From positions 1,860,001 through 1,924,000 of the forward strand of contig JAMXDE010000004.1 of assembly GCA_026770025.1 (NCBI GenBank): DNA of 64,000 nt, given 5' to 3'. The notes beneath the pieces are model-generated. The model worked only from the letters and a program-made list of their open reading frames with translations, was not told the origin of the DNA and made no database searches. Position numbers and translations under genes: made by a program. Positions 1 through 64,000 of this stretch are shown here, one piece after another (within the stretch, counting starts at the first letter, position 1; the number at the start of each line of letters is the position of its first letter). The DNA is from Craspedostauros australis. Lineage: Eukaryota; Bacillariophyta; Bacillariophyceae; Mastogloiales; Achnanthaceae.

Positions 1-977
1 ACGACTTCTTCGCGTGCTTCGAAGATGACATGGTGGTCAAAGGTGCCACAATCCGTCACTACGTCGACATGGAGGCGGAGATATACCGACTGCGACAGCT
101 GGCGCACGATACGGCACCGAATCCCATCGTGAAGCTGCCGGCAGAAGTGCGACGCCAGTTCGGTGATCGATTCTTCGGGACTTTGACGAAGGAGCAGCTG
201 AAGCGCGTCATTCCTGGTTTTATTCGTGTGGAGGTGCTGCTGGATGAGGACGCGTACGGTGCGCAAGAGGAGCTGGATCCCGTGCCCGTCACGGATCGCC
301 CGCAGATCGACCCCAATCCATGCTGCAGCATGCAGGATGCCAGTGAGACGAGGCCGGCATCACCGCGATCCGATCAGCTCGTGCTGTGGGAGACCAACAT
401 CAAGGCGCTGGGCGTCCGCCGCATGCCGCCTGCTTCGAAGCTCTTCGATTGGGTGCTGCTGCAGCGCGGGCCGCGCTATTTCGATTGGGAACTGTACATC
501 GCCGACTACTGGTCCAACCGACATAACAAGTACTACTCGGGTGCAGAGCGTCCCGACGAGAAGGAGTTTCTGTACATCAACAACCAAGGTGGATGGATGG
601 CAACGCGGCGGCAGATCTGGGAATGGCACACGGATGTGTGTTTGGGTGGATTCTTGCCGCCCTTCGATGCGCCGGATTTCCGTTATGATGGTCTGGACAT
701 GCGCAACGTGGAGTACTGGAGCGGCGCCTTGCAATTGTTCACGAGAGAACACGGGTGCAACCTGCAACGCATCATCAGCCTGAACCCGGATCACGTCGCC
801 AAGCAGCTGCTGTACCATTCGTCGAACAACAAGCAACGCCAATTGCACAAGCGACGGTTTCAGATTGTCAAGGTGAATGACCTCTTCGGGCAGTTGAATA
901 CGGTGCAGCAGGATGCCAACCAAATGATGGATTCGTTCATCCAGACTGTGCAACAGTATTGGGCCAAAGCACAATAA
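1..977 (+). CDS. Probable glycosyltransferase, C-terminal part (5' end outside window)
   Basis: The frame is open from the first bases of the window (Asp-Phe-Phe-Ala-Cys-Phe-Glu-Asp-Asp-Met) to a TAA at 975-977, so the gene starts upstream and about 325 residues are visible. The opening FEDDM resembles the acidic metal/nucleotide-sugar motif of GT-A glycosyltransferases. Further on are WVLLQRG, a block around INNQGGWMATRRQIWEW, GGFLPPFDAP, VEYWSGALQLF and NLQRIISLNPDH. I recall this combination from uncharacterised stramenopile glycosyltransferase-like proteins, but I cannot confirm the family or the sugar donor. No membrane segment is seen in this part; one could lie upstream. The gene converges on the RING gene, with 141 bp between the stops. 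The function is inference; the reading frame is clear. Confidence 0.6.
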   Translation, partial: DFFACFEDDMVVKGATIRHYVDMEAEIYRLRQLAHDTAPNPIVKLPAEVRRQFGDRFFGTLTKEQLKRVIPGFIRVEVLLDEDAYGAQEELDPVPVTDRPQIDPNPCCSMQDASETRPASPRSDQLVLWETNIKALGVRRMPPASKLFDWVLLQRGPRYFDWELYIADYWSNRHNKYYSGAERPDEKEFLYINNQGGWMATRRQIWEWHTDVCLGGFLPPFDAPDFRYDGLDMRNVEYWSGALQLFTREHGCNLQRIISLNPDHVAKQLLYHSSNNKQRQLHKRRFQIVKVNDLFGQLNTVQQDANQMMDSFIQTVQQYWAKAQ

Positions 978-1118
978 ACCAAAGTATGGACCATTGGGGG
1001 AAGTGATTGGGATCATTCAAGCACACAATTTAGTACTAATACTATGGCATTATCATACCGTTATGATATTCATGGTCTTCAAAATCGTCACAAACATCTG
1101 ACGTTTGGGGTGTTCACT

Positions 1119-2411
1119 TCATGTTGCTCCGGGCGGATGATGCAACGAAAGTTGGATGGCACCACCGGATCCGCAGTAGGCATCCAAGATCATCGACGGC
1201 TGTTGGCCTGTTGGTTTGATGGTCTTTGCAATATCGCCGTCGCCGTTGCTGCTGGAAAGCGCGGTGGCTGATGTTTCGGCGGTCGATGCTGTCGCGCACT
1301 GATTCGCCGTGGTCGTCAGCAATCTCGTGGACGCACGACCGCCAGTCGTCCCTGAACTTTCATTGGATAAGCTCGTGGCTGTTGCGGTGGAATGGGTGGA
1401 CGACGAGAACGATTGTCGTCCGCGATTCGTCGAATCTTGGGTGGTGGCGTTGCGTGATGACCCATCCAATGGCTCATCATTTGGAAGTGCGTTCCTTCCA
1501 TCTCGATTTCCGCTGTGGGAAGCGTCCGCGCTGTCACCTGGCTTGGCATCTTTCGTAAGCCGATGATGGACACCGAGCTGGCCCAGGACGAGCTGCACGT
1601 TCTCGTCCGTGTACGGCAGCGTCTCCAATTCAAACCGACACGTGGGACACGTGGGGTTGCGCTTGAGCCATGGCAAGACGCATTCGGTGGAATGGTACAG
1701 ATGTCCGCACGGCAATCGCGTCACGAGCGATCCCGGACGCATCTCGTCGGCGCAGATGAGGCATTCGAACGAGCCTCTGCGATGTTCCGGAATCTGCTTG
1801 AATCGCAGATGCAGCAAGCCGCAGACGATCCTCTTGTGCGAGTGGTCGGCGCACGATGGTGATGTCCGGGATGCCGTCGATGCGGTCGATGAATGAAGGG
1901 ATGATCCTGCCTCATCGCTGTTCGTCGAAAATTCTGATGGTTCGAGGGCTTGTCCGCGACGATGACGCTGATGTTGTGGAAAGAACATGCGCGACATCAT
2001 TGACGGCAACGACGGCAATTGGAATCGGCGATGCTGTTGGTAGAGTGTTGGTGCAAGTGATGGCGTCGGCGCCGATGTAGACGATGGACGCCGTTGCTCT
2101 TCGATGGTCTGTGGCCCTGCATTGTGAGCATCATTGCTGATGTCATTGTTGGTGTTGGATGACGGCGCATTGCGGAAGTTCAAAAGGCGGCGGATGATCC
2201 TGCGACCGCCTCTAGCAACAACACTGCTGCTGCTGCTGCTGCTGCGACGACGGGAAAGACCAATGTTCGGCCGATCCTCATTCGACACACTCCCGTGCTC
2301 TTGACCATCATGTTCATGGCCACTCATGTTGCCGCTGCGATAATAACGTTGTGACGATGGATCAGACGGCGATGCCAATGCTGCTGTTGTTTTGTGCGTT
2401 TTCACTTTCAC
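1119..2411 (-). CDS. RING-H2 finger protein, probable E3 ubiquitin ligase
   Basis: This is a 430-residue intronless frame. A single RING-H2 domain lies at residues ~217-258: Cys-x2-Cys (CLIC), then CGHLYH giving Cys-x-His-x2-His, then ECVLPWL and CPTCR. Such domains bind two zinc ions and recruit an E2 enzyme, so a ubiquitin-ligase role is expected. The spacing after the second His is His-x3-Cys (HSTEC) where His-x2-Cys is usual. The rest is low complexity: a Ser run near residues 57-63, a basic stretch near 64-80, and a Ser/Thr-rich tail after the RING. No membrane segment or substrate-binding domain is seen. The start is the first ATG of the frame; Met29 (MSGHEHDG) is an alternative. The substrate is unknown. 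Confidence 0.82.
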   Translation of the reverse strand: MKVKTHKTTAALASPSDPSSQRYYRSGNMSGHEHDGQEHGSVSNEDRPNIGLSRRRSSSSSSSVVARGGRRIIRRLLNFRNAPSSNTNNDISNDAHNAGPQTIEEQRRPSSTSAPTPSLAPTLYQQHRRFQLPSLPSMMSRMFFPQHQRHRRGQALEPSEFSTNSDEAGSSLHSSTASTASRTSPSCADHSHKRIVCGLLHLRFKQIPEHRRGSFECLICADEMRPGSLVTRLPCGHLYHSTECVLPWLKRNPTCPTCRFELETLPYTDENVQLVLGQLGVHHRLTKDAKPGDSADASHSGNRDGRNALPNDEPLDGSSRNATTQDSTNRGRQSFSSSTHSTATATSLSNESSGTTGGRASTRLLTTTANQCATASTAETSATALSSSNGDGDIAKTIKPTGQQPSMILDAYCGSGGAIQLSLHHPPGAT

Positions 2412-3034
2412 TTGCGGTGATGTTGTGTGATGTTGTAGGAATGATGGTCACTGCCTTGTGCAACATGGAAGGGGTGGATGACAACGACAACGACCACCAC
2501 CGCCATCGGCATTGGTTGTTACGTCATCATTCGTTTGCGCCATCATGTGCGTGTGCGTGTGCGTTGGGGGGAGAAACAACGGAAGGTTTGGAAGGTTCGG
2601 ACTTCTTGGGTCGGAGGTTCGGTTTCGAAAGAAATGTGGACAGGGAGCGTCTTTTGCATGCCAGACATTCCAAATGACTGTTGTTCCGGTCTCAATTGAC
2701 ATCATGTTCTGTCGCTGTGACATGTCAACAGTCGTTTGGGCCTTGAGACACGTCGCTTCTCAATGTGGATACCGTTCGAAATGGTGGTACCTCGTCCATG
2801 ATACCATTCTGCTGAAAGTCGAAGACAAATCCTACGCAAGCGAAGATAGGAAGGCAACACACCAGTATGACCTAGTTGTGAATGGCCGTTGCAAAAGCGT
2901 TGTTGCAAGTTGTTTGGTTCGGATAGCATACGAGCTAGGAACCGCACTGCAATTCGGCATTTCCATCTAGCCTCTGTTTCCACTAGAAATGCGCTGGCAG
3001 TGCCGGCTGTTGTCCTTGTATAACAATATGATGT
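2412..3034. other. Intergenic region upstream of the RING gene
   Basis: This ~620-bp spacer lies between the start of the RING gene and the 3' end of the first STAND ATPase gene; both are on the minus strand, so it should hold the RING promoter and the ATPase terminator. ORFs of 90-150 codons overlap here on both strands in competing frames, with no recognisable domain. I support no gene in it. Confidence 0.5.
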
Positions 3035-6000
3035 TTAAGATGCATCTGTCAGCACCGATACGTTGTCCTCCTCCTCTGCCGCCTCCTGCGTTTGGGAGTT
3101 GTGCGAACCTCCGGCAGGATTCTCCTCATCGATGCCATCGGCCATTGAGACTGTCTGGGACACAGATGATTCGGCCCCGATGCTCATGGATCCCATCCTC
3201 AGCCTGGTCGGCGTGTAGGTGGACAGCACCTCCAGTTTCTTGTTGCGCGTCAATGACGACGTGTCACCTGACACGATTGATCCGCACGGCGCAGCCGGGT
3301 TGCTCCCAGGAGTGCCCCCCTCGGGTGTGCTCATTGGCCGATGCCTGCTGCGCAGCTTCGTCCTTCGAGCGTGCGACTCAGCGCCCTCCGCGAGGTACTC
3401 GGCGCGGCGTTCTTCGATATCTTTCACCTTGATGACGCATCCCCATTCCTTGTAGAAGTCCCGAGCCTGGATCAGGTAGTCACCGGCCTGCTTCTTGTCA
3501 CAGGGGCCATGGGTGACGTAGTATTCTCCCGCAAGTTCGCAAGCAACGGCAGCGTCGTGGATTTGGCCAGATCGCGATGCCATCATGATGGCGACATCGT
3601 ATGCGTTCTTGGCGCTGGGATGGATCACGCCATTCTTATCGGCTCTGGAATGCCGTCTCATCTTGGCCGCCTTTCGGATGCCCACCTCCTCGGCTTCCAG
3701 CACCAAGGCGTAAGGCGTGGCGTTGGGCCCCTTGACCCTGATCATGGTCTTCAGATCGGTCAGATGCTTGCGCAGGATCTTGATGTACTTGCGCTGCCCC
3801 GTCTCTCGGAATCGGCCAGCTGCGATGATCCCCATCGAGAATGCGCGGTCTGTGGCGGCTCCGAAGTTTTGGTCATGGGCGCTGTACTTGAACAGGAGCT
3901 TGGCAAATTGCTCTGCCAGCTCGTACTTGTGGAAGATAGTCGCCAGATACGTGAATCCCATGTACCGTATAGAGCGATCGTACGTCTTGGATGGATCCGG
4001 TTTTCTAACGCTCATGTCTTCGTCTGCCTTTTCCTTCATCTTCGACCAGTCAAGTGGCAACCGGCCTGTCAAATGAAGCAGCAGCCTGTAGAACTCGGAT
4101 GTCATGCCAGTCTGCGATGTCACCCTGTACATCTTGTAATTCTGCGAGATCAGTTCTGTCACCTTGACCAGAGGTTCCAGTTCGAAGCCGGCAAAGTAGG
4201 CTTGGAGGTTGCAGCTTTGCCAGCTCAGGAACCCGATTTCGAACTCGCCGGCCTCCATTGCGATCGTGTATCCCTTGCGGGACTGATGGATGGTGTCGGT
4301 CATGGGCTTGCTGAACGGGTAGATGTAGTTCGATGTGATCAGGTACACCCAACCAGCCCTCGTCTTCCCGTTGGTGCGTTCCAGTATACGATGGGCAATG
4401 TCAGCGCACCGAACGGCCTGATCTTGGTCGTTGTTGGCGGAGAAGAAGATGCCCAGGCTGGCAAAGGCCATCGCGGAATCTTCACACAGGCCGTGCTCAA
4501 TCGCCAAGCGGATGAGTTTGCAGATATGGACGACCCACTTGAGGATGGACTGCGTCATGAAGGCCCGGATGCCGACCTCGTTCAGGAATCTCATGGCGAC
4601 GATCTTGCGGTACTCCGTCTTGATGGGAAGGTTGACGATCTGATCATTCGTGTTTTGCTTCAGGAAGGATTTGATGAAGCGCATGTCCTTCATGACGTGC
4701 CCGATGTAGTACCGTTTCGGGAACTCGCCGAGCTGCCTTGACACGTGCACGCTCATCGACAGAGCCTCGACGTGCTTGTCTTGCCTGCCCAGCGCGCGAA
4801 CCATCGACAGGTACGTGGGCAGCTTCTCGTCGAGCGTCTTTGCATGGTTGATGACTTCCTGGCCAAGGCCGTATCCCGCATCGAAGTGTCCCAGCGACAG
4901 CTCGGTGTCCGACCGGGAACGGTAGAGGCGCAAGCACACCTCGTAGTGCGTCTTCCACGGTTCCCTGACCCTCTTGAGAGCGTTGGCTGCCTTCTGGAGG
5001 TACCCGGCCGCGGATCCCAAGGCCGCGATCTTGAGCGCGCGTTCACCGACCTCCAAATTCAGCGACGCGATGAACATGTGGTTCTTGCTGGGGACGCTGT
5101 TCAAATGGTCTGCCGCAACGAAGAGGAGGCTGTCGTCTTCCTCCGTCTCGATCGCGGTGATGACGAATTCGTGACTCTTGGTGCATTCCATCTGCATGCT
5201 GGACGTGCGGTTTGACGCTACGCTGCGACGGTACGTGTCGAGGAGGCAGTGACCAACGCGCAGACGCAGCTTGTCTCGCAGCTCGCCGTAGGGGATGGTG
5301 CCATGCGCCGCCTGCTGGATGCGATCGTGAGCGAATCGGTAGGTGTTGTCCCCGATCGGGTTGAAGACGAGCTGTTCCAGCACCGCCTTCTCTAGCAGAC
5401 GGGAGAGGTAGTTCTTGTTCCTCGGCCTGTTGTTCTTGAATCCGCTCTTGGCCCTCGTTGCATCATCGTCCATGGCGAAGACACCGGAGACGTTCGAAAG
5501 CTCGTTCTCCACAACTGAGTGCAGGGTGTTGAGATCGAAGTTGGATCTGATATAGGCCGCGAGGCACATAACGTGTTGCAAGTCTCGCGGTAGATCATGC
5601 AGCTTGGCTTCGATGGCGCTGACGATGTTGTCGCTGATGGGCAGTTCATGCGTGTGGTCGATGTTCCATTCCCACTGGAATGATATCCGGCTGTACACCA
5701 AGATGTTCTTGCGCTCCAGCTCTTCGAGCGCATGGATGGTGAAGTAGGTGTTGCCGTGAGTCTTCGCGTAGATCTTGGTCGCCAGCGGCTTGATATCCTC
5801 CTTGCTCCGATCCAGCAGGGTCGACAGCCAACACGTTGTGTCGTGCAGCGACAGGTTGCACAAGGAGAGCTGCTCGAGCTTCTTGCAGGGCGCAGGCGAA
5901 TTGCATGTGGGACCATCAGAGCTCGTTGCGGACGCCTCCAGACCGCTCGTCATGGTGGTGCCGTACGAGTTGCGATCGTCTTGCATCGCCTGCTGCTGCA

Positions 6001-7495
6001 TGGAACTGCCCTCCAAGCGATCAAGGAACGATACACGCAGAGGAGCGTCAGGATTGAGCTCCATAACTTCGTTGTTGTGCGGGTTGGTCTCCTGACGGAT
6101 CGAACCAAGGAGCAGGAAGCTGTGGAGCTGGGGGTCGCCGACGAGGCTGGCGAGCAGCTCCAACCCCACCGCGGAGGACCACTGCAAGTCATCGAGGAAC
6201 ATGTAGACGGGCTTTTCAGGCGTCGATATGGCCTTGGTGAATTGGATGAAGATATACCGCAGCTTGTTCCAAGAGTTCTCCGTGAGCTTGGTCGTCGCTC
6301 GTTCTGACTGCGACATTGCTGCGGCAGCTTGGGAACTGCCTTGGCGCGAGTTGGTGGAGTACGATGGGCCTGTGCGAACGCTGGATTCGGAACCTGGCAG
6401 CAGGATGGAGAGTGACGGGACGACGGCAATCAGAGCGGAAAGGACGGAGGCGGATTCATCGTCATCGTCAGCCTTGTTGCTGGCATCGAGGCTGGAGCCT
6501 GTCGTGCCGTCTTCATCATCAACGATGCTGCTGACGAAGGCCTCCCGGATGCTGCAGCGAATGCGTTCCAACTCGGCCTTGGGTCCATTCCGCAGCTGCG
6601 TGGAGAAGTCGTTGAGTGCCTGCACGATGGCCGAGAACGGATCGCTGGTGCCCGTGTATTCATCGCACTTGCCATGCAGCACGTAGCAGCAGGAGCAATG
6701 GGATGCTCTTTGGTCGATGGAGGATCGAGCGGCACGGTTGTTGCGTCTCGTATTGCCGCACGTGCAGCACGATTCGAGGAATTGCTCGACGAGCCTGGAC
6801 TTGCCAGTGCCGCTGATGCCCCAGATCAACGCGGCCGGGTAGCTCTGACTCTGCGCACACTCGCGTGCATACATATCTGCGTTGTCATGCCTCCTGTCGA
6901 CAGAATCCGAGATCGAAACCGTTGTTCTGGGCGTCGTGATCGCGGCATTTGTGTTAAGGTTGATGTTGATGTTGGCGCTGGCATGAGTGTTGCCGTTGCT
7001 TGTCTGAGAAGACGTTCGATTTCTGGCGTTGCGCAAGATCCCTTTGCGTGGCTCAGTGCTGGTTTTGGCATCGTGGCTGGCGGAAGGAGGTTGCTGCTTC
7101 CGCTTCTTGCGACTGGATGAAGGTTGCTGCGCCATGATGCGATCCCGGATTGCTTGCAGCTGTCCCAGCTCTTCGCTTCGACCGAAGAATTCCAACGAGG
7201 TTGTGGTGGGCGATGAGCCATAGCCGTCGGCATCGTCGGCGCCGCAGCACAGGTCGACCACTTCATCATCATCATCATCATCCGTGCCGTGCGGGTTCTC
7301 GTAGCAGGTGGCGATGGGACCTGCCAGGCGTGACGATGACGCTGCCAAGGAGGTTGGGAGATCAGGCGCATTGCGTTCTTCCTCGGTGTATCCATCGTCA
7401 TAGAACTCTCTTCCGGATGACAGCGCGGGGCGGTTCAGAGAGCTGTTGTGGTGCTGTTCGAATAGAGACGTCATGGTTGCAGATGCAGGCAGCAA
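3035..7495 (-). CDS. STAND-type AAA ATPase with long helical-repeat C-terminus (paralogue 1)
   Basis: This is a 1,486-residue intronless frame. Residues ~102-120 (LEFFGRSEELGQLQ) open the ATPase module. Walker A is GISGTGKS at ~226-233 and Walker B is MFLDDLQW at ~432-439, followed by a sensor-like GSIRQETNPHN. Later the frame has FAHDRIQQAAHGTIPYGELRDKL, the signature seen in the large predicted ATPases fused to Ser/Thr or histidine kinases in bacteria and fungi (COG3899/AAA_16 type). The second half looks alpha-helical and TPR-like. No kinase, GAF or response-regulator domain is present, so the output partner is unknown. Oddities: a Cys/His-rich insertion at ~242-276 that paralogue 2 lacks, an Asp run at ~72-77, and end motifs FYDDGYT near the N-terminus and VSVLTDAS at the C-terminus that recur in paralogue 2. 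The start is the first ATG. A cytosolic signalling switch is inference. Confidence 0.8.
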   Translation of the reverse strand: MLPASATMTSLFEQHHNSSLNRPALSSGREFYDDGYTEEERNAPDLPTSLAASSSRLAGPIATCYENPHGTDDDDDDEVVDLCCGADDADGYGSSPTTTSLEFFGRSEELGQLQAIRDRIMAQQPSSSRKKRKQQPPSASHDAKTSTEPRKGILRNARNRTSSQTSNGNTHASANININLNTNAAITTPRTTVSISDSVDRRHDNADMYARECAQSQSYPAALIWGISGTGKSRLVEQFLESCCTCGNTRRNNRAARSSIDQRASHCSCCYVLHGKCDEYTGTSDPFSAIVQALNDFSTQLRNGPKAELERIRCSIREAFVSSIVDDEDGTTGSSLDASNKADDDDESASVLSALIAVVPSLSILLPGSESSVRTGPSYSTNSRQGSSQAAAAMSQSERATTKLTENSWNKLRYIFIQFTKAISTPEKPVYMFLDDLQWSSAVGLELLASLVGDPQLHSFLLLGSIRQETNPHNNEVMELNPDAPLRVSFLDRLEGSSMQQQAMQDDRNSYGTTMTSGLEASATSSDGPTCNSPAPCKKLEQLSLCNLSLHDTTCWLSTLLDRSKEDIKPLATKIYAKTHGNTYFTIHALEELERKNILVYSRISFQWEWNIDHTHELPISDNIVSAIEAKLHDLPRDLQHVMCLAAYIRSNFDLNTLHSVVENELSNVSGVFAMDDDATRAKSGFKNNRPRNKNYLSRLLEKAVLEQLVFNPIGDNTYRFAHDRIQQAAHGTIPYGELRDKLRLRVGHCLLDTYRRSVASNRTSSMQMECTKSHEFVITAIETEEDDSLLFVAADHLNSVPSKNHMFIASLNLEVGERALKIAALGSAAGYLQKAANALKRVREPWKTHYEVCLRLYRSRSDTELSLGHFDAGYGLGQEVINHAKTLDEKLPTYLSMVRALGRQDKHVEALSMSVHVSRQLGEFPKRYYIGHVMKDMRFIKSFLKQNTNDQIVNLPIKTEYRKIVAMRFLNEVGIRAFMTQSILKWVVHICKLIRLAIEHGLCEDSAMAFASLGIFFSANNDQDQAVRCADIAHRILERTNGKTRAGWVYLITSNYIYPFSKPMTDTIHQSRKGYTIAMEAGEFEIGFLSWQSCNLQAYFAGFELEPLVKVTELISQNYKMYRVTSQTGMTSEFYRLLLHLTGRLPLDWSKMKEKADEDMSVRKPDPSKTYDRSIRYMGFTYLATIFHKYELAEQFAKLLFKYSAHDQNFGAATDRAFSMGIIAAGRFRETGQRKYIKILRKHLTDLKTMIRVKGPNATPYALVLEAEEVGIRKAAKMRRHSRADKNGVIHPSAKNAYDVAIMMASRSGQIHDAAVACELAGEYYVTHGPCDKKQAGDYLIQARDFYKEWGCVIKVKDIEERRAEYLAEGAESHARRTKLRSRHRPMSTPEGGTPGSNPAAPCGSIVSGDTSSLTRNKKLEVLSTYTPTRLRMGSMSIGAESSVSQTVSMADGIDEENPAGGSHNSQTQEAAEEEDNVSVLTDAS

Positions 7496-10400
7496 TGGGT
7501 ATGATCACGTGTGATTGGGTTGGTATCGGCGTTGACGTTGGTGTTGGTGTTGGTGTTGGTGTTGATGAGGATGTCAGTGGTGATCTTCTCTCCCTTGGAA
7601 ATTATGGTTTGGTGTCGTTCGCAGGGCTGTGCGAGTGAGTGTTGTGTCTGGCAGCTGTGCTGTATTGCGCTCCGGGTCCTTGATACGACTATGCACCCTC
7701 AGTGTTCGTGTTTGTGACTATGGTTGTGAATAATACGACTATGGCTGTATCTGCGATTGTTTTGTGGTGATGTTGGTCGTGCTACTCGCACGAGTTACGG
7801 AAGAGGAGTTGGTGGCTGTGTCGATAGACGCTGGTTTGGCTGAGGAGGAAGCAATTAGTCGTACAGCATCACCCACTCAGTGGTGTGTTGGTACGAGTAT
7901 CAGTGCAGTATTCGTTTTGTGATGATCAAAGATGGCGGCTCTTCCTCACTTGTTGTTACCGCTGTTGCGCTACGTTCTGAGCTTACTGTGTGACACTCAC
8001 AAAAGTGACGTGACGCGTCTGAACATGATACGCGGACGAAATGCGAAGCCTTGCGGAATGGCACCAAAGCATGTCGGCAGTCATGGAAGGAAAGGCGCCA
8101 AAACAATGGTGGGGATGTCGCTGTCTGTGCAGTGTGGGATGCACTGTTCTGCTACTACTGCATTTGGCGTACAAGCACGCCTCCGCCACACCAGATGTTG
8201 CCTCCGATTCTGAAGGCGATGAGAGTATCGCACAGGCACGAGCACAGTGGGGGTCCGAGAGTCCCTTCTCTTCTGACCTTCGCGGCAATTCGGAAACAGG
8301 CGCCCAGCTCGCAGGCGTACTCTCCAGCTCTTTGGTTATGTCAAGGTCGACCCAAATGTCATTGAATTCTACGAGACAAAGTCCACCACAGCACCGATAG
8401 ACACGGAACCGCGCAGAGAAGAGATTCTGGCAATACCGACGATCGACTATTTCTCGATCCTACTTCTGCGATGCTCCACGCAGGTGTTATGTTAAGCTTG
8501 GGATGGAGAAACAACAGAATCTGAGGATAGTTATTTCCATTGGAGTCCTGTCGCGGGAACTGTGGAAATAGCAATGCCATGGTGGCTCAGCATTGGCATG
8601 GTGTTGTGGTGTGAAGGTATGGACGACGACCACAAGGACGACATGTGATGCATGGATGATGCACGGATGTCCGTGCACTTTGCGTGTGTGCGTGTGTCAA
8701 CCCAGCGGCGCTCTGTGGCATTCTAATCCCTTGGTTTGTGGCGTCGGTCAGGGATGGTCTTCTTCGACCCGTGGAGTAGTTCGTACCATACGTGACGATG
8801 GAAGCCGTCGGAAGAGTCACTTCACATCTCGAGATGCCCCTCCTCGCATGCTGGCGCCATGTGCCCCATTGGTCGTCTACGAGCTACTCTAATCGTATTT
8901 CGCGACTCTGCAAATGATCTGCGAACATTCTGTCCTCTCCCCCTCTCCAGAGAGTACTATTGCAGGATTACATATATGTTGCGAAAAGATAGACTGCGGC
9001 CAAACATCATCAGTCGCACAGCAGGCTGTTGCTGGCCTTGCATACGATCTACTCTACAAGCACCAAAGTTGTGTCTGTGTGTTTGTGCTCCTCGCACCAC
9101 TGTCCTTGTTGCTGATAGCGTTGCTGGTGGCGTCGGTGTTGCATTCTGTCGCCAACTGCTGCGAGGTGCGTCCTAGTCTGAATACTCAAGAAAATGTGAG
9201 ATCAGAACGGAACGCACACAAACGCACGCTCTGTGCACAATTTGGAAGATTGGTGTTCAATTGGCACTTCGGGTCACTGTGACCGGGCCTTTCATGCTTT
9301 TATGGTATTGTACTTGAACTGAGCTGTTATCATTGTTGTCGTCGCTGTTGTTGTCGTTGTTCATGATCCGAGCGTCCCCTTCACAACGGGAGTTAAGCGT
9401 TGGATTTCAATCTACAGCAAAAGCCCTTCAACTTGCTATTTAGTGCCAATCGCTGCGATGACACTGTGACCCATTCATTCGCCGCCACCAACGCCATGCT
9501 GGCACTCTTGCGCTTTGAGTGGAAGAGCCAATCCATCGTCGTGTTCCTTTGCAATTATCACAATTCACACAAAAGCCGTCCCAAATCTGGCCCTCAAACC
9601 GGTTGGTGATTGGTTGTCATTTTCTCTCCATGGACAAAGACGTCGCTGCCGATCCCGTTTCTTGCACCCGCTCTTTCGCATCACTGCTCTGTGCATTTTA
9701 GTCATGGATGTGTCTATTCAACTATTTAAGTACTCTACCTATTCGAGTATAGAATTTGTGCGGAGGAATGTTAAGTTTTGCCGAAGTTACAGTGTCGGCG
9801 AACATGGACATTTGGAAACGCGTTGGGTTTTATCAATTGGTGAGGGGTTGCGGCAAATCAGAATGGGCGAGCTACCACGAACGAGTCTGCGCCACCTCAC
9901 AATCGCGCAACCTGTTCTCAACATGTGGTCGACGCTGGCACAACGCGTGTCGCAGCGATCCCCAACCTAGAGAGTACTCTACTCCAGCTTGTTTAACACT
10001 GCAGCATGTCTGAAGAAGCGACTGAATGTCAATTGCGAAGACGCTGCATCTTGTCGCCTCCAAGAGCACTGTTGTGGCTTCGCACATGAGGAAGCGGAGG
10101 ATACCCTTGGGGCCTGACACGCGATCAACTGTTGGGATTGACGAATTTCTCACAACGCGCAGCAACCAAGGAACTGGCACAACAAACGAAGGTGTTTGGG
10201 CGAAGTTTTCGCTCCCCTCATGTTGGAGTCAGATGTTGAACGCCCTCCGGAAACAGAGCGACAACATGTCCAACATCACCACCACCGCACAACCAACATC
10301 CGACAGCAACAACGGCATGGACAGGGGCGACAGACACGCAGGAGAAGACGGCATGCAGGGCAAAGGCCAGCTAAGGATATCGCTGAAGCGAACATCACGA

Positions 10401-10647
10401 ACTGCCACCAGCGACAACCACACAATCGCTCCCTACAACAACGACAGCAGCGGCGGCGCTGTCACATCATCCTCAGGGTTGAATAGGCACATCGTGCAAC
10501 TTCGTAAACAAGCGATTCAACCCTACTACGAGTAGTACCATAACTCATACTCATAATCGTGCTCTCCTACTCACACACTAAAGTATCGGCACGAAGATCA
10601 GCATCAGTACCAACACAAGGGCAACGCAAATCAAAGAAACACCGTGC
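7496..10647. other. Head-to-head intergenic region between the two ATPase paralogues
   Basis: This 3.15-kb gap separates the divergent starts of the two ATPase genes and must contain both promoters. Small ORFs (at most ~170 codons) exist on both strands but overlap each other, lack domains and show no coding-like composition. The longest, 10026-10535 on the plus strand, runs towards the second ATPase but in a different context and is not supported. A short hexamer repeat lies at 7538-7565. No RNA gene was recognised. Confidence 0.5.
7538..7565. repeat. GTTGGT-type hexamer microsatellite
   Basis: About four to five tandem GGTGTT units lie 43-70 bp upstream of the ATG of the first ATPase gene, in its presumed 5' UTR or core promoter. 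Confidence 0.8.
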
Positions 10648-13600
10648 TTGTCAGGAGCAAGGGCAAGGGCAACATCACGAACGCTAGCAACGATGCCAAT
10701 GGTTGCAGGAGCAGAGGCTTCCACAAGTACGAGGCCGTCACAATCCCATGATACGAAGGTAGTCTCGTCATCAACTTCCTTCGCTGGGACGACCGTGACG
10801 GCGATGTCTGCAGCTACCAACACAGGGACAGTCGCAACGAATACAACCATGGAGCAGCAGCAGGGGCTACAAAAGTCTACGCCTCGGAAGGACAGAGTCA
10901 AGAGCTTCTTTTCGTCGGGCCGCGACTTCTACGATGATGGGTACACGGACGAGGAGCAGGATCTCGCAGATCTGCCAACGACCGTGACTGGTTTGCTCGG
11001 GGCCGCTCGCTTCTTTGGTCGTCAGAAGGATGTGGAAGCGTTCGAGAGGGCACACGACGATATCATGCAGGCACAGTGCAAGGATGGGAGTTTGTCCTAT
11101 GGAAGTGCCAACAGCACAGACAATGCCTTCAAAGTATCCTCGAAAGATTTTTCGTTGTCAGGGACCAACTTATCGCCGTCGGCCGCGTCATCGGTGGTAA
11201 CGAGGGTGCTCCGAACGGCCTATCCTGCTATTTTGGTCTGGGGCATCAGCGGCACCGGCAAGTCCACGCTTGTCGATCATTTCTTCGAGAAGCACTGCGA
11301 CAGTGGCTGGGGTGACAGCCGCAGTGACAGCAAGGCGCAGCCTCAATCATCATCAGCATCATTATCATCGTTGCCATCGGCATCGACACGTCCCTGTTAC
11401 ATCCTTCGTGGAAAGTACGATGAGTACACAGGGCAAAGCGAGCCGTTCTCTGCCATCGTGCAAGCGCTGAACGCCTTCTCACAGCAGCTCATGGCAGGTC
11501 CCGAGCACGAGCTGGATCGCATCCGCAAGGCGGTTCGCAGGGCGTTCCGCTCCAACAGCGCAAAGTCCATGGCGATGATCGATGAGAGCAAGGAGATGCA
11601 ACTCGAAGACGATGGTGACGACGACCAAGCAGAGGGAAAGGATGACCCGGACACTGACGCATCGCGTTCCGATACCCCGCGCAAGCGACGCAAGTATGGC
11701 AAGCGACGACGACACCAAACGGGTGGCGACTCGTGCGATAAGAACACGGGCAACAAAGATGACACTATTCCCACCACCCAGGACAGCCATAATGACGACG
11801 GCAACGACGATAGCGGCGACGAGACAGATGATGGCATGGCGGTTCTGGAATCATTGGTCCGTGTCGTGCCGTCGCTATCCTTCCTGCTGCAGCAAAACTC
11901 ATCCCCGCGTGGACAATCCCACATGACTGATACGCTACAGTCCCTGCGACGAGCAAATAGAAGTGGTTTCACGAGGACGACGAATAGCCATCGCAACATT
12001 GCCAACAGCAACAACAGCAGCAGCGACTGCGATGCACCTGACAACCAGATGGCAACGACGTCGATCGAGACGGTTTGGAATCAGTTCCAGTACATCTTCC
12101 TCCAGTTCCTCAAGGCAATCTCGACGGCTGAGAGGCCCATCTACCTCTTCTTGGATGATCTGCAATGGTCTTCGGAGATCGGTCTGAAGCTGCTCGCCAA
12201 TGTTCTGTCGGATCCAGAATTGAAGCACTTCATTCTCATCGCCTCCATCCGGCAGGAGACGAATCCACACAACAGCGAAGTCCTGGAGGTGCCCATGGAT
12301 GAACCTTTGCGAACGGTGTTTCTCGATCGGTTGCAAGAAGCACAGCTCCACCAACTCACCATCAGCAATCTGACCAAGCTCGAGATGTCCACGTGGCTCT
12401 CCAGCTTGCTGGATCGCGAGGAGGAGGATCTGTCCGTGCTAGTCGACAAGGTCCACGACAAGACGGATGGCAACATCTACTTCGCGGTGCAGGTGCTGGA
12501 GGAGCTGGAATGCAACAACATCCTGGTGTACAGCCGCATATCCTTCCAATGGGAGTTCAATTTTTGCAACGATACGAATCCGAACAACGGCGATGGTTTG
12601 CGCATGAGCGACAACATCGTCAGCGCCATCGAATCCAAACTGCGCCAGCTCCCCAAACCGTTGCAGCAGGTGCTATCCATCGCCGCTTACATTCGAGCAT
12701 CCTTCGATGTCCACGTGCTGGAGTACATCATGGCCAACGAGCACAATCACGCGGATGGAATCTTGTCATGGAAGCTGGAAGATGATGCAGCGAGACGGAG
12801 GCAACAGCTGTGCGATCTACTGGAACAGGCCGTTTTAGAGCGGCTGATCACGAACTCGATCGGCGGTACGACGTACCGATTTGCTCATGATCGCATCCAA
12901 CAGGCGGCTCATGGCATGGTGCCGTTTGGTGAGATCCGCGACAAGCTACGGGTGCGTATCGGCCACTGTCTCTTCCGTATCTACCAGCATGGTTTGCCGG
13001 GCAGTAACAACAGCATCAGCAACAGCAATGCCACCAGCAATGGCAAGGGTGGCGACGACCAAGAAGGCGCCATGCAGACGATTGATGTTGAGGATGGATT
13101 GTTGTTCGTCGCAGCCGATCACTTGAACAGCGTTCAGACCAAGGACCACATGTTCTCTGTGACGATGAATTTGGAAGTCGGGGAGAGGGCTCTGGAGATG
13201 GCAGCATTGGCACCCGCCGCGGTGTATCTGCAAAAGGCCATCCAATCTCTGCGCCTCGTCCGCAACGATCCGTGGGATGCATTCTACGACACGTGCCTGC
13301 GCCTATACAGGGCCAGGTGCGACGTCGAGCTGTCGCTGGGTCGGCTCGAGATCGGCCACAACCTGGCCACGACCGTCATCGAAAAGTGCAGAACGCTGGA
13401 GGACAGGCTGCCCACGTATCACGCATTGGCACGCGCCTTCGGTCGGCAGGGCAAGAACCAAGATTCGCTCAGCATTTCGCTGCACGCCGTGACGGAGATG
13501 AAGCAGTTCCCGAGCAAGTGGAAGTATCTGCCATACTGCCTGACCAACATCCGGCGTATCAAGCGCTATCTGAATCGCTACAGCAATGATGAGATCTTGG

Positions 13601-15174
13601 CCTCGTTGCCAACCATGACGAACCAGACCAAGATCATGACGATGAAGCTGTGCAAGGAACTCAGCGTTCGAGCCTACCTGACGAAGAATATGCTCCTTTG
13701 GCTCGTCAATCTGTGCAAGCTCATGCGCACCACCATGCGGTACGGTCTGTGCATGGAATCGGCCAACGGCTTCGTCGCGTTTGCTCTGCTGATGGGGCGG
13801 ACAGGCAACCAGGACATGGCGCTGCGTTGTGCGGACTTGGGACAGCGCACCCTGAAGAAGGTCAGCGGCTCCGCCACGATGGGGTGGATCTACATGCTAA
13901 CCGGCTCCTTCATCAACTCGTTCCACACACCCGTCACGGAACTGATCGCGAACTTCCGAAAGGGCTACTCCAAGTCGATGGAGAACGGCGAGTTCGAATT
14001 CGGCTTCCTGTGCTGGCAATCTTGCATCATGATGGCCTTCCAGGCCGGATATCCGCTGCCTTCGGTCATGGAGTCCGTCGAATCGCTCGTGCAGCAGTGC
14101 AAGGTGTACAACGTCAACACCATGAGCGCCATGGCGCCGGAACACATTACTCTCATCCGATACCTCACGCAGACGGACGAGGTCGTCGATTGGGACAAGC
14201 TGGAGGAGTCCGCCGCCAACGGTCCCAGCACCGAGGACGCTGCCAACGGCACAGGCTTCGCCTTGCACTACAACCACAGCTTGATTCTGGCCACACTGTT
14301 CGGCAAGTACGAACTGGCGCAAAAGCTCGCCGATCGGTTGGTGAGCATGGCATCGCACGACAAATCTTTCATGACGCTGCTGAGCCGAGGACTGTATCCC
14401 GGCATCGTCGCGGCGGAGCTGTACCGACGCACTGGGCAACGGCAGCATCTGCGCCGGTTGCGCACGATCCTGAAGGAGGCGCGCTTCATCGCGAGGACGT
14501 ACGGCAACAACTTCGTCCATCACGTGCTGCTGTTGGAAGCCGAGGAGAAGAGCATCCGGAAGCGTGAGAAGGAGAGCCACTCCATCCGCAACGCGTACGA
14601 CATTGCCATCATGGTGGCCAACAACGCATCATGCTACCACACTGCAGCGCTGGCCAATGAGCTTGCGGGGGAGCATTACGTGCGCCATGGACTGAAGCAT
14701 CGTGTGGGAAAGTACTTCGCGAACGCAGTTCTGTGTTACGCGGAATGGGGTTGCACGGTGAAGGTGAAGAGACTGAAGCAGACGCGCAAGGAATACCTCA
14801 AGGAGCTGGGCAAGATGAAGAGCGTGACGTTGTTGAATGACGTCACTGCCCCAGGATTGTCAAGTGCACCGCCCCTTCAAGATCTTCGTGGCGATGGCCG
14901 TGGCGATGGCAGTGGTGCCGACAACAACGAAGCCATCTGCGACTTTGGAAATCCATCCGTCGCAGGCCGAGGCGGCGCATCGCAACGCACGAAGCCAGCT
15001 GTGCTGCCAACCTTCCGACCATCGACGAGCCACATCTCATCGAGCATCGCGGAGACGGTGTCCCGGACGGACGAATACAAACTTGGCACGGAAGAACTTG
15101 GCGGCGGTGTTGGACATGGTGGTGACAATGGTGACGATGTGTCCGTGTTGACTGACGGTTCGTCTTACAAGTAG
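10648..15174 (+). CDS. STAND-type AAA ATPase with long helical-repeat C-terminus (paralogue 2)
   Basis: This 1,508-residue intronless frame is paralogous to the 3035-7495 gene along its length. Shared landmarks in order: GRDFYDDGYTDEE at ~91-103; ARFFGRQKDVE; Walker A GISGTGKS at ~199-206; YILRGKYDEYTG; Walker B LFLDDLQW near ~499-507; IASIRQETNPHN; FAHDRIQQAAHGMVPFGEIRDKL; then helical repeats; and the C-terminus DDVSVLTDGSSYK. Where paralogue 1 has a Cys cluster after Walker A, this copy has a Ser-rich linker. An acidic/basic low-complexity insert (~310-390) lies between the Walker motifs. The first ATG is used here; several in-frame Met codons follow before the conserved block, so the true start could be up to ~75 residues later. 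It is transcribed divergently from its paralogue. There is no kinase or other output domain; signalling ATPase is inference. Confidence 0.8.
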   Translation: MSGARARATSRTLATMPMVAGAEASTSTRPSQSHDTKVVSSSTSFAGTTVTAMSAATNTGTVATNTTMEQQQGLQKSTPRKDRVKSFFSSGRDFYDDGYTDEEQDLADLPTTVTGLLGAARFFGRQKDVEAFERAHDDIMQAQCKDGSLSYGSANSTDNAFKVSSKDFSLSGTNLSPSAASSVVTRVLRTAYPAILVWGISGTGKSTLVDHFFEKHCDSGWGDSRSDSKAQPQSSSASLSSLPSASTRPCYILRGKYDEYTGQSEPFSAIVQALNAFSQQLMAGPEHELDRIRKAVRRAFRSNSAKSMAMIDESKEMQLEDDGDDDQAEGKDDPDTDASRSDTPRKRRKYGKRRRHQTGGDSCDKNTGNKDDTIPTTQDSHNDDGNDDSGDETDDGMAVLESLVRVVPSLSFLLQQNSSPRGQSHMTDTLQSLRRANRSGFTRTTNSHRNIANSNNSSSDCDAPDNQMATTSIETVWNQFQYIFLQFLKAISTAERPIYLFLDDLQWSSEIGLKLLANVLSDPELKHFILIASIRQETNPHNSEVLEVPMDEPLRTVFLDRLQEAQLHQLTISNLTKLEMSTWLSSLLDREEEDLSVLVDKVHDKTDGNIYFAVQVLEELECNNILVYSRISFQWEFNFCNDTNPNNGDGLRMSDNIVSAIESKLRQLPKPLQQVLSIAAYIRASFDVHVLEYIMANEHNHADGILSWKLEDDAARRRQQLCDLLEQAVLERLITNSIGGTTYRFAHDRIQQAAHGMVPFGEIRDKLRVRIGHCLFRIYQHGLPGSNNSISNSNATSNGKGGDDQEGAMQTIDVEDGLLFVAADHLNSVQTKDHMFSVTMNLEVGERALEMAALAPAAVYLQKAIQSLRLVRNDPWDAFYDTCLRLYRARCDVELSLGRLEIGHNLATTVIEKCRTLEDRLPTYHALARAFGRQGKNQDSLSISLHAVTEMKQFPSKWKYLPYCLTNIRRIKRYLNRYSNDEILASLPTMTNQTKIMTMKLCKELSVRAYLTKNMLLWLVNLCKLMRTTMRYGLCMESANGFVAFALLMGRTGNQDMALRCADLGQRTLKKVSGSATMGWIYMLTGSFINSFHTPVTELIANFRKGYSKSMENGEFEFGFLCWQSCIMMAFQAGYPLPSVMESVESLVQQCKVYNVNTMSAMAPEHITLIRYLTQTDEVVDWDKLEESAANGPSTEDAANGTGFALHYNHSLILATLFGKYELAQKLADRLVSMASHDKSFMTLLSRGLYPGIVAAELYRRTGQRQHLRRLRTILKEARFIARTYGNNFVHHVLLLEAEEKSIRKREKESHSIRNAYDIAIMVANNASCYHTAALANELAGEHYVRHGLKHRVGKYFANAVLCYAEWGCTVKVKRLKQTRKEYLKELGKMKSVTLLNDVTAPGLSSAPPLQDLRGDGRGDGSGADNNEAICDFGNPSVAGRGGASQRTKPAVLPTFRPSTSHISSSIAETVSRTDEYKLGTEELGGGVGHGGDNGDDVSVLTDGSSYK

Positions 15175-16158
15175 CACAGACCGGTGCGGTGCATACTTGA
15201 GTATAATAGATCGTTTGGAAGAAGAAGAAGAAGAACAGCGACAATCACACCATGATTCGAAGGAAAGTCCGGCAAAGCAACAGATGTGTAGTCGTACGAA
15301 AGGAAAAGAAGGAAGAAGTACGTAGACCAAAACGGCCCAGCCTCCCGTGCGTGTTGATCACACGACTACTACTGTCACAGATAACAGATGTCCTCGCAAG
15401 TCCCGACAATGGTGTTGTTCTTCTAGTCTCCTCCAGCATACATGCCATGCCGCAACGCACCACGATCTGTGTGGATCTCGGCGTAACATCTAACATGATG
15501 TGCTCATGCCATTGTTCTTCATAGTACCCTGGCGCAAACCCATCCCTTTTACTATACTCCACATAGGATCATGACCCTCATTCATGGTTGCTCAGCCCGT
15601 CATGACCATGCAGAAACGATGCAACAGTGATGATCGAGTGGACAACTGTTCACATTGTTCATCTTCCATGGTTGTGCGTAAGCATTCGCCGGGTGTGTTG
15701 ATTGTGTTGATTGCGTTGTGGGAGATTGCGTGATGCGACGACGTCGCATTGAGGCACTTCGCACCCATTCCGCAAAACACAACCAATCGCTTGGTTCTGG
15801 ACAAGGACAGCAACGCTCCACAATTAACCGTGGTTTTCGTGGCGTGGAGCACATTGGGCACATCCAGCGACACAATTGTAACGGTCACTGTTCGTACTCG
15901 TGTTTGATGGGAGCTAACTTCACGTATCTCGGGCATGTTCCTTTTTGCGTACGTTGATTATTGCGACAACTGAGCGAGAGGAACACAACAGCGATCACGT
16001 CCTGTTGGTTTGTCAACGCAATCACGTTCGGAGGTATCTGCGAACTTCCTTCGGCGTGATTCATACATAAGGGTAGGATTCAAACAGATTGTGTCACTAA
16101 ATGCAGTTGCGCGTATCAACAGTCCCAAGAGACGAAACCTTCGGGCTCCGCTTTCTCT
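15175..16158. other. Intergenic region between ATPase paralogue 2 and the TIR transposon
   Basis: This ~1-kb stretch holds the 3' flank of the ATPase gene, including a GAAGAA run near 15221-15235, and unsupported short ORFs on both strands (for example 15592-15936 minus). Nothing recognisable was seen. Confidence 0.45.
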
Positions 16159-16317
16159 TTTAAGAGCCCCTCGAGTGAGTCGACCAACACTTTGAAATGG
16201 ACATTCTAACTTTTCATCTGCGATATCCAAACCAAGCACATATTCGTAATACCTATAGTCTCTTTATACATAATTAACCGTTACATTTTTTGTTAGATCC
16301 TTATTTTAAGTTTTATG
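16159..16317 (+). repeat. Left terminal inverted repeat of the 6-kb transposon
   Basis: It pairs in inverted orientation with 22044-22206. Shared landmarks include GAGCCCCTCGAGTGAG at the tip, CCAAACCAAGCACATATT in the middle and TTTTAAGTTTTA at the inner end. Confidence 0.85.
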
Positions 16318-16662
16318 GAGTGATCTATGTGTGCATTGCAGTCGCGTTGATCCAACAGCACAAAACCCGTTGTTGTTGGCAGAAGGTTCTATCATGTTCT
16401 CATGTATTTATCGTGAGGTGATCAGTCACGGACTTGCTTCCGAAGGTGTCAGTCGTTTGGTACGCGTTAATTACACGTTAGCATGTGGCACCTGATTCCA
16501 CATTCTGCTCGTCACAAAGCACATGACACAAAACACATCACACAAAACACATCATCGCCATCATTTCGCAAATTTGTGCCATGCTTCGGCTCCATTCACA
16601 ACTTGCCTCGCCAATGCCCTGCACACTCGCCCTTTCGCTCCATGCTAGTTCTCCTCCTCCTG

Positions 16663-16708
<46 letters not shown>
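16663..16708. repeat. (GTA)n microsatellite
   Basis: About 15 GTA units continue into four GTT units. They lie inside the transposon, ~125 bp upstream of the chosen transposase start, and create a spurious poly-Val reading frame. Confidence 0.95.
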
Positions 16709-16709
<1 letters not shown>

Positions 16710-16833
16710 TGTTGTTGTTGTCAACGAATGGTCGACCATTCATCGTTTGCTCTCCTTCCTCACTTCATCTCAACCTGTGCTGTTCATCACATCCAACCAG
16801 CTAACAACCATACTCAACACCAACAACTACATC

Positions 16834-19800
16834 ATGCCTATCTCGACCCCTACCAAGGCCCTCTCCAAGGATGCTAACCCCTCTGCCCGTAAGAAACCGC
16901 GTTCTGCTCGCCTTGCATCTGCTCCTCCTGCCGACTCCAAGGGAAACTTGCTCCCTACCGCGGAGCAACTGTTGCCTGACAAGCCATTCGCTGCGTTGAG
17001 GAAGCCAACCACCATCACGCGAGTGATCGATGTGAAGCCGATGCTCGCAGCGGATGGCAGCCTCGTCCCGAACGGTACGCATGCGCACGCTCGCGTGCTG
17101 CATGTGTTCGTTCACATCCTCGATGACAACGGAGGCGTCTTCGACGACTCCAACGTCAACGTGCGATCCGAGGGACGAGGTGTCGGCGATGGAACAGTGG
17201 TGAGCGTTGTCGTGAACGCGCCACCCCTGCCTGCTGCAGCTGATGTTGCTCCGCCTGTCGAGCCTACCCCGCCAGCGAGGCTTCCCCGGCGCTGCAATAC
17301 TGTTGTTGCTGGGGGCTACGCAGATGCCTCTGGCGACAGCGACAGCACCTACGACGACAACGGCAAGGAGGTACGGGCGCGTGCCAGCAGGAACAGGAGA
17401 GGAGGTCAGTTCGGGTACAATCTGGAAGAGGCGGGAAACTGGAGGCGCGATGCCATCGTTCGTGCGATGGCAGCTCTTGGATCTAACCTAGATCCAAAAC
17501 TGTTGCAGCTGATGCCGAAAAAAAGGGTTCGTCCTCACAGGCAGCCACGATCGGACCATCTGGAGCTCTGTGAAACAGATGTGGAATGTTGTCTCATCCG
17601 CGCTTTGGACAGTGCTGCTGCCAGAAGAGGACGTGCCAACTCGTCAGATGGAACAGGTGGTTGCATTCGTGCGCGGCAACGTGGATCTTCCGCCAATCAT
17701 GTTGGCGCCCAATCTGTACACCCTGGGCTTGCTCGGAGAAACTCCATCATCCCGCGCGGTGAGAGCTGCTTTGGCCATGTCTGCGCCACATGCACTGTGT
17801 ACTTCCATCCTCGAAAAGCGCGCGCAAGAACTGTCCGACGAACAGAAGACTCGTATGCTTCCCAAACGCGACATCATCACACATAGCCAGGTATGCACCT
17901 TGCGTCGCTACTACGACATGTTGAGCCATGGCGAAACCATCTCACCGCCAGTTCTTCAGTATCGCGTGCGTGCTTGCGACCTGTCTGGCGTGGTGTCCTT
18001 CCTCATGACAACAACAACATACAAGGCAGGGTTAAGTCACAAGGTACAGTATGGTGGAATTGAATTTGAGAATGTCCCGGTGTTCGATCGTGGCAGCACC
18101 ACCATCCAAGAATTATTCGACATGTACTCTTCCACTACCAATACTCCGGTTGGGATGCCTGCTTTCACCACCATGACCCACCTCCTCACACGCAAAAGCA
18201 AGATCAAGACAGGCCTCTCTTCCTTCGAAAGCTACTTCTGGATGGCAACGGGGAAACTCAAACAGGCAATTTCGCGCCTAGTAGACCTACTGAAGGCTAA
18301 GTATGGAGCAGATGGGGAGGAGCAAAATGATGCCGCTGTGGATGCCAATGACGAGTATCAGCACCAGAACAATGAGCCTGATGATGTCATCACACAGCAT
18401 GTGCGCACAGCCGATTCTCTCTTGCATGCACTCGAACTGCTTGTTGTGTTCCTCAAATGGGAGTTCACCGCCTCTCACATGCAGCTTCAGTGTGACGATC
18501 CAATGCACTCGGCCACGTTCGCTCTCACCACCAAAAAGGAGAAGAAGAAGGCATCAACCACATCGACCAATCAACGCAAAGCACGAACCAACAAACACAA
18601 GCGCAAGAAGAACACCGCTGTCACAAATGACACTTCTCCCACCACTGCAAGCGAACAACCACGTAAAGTATGCAACCGTTGTGGAGCAGCAATGCGATTT
18701 GTGAATGATCGTTTTGTTCCTTTTGTCAAAATGCTTAAGGACAACGAACTCGCAGAACACAATGACGAATTGCAATCAATGCTTGCAGCGGCCCCGGGAT
18801 TCGCCAACGAAATTGTTAACTACATGGCTCACAAAGTGCGTGCCAAAGTGCAATTCGGACAAATCGCCTTTTATCAATCCCAGCTCAATGAAAAGCCTGA
18901 AAGAGCCTATGTGGTACTCGACCATAAGCAAAAAATTCTACCGACAGGCCAAGGCGAAGCCCAACAAGAATATTGGGGGAAGAAGGGGATGTCACTGCTT
19001 GGGGCAATGGTCATCACGTGTCGCAACGACATTTTTACTTATCGGTTCATCGACATTGTGGTCGAGGGAAGACCGACGCAAGACACACTTCAAGTTGGTG
19101 GACTGCTGGAGATCGTGCAAAAAAAGGTCAAAGACATTCACCCATCCGTGACTGAAATCATCCTACAGAGCGATAACGCGTGTTGCTTTGCCAGTCACGA
19201 GCACATCGCGCTCATCACATCCAAACTCAACAAGAACCTTGTGACACGAAACGCCGCCAAAATCATCGCCTGGATCTACACGGAGGCCCAAACTGGTAAG
19301 AGCATGCTGGACACCCACTTCGCGTACATCACCCGTGTACTGCGAAAATACGTGCAAAGTGGCAAGGACATCAAGACCCCTTTCCAAGTCTTCCTCGCGC
19401 TCCAAGCCGGTAACATCGCAGGTACGACAACGGTACTTGTCAACGCGGCGCTCCTGGCAGGCAACATCACCACGCTGCCTGGTGCACCAAAACGACGATT
19501 CCGCGCAAGTGGGCAACAGGTACGTATGACTCACGAGGTGAAGTACGACGATGACCAGGCGCGGTTGGTGGCTGCATCTGGAATCACGGAAGATGTTGTG
19601 GTGAAGAGCACCGAATGGGGAGGGTGGATCATCAACGAGTTGGGTGTCATCGCGGACAAAACATTCACGTCCGACAAGCTGCCGATCACGTCCGAATCAT
19701 TCAGGAAGACGGACAAGACGCGAAAACTCGGGCGCACAGCGGCAGAGAGCAAGGGGCTTGCGTTCGGCAAGGCCATCGCAGACGGACAACAACATCTACC

Positions 19801-20350
19801 ATCCGATCACACCACAGCGCTACAAGACCAGACCGCAGAAACCGAACACCCACCACTCGCAGTACAAGGCTGGGCCAGCAAAACAGCACGGACCAATGCC
19901 AAACTACCGGACTACATTGCGGACAAATTGAAGGGCATCTGTGAAGTGTCCGCGAAGGACCCGAAAAACAGACCGTCCGAACACGAAGCACACGAGCAAT
20001 TGATGGACAGTGAAAAAGCCAAAACTGACTGGTACGTACAACTGCACGCTAACCCGATGCGTGTGAAAGCTTCACTGTCAGCAGCGTACAACGCCAAACA
20101 ACGCAAGGACAAGAAGCAAGCTGCTCTCAAGGCGGAAACCAACACCAACACCAACCCAACAAGCACAGCAACAGCATCTGTAATTGTGGCAACCTCCAAT
20201 GCACCAGCTGCAACAGAGGAGGAACGAATTGAAGAGGAGTTGCAGAAAGAGGAAGAGGAATTGGACCATCAGATGTGGTGTGATGCTCACACCATGAAGG
20301 CGAACACAGAAAGTGAGGCTGTGTTGGATGATGAGACGGAAATTTTGTGA
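16834..20350 (+). CDS. DDE/D transposase-like protein, read in two frames
   Basis: The first part reads from ATG 16834 (MPISTPTKALSK) in one frame to about 17520. The second part reads in the next frame to the TGA at 20348-20350. The switch coincides with a run of seven A at 17518-17524; with six A the two parts would be continuous, ~1,170 residues. So there is either a one-base error or insertion, or +1 slippage. The second part has a Lys-rich linker, a CNRCG zinc-ribbon-like motif, then an RNase-H-like core: VVLDHKQK (Asp 1), KKGMSLLGAMV, ILQSDNACCF (Asp 2) and WIYTEAQTGKSMLDTHF (Glu/Asp 3). I recall this core from uncharacterised animal and protist transposase-like proteins, but cannot name the superfamily; it does not look like piggyBac, hAT or Tc1/mariner. 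The C-terminus is acidic and coiled-coil-like. Position inside TIRs supports a transposase role. Confidence 0.65.
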
Positions 20351-20366
20351 TGGCTGTGCGTCACCG

Positions 20367-21874
20367 CGATAACACTAGTTGTGGAGTTTTGTGGGGGCAG
20401 ACCATGCTACTAAAACGAGTCTAGAGGCCATCCAAAAAGCACATCCAATATCTGCTTGTCATGCTATATCTCAACAACACATTGTCTACAATTAAATCTA
20501 AACAGTGCATTCATACACCTGACTAGTGTTTATACAGAATATCGAAGTTAAATTGACAAAGAAATTATTTTTAGTGTCATGTTGGTCCATCACACAGTTG
20601 TGTGGTGGATTCACAAAATTCTCGACCAAGCAATGTTGCCCTCCAATCAGCACCCATGATCATCATCATCATCCTGGTATTTTGATAAACTGCGCACCAC
20701 AATCGCTCTGTATACCCCCCATCTACCCACTCCATGAAGGATACAACGTTTTGGCCACATTGCATGCCCCAAAGTGTCCATACACTGAAAAAGAGTGATT
20801 CCAAAAAACGATTTTCAAGCCGGATGCGGTATGGATACGGATCCATACCTCATGCACATGACCCTTTCAGCCCCTCCACGTGCCCCTCGTGCATTCCCAC
20901 ACTCCCTGGTGACATGATGATGCATCCAGAGGGGGATGGGCATCGATGGTCTTGATGGTACACCTCCATTTGGTGATGCCATCTCTTTTCGTGGCACCCC
21001 ACCAAAACATGACCTGTCTGTACTCATTCGAGGCCACAGCCTCTTCCAGACAATATCTGCGGCGCGAACTTCGCGACGTGCATCTTCCGTTGGTGCCGCA
21101 CGCATCTTGCATGGGCGACTTGGCGATTGGGTGGCTTGATGATGCTGCCTGTCACAGCCAAAGCCACACCATGGGAACCCCCGCGATACACCGCCAAAAC
21201 TCTTGCCCTCCACTGTTTCCTCTGCGCGGACACCTTCTCGGTCGTCCCCGAACCTCAAACTTCGTGTGAATCTTGGTCTTGGCCTCCTGGAGCCATCCTG
21301 CCCATCCATAGGCGTTGGGGTGGGCTGTGGATGGAGTACACCGGCCATATGCAACGAGGCAATCTGGCGCGAAATTGTGACGTTTGATCTGGGGCCTGCG
21401 ACGGCCCCAAATCAAGCGCTCTCGCGGCCCCCTCTCGTCCACCCACCAACGGCTGCATCGCGGTGACGGCGATGTGCTTGGATTTGTCATTGGACCGCTG
21501 GTTGGTGCGGCGCAGTGATTGCCGTTGGACAGCCATTGTGGCGTTTTTTGGTGTTCCGCCATTGTCATGTTGTTGTTTTTTGGAGTCTGGCACTCTCAAC
21601 CAGTCGGACATACTGGGGGATAAGGTAATTGCAAACACCTAACCAAAATGCACGAAAGAAGCATGACACAAAACACTTCCGGAGTACCAATGCAACTCGA
21701 CCATTCCGTCACGACGAAACGTCGCTGATGCTGCTTCACATCGTGCTGTGATTGGTGGCTCATGACGCAGCAGCCAGTCTAGTGACGTAGATGACGGATC
21801 AGACAGGCACAGGGTAGAATGGATCCAAACGCGCACTCGCCGCTTCTCCCAAAACTCTACAACTAGCGCTATCG
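20367..21874 (-). mobile_element. Nested small TIR element, copy A (unassigned, degraded coding)
   Basis: The ends are inverted repeats of about 30 bp: CGATAACACTAGTTGTGG from 20367, and its near-complement ending CTACAACTAGCGCTATCG at 21874. No clear target-site duplication was found. The minus strand carries ORF pieces (21152-21568, 20815-21354, 20577-20846) whose protein sequence resembles plus-strand frames of copy B at 41.3-43.2 kb: HTKFEVRGRPRRCP with SGGQEF, VWKRL-x-P-x-M, and SFMEW-x-DGGY. The coding part is frameshifted here. The element sits 17 bp past the stop of the larger transposon's gene, so it inserted after that transposon. Confidence 0.65.
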
Positions 21875-22043
21875 TGGACGGGGTGTTGGATGGTCTGATC
21901 GGAACACCTCAAAAAGAGACTAAACAATTCAAAATGGGAACAACGTCGCTGAAACGAAGAACAGCAAAGGGTTAAATTGGATCGATGTAGTCGTAGGCGA
22001 AAGGCTGAAACCCGAGAGAGATCGAAAATTGCTCATATCCATC

Positions 22044-22206
22044 GGTCCGTAAAACTTAAAATAGGATCTAACTCAAAAATGTAATGGTTAATTATTTGTA
22101 TTAGACCTACAGGGATTACGAATATGTGCTTGGTTTGGACAACGGAGACAAAAATCCAAGAGGTCTATTTCAAAGTGTTGGTCGACTCACTCGAGGGGCT
22201 CTTAAA
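22044..22206 (-). repeat. Right terminal inverted repeat of the 6-kb transposon
   Basis: This is the inverted partner of 16159-16317. It ends CTCGAGGGGCTCTTAAA, with TTAA at 22202-22205. Confidence 0.85.
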
Positions 22207-22629
22207 TCACTTCTGGTACGGAATACTGTTTCGGATAAATCTGGATGACTGTCTCATCGAACACGTCAAAGGGATTCCTTCTGTCCATGAATTCGGTCGG
22301 CTTCTGCGTGTGTAGTACGCCGCAATGCGTGTTGTGCGTCACGAGCCTTCACTGAGTTCACGTGCGCGTTGGATTTTTGTCCACCTTGTCTCGCGTTATT
22401 ACTTGCACACAAAAACAAAAATCCAGCCAATCCAACGGAATCCTCACAAACAACGAATCGCAGATTTTGTAACTCATCTCCATCGTCTCCATCATCTGCA
22501 CAATCGCCTCCACCACCATCTGCAGCGATCAGCGATCAGCCATCTTCACAATCGCCTCCAGCAACCATACGTACACAACTACCACACACACGCACACACA
22601 CGCACACGCACATACTCCACGTTCACACG

Positions 22630-24099
22630 ATGCCAGAAACCTCGCAGCGCCGTCGCCGGCAGACCAGACGTCGCCAGCACAGAAGATCCTTCCAAGATGA
22701 CCACCAGCAACCTCCTGCCATGGTGGAGATCTCGCTGGAGCAGCCCTCCCCTTACAACGCAACGTTCTCATCGCAGGACGAGCTGCTGCGCAAGGCCATG
22801 CGCAAGCGCAGCAAGAACCAGTTCCTTCTGAAGCAGAAGGAGACGCAGGTGGCCGAGACGCTGAAGCAGCAGCAGGAGAAGCTGTCCAATGCGGCCACCG
22901 CGCAAGCCGTGAGCCGATCGATGCGTTCGCAGCGCACAACGGATGCGCCGCTGTTCGAGACCATGGGCGGCCTCACGCAGGAGGATCTGCTGCAGCAGGC
23001 CGTCAACCGCCGCGCCGCCCACTCCCAACGAGGCAGCGCGCATTCGTTGCGATCCGTCTTCAGCAACTCGCTGCGTTTGGGTCGCAGCCTCATGCCCAGC
23101 GCCAAAGCGGATGACGACGATGGTGATGCTGCGTCCGTCACCGAGTTGCATGCCTCCTCGCGATCGCAACGAGCCATGTCACGACGTGCGCGCCTCGCAT
23201 CGCGGTTGCCGCCGAGACCGTGCTCGCAAACAGTCGCATCCGATGACGCCGACGACATGGACGACCAGGCGTACGGCAGCGACGGCGACGATCAGCCCAC
23301 CTCCTTCACCGGCGAAGTCAACTTCGCACCGAAGGGACGCCCCAAGCGCATCGCCTCGCGCGTCGTGCCGCACGGTGCCACATCGTCTGGTCACAGCCGC
23401 GGCACCATCATGGATGCGCTGGAATCCTCGCTGCGGTTGGGACGCACCTTCTTTGGATCGTCATCCAATGCGAGTGGCAGAGACTCGCGCAGCATCCGAA
23501 CTGCATCGGCTGGCCGTCGAGAGGTCGCCATCGAATTCTCCCAGCGATCCTTCGTGTCGTCGGACCAATCCTTCGAATCCGAGTATGATATGGACATCAA
23601 GAGCAACGATGGTGATGATTTCATGATCGGCAGCGACGACGAGTTCGACTTTGACGAACACGATGACGACGACGATGATCACAAGCACAACAACAACAAC
23701 AGCAACAACAACAACAACAACAACCAGCGTCCCACCACTCAAAAGAAGTCGTTGGGCTTCCGATCACGATGGAACAGGAAGAACAAGGTCGCGGCCCCAC
23801 AGTCCAACAGCAACGCCCAAAGCTCAATCGCCGTCAAGCGCATCAGCACCGGCGCCATGACGAACATCACCAAGTCATTGTCCGACGGCAACAGCTGGAC
23901 GGAACGGTCGTCCGATCACACGGACGATGATGAGGTCGACGATGAGGTCCTCGTCACGGCCCTCACGCCCAAAACTTGCCTGACCGCCGAGAAATTGGAT
24001 CGCGCAATTTCGGAGCTCGAACACATGACGGAATTGGCCATCAACGAGGGACTCGATACGCAGCAGATCGTGCCACAGGAGATTCATTTTCAACTGTAA
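22630..24099 (+). CDS. Acidic, low-complexity protein of unknown function
   Basis: I do not recognise this protein. From ATG 22630 (MPETSQRRRRQ) the frame gives 489 residues; it stays open upstream to 22369, but that part is simple sequence (CACA repeats at 22578-22615) and looks like 5' UTR. Seen in order: an Arg-rich start; a conserved-looking block DELLRKAMRKRSKNQFLLKQKETQ likely forming a coiled coil to residue ~85; two similar segments SLRSVFSNSLRLGRSLMP and ALESSLRLGRTFFG that look like an internal repeat; an acidic run of Asp followed by an Asn-rich tract (~345-370); and a helical C-terminus (AEKLDRAISELEHMTELAI). It is probably largely disordered. No membrane segment or signal peptide is seen. 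It converges on the third ATPase gene, 296 bp away. Confidence 0.6.
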   Translation: MPETSQRRRRQTRRRQHRRSFQDDHQQPPAMVEISLEQPSPYNATFSSQDELLRKAMRKRSKNQFLLKQKETQVAETLKQQQEKLSNAATAQAVSRSMRSQRTTDAPLFETMGGLTQEDLLQQAVNRRAAHSQRGSAHSLRSVFSNSLRLGRSLMPSAKADDDDGDAASVTELHASSRSQRAMSRRARLASRLPPRPCSQTVASDDADDMDDQAYGSDGDDQPTSFTGEVNFAPKGRPKRIASRVVPHGATSSGHSRGTIMDALESSLRLGRTFFGSSSNASGRDSRSIRTASAGRREVAIEFSQRSFVSSDQSFESEYDMDIKSNDGDDFMIGSDDEFDFDEHDDDDDDHKHNNNNSNNNNNNNQRPTTQKKSLGFRSRWNRKNKVAAPQSNSNAQSSIAVKRISTGAMTNITKSLSDGNSWTERSSDHTDDDEVDDEVLVTALTPKTCLTAEKLDRAISELEHMTELAINEGLDTQQIVPQEIHFQL

Positions 24100-24395
24100 A
24101 CTGAGGCGCGTTGGTGCATAATATGCAACAGATAACGTATAATACGATACCATTCTAAAGCAAACTATACTTCATAACATACAATACAATACGATCCAGA
24201 AAGTAGTCACAGACTATCGATTGCAAAGGGCACCCAAGATGGCATACTTGCATACACCAATCCCTCAACCACAAAGTTCAACGCAACACGCAAGGAGAGG
24301 ATCAGCAGGAGTGAAAAACGAGCAAGGCTTCCGTATCACGGCTCATGCTGTATGATCGTCTATGACTGGCTGAGAATCCAACGTGGATTCAATCA

Positions 24396-27300
24396 TCATC
24401 CCCAGATCGATGTCTGCTGCTCCTGTAGCTGCTCGACCTTGCCATCTGCGCCCCATTCCCTGTACAGTCGGATGGCCTCGTCAAAACGGTACCTCGCACC
24501 TTTCCTATCATCTTCCAGCAGCATGTGCCGCGCCAACCGTTCGTTCGCCAACGCCTGATCCTGGATCCAGCCACCCCTCCCGGTGATCCGAATGGCGTCC
24601 TGATACATCTGGACCGCGTTGCGGAAGGCCTGCCGCCGATACGCGCCTCGCTTGCGCGCCTGGCACGCTGTCTTCTCCGCATTTACGATGGCAAGGTAAT
24701 GTACCGCGTTGGGATTGCCCTTCTTCACGGCGGTTTGCAACATGTTGAGAGCCTGCGTGTGTACAGGCTTGATGCGTCCGCGGTTGGATCGTGAAGCTTG
24801 ATTCATGACGATCGTGGCCGATAATGCGGCGCAGAAGGCGGATGGGATGCCCGTCATGTGACCGGGTGTCAAGCGTTGCCGTTCGGCGATGGCTTGAATG
24901 CGAACCTCAACGACTTGTTCATAATCGCCAAAGTAAGTGGCGACGTACATCTTGGCTTGGCTCATCATGTACCGCATTGAAGAATCATCAGCTTGTTTGA
25001 GGCGATGGGTGGCTGCCACTTCATCGAATGCGTCACCGACCAGCAGAGTGCGATGATCGGATCTGCCCATGAGATTCAACACTATCTGCCATCGGATCGA
25101 GAGTTGTTGGGCCACCTTGGCTTGGTTGAAGTCCACGCAGATCTTCGTGTACGTCGAGTAGTCGGTGTCGAGGCTGGCGAGCGATCGTGCCGTAAATCTG
25201 CACAAGTCGAGGTAGAAGACGATGGACCACAGTGCGATTTGGACGTCACCTCCGGCCATCGCAATGGGATACACATCCAGCAGCGGCTGCTTGCACGATT
25301 CGAAGGGGACGATGTTATTCAGGACCAAGCTGTACGTGAACACCACCGTCCTGGACGCTGCTGACGGATCTGAAATGGTTTTGTTGATCTGCAAACCATG
25401 GTTGCCGTATGCCTTTGCAGCTTGCATATCGCCAAGGATGGGACCAATCAGCAATGATAGATTTCCGATACAAAGTGGGGCGAAGTTTGTTCTTCCCTTC
25501 TTCATAGTCGCCTTGACCATGTCGAGTAGGATCAGCGGATACACGTCGGGGTCGCACAAAAGTGAAGTGAGAGATTGTATGCAAAGGGTCTTGAGTGCCA
25601 TTTCTACCATCGGGTCCTCCGCTGGCTCAAGTGACTCCAAATACTCGATTGTCCACTTCCTCGCAGATCGCTTAAGTTTGAGCATACCCTTTGCCAGGCA
25701 CAACGAGCGCATGCGTTTGTTCTTTGGGTATCGATATCCGAGCTTCGCAAGGACATCATAACCGAGCTGCATCATGTCCGTCGCCTTGTCATGATGGTTC
25801 ATGGTGCTCAGTCCCTCCATCAGAACGTGATATGCCCTCATCTTGTCGATCAATGGACAGTCGTCCAATTCGATCACTTCATGGCCGTACTCTTGCATCT
25901 TGTCGAACTTGTTGCTCACATACGCGCATTCAGCGGCCGATGTGAACAACTGGATGCTCATCTCGCGATGTGACTGCCAATGGCAAGGTGGCATCAAGTC
26001 GATGGCGTTCTGGAAGTAGCTGAAGGCCCCTCTGAAAGCGCCGTGTAATACAGCCTTGGTACCCGCATCGAAGTTGAGTCTGGCAATGCGGAAGCGTCTG
26101 CTTTGAGCAAGAGCACTGCTGTCGTTGTAGTTCTCGTTGTCGTTGTTGCGCTGCGCAGACTGAATCGACGGTGGATACGGTGGAATCATATCCGATCGAC
26201 TATTGAGCAGATTCGTGATCACGAACAGTGACGTTTCGAAGTCGTCAGGTATGAGTCGATCCATCAGGATGATGCCGATGCGATACTGCAGCTCCGTGAG
26301 TTGCATCTTGGACGGGATGATTGCCAAGGCGGCCTCCTGTACCTTGTCATGGATGAAGGAGCACTCTGATACGACCGATGATGCCGACGTCGTGTGTATG
26401 CTCGTACTCATGCTGGTGCCCATTTCTATGAGCTCGCTGTTTTCGTCATCGTCATAGATGCTACTGTCGTTGCTGTTCTTGCTGTTCTTGCTGTTGTTGT
26501 AGCTGTTGCTGCTGTCCATGTGAGACTCGATCAGCCCCTCTTCCTCGTACGTCTTCAGGATACTCAGCCACTCATCCTCGCTGCTTGGTGGTGGTCCACC
26601 AAACAACGACTCGTAAAATGTACGATGACCTTCATCGTTCGTCCTCCTGCCATCCTCAACGAAGCCTTCCAACGTCGTCCGCAACAGCATCCACGAGAAC
26701 GTAGATCCCAGACACGCTGCCAATGGCAACATGTACTTGGCCGTCTCGATCTGTTGCAGCTTCAGCTCCATCAACTCCACCACGTTGATGGTCGCAGGAG
26801 TCTCTTGCTTGATCTGCTCGTTGTCCCACACCCACTTCATCGATGCCATGTCGTATGTGAGGAGGTTGTCGTTGACGAGCATGCGGAGGAATTGCTGGAC
26901 GAAGAAGACGTTGCCATCTGTCTTCTTGAACACGATCTCTGCCAGTCCGTAGCTGCTGTCGTTACCGCTGCTGTGAGCATGGGCATCACCATCGCCACCA
27001 TTGCCAATGTCATCGTCGCTGTAGATCCCCAGCAGTTGCTTCAGCATGACGTGTACATCATCCAACGGCATGTTATTGACTTCCAGATCCACATATCGAA
27101 TGAATCGCTCACGTCTCTTCTTCTGAATAGACGCCAGCATCTGGCTGATGTGACTGATTCTGCTCGATACGCTCGCTGTATCCGAGCTCTGTGCTGGACC
27201 ATCAGAATCGACGAGGTTGGATCGGAAGCATACGACCACCATGAGAGATGAGATGGTGGTGTCCAACATCCACGATTCGATCATGTCCAGTGATTCCTTG

Positions 27301-28583
27301 TCGGCCCATTGGACATCGTCCGATACCCACACCAGGGGACAGCAGTGGCAGATGATCTTGATGAAGCGACGGAAGGCGAACTTGAGTGCGATCGACTGCT
27401 GTTTGAAGCCCTTGGCTGCGTGCGCACGCTGAGCAGTAGATACGACAGTGCCATCGTCATTGATATTGGCGTTCCTTCCTGTTGCTGCTGTGATGTCAGG
27501 ATGCTCCAGTGCATCGCTGCCAATCACATCCACGAGGTTGGGAATGATCTTGACGAGTGCCTGCAGCTCGTCGACGTTGAGTGCTTCTGTGATGCTGTCT
27601 CGAATGCCATCGAAGCTTCGAGTATTCTTCACCTTGTGCGTGTTGTGCGTGTTGTGCCCTTTGCTCGTCGTGGTTGGCTGTTCTACGGCGGTCTTGTGAG
27701 TACCAGCACCAGACGTCCTCGGGAGGCTGCAGATCTGTGAGCACAGATCGGCCATGGCGGTTCGGAAACCGGAATACGGCTCATCCATCTGCTTGAGATC
27801 GAACTTGCCGGTGACGAAGAAGATGTGATTGGCCTTGCATTTGGGTCGCAGCGTCGCCGCCAGTGCCGATTTGCCTGTGCCGGAGTATCCGGAGATGGAA
27901 ACGAAGGAGCGGACGGTGCTCTCCGTATCAGCATCAACATCGGAGGCGGCTGATTCGCTGCCTTTGAATGCGGCCGCGGTCTTCGTGGCGCCTCTGTCGT
28001 TGCTATCGCCATCATCGGTCTGAGATGAACCGACAGGGGTGTTAAGATTTGGATCTTCATCCGACGAAACCATTCCTGGTGCTGGTCGTTTGGCCGGTGC
28101 ACCAACATGCTTGACGCTTTTGAGGATCTGCTGGAATGCTCGGTCCAGGACCCGCTTCTCCTTGTCTCTTCCCACCAGCGAGATGCGCGAGAAGTCGAGA
28201 GATGATCGCGAGATTTCGGCTAGCTTTCTGGCTGTGCGCATGTTGTTGGTTTCGGTTGCCAACGTCAGCTGATGAAGGGACTCAGCTCCACTGGAAGCCC
28301 TGGCACCCGCACCGTTCGCGACGGTGTGAGCAGAGCCCAGCCTTATCGAGCGGCCTCCATGGTTGCTGCATCGCATTTCCTGCCGGTCCGATGATAACGA
28401 CAATGGCAACGACGATGTTGATGCCACCGTGTCGGTGTACCTTTCCGACGAGACATTCGAAGCGGTGGAGACGGTGTCTGAGAAGCTCTGCGGGGATTTG
28501 GATCCCTTGCGGTGGTCCGAAGACATCATCGTTTGTGACATGGTAGATGCCGTCATCTCAGCTACTGTACGCCTTACCTTCAA
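24396..28583 (-). CDS. STAND-type AAA ATPase, third and most diverged family member
   Basis: This 1,395-residue intronless frame carries Walker A GYSGTGKS near residue ~231 (SISGYSGTGKSALAATL), the FFVTGKFDLKQMDEPYSGF block that corresponds to the LHGKxDEYTG block of the two paralogues at 3-15 kb, and Walker B WVSDDVQWADKE near ~415-425. After that come VNNMPLDDVHVML, KTDGNVFFVQQFLRML and CSFIHDKVQEAALAIIP (the HDRIQQAA signature), then a long helical-repeat region with FNFDAGTKAVLHGAFRGAFSYF-like TPR signatures. This version is nearer the kinase-linked ATPases of bacteria and fungi than the other two. It lacks their FYDDGYT and VSVLTD end motifs, and no kinase or histidine-kinase domain follows. 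Role as a signalling NTPase switch is inferred. Confidence 0.8.
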   Translation of the reverse strand: MKVRRTVAEMTASTMSQTMMSSDHRKGSKSPQSFSDTVSTASNVSSERYTDTVASTSSLPLSLSSDRQEMRCSNHGGRSIRLGSAHTVANGAGARASSGAESLHQLTLATETNNMRTARKLAEISRSSLDFSRISLVGRDKEKRVLDRAFQQILKSVKHVGAPAKRPAPGMVSSDEDPNLNTPVGSSQTDDGDSNDRGATKTAAAFKGSESAASDVDADTESTVRSFVSISGYSGTGKSALAATLRPKCKANHIFFVTGKFDLKQMDEPYSGFRTAMADLCSQICSLPRTSGAGTHKTAVEQPTTTSKGHNTHNTHKVKNTRSFDGIRDSITEALNVDELQALVKIIPNLVDVIGSDALEHPDITAATGRNANINDDGTVVSTAQRAHAAKGFKQQSIALKFAFRRFIKIICHCCPLVWVSDDVQWADKESLDMIESWMLDTTISSLMVVVCFRSNLVDSDGPAQSSDTASVSSRISHISQMLASIQKKRRERFIRYVDLEVNNMPLDDVHVMLKQLLGIYSDDDIGNGGDGDAHAHSSGNDSSYGLAEIVFKKTDGNVFFVQQFLRMLVNDNLLTYDMASMKWVWDNEQIKQETPATINVVELMELKLQQIETAKYMLPLAACLGSTFSWMLLRTTLEGFVEDGRRTNDEGHRTFYESLFGGPPPSSEDEWLSILKTYEEEGLIESHMDSSNSYNNSKNSKNSNDSSIYDDDENSELIEMGTSMSTSIHTTSASSVVSECSFIHDKVQEAALAIIPSKMQLTELQYRIGIILMDRLIPDDFETSLFVITNLLNSRSDMIPPYPPSIQSAQRNNDNENYNDSSALAQSRRFRIARLNFDAGTKAVLHGAFRGAFSYFQNAIDLMPPCHWQSHREMSIQLFTSAAECAYVSNKFDKMQEYGHEVIELDDCPLIDKMRAYHVLMEGLSTMNHHDKATDMMQLGYDVLAKLGYRYPKNKRMRSLCLAKGMLKLKRSARKWTIEYLESLEPAEDPMVEMALKTLCIQSLTSLLCDPDVYPLILLDMVKATMKKGRTNFAPLCIGNLSLLIGPILGDMQAAKAYGNHGLQINKTISDPSAASRTVVFTYSLVLNNIVPFESCKQPLLDVYPIAMAGGDVQIALWSIVFYLDLCRFTARSLASLDTDYSTYTKICVDFNQAKVAQQLSIRWQIVLNLMGRSDHRTLLVGDAFDEVAATHRLKQADDSSMRYMMSQAKMYVATYFGDYEQVVEVRIQAIAERQRLTPGHMTGIPSAFCAALSATIVMNQASRSNRGRIKPVHTQALNMLQTAVKKGNPNAVHYLAIVNAEKTACQARKRGAYRRQAFRNAVQMYQDAIRITGRGGWIQDQALANERLARHMLLEDDRKGARYRFDEAIRLYREWGADGKVEQLQEQQTSIWG

Positions 28584-29664
28584 CGATCAGTGCACAGATG
28601 TGGAATTTTGAGATGAATGTTGGTTTTGCTCCCAGCAGTGATTGTGAGCAGGGCGCTCATTCTATTACTTATTTTTGGAGGGTGCGCGAACGGTACGAAC
28701 GTGGTGCGTGGGTAAGAGAGGATCACGATTATTTGCAGCAGCAAAAGCTTGGGTGAATCATGGGTGTGGCGTGGCAGCCAATGATGATGGTCTTCAACCC
28801 TCTTGTGTTGGTTGCCGCGGAGGCGATTCGCGACTTCCGTCCCAGCACATATGGAAGCTTGTGATTTGGTTGCAAGGCGAAAAGACATGTTGATGTTGGT
28901 GTGTTGTTTCCATGCCTTCGCCCAACATCACATCCGAGCGAGCCAGGGCCTATGTCTTTGCATCATGTGGTGGGCAAAGCGGCGGCCGTGCCGGAGGGGC
29001 TGATGAAATGATCCTTGTCCCGGAACAAGAGAGGGGAACATCACAAACACGTGATTCAGCCAGAGCGTCAGGGTCGCCCTTCGCTATTTTTCTGGTCTTG
29101 GTCTCAGTGTTTCACTTCTCGTCTATCGGTTATACACGACATACTACTGGTGAACCTCTGGCGTTGACAAGTATAGCGTTGTGACGAGCAACAAAGAATA
29201 ATTGGGCCCGTACCCATCGCCGCGACTGAGAGAAAACCGGCGGGAGATGCACAAGAACAGCGGTACCTCGCAAAGAAGGTACGACCGATTCTGCTCTATC
29301 CATTTCCAGGCGTTCCTGGCCCGCGCATTTTCGCCTGTTGGGAAAGGTTCGGCTTACCACAGATGAGGTGGCGGTGTGACAAGGATGACCTGTCGGGGAC
29401 TTACACCTGTTTCGAAACGGCATCGTTGAGGCCTCGTCTTGTGTTAGTGACAATGTCGTCTTGATCCACCATCATCCGCGAAAACACTTCGCCGAAGGTA
29501 CTGAAAATTGACCATCTGCAAAACGGTATCACATGGACACCAATCATCTCGTGATAGAACGATGCGAGAGCAGACGCATTGTTGGTTGTTTTATTTATTT
29601 CAGCTGGAGGACACTTCCAAATGACACAGCAAATACACGGACAACAGAGTTCTTGGGTTGGAGG
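28584..29664. other. Intergenic region upstream of duplicated unit 1
   Basis: This ~1.1-kb region holds the promoter of the third ATPase gene. Overlapping short ORFs on both strands have no domain, and no RNA gene or repeat was recognised. Confidence 0.45.
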
Positions 29665-30168
29665 GATAGCATATCGACAACGTGTAGAGAGACACGGATC
29701 CTGATGATGTTGGTTGTTGTGGGAACTTCCTGCCATTGCGAGAAAAATGTGATTGTCCTTTTTTAAATGCACCGCTTTCACGCTCTCTCTCTGTCTCTCT
29801 GGTTGCCGAGAGAAGTATTGTCCTCCTTTTGAAATCTGACAAGGTTGGAGGATGGAGTTTCAACGAACCACGCTGGTCGGAGAGGCAAGAGCAACGATGT
29901 CTCAGAAAAGTCGGACTTTGCGCTGCCTTCAGCATCAAGTTCGCTCGCGTTGTACTTACGACACTCGCATCAAGCAACACGATGGTGAAAGGCGGCAAAC
30001 ATGTCAACTCGCTCGAACACAAGACACGAGCTGCTCATTCTCACAATTCCACAAACCAGATTCTTCCCACCATTCGATCTGCTTCGTCCGTATCGCCATC
30101 TGCATCGGCAAGCACGGCACTGATCTTCGACGTTCGTCCAACGCCCTCGACCCATCTATCAGTTGGTG

Positions 30169-30174
30169 TATAAG
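30169..30174 (+). promoter_or_regulatory. Possible TATA box of the unit 1 ankyrin gene
   Basis: TATAAG lies 90 bp upstream of the ATG. The aligned site in unit 2 (53335-53340) reads TACAGG, so if the box is functional it exists only in unit 1. Confidence 0.35.
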
Positions 30175-30263
30175 TACACCTCGCTTCACAGCACGAATAC
30201 ATACTGCAGTGACTATTCCCAAGGACTTGTCGGGCAGACCACGCCGCCACCATCATCATCATC

Positions 30264-32009
30264 ATGTCAAGAGTGACTGAGAAAGACCTTGCGGATGCGG
30301 CCGAACAGGGAGACATGGAAACCGTCAAGTTGTGGAAACAGCAAAACCCGAGCAACTCCAAGGATCCATCCAAGGTCCCAAACGGGGACAAGCTGCTGCA
30401 CACCGCACGCAAGCACGGCCACGTCAACTTTGCGAAGTACATGATTGGATCATGCGGAGCGAATCCCAGCGCCCCCATCGATGGCCGGTACACCCGCACT
30501 GCGATGTTTGCTGCATGCGATCATCCAACTCCCACAATCTTGGAGTATTTGATCACATCAGGAAGAGTTGATTCCAGCCGTCAGGATGGCAACGGAAGAA
30601 CAGTGCTGCACCATGCAAGCCAAAAAGGATTTGTCGATGTTGTGAAGCAGTTGCTGTCATTGAGAGAAATGGACGTCAATCGTCAAGACGACCGTGGGAG
30701 AACGGCGTTCCACCTTGCCTGCGAAGAGGGACATTTCGAGATTGTGAAGTGTCTCGTGGCTTCAGGAAGAGCAGACCTCGACCTTCGAGATCGCGATTAC
30801 ACGACAGGGTTTTGGCGCACTGTCGAGAAGGGGCACCTGAACATTGCGAAGTTCTTGATCAAGTCAGTTGCAGCAGAACCCACACCTAACCTGAAAAGAA
30901 GCAAGCACGCACTTAACTCAGCATGCGAACAGGGATGGTTCGACACTGTCAAAGAGTTCATAGAGGCATCCGAGCTGAATTCGGAGTTCCAAGAGATTGT
31001 TGGGATGAATGCATTTCTGGGTGCATGGGAGCGGGGCCAAAGGGATATTACGGAGTACCTGATGAATTCGGGCGCAGTTGATGTGAACAGCAAGGGTGAC
31101 TATGGTCGGTCTCTTCTCCACATCGCATGCCGCGACAATGACGTACGTCTGGTGACGTACTTGGTGGAGTCACACAGTGCGGACGTTAGCATTGAGGACG
31201 AGTGGGGCAGCCTTCCATTCCACTATGCATGCCGAAGCAGATCCAAGGATGTCAGGGAGTACTTCATGGAGTCACACAATGTCGACATCAACGTTCAAAA
31301 CAAGAATGGCGACACTGCACTCCATCAAGCGTTCAAAGACCCTGATGGTGTCTCTTCTGGGTTGGCGAAGTACTTGATCGAATCATGTGAGATAGATCTC
31401 ACCATCGAGAACAATGATGGCAAGACAGCGTTTGAGAGTATGGATCATGAACCAGAGACAGATGGCTGGAAGTTAAGGGATGCGATGTACTGGGGCGAAG
31501 AATACCTGGACTTTGCTCGCATGTTCCACAATGAATTGATACGAAAGATTGAACAGGAACGGGAGAGGAAATCCAACCACCCATCACAAAACAACATGTC
31601 GGGCCCGGAGCCTGGTCGCGATCAGCATGGGCCTCATGCTCTTCGCGAACAGGCGGTGTCCGATCTCACCTTCTTGGCTGGATCCGGTGAAGTCCAAGAA
31701 GCAATCAAAGCAAAGAGCACAATCCTTCTATTGGCTCAACCATCCATCAAAGCAATCATCGACTCCGGTAGCGTCCATACTCGTACAAGTCCAGAAGACG
31801 GCACCCAACACACAACCATCAACCTTTCTCAACATCACCCGAAGCACGTCCGTGGAGTTCTTCAATGCATCTGTTTTGGTGACATGTCATTCATCAAGGC
31901 TGGCGAGATGGCCAATGAGAGCGATCTCCAAGGCTTGCTGTTGGCGGCAAAGCAGTTTGGATGCTCAGAGCTGAAGGTAGCCATCGAAGAAGAACTAGCG
32001 GAGAAGTGA
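30264..32009 (+). CDS. Ankyrin-repeat protein with C-terminal BTB/POZ-like domain (copy 1)
   Basis: This is a 581-residue intronless frame. Residues ~8-400 hold about ten ankyrin units, clearest at GRTVLHHASQKGFVDVVKQLL, GRTAFHLACEEGHFEIVKCLV and GRSLLHIACRDNDVRLVTYLV. A charged linker (~425-460) follows. The C-terminal ~110 residues (KAKSTILLLAQPSIKAII, VRGVLQCICFGDM, LQGLLLAAKQFGCSELKVAIEEEL) read like a BTB/POZ fold with its typical AA-x-x-F/Y-x-x-x-x-LK end. Proteins of this kind often act as scaffolds or as Cullin-3 substrate adaptors; which applies here is unknown. No membrane segment. The ATG follows a CAT-repeat leader. It lies upstream of the cyclase/PDE gene in both duplicated units, so a functional link is possible but unproven. 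Confidence 0.8.
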   Translation: MSRVTEKDLADAAEQGDMETVKLWKQQNPSNSKDPSKVPNGDKLLHTARKHGHVNFAKYMIGSCGANPSAPIDGRYTRTAMFAACDHPTPTILEYLITSGRVDSSRQDGNGRTVLHHASQKGFVDVVKQLLSLREMDVNRQDDRGRTAFHLACEEGHFEIVKCLVASGRADLDLRDRDYTTGFWRTVEKGHLNIAKFLIKSVAAEPTPNLKRSKHALNSACEQGWFDTVKEFIEASELNSEFQEIVGMNAFLGAWERGQRDITEYLMNSGAVDVNSKGDYGRSLLHIACRDNDVRLVTYLVESHSADVSIEDEWGSLPFHYACRSRSKDVREYFMESHNVDINVQNKNGDTALHQAFKDPDGVSSGLAKYLIESCEIDLTIENNDGKTAFESMDHEPETDGWKLRDAMYWGEEYLDFARMFHNELIRKIEQERERKSNHPSQNNMSGPEPGRDQHGPHALREQAVSDLTFLAGSGEVQEAIKAKSTILLLAQPSIKAIIDSGSVHTRTSPEDGTQHTTINLSQHHPKHVRGVLQCICFGDMSFIKAGEMANESDLQGLLLAAKQFGCSELKVAIEEELAEK

Positions 32010-32050
32010 GAAGGTGGTGAAATAGAGTGGAGTGCGGTATTGAGTTGTGC

Positions 32051-32056
32051 AATAAA
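32051..32056 (+). terminator. Poly(A) signal of ankyrin copy 1
   Basis: AATAAA lies 42 bp after the stop codon and is conserved at the same position in unit 2. Confidence 0.5.
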
Positions 32057-32180
32057 CAATAGTCGTATGAATGGAGTATGGTCATCTGGTGTGGTGTTGT
32101 TGTTTTGCTTTCCCCTTGCGTTGTATAGTAGTCTATATCCCAGTTGATCCTCAAGTTGTGGTTGTTCTTGTGCACATCCA

Positions 32181-32597
32181 TCATCCTTCTCCTGTTGCGC
32201 GGATGTGTGCGGATGCGAAGGTCCATTCTGGCAGAGACTCTCCGCGAAAGCTGCGAGCCCTGCACCCGTTCCGTTCCATCCAGTTCCGTCCAGTTCGACC
32301 AACTCCATTTAGGATCTGCGTGGTCCGACCAAGCTCCAGACAAAGATGGATGAGTCGATCGTGGGCAATCTTCGCTTGACACAACAAGCGGTTTGCTGTC
32401 CTGTGTTCTGCTCGGCTTGCTCCGGAAGCTGTGCGAGCTATTCGCAGTGCACCCACACCGTCACATCCCACACGGATGACGCACGAAGGGTTGCGATGAG
32501 TATCGGGAGAAGGCTGCATATAGTCGCAGTGTGCAATCCTCCCCGAAGGCAGACACACAATCCTCTTGCTCTGGATGTCGGCAACATTCAATTCCAA
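32181..32597 (-). pseudogene. Possible partial counterpart of the unit 2 hypothetical frame
   Basis: On the minus strand, 138 codons align with 55314-55931 (shared LELNVADIQSKRIV and DGVGALRIARTA). Upstream, the similarity to unit 2 ends near 32630, so any N-terminal part is missing here. No domain is recognised. It may simply be non-coding DNA conserved by recent duplication. Confidence 0.25.
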
Positions 32598-32788
32598 TCC
32601 TCGGCACGACCAGGTACGAATAGAACATATTCATTACACCCATTAATAGAGCCCAAACGTTATGGCTTATCACTTGTTAGCTGTTGTTGGCTGTAGAGGC
32701 TTGATTGGCAAGCAGTCCATATGTGAGTCTTCTGGATCACGAGTAGTCAATTGAGAATACTGATGATGGGTGAAGAAACGTGCGGATT

Positions 32789-33582
32789 TGTTGGCAAGTT
32801 CCGCTCACGGTAACCTACGATCGTGGAAGATGGTGTTGGTTGATAGTCGTCTGTTTGCTATTTCATTACTTGGCTACTCCGATCCTCTCGGTGTACGCCG
32901 TTCTCTTGCCCGATGCTCTTGGCGCTTCAATCTGTTTTGTAGATTCAGTCTCCGACTATGAGTCGGTACGCGAGATCCTCTCTCGCTCCTCTCTGTATTC
33001 TCTCTCTCTCTCTCTCTCAACATCGTGTGCTCGTGCTACACGACACTCCGTGTTTGATGCGTGCTCTGCATTCGACACTCCGTTCATTCAGTACTGGCTT
33101 CTACTCCATGAGTACTTACCATTTGAAGTTCACCTTCAGTATCCATGATCTTCATGGGTCATCGCATCTTTGCCTCCTGTTCTGACTTGGAGACAGCTGT
33201 CGACGTGGTGACATGATGACATCCTGTTGACATCAGTAGGCGTCCTTCTGCTCTCCAGATGTCATGTTCCATTGGTGATGCAGTAATCTGTCAGATGATA
33301 TCGTCATCTGAGGTTTAGTTGGGAAGTACCTCGAGATTCTCTTGGTACCATTGATGCATGGACGGACGATCTTCTGATTCTCCCAGAAATCGTTATTTAC
33401 GAATTTCCTCCAGAAATCTTGCCCCTTTTCGTGTGTTCCATTTCCCCTGTAATTCTGACGAATCACAGCATACTATTGACACGAGTGTAGTTATACCGTC
33501 CAAGTGCGTATGAGAGAATAGCGGGTGAACGATGCACATATACACGTACATCTTGACGTATGCTCACATGTACATCTCGACA
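32789..33582 (-). repeat. Copia LTR (3' LTR relative to the element)
   Basis: This 794-bp direct repeat of 39859-40648 differs by about six substitutions and one 4-bp change in a CT microsatellite. Confidence 0.93.
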
Positions 33583-36500
33583 CCCTTCCTGTGTGCATTC
33601 GGTCATTCGAATGTTCTCGATGTGTCAAGGTACGACTTCTCATGTTCGCGTTGTAAGTCGGCCTTGATGTTCTTGGTGAATCCGTCGCTTGTGTTCTGCT
33701 CGGATTTGACGAAAATGATTTCGATGGTTTTGTTGATTACCATGTTCCTCACGTAGTGATGGCGCACGTCGATGTGCCGCGATCGTTGGGATGTTGATGG
33801 GTTCTTGGCGATGAAGATAGCTCCGATGTTGTCCACACGGACCTTGATCGGTGTCTTCACTGGGACGCCCACACTTTCGAGTAGCTGCATGACGAAGAAG
33901 ATTTCCTTTGCCGCTTCGGAAAGGGCAATGTATTCTACTTCGGATGAGCTGAGTGTGACGGCCTTCTGTGCTTTGGATCGCCAAAGGATTGGTACCTTGC
34001 ACAGGTATAGGATGAACCCTCCTATGCTGATTCTTGTGTTCTTGTCTCCTGCATATTCGCTATCGCAGAAGAGTTCCATGTCCCAGCCGTCATCGTCTGG
34101 ACGCGCTGGATGGATCTTCAATCCATAGTCCTTTGTATCAATCACATACTTGATGATCCGATATATCTCCTTCATTGTGGCCTTGGTGGGCCCGATCAAT
34201 ACCTTGGAGAGTTCCCTCACAGGGTTCGCGATATCTGGTCGCGAGTGCTTGATGAGGAAGAGTAGCATACCGACGCCTCGGCGGTATTCGGCATGTTCTT
34301 CCGGTCCGACCTTCTGCAGTCCGTTGTCTTCGGATGGTTGTACGATGATTTGGCCCGGGGTTCCCAGTGTCCCATAGCGTTGCATCTTCTCAACCTTGGT
34401 TCCGAACTCTTCGATGAGGTGTCGGATGAGATGTGGTTGACACAATGTCGCTCTAGTCTTGTCATGGTTCAGTTCGATGTTGCAGCTGAGGTAGTCTCCG
34501 AGTCCGCGCTTGATTGTCACCTTGAACTTGCTGCCTTGGATATCCTTCAGGAATGTCTCCAGTGCCTTGGAGTCTCCGCAACAGAAGCAATCGTCCACGT
34601 AGATGGCCACGATCATGCTTCCTTCGTTCGTCTTCCTGTAGAACAGGCACGGGTCTGCTGCGCTCTGTTCGAAATTGATATTCTTGAGGGTTGATACCAT
34701 CATCTTGAACCATTGCCTGGCGCTCTGCACAAGTCCGTAGATTGGCTTGTGTAGGGTCAGGGCTTCGTCTGGTTGATGATCCATCCTGTTGGGACAGTTC
34801 ATGTAGATCTCCTCGTCGAGGTCTCCATGTAGGAATGCCGTTACAACATCGACGAGTGCGCAGTCCATCTTCTTGATCAGCATGATCACCATCATGACCC
34901 GATAGGTCACGTCATGGATGACGGGTGAGTAATGCTCTTGGAAGTCTACTCCTGCGACTTGTGAATAGCCACATGCAACGAGCCGTGCTCGATGTGTGCC
35001 GTCACGTTTCAGCTTGAAGACCCATTTGCATTTGCAGCATCTGCGGCCGCGTGGGATGGTGTTTCGTTTGATCTTGCTGTACACCTTGCGTGTATCCATG
35101 GAGTCGAACTCCTTCTTGATGGCTGCTCGATATCCCTTTCGATGGATGGGATCTGGGTGATTGAAGGCTCCGTCGAACGTTGTAGGTTCGATGTGCTTCT
35201 CTGGCTCCTTGTTCTCGTCCTGCATCAATAATCCGAGATCGATCGCTGATGTCTCGGTAATGATTGCGTTCATTCCATATACTCCTGTTGTACTATGGTG
35301 GGTGATCTCGATTTCTCCTTCATCCATGATTTCTTCATCATCTGTAGTTTCGTTGTTGGAATCATCGATCATCTCGTCGCTGAGTTCGTCACTCGCCTCG
35401 GCGGATGATGGATCGCTCTCATAGCCTTCTTCCTTTCGACCTTGTTCGTTGAAGTCTGCGAGCTCACGCAGAGCTCTGGGAATACTCTTCCCTGCAGTTG
35501 ACTTGGGATTAGCTTCTCCCTTCCTGCCTCGTGCTTCGTGACGTCGGATCCTCTCCTTTCTAGCTATGTCACGCTTGCTTGGTTTGCTCGGTGGAAGTTT
35601 GGATGGTGTGTCATGTGTAGACCTTGCTGGTGTATTCGGAGGGGTGACACCTGTCTCATCATCGGCTTCGTCGCCGGAGGGTAGGATTTCGTCATCCTCA
35701 TGATTGGATTCGCTCCGATCTTCCTCGTCATTCTGGATTAGTTGAGTCACTACTCCGTCGTCCTCATTATCCTCATCATCGCTGTCTGATAGGATGCAGT
35801 ACCTGTTGCTGTCAGCGAAAGATACTCTCTTCGCTTCCGATGTTTGACGCGTTGCCGTCCTTGGCGTTGCTCCCTTCCGTCCGATGGTTGTGAAGCCGTC
35901 TGCGTCCGTTGTTCCTGTTTCGTTGGATATGTTTGGTGCTGGTGCCCAGCCACGGAACTGTCCGTATGATTGGTTGAGCCACTTGATGTCCCGTGAACAG
36001 ATGAGTGACTTGGTCGATGGTCTGTACATGTTGTAGACCCCTGATGCATGTTGGTGTGCATATCCGATGAACACCATCTCTTCTCCTCTATTCTTGAGTT
36101 TGGCGGTGATCCCGCCGTAGGTAGTCTTCACAACACCCACCTCTCCGAAAGTGCGGAGTGCATCCGCGTGTGGTGGATCGTTGCCGAAGAATTGTCGATG
36201 TGGTGACTCCTTTTGATTCTTCGCTATGGTGATGTTTGCGATGGCGGTGGCAGTGCTAGCAGCTGCTGCCCATAGGCCATGCCTATACTCTTCGTCGAGC
36301 TGTGCTCCGTTGAGCATGGAGCGGATCTTGGTGTAGAGGTACGCGAACTTGCGTTCCACTCTGCCGTTCTGTTGCGGCGTGTTCGATGCCGTGAATTCGA
36401 ATTTCACGTTGAGTCCTGCATCGATGAGAATATCCTGCGTGGATTTGTTCTCTCCGCTGTTGTCACCTCGGAAGATGATCTGTTGGTCACCAGTCTGTGA

Positions 36501-39500
36501 CTTGATCGTTTGGATGAATCGTTTGATGTACCCTGGTTGATCACTTTTGTTCTTGAGAAAGAAACTCCAGCAGGGATCCATGCAGTTGTCCACGATCAGG
36601 GTCCAGTAGCGTTTATCTCCGAAGCTTATGTGTTTAGTGTAACTAATGTCAATGAAGAGCCATTCGCCGCGGCGAGTTGCTCTCGGAATGGTTGCCTTCG
36701 GAATGTTCTTCACTCTTGCGTTCGCGACCGCGCAGTCGCGACATACCGGCATCTCGCCGATAATCTTCCATCCATACTGAGCGGCCGTCCGCTTCATGGC
36801 TTCGAGTGGCGCGTGGCCGAGCATTCGATGCAAGTTCACCGCGCTGATCTCCTTGGATGGGTTCTTGATGATGGCTGTGCAAGCCTTGTCGTCGTTCGTT
36901 GGCATGATGGGATGCATCTGCACTCCCGTGATGAATCCGTTGGCTGTGGGGAAGACTCGGTCGAATACGATCTTTGTTCCGGATCCGTTGATGATGTCCA
37001 TCAGAATGCCGTTGCTACCAAGCTGGTAACCGTTGTACAGAGCCTTGTTCGTGAAGAAAAGGTTCACCGCCATTTTCGGTGTGTACTTCACGTCATCGAG
37101 CCGGATGATGTGGCCAGTGTTGTCTCGTTGCTTGACCTTCAAGCGAATGGATCCCATTTTGGGAGAGTCCAGCTTCATGCTATCTCCCACTTGGACGAAT
37201 GACTTGATGTGTCGCACGTTGAAGAGAGCGGCGTCTGAATTGACGATGTGACACGAAGCTCCACTGTCGGCGAGCCAGGTGTCCTTGTTGACCTTGTCCT
37301 TGTGCTTGGTGCTCAGCTTGTGGAGCTGCTCCACAGCTGCTGCAGCTGTATCGGTCATGAAGTTGTCTTCGTCTTCTTCGTCGACGTGGACTCCATATTC
37401 GTTCCATGGATTCTCGTGATGTTCGTCGTCGGTCTCATCGGATAGCTGCGCGTAGTCCGATGGAGTCGTGTTGCTTCAGTGTGATCCTGTGACTGGATCG
37501 TATGGGTGGACGCGTGATCGCTCTCGCAAGAGTACACGCATACATCCTCCAAGGATGTAGTGCAGATCCGTTTCTGGGATCGTCTCTGTGTTGTTCGCTT
37601 CCAGTATGCGGTTAATGATGATCGCATTGGCAAGGATCTCTTCGATTGATTCGAAGTGCTCGGATAGGATGGATCCCATCATGTTCACCCATATCGGTCT
37701 GAGCACTCCTCGTGCGGTTCCTGAGAACAGTCGCATCCCCGCTTCCATTACGGCGTCAAAGATGAGCTGCTTTTGGATTATCAATGCTGTTGCTGTTGCA
37801 TTTGGGATGGTGCTGTGACGGAGGAGGTAGTCGACGCTGTTGGGATCCTCAATAGGTGGGAAGTCGATGTTCCCTGGGTAGACGACACGCTCGTTTGGGT
37901 TGAAGCTGTCGTCCGGATGATCTTCGGTTTCGTCGCTGTCATCTTCGTCGAAGATGCCCGATCTGTTGTTCCCCGCTGCTGGAGGAGGCGGCGCTGCGCC
38001 GCGGTTTGCCTCGTCGTCTTCATCTATGCCGTCCTCGTCGGCGTCGTCGTCGTCATCGCTCATGGCCTCTTCGATGTCGCTATCGTTGGCCTCGTTGTCC
38101 ATCTCAGCTTCGTCGCCGTATGAACCGATCAGGTCGTTTGCGTTGAAGCAGCATTCGTAGCTCACTTCGCGTCTTGGATCCACCTCGTGGATGATTGGCT
38201 CCTCGCTGAGCCGCTCCGGGATGATCTCATCATCCTGCACTTCGTCGTCATTCCCGACGTATTCGAAGTTATCGAAGAAGGAGTCTTCAATGTAGTCGTC
38301 GGACACCAACATGCAGAGCGGCATGCCCTTTGCCGAGAGTACCATCTCGTGCCCGCTCTTGTCGTGTCCTTCCGTTGCTGTGTTGACCTGTTCGTTGGCC
38401 TTCTTGTTCTCGTTGAACTTCTTCTTTCGGCGCTCCGCCTCGCGGTGTCCGAAGATGCCACAGTAGTTGCACTTCCCGTTGAAGCCGCTTCCTTTGTTGC
38501 GGTTGTTGTTGCGCTTTCCGTTCATCTTGTTGTTGTTGTTGTTTTTCTTGTTGTTCGATTTCTTGCGTTCTGGGCAATCGGCGGATCTGTGACCATACAC
38601 ACCACAGTTGTGGCAGGTCCCCTTGAAGTTACCGGTGCTCGCGAAGCCGGTGTCGTTGTTCTTCGTGTTACTGTCTTGGAAGTCGTCGATGTACGCCTTG
38701 CCTCCTTGATGAGTGGCGTATGCTGTTCGGAGTACTCCTCTGATCGCATTGATGGTGACGAGTTCCGGATTAAACGTGAGTTGATGTTGGAAGTTCACGA
38801 TGTGGGTTCTGTATTCCACGCTCACCGTGCTGAGGATCTGCATGATCATCTCTTCGTCTGTGATCGTGTACTTGACATCGTGGAGACGCGATCGTAGACC
38901 CTCGAGTCACGTGATGTAGATGTCGGGGTCTGAGTCTTTCTTCATCTTTTCGTTGTTGAACTGACGCTTGAGTTTGATCTTCGTTGCTGCGTCGGATGAA
39001 CGGAACTTCTCCGCGAGAACGTTCCACGCTGCGTGTGGATCTCCTTCGGGGTAGTCATCGGAGACGCATTGGTTGATGTACTGGATGGCTTGCTTGCCTT
39101 TTCCCTTCTCTGCGTCCATCATGAGGATCAGATCACTGAAGCAGTCGCATCCCAGCTCGTAGATCTCCTCCATCGCTTCCTTGGCTTCGTCGGTGGCTGC
39201 CGCGATCTCACTCACCGTTGGGATCTTGGTCTTTCCCAACATCACGTCTCTCGTCTTCTGTGCACGAGCGTATGCCTTTGCTTGGGACTCCCATGCGCTG
39301 TAGTCTTCCTGTTCACCGCTGAACATCGGCGCCTTGATACGTCGCTTGTTCATGTTGGCTGATGTCGCCATGTTGGTTCGTTGTTTCGTTGTTGGTGCGC
39401 TCGCGCCCTTGATTTCCGTCGGTTTCTGTGTTGCCGATTCTTCGATTTTCGCTTGTTGTTTCGAGAGGACTGATTTGCTCACAAATTCTCCTCCTGGTGG

Positions 39501-39858
39501 TGTCTCACTTTTACCACTCTGTTTGGCTATGCGAATGCTCTCCGTCACACCAGTCTCCTCTTGCTTGACCGCCTTGAGAATCCTCTTCTCCTCACGGTGT
39601 AGTCTTGCAGACCGTTCTTCTTCGGTCTCGTCGATTGCGCTTGCGTCTGCGCTTGATAGAACAGTAGTCGCTGCTACTTCCTTCTCTTCTCGTGGTGGAG
39701 TCTCACTCGCACCTTCTTTTCTCTTGATAGTCGGGTTGGACAGAGGGATGTCTTTCAATTCCTCTTCCTCGCTCATTCAGCCTGCTGCTCTTGAATGATG
39801 TTCGTCTTCCTCGCACGATACGATTCGCGGGCTCGCCCTGATCTATCGTTTATAAACG

Positions 39859-40648
39859 TGTTGGCAAGTTCCGCTCACGGTAACCTACGATCGTGGAAGA
39901 TGGTGTTGGTTGATAGTCGTCTGTTTGCTATTTCATTACTTGGCTACTCCAATCCTCTCGGTGTACGCCGTTCTCTTGCCCAATGCTCTCAGCGCTTCAA
40001 TCTGTTTTGTAGATTCAGTCTCCGACTATGAGTCGGTACGCGAGATCCTCTCTCGCTCCTCTCTGTATTCTCTCTTTCTCTCTCAACATCGTGTGCTCGT
40101 GCTACACGACACTCCGTGTTTGATGCGTGCTCTGCATTCGACACTCCGTTCATTCAGTACTGGCTTCTACTCCATGAGTACTTACCATTTGAAGTTCACC
40201 TTCAGTATCCATGATCTTCATGGGTCATCGCATCTTTGCCTCCTGTTCTGACTTGGAGACAGCTGTCGACGTGGTGACATGATGACATCCTGTTGACATC
40301 AGTAGGCGTCCTTCTGCTCTCCAGATGTCATGTTCCATTGGTGATGCAGTAATCTGTCAGATGATATCGTCATCTGAGGTTTAGTTGGGAAGTACCTCGA
40401 GATTCTCTTGGTACCATTGATGCATGGACGGACGATCTTCTGATTCTCCCAGAAATCGTTATTTACGAATTTCCTCCAGAAATCTTGCCCCTTTTCGTGT
40501 GTTCCATTTCCCCTGTAATTCTGACGAATCACAGCATACTATTGACACGAGTGTAGTTATACCGTCCAAGTGCGTATGAGAGAATAGCGGGTGAACGATG
40601 CACATATACACGTACATCTTGACGTATACTCACATGTACATCTCGACA
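39859..40648 (-). repeat. Copia LTR (5' LTR relative to the element)
   Basis: This 790-bp direct repeat of 32789-33582 begins TGTTGGCAAG and ends TCTCGACA on the plus strand. Confidence 0.93.
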
Positions 40649-40654
40649 CGGATT

Positions 40655-41280
40655 ATGGGATTAGTGCTATGGTTCTTCCCTGCAGGGAGGATCTCCTGTG
40701 GTGTCCTGAGTGACTGTGTGTACAGGTTGCGTAGCCCAAGTATCATGGGTCTAGATCCCTTGGTTGAGTTCTGTGAGAGACAAAGAGTGTTGATGCGCGT
40801 TGTTGAGGCGCCGTTCCCATGTATTGGCAGTTCGGCAAGGATGGATTTCGGTGACCTGGTTATTGGAACCCTTCTGTTTACTTGACACGGGTCCCAAAGA
40901 TCTGCTTCAATGGTCTGGATCGGTCCCCAAACATGGGTGCGGATGAGGCGTGTATTCGATCGACTGGACTGCAGATGAGTCAGATGGTTCGTAGTGTCTC
41001 TCTCTCAGGCGGTTACTAGTTAGCTCTATTACAAGGTGCAGACTGCAGTGAATGGAGGATGGTGTGTGCTGTGTTGATGGAGGCTGCATTTGAGTAGAAA
41101 GGCGCGTCGCAAGGCACACCAGAACATGAGGACAGCGACACAGCGCAGCGCATCATCAGCCATCGACGCACAGCACAGCGCAGAACATCACAGGGGGCAT
41201 AGACAACATGGGAGGACAGTCACAAGGTGCCTCGTATCGTCCACTCTCGCCCATGTAGGATGGTCACAGTCATTCTATAT
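40655..41280. other. Spacer between copia element and small TIR element copy B
   Basis: About 0.6 kb without a supported gene and without an evident match in unit 2. The plus-strand ORF 40598-40885 starts inside the LTR and is not considered real. Confidence 0.4.
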
Positions 41281-43164
41281 TTTTTTACAAGCTGCAACTA
41301 CAAGCAGCACTGAAACAGGAGGAGCTCGTCAGAGATGCGCAGTGTTTCCGTTGTCCACTTTGTGAGGAGCGGTTTGGCGTCGTGGAATGGATTTGCAATT
41401 CGGGACTCGCAAAGTGTTCCCATTGTTGGGCGCATTCGGTAGAATTGTGGTTAATCTCCGTGGCCCCCAACAGCAAAAACTGGTCGAGAACACCAAACAC
41501 AACACAATGACACGACAATGGAGAAACACAACAACACTCCACAAGCGCCGTCGAACGGCATCATCGGCACTGCAATAACCAGCGGTCCAGTGCAAGATCT
41601 GAGGGAATAGGCGGAACCGCCATGGAAATATTGGTGGATGAGCGAGAGGGGGATGCCATAGTGGTTGATTTGGGACCGTGGCAGGCCCACACGCAAACGA
41701 CACGATTCGGAGGAAAATCCGCTCATTGGATATAGTCTCTGCCTGGAATGCACAGACCATCCCAACGACCATGGATGGGCAAGACGCATCCAAGAGGATA
41801 CAATGAAGATGTACACAAAGTTTGAGGCTTGGGGGTGGCCTGGAAGGTGCCCTACGCAAGAAACAAGTGGAGGGCAGGAGTTTTTTGGTGGGTGGTGGCG
41901 GACACATCACGTGACTTGGGTGGTGATGGGTGCCATCAACAAGTCACCCAGATCACCAAGCCACCCATTCAAGATGTGTTCAGAATTAACTCAGAGATCA
42001 GTGCATGAAGCTCCAGAAAAAGAAAAGGTCTGGAAGAGGCTGCAGCCTGGAATGCACATGAAAGGGTCTTTTTTGGGTGTCACAAAAACTCCATGGTGGC
42101 ATCATCACATGGAGATGTACCTTTGGAGGCATGAACGCCCCACCCATTCTGAACATATCAGTGTGTCGCCAGAGAATGTGGGAACACATGAGGGGCATGT
42201 GGAGGAGCTGCAAGGATTGTATCAACGAGATACTGTTGTTTCCCAGCAGTGGACTCGCCTGGTTTGGACGAGGACGCTGCTTGGCTCTGGTGACAACTAG
42301 CAACTTAGGAATGCATTGTAACTGTGCTGCTAATTGTGAGTGTAATTATGTATGGATGTTGCTTCATTGAGTTGCTTGGCATTCGCGTTGCTATCTGAAG
42401 TTTCTCCTCTTTTGGTTTGAATGTATCGTGCATCCGTGTCATTGGTAGGCGGGACCGTTTGAACCAATCATGCCTCTCTTCCAGGATCCGATTTGAAGTA
42501 GTATACTGTGCGGGGCGGTAGAGCTATGCTTCTGGGATCCTTTTCAGTCTCGGATACGATCGCGTCACATGTCTGGCTCTCGGATACCTTTGAGTCGATC
42601 GATTCGTGTCTTGGATACCAGTTGAGTCCCGTATGTGATTCTCGGATACCATATTATCCCACAGATACGGATCCAAATACGAATGGCATCCGTGTCGGAA
42701 TCAGGTGTTCGAAATTTCTGCGTTTCAGTGCAGGGAGCCTTTGGGATATCCAATGCGCCCAGATTTTTGTCCTTCATGGAGTGGATAGATGGGGGATATG
42801 TGGAGCCAATGTGGTGCTCAGAATATGGAAATGCCAGAATGATGATGATGATGATGATGATGGTGATGATGATCATGGGTGCTGAAGGGAGGGCAGCATG
42901 GTGCCATCGAGAATTTTTTGCACCCACCACCTGACTGACAGCAAGCCAAAACGACATTAAAAATAAAGTTCATACAAATTTAACTTCGATATTCAGAGTA
43001 AGTGATAGCCAAGCGTCCGAATACACTGTCTAGTTTTATCTTTAAATGGTGTGTTGTTGAGATGTAACATCATAAGCAGTAATTTGGATGGTTTGGGGCG
43101 TGCTCTATTTTTGTCGACTTTAACACGACTTGTCACCCACAAAACCCCACAAGTAGCGTTATCG
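41280..43164 (+). mobile_element. Small TIR element, copy B (diverged relative of 20367-21874)
   Basis: It matches copy A in inverted orientation over most of its length. The right end, at 43164, is the same inverted-repeat tip (complement reads CGATAACGCTACTTGTGG). The left end was not found, so 41280 is approximate. Plus-strand frames carry protein segments shared with copy A: YTKFEAWGWPGRCP with SGGQEF near 41.8 kb, VWKRL-x-P-x-M near 42.0 kb, and SFMEWIDGGY near 42.8 kb beside an ATG-repeat microsatellite. A further frame at ~41.3-41.5 kb contains CFRCPLC...CNSG...CSHCW, a possible zinc ribbon. It is absent from unit 2. Confidence 0.6.
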
Positions 43165-43957
43165 CCAACAGGCTCCACGCATTTTCCGGTATCTGGAGGT
43201 CGTACTTTGACACTTAATAGGCGCAGAGTTCCCCTTGACAAACGGACATTGATTGCAGGACTGTTATCTCCCTCTTGCTGCCAAGTTCGCTTCGAAGAAC
43301 ATCACCGCGATCAACTCTTCTCTCACCGTGCACACACTGGTGACCCAGACGTTGGGAGTCATCAACCCGCTCACATAATCATTGTACGTGGATTGCTTCT
43401 CCATGTTCGTCGCAACGCATGGAATCAACCCCATAGTTGGTTCGCAATTTTCATCCTGTTGTTTGTCAACGACACTCAATGTGCCTAACTGTTGGGTGCG
43501 ATTGAACTTTGCGATGAGCGGCGATTGTTGTACGATGGAATGTACGGGAGGCCGGTGCTGGTGTGCTGTTGGTGGCGTGTCGCACTCATGTACAGGAAGG
43601 AAATGTGCGCCTATGGGAGTTCCTCTCCTGGGCGGGCGAGTGTGCATCTGGTGACGAGAATGGACTTTAACGACGCTGTCTCGGGGAGTTGTCGCGATGG
43701 TTTTGCATTTTGCAAAACTGCCATTCATTGGCGGGGCATCTTTTGTCATCGTCCCACGATCTTCAACCACGTCATTGTGATCGGGCCCTTGTGAACAGAA
43801 AGCGGTACGATCGTCACGCAGCTGGGCAACTTCAAAGAGAAGAAGGCTCAATGCCACGCATGCGTGTATCAGTAGTCTCAAGACAATCGACACAATCCAA
43901 ACAACACCAGCATTGGCGTCGCGTCGTTCCCCTCTTGACATTGGTCCTACACACCAT

Positions 43958-44004
43958 ACTCGTATAATACCAAACTCGTATCATACCAAACTCGTATAAT
44001 ACCA
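43958..44004. repeat. Three 16-bp tandem repeats upstream of cyclase copy 1
   Basis: ACTCGTATAATACCA recurs at 43958, 43974 and 43990 (the middle copy is slightly changed), 118-164 bp before the ATG. Unit 2 has one full copy (57444-57458) plus a fragment. Confidence 0.75.
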
Positions 44005-44121
44005 TCCTCGCGCGTTGTTGATCACTTTCTCGCAACCAACGCACGCATCTCCTGTGTCTCCGCAACGACCCATTGCATCCCATTGCATCCCTTTCAGACT
44101 GCAACACCGACATCTGCAGCC

Positions 44122-47100
44122 ATGGTCCAGCTTTCCGGAAATAATCCCAATGGAGTCCAAGCAGCATCGCACGCACCGCAGGAGTCAGCTGTTGCGTCAA
44201 CAGTCGATGAAGCCGCGTGCGGCAACTCGGGCCCCACGGAAACAACCCATTCCCCAGCCACATCGATCCAATCCTTCCATGGCCATACCTACAATAGTGC
44301 CGTACGGCTGCCAAACCCACACAACGATGATGAATCCGCGTCGTCTGTGATGGAAGGTGACGATGTCTCGGTACCGTCCAGCAGCATCGACAACAAGGCG
44401 CGTCCAATGAGCACCTCCAGACTCGCGGCGGAGGAGGAACGTCTCGTGACGTGCTCCAAGATGCTGCTGGTGATGGTCCTGCTGCTCACCATGGCTACAT
44501 TCGCAACCGTCACATACGTCTTCACATCACAGCAACAGGAAGATGATCTTGTCACCAGAGTACGTGCTTTTTGTTGGAGCGTATGGAAGATTGTATGCGT
44601 GAAACTATCGCGTCCGGCTTTACGGAATGCCGGTCCCACATTGACACAGAAGCACGAGTTCGGTTCTGGAGTGGTTGATCTGCAATTGCCCACATGAGAT
44701 TCCACCAAGAGGAGGCAATGCATGTGGCCTGGCTTTCCACCATGGTGGCGATCATCATCGTTGGCATCTCATCTCTAACCATCCTTCCCGATCTCATCCT
44801 TCCTCTTCCCACGTGCTCTGCCGTACATACCATACGGCTCCACCTACGCCCATGCGGCGGTTCCATTCTCCCCTTGTTTGTGCACCAACTTGAACTCTGC
44901 TACGTACGCCAAACCAAACTGCAACTACAAATGTAAACGCCGATGCAACATGTCTCTCTAGTTCACCGACTTTGCAAATCAAATCATCACCGTGTACGAA
45001 TTGAATGGGGAACACATCGTGGGTACTTTGGAGGAATTCAGTACATCGCTCACCGCACATGCCATCCAAACGAATTCGACCTGGCCGTTGGTCACTGTCC
45101 CTCTGTTTGAGGCATTGGCGGAGCGTGCCATCCAAGCGACGGGGTCCCGATCGATAGGCGTCGCCCCGCTCGTCCCGGAAGCCCAGCAGGGCGAGTGGCT
45201 GGGGTACGTCATGCAGCAGAATGAAGTTTGGAGAGCAGAAAGTTACAAGCACATGGGGCTTCCCTTCATACCTAGCACGTCAGCTGGTGGTCCACCACCT
45301 GGTGTCGGAGGAATAGATGCAGGCGCAGGGCCACCTCCGGGTGTCGGAGGAACGAATACAGGTGCAGGGCCGCCGCCTGGCGTTGCGCAGGGAAGCGGCC
45401 CACCGTCATTTGTCACTGGAGAGAATACCAGCGAAGTCTCCACCACGAGCACCACCAATGGACCACCAGCATTCGTCAACAATGGGAGCAACAGCAGCGA
45501 CGCTGGTGGCAGCACTGGCGGTCCTCCCGACGGGGTGCGGGGAGGTGGGGATGATGGCACGGCTCCTCCCATATTTCCCTTCATCTGGACAAACTTCACT
45601 CCTCCTCGTCCCGTCGAGGGTGTCACTGGAGCATCATCGCCGATATCCAAAGGCAAGTTCGCACCCTTCTGGCAAGTTGCGCCCATCGTAGGGAACGACA
45701 TCATCGTGAACTACGATACGTTCACGCTGCCGGGCATACCTGAGAACTTTGATAGCATCGTCCGAAGTGGACGTCCAGTGTTGTCCGAGATCCTGCAATT
45801 GCCGAGAGGTGGAACCTTCTTTCCGCCGGAAAGCTACCTCCTCAGCCCAGTCTTCGCCACTCTGCGGAAGGACCTCGACTATCCTGCCAGCACAGAAGCG
45901 ACGACGACCTTCAGCAGCCTCAACAACCGCAACCGGGTCCAGAAGCCCAGCGCAGAGAACAGAACCATCGTCGCGACGGTCATTTCTTTGTTGCCGTGGC
46001 ACAACTACTTCGTGAACCTCCTGCCGGAGGACATCGACCCGATTTACATTGTTATTCGCAGCAACTGCGGGGTCGAGTACACGTTCCTCATCACGGGTCC
46101 CGATGTGTCCTACCTGGGCAACGGCGACTTCCATGACACCGAATGGGATGCGTACGAGGTTAAGACCACCTTCTCCCCATTCGAAGGAAGCGACTGCAAG
46201 AACTCTCTCTACATGTACCCAACCTCGGAGTTCCATAGCACATATATCACCGACAAGCCCATCATCTACACTGTCGGTGTGATCATAGGCCTCTCCATCA
46301 CGGCGCTTGTCTTCGTCATCTACGACTGCACCGTGGAACGCCGGCAGGACAAGGTCATGACGACAGCCACGAGATCCACCGCCATCGTCAGCTCGCTGTT
46401 CCCCCAGAACGTGCAGGACCGGCTGATGGAAGAGGCTGCAGCACGAGAAGTGGAGGAGCAGAAGCAAGCGAATCTGAACCGAGCCAAGAACCCTGTCACC
46501 GAGCTGCTTGGAAGGTACGACAAGAACAAGGACGCGTTCCGCATGGCGAATCGGACATCGGATTCTGCGGCATCTTGCGGTCCCGTCACAGTCATGAAAT
46601 CGCAGCACTCGTTGGGACCCTTTTCTCCAAGCAGCGGGCACAACGGCGACGGCCATCAAACCAACTTTGTTGGGGCGAGCCCTCAGCGCAGCGCAGGAAT
46701 GGGATTGGACGGCGGATACAGCCATCACAGCCACTCTGTGACGGAGGCATCGATGAGTCGGAAGCTGTCCATGGCGTCTATTATCCCAGCCTCATCGATG
46801 CACCAGAACAGCAAACCAATTGCGGATCTGTTCCTGAACGCCTCGGTCTTGTTTGCGGACATCGTTGGCTTCACTGCTTGGTCATCCGTGCGAGAACCGA
46901 CGCAGGTGTTCATTCTGTTGGAGGGCATTTACAACGCCTTCGATAAGCTGGCAAGGAAGCGTGGCGTCTTCAAGGTGGAGGTGAGTACGGTTACATATGA
47001 TATGATACTAAACTGGTATTCCATCACGCGACGATGGATGGGCAGTGTGCAAATGCTGATTGCTATGCCCACTGATCACCCAGAAACCTTGCTCATTCTC

Positions 47101-49813
47101 CCACTCATCACAAACTGTTTTCAATTCCACGTTCCCGCCACTCGTAAATGCCTACTGCTGCTGCCTCACTCACTCACTCACTCTTTATCACACGTACGAG
47201 TAGACCATCGGTGACTGCTATGTAGCCGCAACTGGCCTTCCCGAACAGCAGGAGCACCATGCTCTCATCATGGCCAAGTTCGCACGCGATTGCTTGGCGA
47301 AGATGTCCAGCGTCCTCAGGCGCCTTGAGGTGTCGCTCGGTCCTGACACAGTCGAGCTGGGCATGCGCGTTGGCATCAACTCTGGCCCAGTCACTGCGGG
47401 CGTCCTGCGTGGAGAGAAGTCCAGATTCCAGCTCTTCGGTGACACAGTCAACACGGCGGCGCGGATGGAGTCCACCGGCAAGAAGCACAAGATTCACCTC
47501 TCCGCGTCCGCCGCAACCAGCATTACCGCATCCATGGAGGCATCCGAGAAAACTCAGAACATATGGATTATGCCACGCAACGAGCCAATCGATGTCAAGG
47601 GCAAGGGGCAGATGGAGACGTTCTGGTTGGCGTACGGGTCACTGAGCACGGGGTCTGCGACGTCCAGCACTGTTGGAGGCACACCGCAAATCCAAAAACG
47701 AAAGTTCCCTCAACGCCGCCTCAGCGGATTGGGAGGTGTATCGGAACATGAGCCGCTGACGCAGCCAATAGATGATGGCAGTGCGCCAGCTCCACTTCAA
47801 CAGAAAACACTTTCGATGAAACCAAGCTCCTCCAACGGAAGCCTCAGCAGCTTCGGTGACAGCGTCGACGCAGTCTCAACAACTCGCTCGTCGTACGGCT
47901 CACAAGCGAATCGAAGCACGAGTACGGATGACGACGATGACAGCAGCAGCGAGTCTGCAGAGATGCCCGAGTTTCTTCGGGAGAGTGTCATCGACAGACG
48001 AGAACGCTTGATCGATTGGAACGTCGACGTGCTGCGTGAGTTGCTCCAGAAGATCGTGGCCATGCGACGTGGCCATTCCAACAATAGCACCACGTCGCTG
48101 CAAGCCACAGTCCAGCAGCAGGCAGAGCTTCGGGACCTGGAGAAGGAACATCACGATTCCATCAAGTACAGCATCCTCGACGAGGTTCAGGAGATTATCG
48201 AACTCCCCAACAAGCCAGCGAAGTACGGCACCGACCCACAGTCCGTCCACCTGGATGATGCCGTCGTGGCGGAGCTGCGAGACTTCGTGTCGAGGATCTG
48301 CTACATGTACCGCGACAATAGCTTCCATTGCTTTGAGCATGCCAGGTGAGTATTGGCATCATGCTATACTATGTATGGTCGTTTTTGCGTTATTGTCTTG
48401 TTCAGGTCTTGGAGATGGCAACGGCACAGATGGCGGCAGTGATGACTGTTCAATCTTGTCACAACTCCACTCATACCCGTACATCTCACCCTTGTCATGC
48501 CTGCTTGATCGACGAATCGTTTTGTGCAACGTTGCCCTATTCTACTCTACTCTGTCTGGAATGCTCCAATCGTTCCACCATGCACTGTATGAACATCCGC
48601 ACACCTCAGCCATGTGACGCAATCTGTGATCAAGTTGATTCACAGAGTCGTCACGCCGGACTCCATTGATTACAAGAAGATGGCATACACGAAGACCGCT
48701 ACGAAGACGCTGCACCAGTACACGTACGGTATCACATCCGATCCATTGACGCAGTTCTCCGTTGCCCTCTCGGCATTGATCCATGACGTGGATCATCCTG
48801 GCGTCCCCAACGCACAGCTGTGCAAGGAACGCGATCCCGATGCCGTGCGCTACAAGTTCCAGAGCGTCGCCGAGCAGAACTCGATCGACCTTGGCTGGGA
48901 CTTGCTGATGGCGCCTCAGTACGAGGCCCTGCGTGCTTGCATCTACAGTAATTGCGAAGAATTCAACCGCTTCCGCCAGCTGATCGTCAACACCGTCATG
49001 GCCACGGACATCGTGGACAAGGAGCTCGGCTTGCTCCGTAAGAAGCGCTGGGAGACGGCCTTCGCCAATGTTCAACCCAAGCACCCTGGTTCGGCACCGG
49101 CAACGCCCGTCCCGCCCAAGAAGAAGATCTTGAAGAAGCACAGCAAGCAATTCAAAACGCCATCTCCGGTCAAGCCCGGCGGCGTGAGATCGTCGGTGAC
49201 AAGCATCGACTTTTCCGGCAAAATGACCGAGACCATCTTGCAGAAGGTGCCGCATCTGGATCTGCGAAGCCCAATCAAACACAACACCATCAACGTCCAT
49301 GGCAACGGCAACGGCAACGGCAACAGCGCTAACCCCAATAAGGCCGACAACAACAAAGACAACCTCCTGCTATCACCCATCACCATCCCGAAGTCCATGT
49401 CCTCACTGAATCCATCCAACCACACCAACGTCTCCGAAACGACGCGCAACGACATGAACCGCAAGGCCACCGTCGTGATCGAGCATCTGATCCAAGCCTC
49501 CGACGTGTCGCATACGATGCAGCATTGGCACGTGTACTTGAAATGGAACGAGCGTTTCTTCGAGGAATGCGCCATGGCGTACAAGGAAGGCCGCGCAGGA
49601 CGCGATCCCGCCAAGAATTGGTACGCGGGCGAGCTTGGATTCTTCGATCATTACATCATCCCGCTGGCCAAGAAGCTGAAGGATTGCGGCGTGTTTGGCG
49701 TGGCGTCGGACGAGTACCTGAACTACGCGACGGCGAATCGCAAGGAGTGGGAAGCGAAAGGCCAGACGATTGTGGAAGAGTACGTCAGGAGGTTTCAGCA
49801 GAAGAATGGATGA
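44122..49813 (+). CDS. Receptor-type nucleotidyl cyclase fused to class I cyclic-nucleotide phosphodiesterase (copy 1)
   Basis: The gene has four exons (44122-44559, 44962-46980, 47204-48345, 48610-49813) joined by GT-AG introns, predicting 1,600 residues. There is a cytosolic N-terminus with DDVSVPS, TM1 at ~114-134, an extracellular region containing a Pro/Gly-rich repeat (~254-296), and TM2 near 580-602. The class III cyclase domain (~769-965) has both metal Asp sites (FADIVGFT, TIGDCY), the Asn/Arg pair in DTVNTAARMES, a guanylyl-type Glu in FKVE, and Gln (47429-47431) where guanylyl cyclases have Cys. The PDE domain (~1140-1590) has FHCFEHASHVTQ (assembled across intron 3), HDVDHPGVPN, MATD and QASD, split by a ~120-residue low-complexity insert (~1355-1475). 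The usual purine-selecting Gln is Glu (GELGFFD, 49631-49633). It should both make and hydrolyse cGMP and/or cAMP at the membrane. ATG 44122 is chosen because it aligns with copy 2. Confidence 0.88.
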
Positions 49814-50078
49814 ATAGATTGATAGATCAATCGATGAATGAATGCGCATAGCCACTGCAAGGTGTCCGAGGGAACGTTGTATTCTCTCAAGCGAGAGATT
49901 AGAGGGAAGGGGAAGTACAAATGTACATAATCGTCAAGTATCATATGTAAATCGAGTGTTGATTGACTGAAAGAGCTGACATGTTCCTGATACTACGTTC
50001 GTTCTGTCACAAGCCATGGGACACGAGCAGGCATGAATGAACCCTACGAACTGCACCAAACCGTAAACTGTTCGCGAT

Positions 50079-50251
50079 AAGACCCGTGTGAGCGAGTGGA
50101 CCAACCTTTGGTAAAGTAAAGTGGCACTTTTTCTTCGATTTAAACAGAACCAAGCATATAAACCAACTCATCATAGTCTCCATAGCAACAGGAAAATTAC
50201 CCATAACCTTGCGGTCCGTAGTTTAGGTTTTATGGACCTGTCAATGTGCAC
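50079..50251 (+). repeat. Diverged relic of the 6-kb transposon's terminal repeat
   Basis: It follows the left TIR (16162-16345) in order: AAGA-CCC-type tip, GAGTGGACCAACCTTTG, ACCAAGCATAT, ATAGTCTC, TTACCCATAACC and GGTTTTATGGA. Similarity is weak but collinear. No partner end was found. It begins ~30 bp after duplicated unit 1 stops matching unit 2. Confidence 0.45.
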
Positions 50252-50766
50252 ATTATTGGACTACTTCTAAACATCAGCCATAGACATTCGACAAATGCGA
50301 TCCAAAATAACGAGTTGGGACACACTAGCCCCACAACCGATTTTGAGCTTTGAGTCCAATCAAGTGAGTCCTCGTATGAGCAACATTAATTTGCTTGCTC
50401 GACATCAGGACCCACTGACACGCACGAAACATGCAACAAGGACACAGTGGATAACCGAGCAAGACGGGGTGCAAAATCAGCCACTTGCTATGCTCTCATG
50501 ACGATCTGATCTTGCACTCTGTCCATCACCATCTGCTCTGACACAAGCAGCCCTCCATCTGCAAGTGCATTGCTTCCTTCTATCATCTGTTACTGCAACC
50601 AATCAGATTGTAGATCTCAGCAAGACCGGAATAGCTCTTCCTTGCTCTGAATCAGAAGATTCGGGTCAGATCTCCAAAGAAAGGATATGCATCAACTGCT
50701 CTACAGGAGTAGGTGCGGTTCTGTTTGGATTCTACCAAAGGACAGCAAATCCCATGGCTTTGCATG
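50252..50766. other. Spacer between TIR relic and solo LTR
   Basis: About 0.5 kb; no gene or structured feature recognised. Confidence 0.4.
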
Positions 50767-51576
50767 TGTTGGCAAGTTCCGTGATTGGAAGCCTACGATC
50801 GGGGAAGATGGTATTGGTTGATAGTCGTTCGTTTGCTATTTCATTACGTTGGCACTCCGATCCTCTCGGTGTCTGTCCTCTTGCCTGATGCTCTCGGCAC
50901 TTCAATCTGTTTCGTAGATTGAGTCTCCAACTATGAGTCAGTACGTGAGATGCTCTCTTGCCACTCTTCGTATTCTCTCTCTCTCTCTCTCAATATCGTG
51001 TACTCGTGCCACATGATATCTCGCGTTCGATGCATACTCCGCATTCAACACTCCGTTCGTTCCTTACTAGTTCCTACTCCATGAGTACTTACCATTTGAA
51101 CTTCACCTCTCGTATCCATGATCCTGATGTCCTTCGGTCATCGGATCTTCGCCTCCTGCTCTGACATGGAGACAGATGTCAACGTGGTGACATGATGACA
51201 TCCTGTCGACATCAGTAAGCGTTCTTCTGCTCTCCAGATGTCACGTTCCATTGGTGATGCAATGGTTTGGCAGATGATATTGTCATCTGAGGTTTAGTTG
51301 GGAGGTACATCGAGTTTCGCTCGATACCATACGTTTCCATTGATGGATGGATGGACGGACAATGTTCCTGATTCTCTCAGAAATCGTTGATTGCAAATTT
51401 CCTCCAGAAATTCTGCTCATTTTCGTGTGTTCCATTTCCACTGTGATTCTGACCAATCGCAGCATACTATTGACACGAATGTAGTTGTACCGTACAAGTA
51501 CGTATAAGAGAATATCGGGTGAACGATGCGCATATGCACGTACATCTTGACATATATATGTATTTACATCTCGACA
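50767..51576 (-). repeat. Solo copia LTR, older relative of the full element's LTR
   Basis: It starts TGTTGGCAAG and ends TCTCGACA like the LTRs at 32.8 and 39.9 kb, collinear throughout but clearly more diverged (roughly 85-90% by eye). CATG immediately flanks both ends. No internal region is present, as expected after LTR-LTR recombination. Older than the full-length insertion. Confidence 0.88.
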
Positions 51577-52707
51577 CATGTACGCAGAGAGCTGATGTTG
51601 TAGGACATCAAAACTGCTAGCATACTTGAGCTGGATAGTGGGATGGTCAGGATGGATGATTCTCTTGCCCTGGAGCTTGCCTATCAGCTTGCAGCTCATG
51701 GAGAAGACACAAGAGCCATGGACGTTCCTGGGAATCACTGCTGTGCTGGGGTACAACAAATTGAATGAGCAAAAGTGGACATCCACCAATGTCACAGCAG
51801 CATGGAGCTGCGCGTACCACAAGAAGACTCGGTCGAGTGTATCATCCGCAACCTTGATCTGCTGTCTCTTCCGATCGCTTTTGGGGAACAAGGTTCATCC
51901 AACGGTTTGACCCGATTGTCCGTTCAGGACAGGTCATGTCACGCCCATAAGTGGTGTGGGATGGCACGATCGCCCAAACCCAAATTCAGCGGACACGCGA
52001 CATCGTCTTAAGTAGAGCACGATTCGAGGGAGGGACCCCATCCCACCGTCATCGAGTCACGCTTCAATCTCGCTCAAGCATTCTGAGCAGTTGGGCAGTT
52101 GACTAACTAGACTAAATATAATCACGACTAATGGGAATACTAGTTTGAGCTAATAGAGTTCATCAGCTTGATGTGTAGGATGAAGAAACGATGTTCGGTC
52201 AGATGGTGCAGCTCTGCACTGACCTTCAGAGGTTCAGTGCTGAGAACGGACAAGGCTTCTCTCTCTCTCTCTCTGTCTGCTATGTGCAGTAGTTGTTCTA
52301 TGCTCGAGTACAAAGCCTTGACATCTTGATTGAGGTTGTGATTGAGAACATAGGTTGTCAGGTAACAGGAATTGCAGTTGGATTCCCTGCTCATGTTGAA
52401 GCAGAGCGGATCTCCTTGTCATTGTCGTGTGGAGTTGCTAGTTGGCATGGCTGACGCTGGAATCGAGATGAACTGTGACACAAGGATTCAGGGGAGCATA
52501 GTTCCCGGAGTGCGATGAGTCCAGTGAATCAAGTGGTTTGAGTCGGCGATGATTCGAGGATGAGATCGGGAGGTGGGGAGAAAGGAGGGTTTTCATAGTT
52601 GTTGGTGGAAGGTTGTTCGCCCCAAAATAGCGCGTCAAAACAATTTCATGGTGCGACATGGAACACACTAAGTGGAAAGTAGTCTGTTCTTTAGATGAAC
52701 TTCAACT
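51577..52707. other. Inter-unit spacer
   Basis: About 1.1 kb between the solo LTR and unit 2. ORFs near 51.6-52.0 kb compete in several frames without a recognisable domain; a CT microsatellite lies near 52257-52275. No supported gene. Confidence 0.4.
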
Positions 52708-53430
52708 GATAGCATATCGACAACGTGTAGAGAGACACGGATGGTACGTGAACGTCTGCACAACACACTTCCCCGACAATCAAGATGCTGCCTCGACTGC
52801 TCGTACAGATCGGGTCAACGATCGCAGGATACCATCAATACCACGTCCTCGTCCGATGATGTTGGTTGTTGTGGGAACCTCCTGGCATTGCGATAAGAAT
52901 ATGCTATTCCTTTTTTAAATGCACCGCTTTCACGCTCTCTCTCTGTCTCTCTGGTTGCCGAGAGAAGTATTGTCCTCCTTTTGAAATCCGACAAGGTCGG
53001 AGGATGGAGTTCCAACGAACCACGCTGGTCGGAGAGGCAAGAGCAACGATATCCCAGAAAAGTCGGACTTTGCGCTGCCTTCAGCATCAAGTTCGCTCGC
53101 GTTGTCAAACAACACTCGCATCAAGCAACACGATGGTGAAAGGCGGCAAGCATGTCAACTCACACCAACACAAGGCACGAACTACTCATGCTCACAATTC
53201 CTCATGCTCACAATTCCACAAACAAGACTCTTCCCACCATTCGATCTGCTTCTTCCGTATCGCCATCTGCATCGGCAAGCACGGCACTGATCTTCGACGT
53301 TCGTCCAACGCCCTCCACCCATCTATCAGTTGGTGTACAGGTACGTCTCGCTTCACAGCACGAATACATACTGCAGTGACTATTCCCAAGGACTCGTCGG
53401 GCAGACCACGCCACCACCACCATCATCATC

Positions 53431-55197
53431 ATGTCAAGAGTGACTGAGAAAGACCTTGCGGGTGCGGCCGAACAGGGAGACATGGAAACCGTCAAGTTGT
53501 GGAAAGAGCAAAACCCGAGCAACTCCAAGGATTCATCCAAGATTCCAAACGGGGACAAGCTGCTGTACACCGCATGCAAGCACGGCCATCTCGACTTTGC
53601 GAAGTACATGATTGGATCATGCGGAGCGAATCCCAGCGCCCCCATCGATGGCCGGTACACCTGCACTGCAGTCTTTGCTGCCTGCGATCATCCAACTCCC
53701 ACAATCTTGGAGTATTTGATCACATCAGGAAGAGTTGATGTCAGGCGTGAGGATGGCAATAGAAGAACAGTGCTGCACCATGCAAGCCAAAAAGGATTTG
53801 TCGATGTCGTGAAGCAGTTGCTGTCATTGAGAGAAATGGACGTCAATCGTCAAGACGACTGTGGGAGAACGGCGTTCCACCTTGCCTGCGAAGAGGGACA
53901 TTTCGAGATTGTGAAGTGTCTCGTGGCTTCAGGAAGAGCAGACCTCGACCTTCGGGATCGCGATTACACGACAGGGTTTTGGCGCACTGTCAAGAAGGGG
54001 CACCTGAACATTGCGAAGTTCTTGATCAAGTCAGTTGCAGCAGAAGCCATACCTAACTTGAAAAGAAGCAAGCACGCACTTAACTCAGCATGTGGACAGG
54101 GATGGTTCGACACTGTCAAAGAGTTCATAGAGGCATCCGAGCTGAATTCGGAGTTCCAAGAGATTGTTGGGATGAATGCATTTCTGGGTGCATGGAAGCG
54201 GGGCCAAAGGGATATTACGGAGTACCTGATGAATTCGGGTGCAGTTGATGTGAACACCAAGGGTGACTATGGTCGGTCTCTTCTCCACATCGCATGCCGC
54301 GACAATGACGTACGTCTGGTGACGTACTTGGTGGAGTCACACAGTGCGGACGTTAGCATTGAGGACGAGTGGGGCAGCCTTCCATTCCACTATGCATGCC
54401 GAAGCAGATCCAAGGATGTCAGGGAGTACTTCATGGAGTCACACAATGTCGACATCAACGTTCAAAACAAGAATGGCGACACTGCACTCCATCAAGCGTT
54501 CAAATGCCCTGATGGTGTCTCTGCTGGGTTGGTGAAGTACTTGATCGAATCATGTGAGATGGATCTCACCATCGAGAACAATGATGGCAAGACAGCGTTT
54601 GAGTGTATGAATCATGAACCAGAGTTAGATTGCTGGAAGTTTAGGGATGTGATGTACTGGGGCGAAGAATACCTGGACTTTGCTCGCATGTTCCACAATG
54701 AATTGATACGAAAGATTGAACAGGAACGGGAGAGGCAGGAGCAGACTGCAATCCAGGAATCCAACCACCCATCACAAAACAACATGTCGGGCCCGGAGCC
54801 TGCTGGCGATCAGCATGGGCCTCGTGCTCTTCGCGAACAGGCGGTGTCCGATCTCACCTTCTTAGCTGGATCCGGTGACGCCCAAGAAGCAATCAAAGCA
54901 AAGAGCACCATCCTTATTCTGGCTCAACCATCCATCGAAGCAATCATCGACTCCGGTAGCGTCCATACTCGTACAAGTCCAGAAGACGGCACCCAACACA
55001 CAACCATCAACCTTCCTCAACATTACCCGAAGCACGTCCGCGGAGTCCTTCAATGCATCTGTTTTGGTGACATGTCATTCATCAAGGCTGGCGAGATGGC
55101 CAATGAGAGCGATCTCCAAGGTTTGTTGTTGGTGGCAAAGCAGTTTGGATGCTCAGAGCTGAAGGTAGCCATCGAAGAAGAACTAGCGGAGAAGTGA
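53431..55197 (+). CDS. Ankyrin-repeat protein with C-terminal BTB/POZ-like domain (copy 2)
   Basis: This 588-residue intronless frame is ~94% identical to the 30264-32009 protein, with the same ankyrin array and BTB/POZ-like end. Differences include a seven-residue gain in the charged linker (RQEQTAIQ region after REMFHNELIRKIEQERE-like helix), DSSKIPNGDKLLYTACKHGHLDF for DPSKVPNGDKLLHTARKHGHVNF, and VRREDGN for SSRQDGN. The frame is intact, so both copies may be functional. The leader CAT repeat before the ATG is conserved, but the upstream TATA-like site of unit 1 is not. Role as adaptor or scaffold is inferred from the domain pair only. Confidence 0.8.
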   Translation: MSRVTEKDLAGAAEQGDMETVKLWKEQNPSNSKDSSKIPNGDKLLYTACKHGHLDFAKYMIGSCGANPSAPIDGRYTCTAVFAACDHPTPTILEYLITSGRVDVRREDGNRRTVLHHASQKGFVDVVKQLLSLREMDVNRQDDCGRTAFHLACEEGHFEIVKCLVASGRADLDLRDRDYTTGFWRTVKKGHLNIAKFLIKSVAAEAIPNLKRSKHALNSACGQGWFDTVKEFIEASELNSEFQEIVGMNAFLGAWKRGQRDITEYLMNSGAVDVNTKGDYGRSLLHIACRDNDVRLVTYLVESHSADVSIEDEWGSLPFHYACRSRSKDVREYFMESHNVDINVQNKNGDTALHQAFKCPDGVSAGLVKYLIESCEMDLTIENNDGKTAFECMNHEPELDCWKFRDVMYWGEEYLDFARMFHNELIRKIEQERERQEQTAIQESNHPSQNNMSGPEPAGDQHGPRALREQAVSDLTFLAGSGDAQEAIKAKSTILILAQPSIEAIIDSGSVHTRTSPEDGTQHTTINLPQHYPKHVRGVLQCICFGDMSFIKAGEMANESDLQGLLLVAKQFGCSELKVAIEEELAEK

Positions 55198-55238
55198 GAA
55201 GGCGGTGGAATTGAATTGAGTGCGGTATGGAGTTGTGC

Positions 55239-55244
55239 AATAAA
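55239..55244 (+). terminator. Poly(A) signal of ankyrin copy 2
   Basis: AATAAA lies 42 bp after the stop codon, as in unit 1. Confidence 0.5.
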
Positions 55245-55313
55245 CAATAGTCGTATGAATGGAGTATTGTCGTCTGCTGTGGTGTTGTTGTTTTGCTTTC
55301 CCCTTGCGTTGTG

Positions 55314-55931
55314 CTATTCTACCAGTTGATTCTCAAGTTGTGGTCGTTCTTGTGCACATCCATCATCCTTCTCCTGCTGCGCGGGTGTGTGCGGATGCGG
55401 AGGTCCATCCTGGGCGGAGACTCCTCCGCGAAAGCTGCGAACCCTGCACTCATTCCATTCCATTCCGCCCAGGTCTGTCAGCTCGGCCACATCCATTTCG
55501 GATCTGTGTGGTACGACTTCTAGTTCCAGACAAAGATGGATGAGTCGATCGTGGGCAATCTTCGCTTGACACAACAAGCGGTTTGCTGTCCTGTGTTCTG
55601 CTCGGCTTGCTCCGTAAGCTGTGCGAGCTATTCGCAGTGCACCCACACCGTCACATCCCACACGGATGACGCACGAAGGGTTGCGACGCGTATCGGGAGA
55701 AGGCTGCATATAGTCGCAGTGTGCAATCCTTCCCGAAGGCGGGCGCACAATCCTCTTGCTCTGGATGTCGGCGACATTCAATTCCAACCCTCGGCACGAC
55801 CAGGTACGAATAGAACCTCCATTCACTGCGCCCACCACATGCGGAGCATGCACAAACAGTGTCCATCCCATCCGCTCCCAATCTGCGTCATGGAGGAGAT
55901 CATTGTTGACAGCCTCCTTCTGTGACGACAC
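55314..55931 (-). CDS. Hypothetical minus-strand frame, weakly supported
   Basis: An open frame of 205 codons lies tail to tail with the ankyrin gene. About 90 central residues (LELNVADIQSKRIV to LCQAKIAHDRLIHLCLE) stay open and similar in unit 1 (32181-32597), but the C-terminal parts diverge. I recognise no domain, and the plus strand is also open over much of the stretch (55536-55925), so this may be non-coding DNA. It is listed because it is the only candidate between the two genes of unit 2. Confidence 0.25.
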   Translation of the reverse strand: MSSQKEAVNNDLLHDADWERMGWTLFVHAPHVVGAVNGGSIRTWSCRGLELNVADIQSKRIVRPPSGRIAHCDYMQPSPDTRRNPSCVIRVGCDGVGALRIARTAYGASRAEHRTANRLLCQAKIAHDRLIHLCLELEVVPHRSEMDVAELTDLGGMEWNECRVRSFRGGVSAQDGPPHPHTPAQQEKDDGCAQERPQLENQLVE

Positions 55932-56620
55932 TCTGACAAAGTACTGGGGTGAAGATCAGAGTCCACCACTCCGCCGCGGGCGTCCTCCACATGCTCTCCC
56001 ACGATTCCTATGCTCCGACCACTCTGCCACGGGTCTGTGAACTAACATGTCGCAGGTCACACTCCGTGACCACGAAGCAATGATTCCTGTCTTGTCGGTT
56101 GCCGGTAACATCTTGTTTTCGTGGGCTGGAAACGACACCAACAAGAATTTGTCTCACCCACCATCGTTTCCATCCAACGCATCTCCACCTTCGCAATTGT
56201 GCCGACAACATGTCCCACCAATGGACGCGGTTCCGTGTTGATCACCTGCGGGGCACAAGTCACGCGTCCAGACGGGAGGGAATTGGTTCCGGCAACAAAT
56301 ACGACCAACGACGAATGGTTTGCGGAACGCGAACGCCACCAAGCGATTTCATGTTCCCCACCAGAGGTAGAGTTTCAAACTTGTTTTTCTCGTCCATTCC
56401 GACAACTGGCACCCAGTGACATTAATCTGTTCTCAAGAAATCTCGCTTTGACACCACACTTTCCGCCACGTGGTCCGCAACCGCCACATTTTCGAACAAG
56501 TAGGCGCAGCACGGATACGGTTTGGGTGTGGAGCACAGCAAAGAACAGCTAGATGAACATAGCGAGATGAAACACTTAGTCGAAGCGGTACTTGCAAGGG
56601 CAGTGCACAACTGCTTTGAC
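55932..56620. other. Unit 2-specific spacer
   Basis: About 0.7 kb with no match in unit 1. Short ORFs on both strands (for example 56121-56552 plus) lack domains. No mobile-element signature recognised. Confidence 0.4.
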
Positions 56621-57586
56621 ACTATTAACACGAAGAGTTCCACTTGTCAAACGGACATTGATTGCATGCTTTTTATCTCTCTCTTGCTGTCAAGTTCGCT
56701 TCGAAGAACATCACCGCGATCAACTCTTCTGTCACAGTGCACGCACAGGTGACCCATACGGGTGTACCAGGTCACAAACGGGTTGGGGAGTCATCAACCC
56801 CGCTCACATAATCATAGTCACATATCATTGTACGGAGATTGTGTGCCCATCTTTGTCACAACGCATGGAATCAACGCCATAGTTGGTTCGCAATTTTCGT
56901 CATGTTGTTTTTCAACGACACTCGATGTGCCCGACTGTTGGGTGTGATTGGGCTTCGCGATGCGAGGCAATTTCTGTACGCTAGAATGTACGGGAGGCGG
57001 ATGCTGTTGTGCTGTTCGCGGTGTGTCTCAATGATCCACAGTCGGGAAATGCGCTGTCATGGGCGTTCCTCTCCTTGGCGGGCGAATGTGCATCTGGTGG
57101 CGAGAGTGGACGTTAACGACTCCAACTTGGGGCGTGCCGGATTAGCATCCTTCTCGCGGGGAGCTGTCGCGGTGGTTTTGCGAAGTGCTGAACTGCCATT
57201 CATTGACAGGGCATCTTTTGTCATCGTCCACACTCTCCCCGATGTTCAACCACACCAATGTGATCGGGCCCTTGTGAACAGAAAACGGCACGACCATCAC
57301 GGTGGCTGGGCAACTTCAAACAGAAGAGGGCACAATGCCACGCATGCGTGTATCAGCAACCTGGAGACAATCGACACAATCCAGGCAACATCAGCAACAT
57401 CGACGACGCATTGTTCCGCTCTTGACATTGCTCCTACGCACCATACTCGTATAATACCATACTCCTACGTTGTTGATCACTTTCTCGCAACCAACGCACG
57501 CATCTCCTGTGTCTCCGCAACGACCCATTGAATCTCATTGCATCCCATTGCATCCCATTCAGTCTGCAACACCGACATCTGTAGCC

Positions 57587-60500
57587 ATGGTCCAGCTTTC
57601 CGGAAATAATCCCAATGGAGTCCAAGCAGCATCGCACGCACCGCAGGAGTCAGCTATTGCGTCAACAGTCGATGAAGCCGCGTGCGGCAACTCGGGCCCC
57701 ACGGAAACAACCCATTCCCCAGCCACATCGATCCAATCCTTCCATGGCCATACCTACAATAGTGCCGTACGGCTGCCAAACCCACACAACGATGATGAAT
57801 CCGCGTCGTCTGTGATGGAAGATGACGATGCCTCGGTACCGTCCAGCAGCATCGACAACAAGGCGCGGCCAATGAGCACCTCCACACTCGCGGCGGAGGA
57901 GGAACGTCTCGTGACGTGCTCCAAGATGCTGCTGGTGATGGTCCTGCTGCTCACCATGGCTGCATTCGCGACCATCACATACTTCTTCACATCACAGCAA
58001 CAGGAAGATGATCTCGTCACCAGAGTACGTGCTTTTTGTTGGAGCGTATGGAAGATTGTATGCATGAAACTATCGTATCCGGTTTTACGGAATGCCGGTC
58101 CCACATTGACACAGAAGCACGAGTACAAGTACGAGTACAAGTACAAGTACGAGTACGGTTCTGGAGTGGTTGATCTGCAATTGCCCACATGAGATTCCAC
58201 CAAGAGGAGGCAATGCATGTGGCTGGCTTTCCACCATGGTGGTGATCATCATCGTTGGCATCTCATCTCTAACCATCCTTCCCGATCTCATCCTTCCTCT
58301 TCCCACGTGCTCTGCCGTACATACCATACGGCTCCACCTACGCCCATGCGGCGGTTCCATTCTCCCCTTGTTTGTGCACCAACTCGAACTCTGCTACGCA
58401 CGCCAAACCAACCTGCAACTATGAATGCAAACGCGGATGCAACATGTCTCTCTAGTTCACCGACTTTGCAAATCAAATCATCACCGTGTACGAATTGAAT
58501 GGGGAGCACATCGTGGGTACATTGGAGGAATTCAGTACATCGCTCACCGCACATGCCATCCAAACGAATTCGACCTGGCCGTTGGTCACTGTCCCTCTGT
58601 TTGAGGCATTGGCGGAGCGTGCCATCCAAGCGACGGGCTCCCGATCGATAGGCGTCGCCCCGCTCGTCCCGGAAGCCCAGCAGGGCGAGTGGCTGGGGTA
58701 CGTCATGCAGCAGAATGAAGTTTGGAGAGCAGAAAGTTACAAGCACATGGGGCTTCCCTTCATACCTAGCACGTCAGCTGGTGGTCCACCACCTGGTGTG
58801 GGAGGAACGGGCGGAGGGCCGCCGCCTGGTGCCGGAGGAATAGATGCAGGCGCAGGGCCACCTCCGGGTGTCGGAGGAACGAATACAGGTGCAGGGCCGC
58901 CTCCTGGCGTTGCGCAGGGAAGTGGCCCACCGGCATTTGTCACTGGGGAGAATACCAGCGACGTCTCCACCACGAGCACCACCAATGGACCACCAGCATT
59001 CGTCAACAATGGGAGCAACAGCAGCGACGCTGGTGGCAGCACTGGCGGTCCTCCCGACTGGGTGCTGGGAGGTGGGGATGATGGCACGGCCCCTCCCATA
59101 TTTCCCTTCATCTGGACAAACTTCACCCCTCCTCGTCCCGTCGAGGGTGTCACTGGAGCATCATCGCCGATATCCAAAGGCAAGTTCGCACCCTTCTGGC
59201 AAGTTGCGCCCGTCGTAGGGAACGACGTCATCGTGAACCACGATACGTTCACGCTGCGGGGCATACCTGAGAACTTTGATCGCATCGTCCGAAGTGGACG
59301 TCCAGTGTTGTCCGAGATCCTGCAAGTGCCTAGAGGTGGAAACTTCTTGCCACCGGAAAGTTACATCCTCAGCCCAGTCTTCGCCACTCTGCGGAAGGAC
59401 CTCGACTATCCTGCCAGCACAGAAGCGACGACGGCCCTCGGCAGCCTCAACAACCGCAACCGGGTCCAGAAGCCCAGCGCAGAGAACAGAACCATCGTCG
59501 CGACGGTCATTTCTTTGTTGCCGTGGCACAACTACTTCGTGAACCTCCTGCCGGAGGACATCGACCCGATTTACATCGTCATTCGCAGCAACTGCGGTGT
59601 CGAGTACACGTTCCTCATCACGGGTCCCGATGTGTCCTACCTGGGCAACGGCGACTTCCATGACACTGAATGGGATGCGTACGAGGTTAAGACCACATTC
59701 TCCCCATTCGAAGGAAGCGACTGCCAGAACTCTCTCTACATGTACCCAACCTCGGAGTTCCATAGCACATATATCACCGACAAGCCCATCATCTACACTG
59801 TCGGTGTGATCATAGGCCTCTCCATCACGGCGCTTGTCTTCGTCATCTACGACTGCACCGTGAAACGCCGGCAGGACAAGGTCATGACGACAGCCACGAG
59901 ATCCACCGCCATCGTCAGCTCGCTGTTCCCCCGGAACGTGCAGGACCGGCTGATGGAAGATGCTGCAGCACGAGAAGAGGAGGAGCAGAAGCAAGCGAAT
60001 CTGAACCGAGCCAAGAACCCTGTCACCGAGCTGCTTGGAAGGTACGACAAGAACAAGGACGCGTTCCGCATGGCGAATCGGGCGTCGGATTCTGCGGCAT
60101 CTTGCGGTCCCGTCACAGTCATGAAATCGCAGCACTCGTTGGGACCCTTTTCTCCAAGCAGCGGGCACAACGGCGACGGCCATCAAACCAGCTTTGTTGG
60201 GGCGAGCCCTCAACGCAGCGCAGGAATGGGATTGGACGGCGGATACAGTCAACACAGCCACTCTGTGACGGAGGCATCGATGAGTCGGAAGCTGTCCATG
60301 GCGTCTATTATCCCAGCCTCATCGATGCACCAGAACAGCAAACCAATTGCGGATCTGTTCCCAAACGCCTCAGTCTTGTTTGCGGACATCGTTGGTTTCA
60401 CTGCTTGGTCATCCGTGCGAGAACCGACGCAGGTTTTCATTCTGTTGGAGGGCATTTACAACGCCTTCGATAAGCTGGCAAGGAAGCGTGGCGTCTTCAA

Positions 60501-63399
60501 GGTGGAGGTGAGTACGGTTACATATGGTATGATACCAAGCTGGTATCCCATCACGCGACGATGGATGAGCAGTGTGCAAGTGCGCACTATTGTACCATTG
60601 TGCAAGTGTAAAATTGAGCTGGGCTCTGATTGCTATGCCCAGTGATCACCCAGGAACCTTGCTCATTCTCCCACTCATCACAAACTGTTTTCAATTCCAC
60701 GTTCCTGCCACTCGTAAATGCCTACTGATGCTGCCTCGCTCACTCACTCACTCTTTATCACACGTACGAGTAGACCATCGGTGACTGCTATGTAGCCGCA
60801 ACTGGCCTTCCCGAACAGCAGGAGCACCATGCTCTCATCATGGCCAAGTTCGCACGCGATTGCTTGGCGAAGATGTCCAGCGTCCTCAGGCGCCTTGAGG
60901 TGTCGCTCGGTCCTGACACAGTCGAGCTGGGCATGCGCGTTGGCATCAACTCTGGCCCAGTCACTGCGGGCGTCCTGCGTGGAGAGAAGTCCAGATTCCA
61001 GCTCTTCGGTGACACAGTCAACACGGCGGCGCGGATGGAGTCCACCGGCAAGAAGCACAAGATTCACCTCTCCGCGTCCGCCGCAATCAGCATTACCGCA
61101 TCCATGGAGGCATCCGAGAAAACTCAGAACATTTGGATTATGCCACGCAACGAGCCAATCGATGTCAAGGGCAAGGGGCAGATGAAGACGTTCTGGTTGG
61201 CGTACGGGTCACTGAGCACGGGGTCTGCGACGTCCAGCACTGTTGGAGGCACACCGCAAATCCAAAAACGGAAGTTCCCTCAACGACGCCTCAGCGGATT
61301 GGGAGGTGTATCGGAACATGAGCCGCTGACGCAGCCAATAGATGATGGCAGTGCGCCAGCTCCACTTCAACAAAAAACACTGTCGATGAAACCAAGCTCC
61401 TCCAACGGAAGCCTCAGCAGCTTCGGTGACAGCGTCGACGCAGTCTCAACAACTCGCTCGTCGTACGGCTCACAAGCGAATCGAAGTACGAGTACGGATG
61501 ACGACGATGACAGCAGCAGCGAGTCTGCAGAGATGCCCGAGTTTCTTCGGGAGAGTGTCATCGACAGACGAGAACGTTTGATCGATTGGAACGTCGACGT
61601 GCTGCGTGAGTTGCTCCAGAAGATCGTGGCCATGCGACGTGGCCATTCCAACAACAGCACCACGTCGCTGCAAGCCACAGTCCAGCAGCAGGCAGAGCTT
61701 CGGGACCTGGAGAAGGAACATCACGATTCCATCAAGTACAGCATCCTCGACGAGGTTCAGGAGATTATCGAACTCCCCAACAAGCCAGCGAAGTACGGCA
61801 CCGACCCACAGTCCGTCCACCTGGATGATGCCGTCGTGGCGGAGTTGCGAGACTTCGTGTCGAGGATCTGCTACATGTACCGCGACAACAGCTTCCATTG
61901 CTTTGAGCATGCCAGGTGAGTATTGGCATCATGCTATGCTATACGTATGGTCGTTTTGTGTTATTGTTTTGTTCAGGTCTTGGAGATGGCAACGGCACAG
62001 ATGGCGGCAGTGATGACTGTTCAATCTTGTGGCAACTCCACTCATGCCCGTACATCTCACTCTTGTCATGCCTGCTTGATCGACGAATCGTTTTGTGCTA
62101 CGTTGCCCTTTTCTGCTCCACTCCGTCCGCAATGCTCAAATCGTTCCACCATGCACTGTATGAACATCCGCACACCTCAGCCACGTGACGCAATCTGTGA
62201 TCAAGTTGATTCACAGAGTCGTCACGCCGGACTCCATTGATTACAAGAAGATGGCATACACGAAGACCGCTACGAAGACGTTGCACCAGTACACGTACGG
62301 TATCACATCCGATCCATTGACGCAGTTCTCCGTTGCCCTCTCGGCCTTGATCCATGACGTGGATCATCCTGGCGTCCCCAACGCACAGCTGTGCAAGGAA
62401 CGCGATCCCGACGCCGTGCGCTACAAGTTTCAGAGCGTCGCCGAGCAGAACTCGATCGACCTTGGCTGGGACTTGCTGATGGCGCCCCAGTACGAGGCCC
62501 TGCGTGCTTGCATCTACAGTAATTGCGAAGAATTCAACCGCTTCCGCCAGCTGATCGTCAACACCGTCATGGCCACGGACATCGTGGACAAGGAGCTCGG
62601 CTTGCTCCGTAAGAAGCGCTGGGAGACGGCCTTCGCCAATGTCCAACCCAAGCACCCTGGTTCGGCACCGGCAACGCCCGTCCCGCCCAAGAAGAAGATC
62701 TTGAAGAAGCACAGCAAGCAATTCAAAACGCCATCTCCGGTCAAGCCCGGCAGCGTGAGATCGTCGGTGACAAGCATCGACTTTTCCGGCAAAATGACCG
62801 AGACCATCTTGCATAAGGTGCCGCATCTGGATCTACGAAGCCCAATCAAACACAACACCATCAACGTCAATGGCAACGGCAGCGGCAACAGCGCTAACCC
62901 CAATAAGGCCGACGACAACAACAACAACAACAACAACAACAAAGACAACCTCCTGCTATCACCCATCACCATCCCGAAGTCCATGTCCTCGCTGAATCCA
63001 TCCAACCACACCAACGTCTCCGAAACGACGCGCAACGACATGAACCGCAAGGCCACCATCGTGATCGAGCATCTGATCCAAGCCTCCGACGTGTCGCATA
63101 CGATGCAGCATTGGCACGTGTACTTGAAATGGAACGAGCGTTTCTTCGAGGAATGCGCCATGGCGTACAAGGAAGGCCGCGCAGGACGCGATCCTGCCAA
63201 GAATTGGTACACGGGCGAGCTTGGATTCTTCGATCATTACATCATCCCGCTGGCCAAGAAGCTGAAGGATTGCGGCGTGTTTGGCGTGGCGTCGGACGAG
63301 TACCTGAACTACGCGACGGCGAATCGCAAGGAGTGGGAAGCGAAAGGTCAGGCGATTGTGGAAGAGTACGTCAGGAGGTTTCAGCAGAAGAATGGATGA
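57587..63399 (+). CDS. Receptor-type nucleotidyl cyclase fused to class I cyclic-nucleotide phosphodiesterase (copy 2)
   Basis: The gene has four exons (57587-58024, 58456-60507, 60774-61915, 62181-63399) with GT-AG introns at the same positions as copy 1, predicting 1,616 residues. Topology and catalytic motifs are unchanged: FADIVGFT, FKVE, TIGDCY, DTVNTAARMES, the atypical Gln (60999-61001), FHCFEHASHVTQ, HDVDHPGVPN, and Glu in GELGFFD (63217-63219). Differences: 11 extra residues in the extracellular Pro/Gly repeat (an added GGTGGGPPPGA unit), a longer Asn tract in the PDE insert (a net gain of five residues), DDASVPS for DDVSVPS in the N-terminus, and intron 2 about 43 bp longer. All motifs needed for both activities are present, so the copy looks functional. 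The ligand is unknown. Related cyclase/PDE genes have been linked with pheromone response in Seminavis (recalled, not checked). Confidence 0.88.
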
Positions 63400-63625
63400 A
63401 TAGATAGAAGAAGGAATGCGCATGGTCACTGCATGGTGTCCACAAGGGAACGCTGCATTCTCCCAAGGGAGAGATTCGAGGGAAAGGGGGAAGCACAAAT
63501 GTACATAATCATCAGATATAAAATGCAAATCGAGTGTTGATTGACTGAAAGAGCTGACATGTTCCTGATACTACGTTCGTTCTGTCGCAGGCCGTAGGAC
63601 ACAAGCAGGCATGAATGAACCCCTA

Positions 63626-63831
63626 CAACCATCACTTTGCGTGCACTCTCTGGTACAGTACTCGTTCTTATGGTTGACAGTGCATCGTGTTTACATGTTA
63701 CCCTTGAATAGTTCTTTTGTCGTCCGTCGGTTTTGCATGTACATACATAGTAGGTACTTGCTTGGCAGACCATCCCTACTTTACCATCCGCACACTACGT
63801 GCGCTTCCCAAATCTAAATTGTGGCAGATAG
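63626..63831. other. Spacer between unit 2 and the terminal minus-strand gene
   Basis: About 0.2 kb beyond the duplication edge; nothing recognised. It should contain the 3' flank of the minus-strand gene. Confidence 0.4.
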
Positions 63832-64000
63832 TTACGCATTGACTTCGTTGGGACGGTAGTAGGGACTCGTGCTGGGCGTGTAGGACGAGGATCGGCGTGC
63901 TGTCGGTGCTGGCGACTCGATGTTGAGCATGTTGTGAATTTCGTTGACCGAATCTATCCGCGCTCCGGTGCTGGCTCTCGACCTGGGCGTGCCATCGGAC
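63832..64000 (-). CDS. C-terminal end of an unrecognised protein (gene continues past window)
   Basis: On the minus strand, a frame enters from the window edge and ends with TAA at 63832-63834, giving 55 residues. It reads SDGTPRSRASTGARIDSV, then a short helical stretch around NEIHNMLNIE, then a Ser/Tyr/Pro-rich end (SSSYTPSTSPYYRPNEVNA). The composition and codon use resemble the neighbouring genes more than the spacers. Too short to assign a family. It is convergent with cyclase copy 2. Confidence 0.5.
   Translation of the reverse strand, partial: SDGTPRSRASTGARIDSVNEIHNMLNIESPAPTARRSSSYTPSTSPYYRPNEVNA

What the first reader, a model, noticed from the sequence alone, without database searches (positions are those of the whole stretch)
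16159..22206. Apparently undescribed TIR DNA transposon with ~160-bp ends and TTAA flanks
Inverted ends at 16159-16317 and 22044-22206 bracket a large DDE/D transposase-like gene whose core (VLDHKQK, QSDNACCF, TEAQTGKSMLD) does not match the TTAA-targeting piggyBac family as I know it. Long TIRs, TTAA junctions and this transposase together could define a distinct group.
Basis: partly seen in the sequence, partly recalled or inferred. Interest (0 to 1): 0.75.

Follow-up and report, generated by a model that had tools for sequence, protein, structure and literature searches.

The report
Very young diatom DNA transposon family
This is a jumping gene of the DNA-transposon kind in what looks like a diatom genome, present in well over a hundred copies that insert at four-base sites centred on TA; it is not piggyBac, and its exact superfamily could not be settled here.

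Summary
The element is real: 6,038 bp, window 16164-22201, inverted ends of about 155 bp, one large gene. But "TTAA" is only this copy's target. I examined 27 copies and located both ends in 26; all 26 have a 4-bp target duplication N-T-A-N (10 different sequences, TTAA in 2 of 26). One copy lies in a tandem array whose neighbouring unit shows the joined, uninterrupted site with a single ATAG. The genome holds at least 138 copies of the transposase core, 89-100% identical; 102 of 138 lie in an open frame of 1150 codons or more. Two sisters on other contigs differ from the window copy by one substitution each plus two small indels, so movement was very recent. The window gene is frameshifted by one extra base in an A-run. 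No member matches a transposase family in Pfam. piggyBac fails on target and domain; standard Kolobok fails on TTAA specificity and on its C/DxxH signature. The published Sola description (4-bp duplication, DDD transposase, TIRs of 11-1124 bp) fits, but homology to Sola could not be tested. Most likely a new member of a known kind.

The parts
16160..16163 (.). left target-site duplication, TTAA (an instance of N-T-A-N)
16164..16317 (+). left terminal inverted repeat, begins GAGCCCCTCGAGTGAGTCGACC; its outer 35 bp are identical to the right end
16834..17524 (+). 5' part of the transposase gene (frame 1), from the ATG shared by 10 of 10 aligned intact copies to the end of the A-run with the extra base
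   Evidence: that this ATG is the start is inferred
17525..20350 (+). 3' part of the transposase gene (frame 2), with the putative catalytic region and the stop codon
18911..19312 (+). putative DDD/E core, from VVLDHK through QSDNACCF to TEAQTGKSMLD; these three motifs are invariant in the 11 aligned members
   Evidence: the catalytic residues are inferred
20351..22047 (.). stretch between gene and right end; no frame is shared by the 25 copies compared, so probably non-coding, yet its length is nearly constant
22048..22201 (-). right terminal inverted repeat
22202..22205 (.). right target-site duplication, TTAA

Best explanation
A recently mobile family of autonomous DNA transposons of about 6.0 kb in a probable diatom. 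Intact copies encode one protein of about 1,170 aa (1,156-1,182 aa from the shared start in 10 copies) whose central region carries three invariant acidic motifs of the kind seen in DDD/E transposases. The protein probably binds the ends (GAGCC, five variable bases, AGTGAGTCGACC), releases the element and joins it to a target cut with a 4-base stagger centred on TA; gap repair then gives the N-T-A-N duplication. Shown: boundaries, 4-bp duplications, one empty-site equivalent, copy number, purifying selection, very recent movement. Inferred: the catalytic residues, an RNase H-like fold, binding of the ends, cut-and-paste rather than copy-out. It works like a Sola-type transposon; membership in Sola is not tested.
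For: TIRs; 4-bp N-T-A-N duplications in 26 of 26 resolved copies, 19 of 26 non-palindromic, so a true direct repeat; a 71-bp uninterrupted site with one ATAG in a neighbouring tandem unit of L012; at least 138 core copies at 89-100% identity, 102 of 138 in a frame of 1150 codons or more; ratio of mean dN to mean dS 0.26 from the shared start and 0.19 in the core over 45 pairs of 10 intact genes; two sisters at other loci with other duplications (ATAA, ATAC) and one substitution each; in 52 ends, 10 of the 12 positions 11-22 are invariant; three motifs invariant in 11 aligned members.
Against: No transposase family matches and no solved structure is related by sequence (one hit, E = 1), so 'transposase' rests on location, conservation and motifs. 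E941 is as invariant as D950, so the third catalytic residue is open. The structure prediction had no alignment and failed (mean pLDDT 39.2). No excision footprint was looked for, so cut-and-paste is not separated from copy-out. The 27 copies were chosen by me, mostly because both ends had been hit about 6 kb apart, so they are not a random sample of the 138 or more.
Confidence: 0.85

Rival explanations
1. It is a true member of the Sola superfamily (Sola1, 2 or 3, or a divergent branch) with a TA-centred 4-bp target. This is the more specific form of the best explanation.
For: 4-bp duplications in 26 of 26; TIR of about 155 bp and length 5982-6145 bp lie in the published ranges; an invariant third D is present; Sola-1 and Sola-2 families are listed for the brown alga Ectocarpus (passages of PMC12477816).
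Against: No Sola transposase sequence was available, the founding paper is not held, and I found no statement of subgroup target preferences in the listings and passages seen. Structural features alone do not define the superfamily.
Confidence: 0.5
2. It is a separate, unnamed superfamily or deep lineage of DDD/E transposons with N-T-A-N targets.
For: No transposase match in Pfam (11 members; best of the unrelated weak hits E 0.021), NCBIfam (window protein only) or PHROGs (two members, best E 0.084). No confirmed relative in viral contigs or prokaryote genomes (one search gave 3 pattern matches that I judge chance).
Against: These libraries may not model Sola and similar eukaryotic superfamilies, the collections hold few or no eukaryotes, and the scans rely on short exact motifs. 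No eukaryotic repeat library was available.
Confidence: 0.2
3. It is a Kolobok lineage with relaxed target choice.
For: 4-bp duplication; ends 5'-GA...TC-3', that is RR...YY, in 52 of 52 ends, as passages of PMC9587614 describe for Kolobok, which they also report from a diatom.
Against: TTAA in only 2 of 26; no C/DxxH from the second D to past the last acidic motif in L009; no THAP domain in the Pfam scans (that Kolobok proteins often carry THAP is recalled).
Confidence: 0.08
4. It is a divergent piggyBac element.
For: The window copy and one other of 26 are flanked by TTAA.
Against: Other targets in 24 of 26. DDE_Tnp_1_7 is absent in 11 of 11 members, while the same profile has 160 matches in this genome and none of those listed lies on the window element (some matches were not listed).
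Confidence: 0.02

Closest known systems
Sola superfamily (Sola1-3)
   Same: 4-bp target duplication, TIR and element length within published ranges, DDD-type motif possible (passage of PMC10741241)
   Different: Transposase homology untested; target is TA-centred with free outer bases, and I saw no subgroup target preference in print to compare with
Kolobok
   Same: 4-bp duplication, RR...YY termini
   Different: Not TTAA-specific; C/DxxH signature not found in L009
piggyBac
   Same: 4-bp duplication, TTAA in 2 of 26 copies
   Different: Other targets in 24 of 26; no DDE_Tnp_1_7 domain
Tc1/mariner
   Same: TA at the centre of 26 of 26 targets
   Different: 4-bp, not 2-bp, duplication; no matching Pfam domain

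Membership tests
Sola | 4-bp target-site duplication | tested here: met
   26 of 26 resolved copies; empty-site equivalent
Sola | most elements 2-9 kb, TIR 11-1124 bp | tested here: met
   5982-6145 bp in 26 copies; window TIR about 155 bp
Sola | DDD transposase | tested here: inconclusive
   D820, D904 and D950 (L009 numbering) invariant in the 11 aligned members, but so is E941; structure model unreliable
Sola | transposase homologous to Sola1/2/3 transposases | not testable with these tools
   no Sola sequences or Repbase held; founding paper not held
Kolobok | TTAA-specific duplication | tested here: not met
   2 of 26 are TTAA
Kolobok | C/DxxH between second D and last acidic residue | tested here: not met
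   none in that segment of L009; depends on the motif assignment
Kolobok | 5'-RR and YY-3' termini | tested here: met
   GA at 52 of 52 ends
piggyBac | TTAA-specific duplication | tested here: not met
   2 of 26
piggyBac | DDE_Tnp_1_7 catalytic domain | tested here: not met
   no hit in 11 of 11 members; the profile works elsewhere in this genome
Tc1/mariner | 2-bp TA duplication | tested here: not met
   4-bp direct repeats in 26 of 26, 19 of 26 non-palindromic

The most novel reading that the evidence does not exclude
An unnamed superfamily of eukaryotic DDD/E transposons defined by a 4-bp N-T-A-N target, long ends beginning GAGCC...AGTGAGTCGACC and a single protein of about 1,170 aa, still moving in a living diatom.
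Probability: 0.2. Interest if true: 0.55.

Novelty: new member of a known kind. Interest (0 to 1): 0.35.

Why it matters
A DNA transposon family with well over a hundred copies, most of the core copies found lying in long open frames and some nearly identical, is a candidate for a native, currently mobile element in a diatom, with a simple TA-centred target. That would be useful for studying how diatom genomes change, and possibly as a tool. It also corrects the reading of one junction as TTAA targeting.

Tried and rejected
Rejected: TTAA targeting and piggyBac; standard Kolobok; an accessory gene after the transposase: opposite-strand frames of 120-332 codons are open there, but several frames are open over the same stretch and none is shared by the 25 copies compared (L025 left out because its core motif is broken).

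Led nowhere: viral contigs (2 pattern stretches, none confirmed; no match); prokaryote genomes (135 pattern stretches, none confirmed; 3 pattern matches, judged chance: best tblastn E 0.021 on three short loci, and that one, L035, lies in a frame that by recollection reads like an LD-carboxypeptidase); PDB sequences (one hit, E = 1); PHROGs; the rRNA search for host identity (machine errors). Nine paper searches showed no statement of an N-T-A-N duplication or of Sola subgroup targets in the listings; of nine papers (PMC5199201, PMC4455052, PMC9587614, PMC6875170, PMC12803021, PMC10741241, PMC12477816, PMC9033089, PMC10294476) I saw only passages, none whole. The structure model (mean pLDDT 39.2) was too poor to use and no fold search was run.

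Full report
What is there. The window copy runs from 16164 to 22201 (6,038 bp). Its ends are inverted repeats (132 nt at 83% complementarity plus inner blocks); the outer 35 bp are identical. TTAA flanks both sides, at 16160-16163 and 22202-22205.

Host. The window is part of a 74.8-Mb genome in 90 contigs. The silicon-transporter family PF03842 has 88 matches there, and genes of the window carry guanylate cyclase, phosphodiesterase, ankyrin, AAA and Copia-type reverse transcriptase domains. I infer a diatom; the species is not known.

Copies and target. The two TIR searches each scored only 40 of about 350 candidates (41 and 40 matches), so counts are lower bounds. I examined 27 copies: the window, 20 stretches (19 chosen because both ends had been hit about 6 kb apart, and L028 by its left end) and 6 (chosen by their transposase). 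Both ends were located in 26; L028 was dropped because its right end was not in the place searched. All 26 have abutting 4-bp direct repeats with central TA: ATAT 5, ATAC 4, CTAT 4, ATAA 3, ATAG 3, TTAG 2, TTAA 2, TTAT 1, GTAG 1, CTAA 1. The script could return only equal 4-mers, but no copy except L028 was lost by that, and the junction sequences were printed without this condition. Nineteen of 26 duplications are not palindromes, so they are true 4-bp direct repeats and not part of the TIR. In the flanks of the same copies 4-mers agree at 19 of 3770 symmetric offsets. L012 sits in a tandem array; 71 bp of its joined flanks occur uninterrupted in a neighbouring unit, with a single ATAG. That is an empty-site equivalent, not a proven ancestral allele.

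Age and activity. Sisters L009 (ATAA) and L010 (ATAC), on other contigs, differ from the window copy by one substitution each, a 21-bp or 3-bp length change in a GTA repeat, and one base in the A-run at 17518-17524. That base breaks the window gene; a sequencing error in the run cannot be excluded. The core search gave 138 matches at 89-100% identity (352 candidates, 138 scored). Of the 138, 102 lie in a frame of 1150 codons or more without a stop in the match, and 2 have a stop in it. For 10 intact genes (45 pairs) the ratio of mean dN to mean dS is 0.26 from the shared start and 0.19 in the core (0.33 in the N-terminal part): the protein is under selection.

The protein. Eleven sequences align; the window's is only its second frame. 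Ten intact copies share a start and are 1,156-1,182 aa from there. The motifs VVLDHK, QSDNACCF and TEAQTGKSMLD are invariant. I take D820, D904 and D950 (L009 numbering) as the likely triad; E941 is equally invariant. Pfam scans of 11 members gave only unrelated weak hits (best E 0.021); the window protein has none in NCBIfam; two members have only weak hits in PHROGs (best E 0.084). The piggyBac profile is a working positive control: 160 matches in this genome, best E 1.8e-42, and none of those listed lies on the window element. The structure attempt is uninformative.

Ends. In 52 ends of 26 copies, positions 1, 2, 4, 5, 11, 12 and 15-22 are invariant; position 3 differs in 3, position 13 in 6 and position 14 in 1 of 52; positions 6-10 vary, and the two ends of one copy may differ there. 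GAGCC, five variable bases, AGTGAGTCGACC is a plausible binding site, by inference.

Classification. Target and domain tests exclude piggyBac; the 4-bp repeat excludes the 2-bp TA duplication of Tc1/mariner; standard Kolobok fails TTAA specificity and, in L009, its C/DxxH signature (passages of PMC9587614; tests), though the RR...YY ends fit. Sola is described as DDD transposases with 4-bp duplications, mostly 2-9 kb, TIRs 11-1124 bp (passage of PMC10741241). The structural features fit; homology is not tested. So I say it works like Sola and do not file it as Sola.

Against my reading. Nothing but location, conservation and motifs shows that the protein is a transposase; cut-and-paste is assumed; the copies were not a random sample; and relatives outside this genome remain unknown because no eukaryotic collection was available.

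Noticed in passing
G000, many contigs: Silicon transporter family PF03842 has 88 matches; by my count of the listing 32 of 88 cover at least 483 of 513 profile positions, 28 of these 32 without an in-frame stop. From memory, model diatoms have only a handful, so this looks like a large expansion.
   Followed up: no
G000: The piggyBac-type profile DDE_Tnp_1_7 has 160 matches (some of them pieces of one gene): a second abundant DNA transposon group in this genome.
   Followed up: no
alignment A1, columns 880-1050 against 425-800: Mean synonymous distance is 0.19 in the transposase core but 0.68 just upstream, which suggests exchange of the core between subfamilies (gene conversion), or constraint on its DNA.
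   Followed up: partly
window 30264-32009 / 53431-55197 and 44992-49813 / 58486-63399: Two similar ankyrin-repeat genes and two similar sets of guanylate cyclase plus phosphodiesterase frames: apparent segmental duplication (domains checked on the first copies only).
   Followed up: no
window 33603-38849, minus strand: Copia-type retrotransposon frames; the larger one carries an RVT_2 domain.
   Followed up: no
L011 and L012 (G000:C27:312035-324857): Two elements, 87% and 94% identical to the window copy, lie about 260 bp apart at a short tandem array.
   Followed up: partly
window 20351-22047 and the same part of other copies: From the stop codon to the element's end the length is 1847-1855 bp in 21 of 25 copies (1832 and 1834 in two, two have broken genes) although no frame is shared; reason unknown.
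   Followed up: partly
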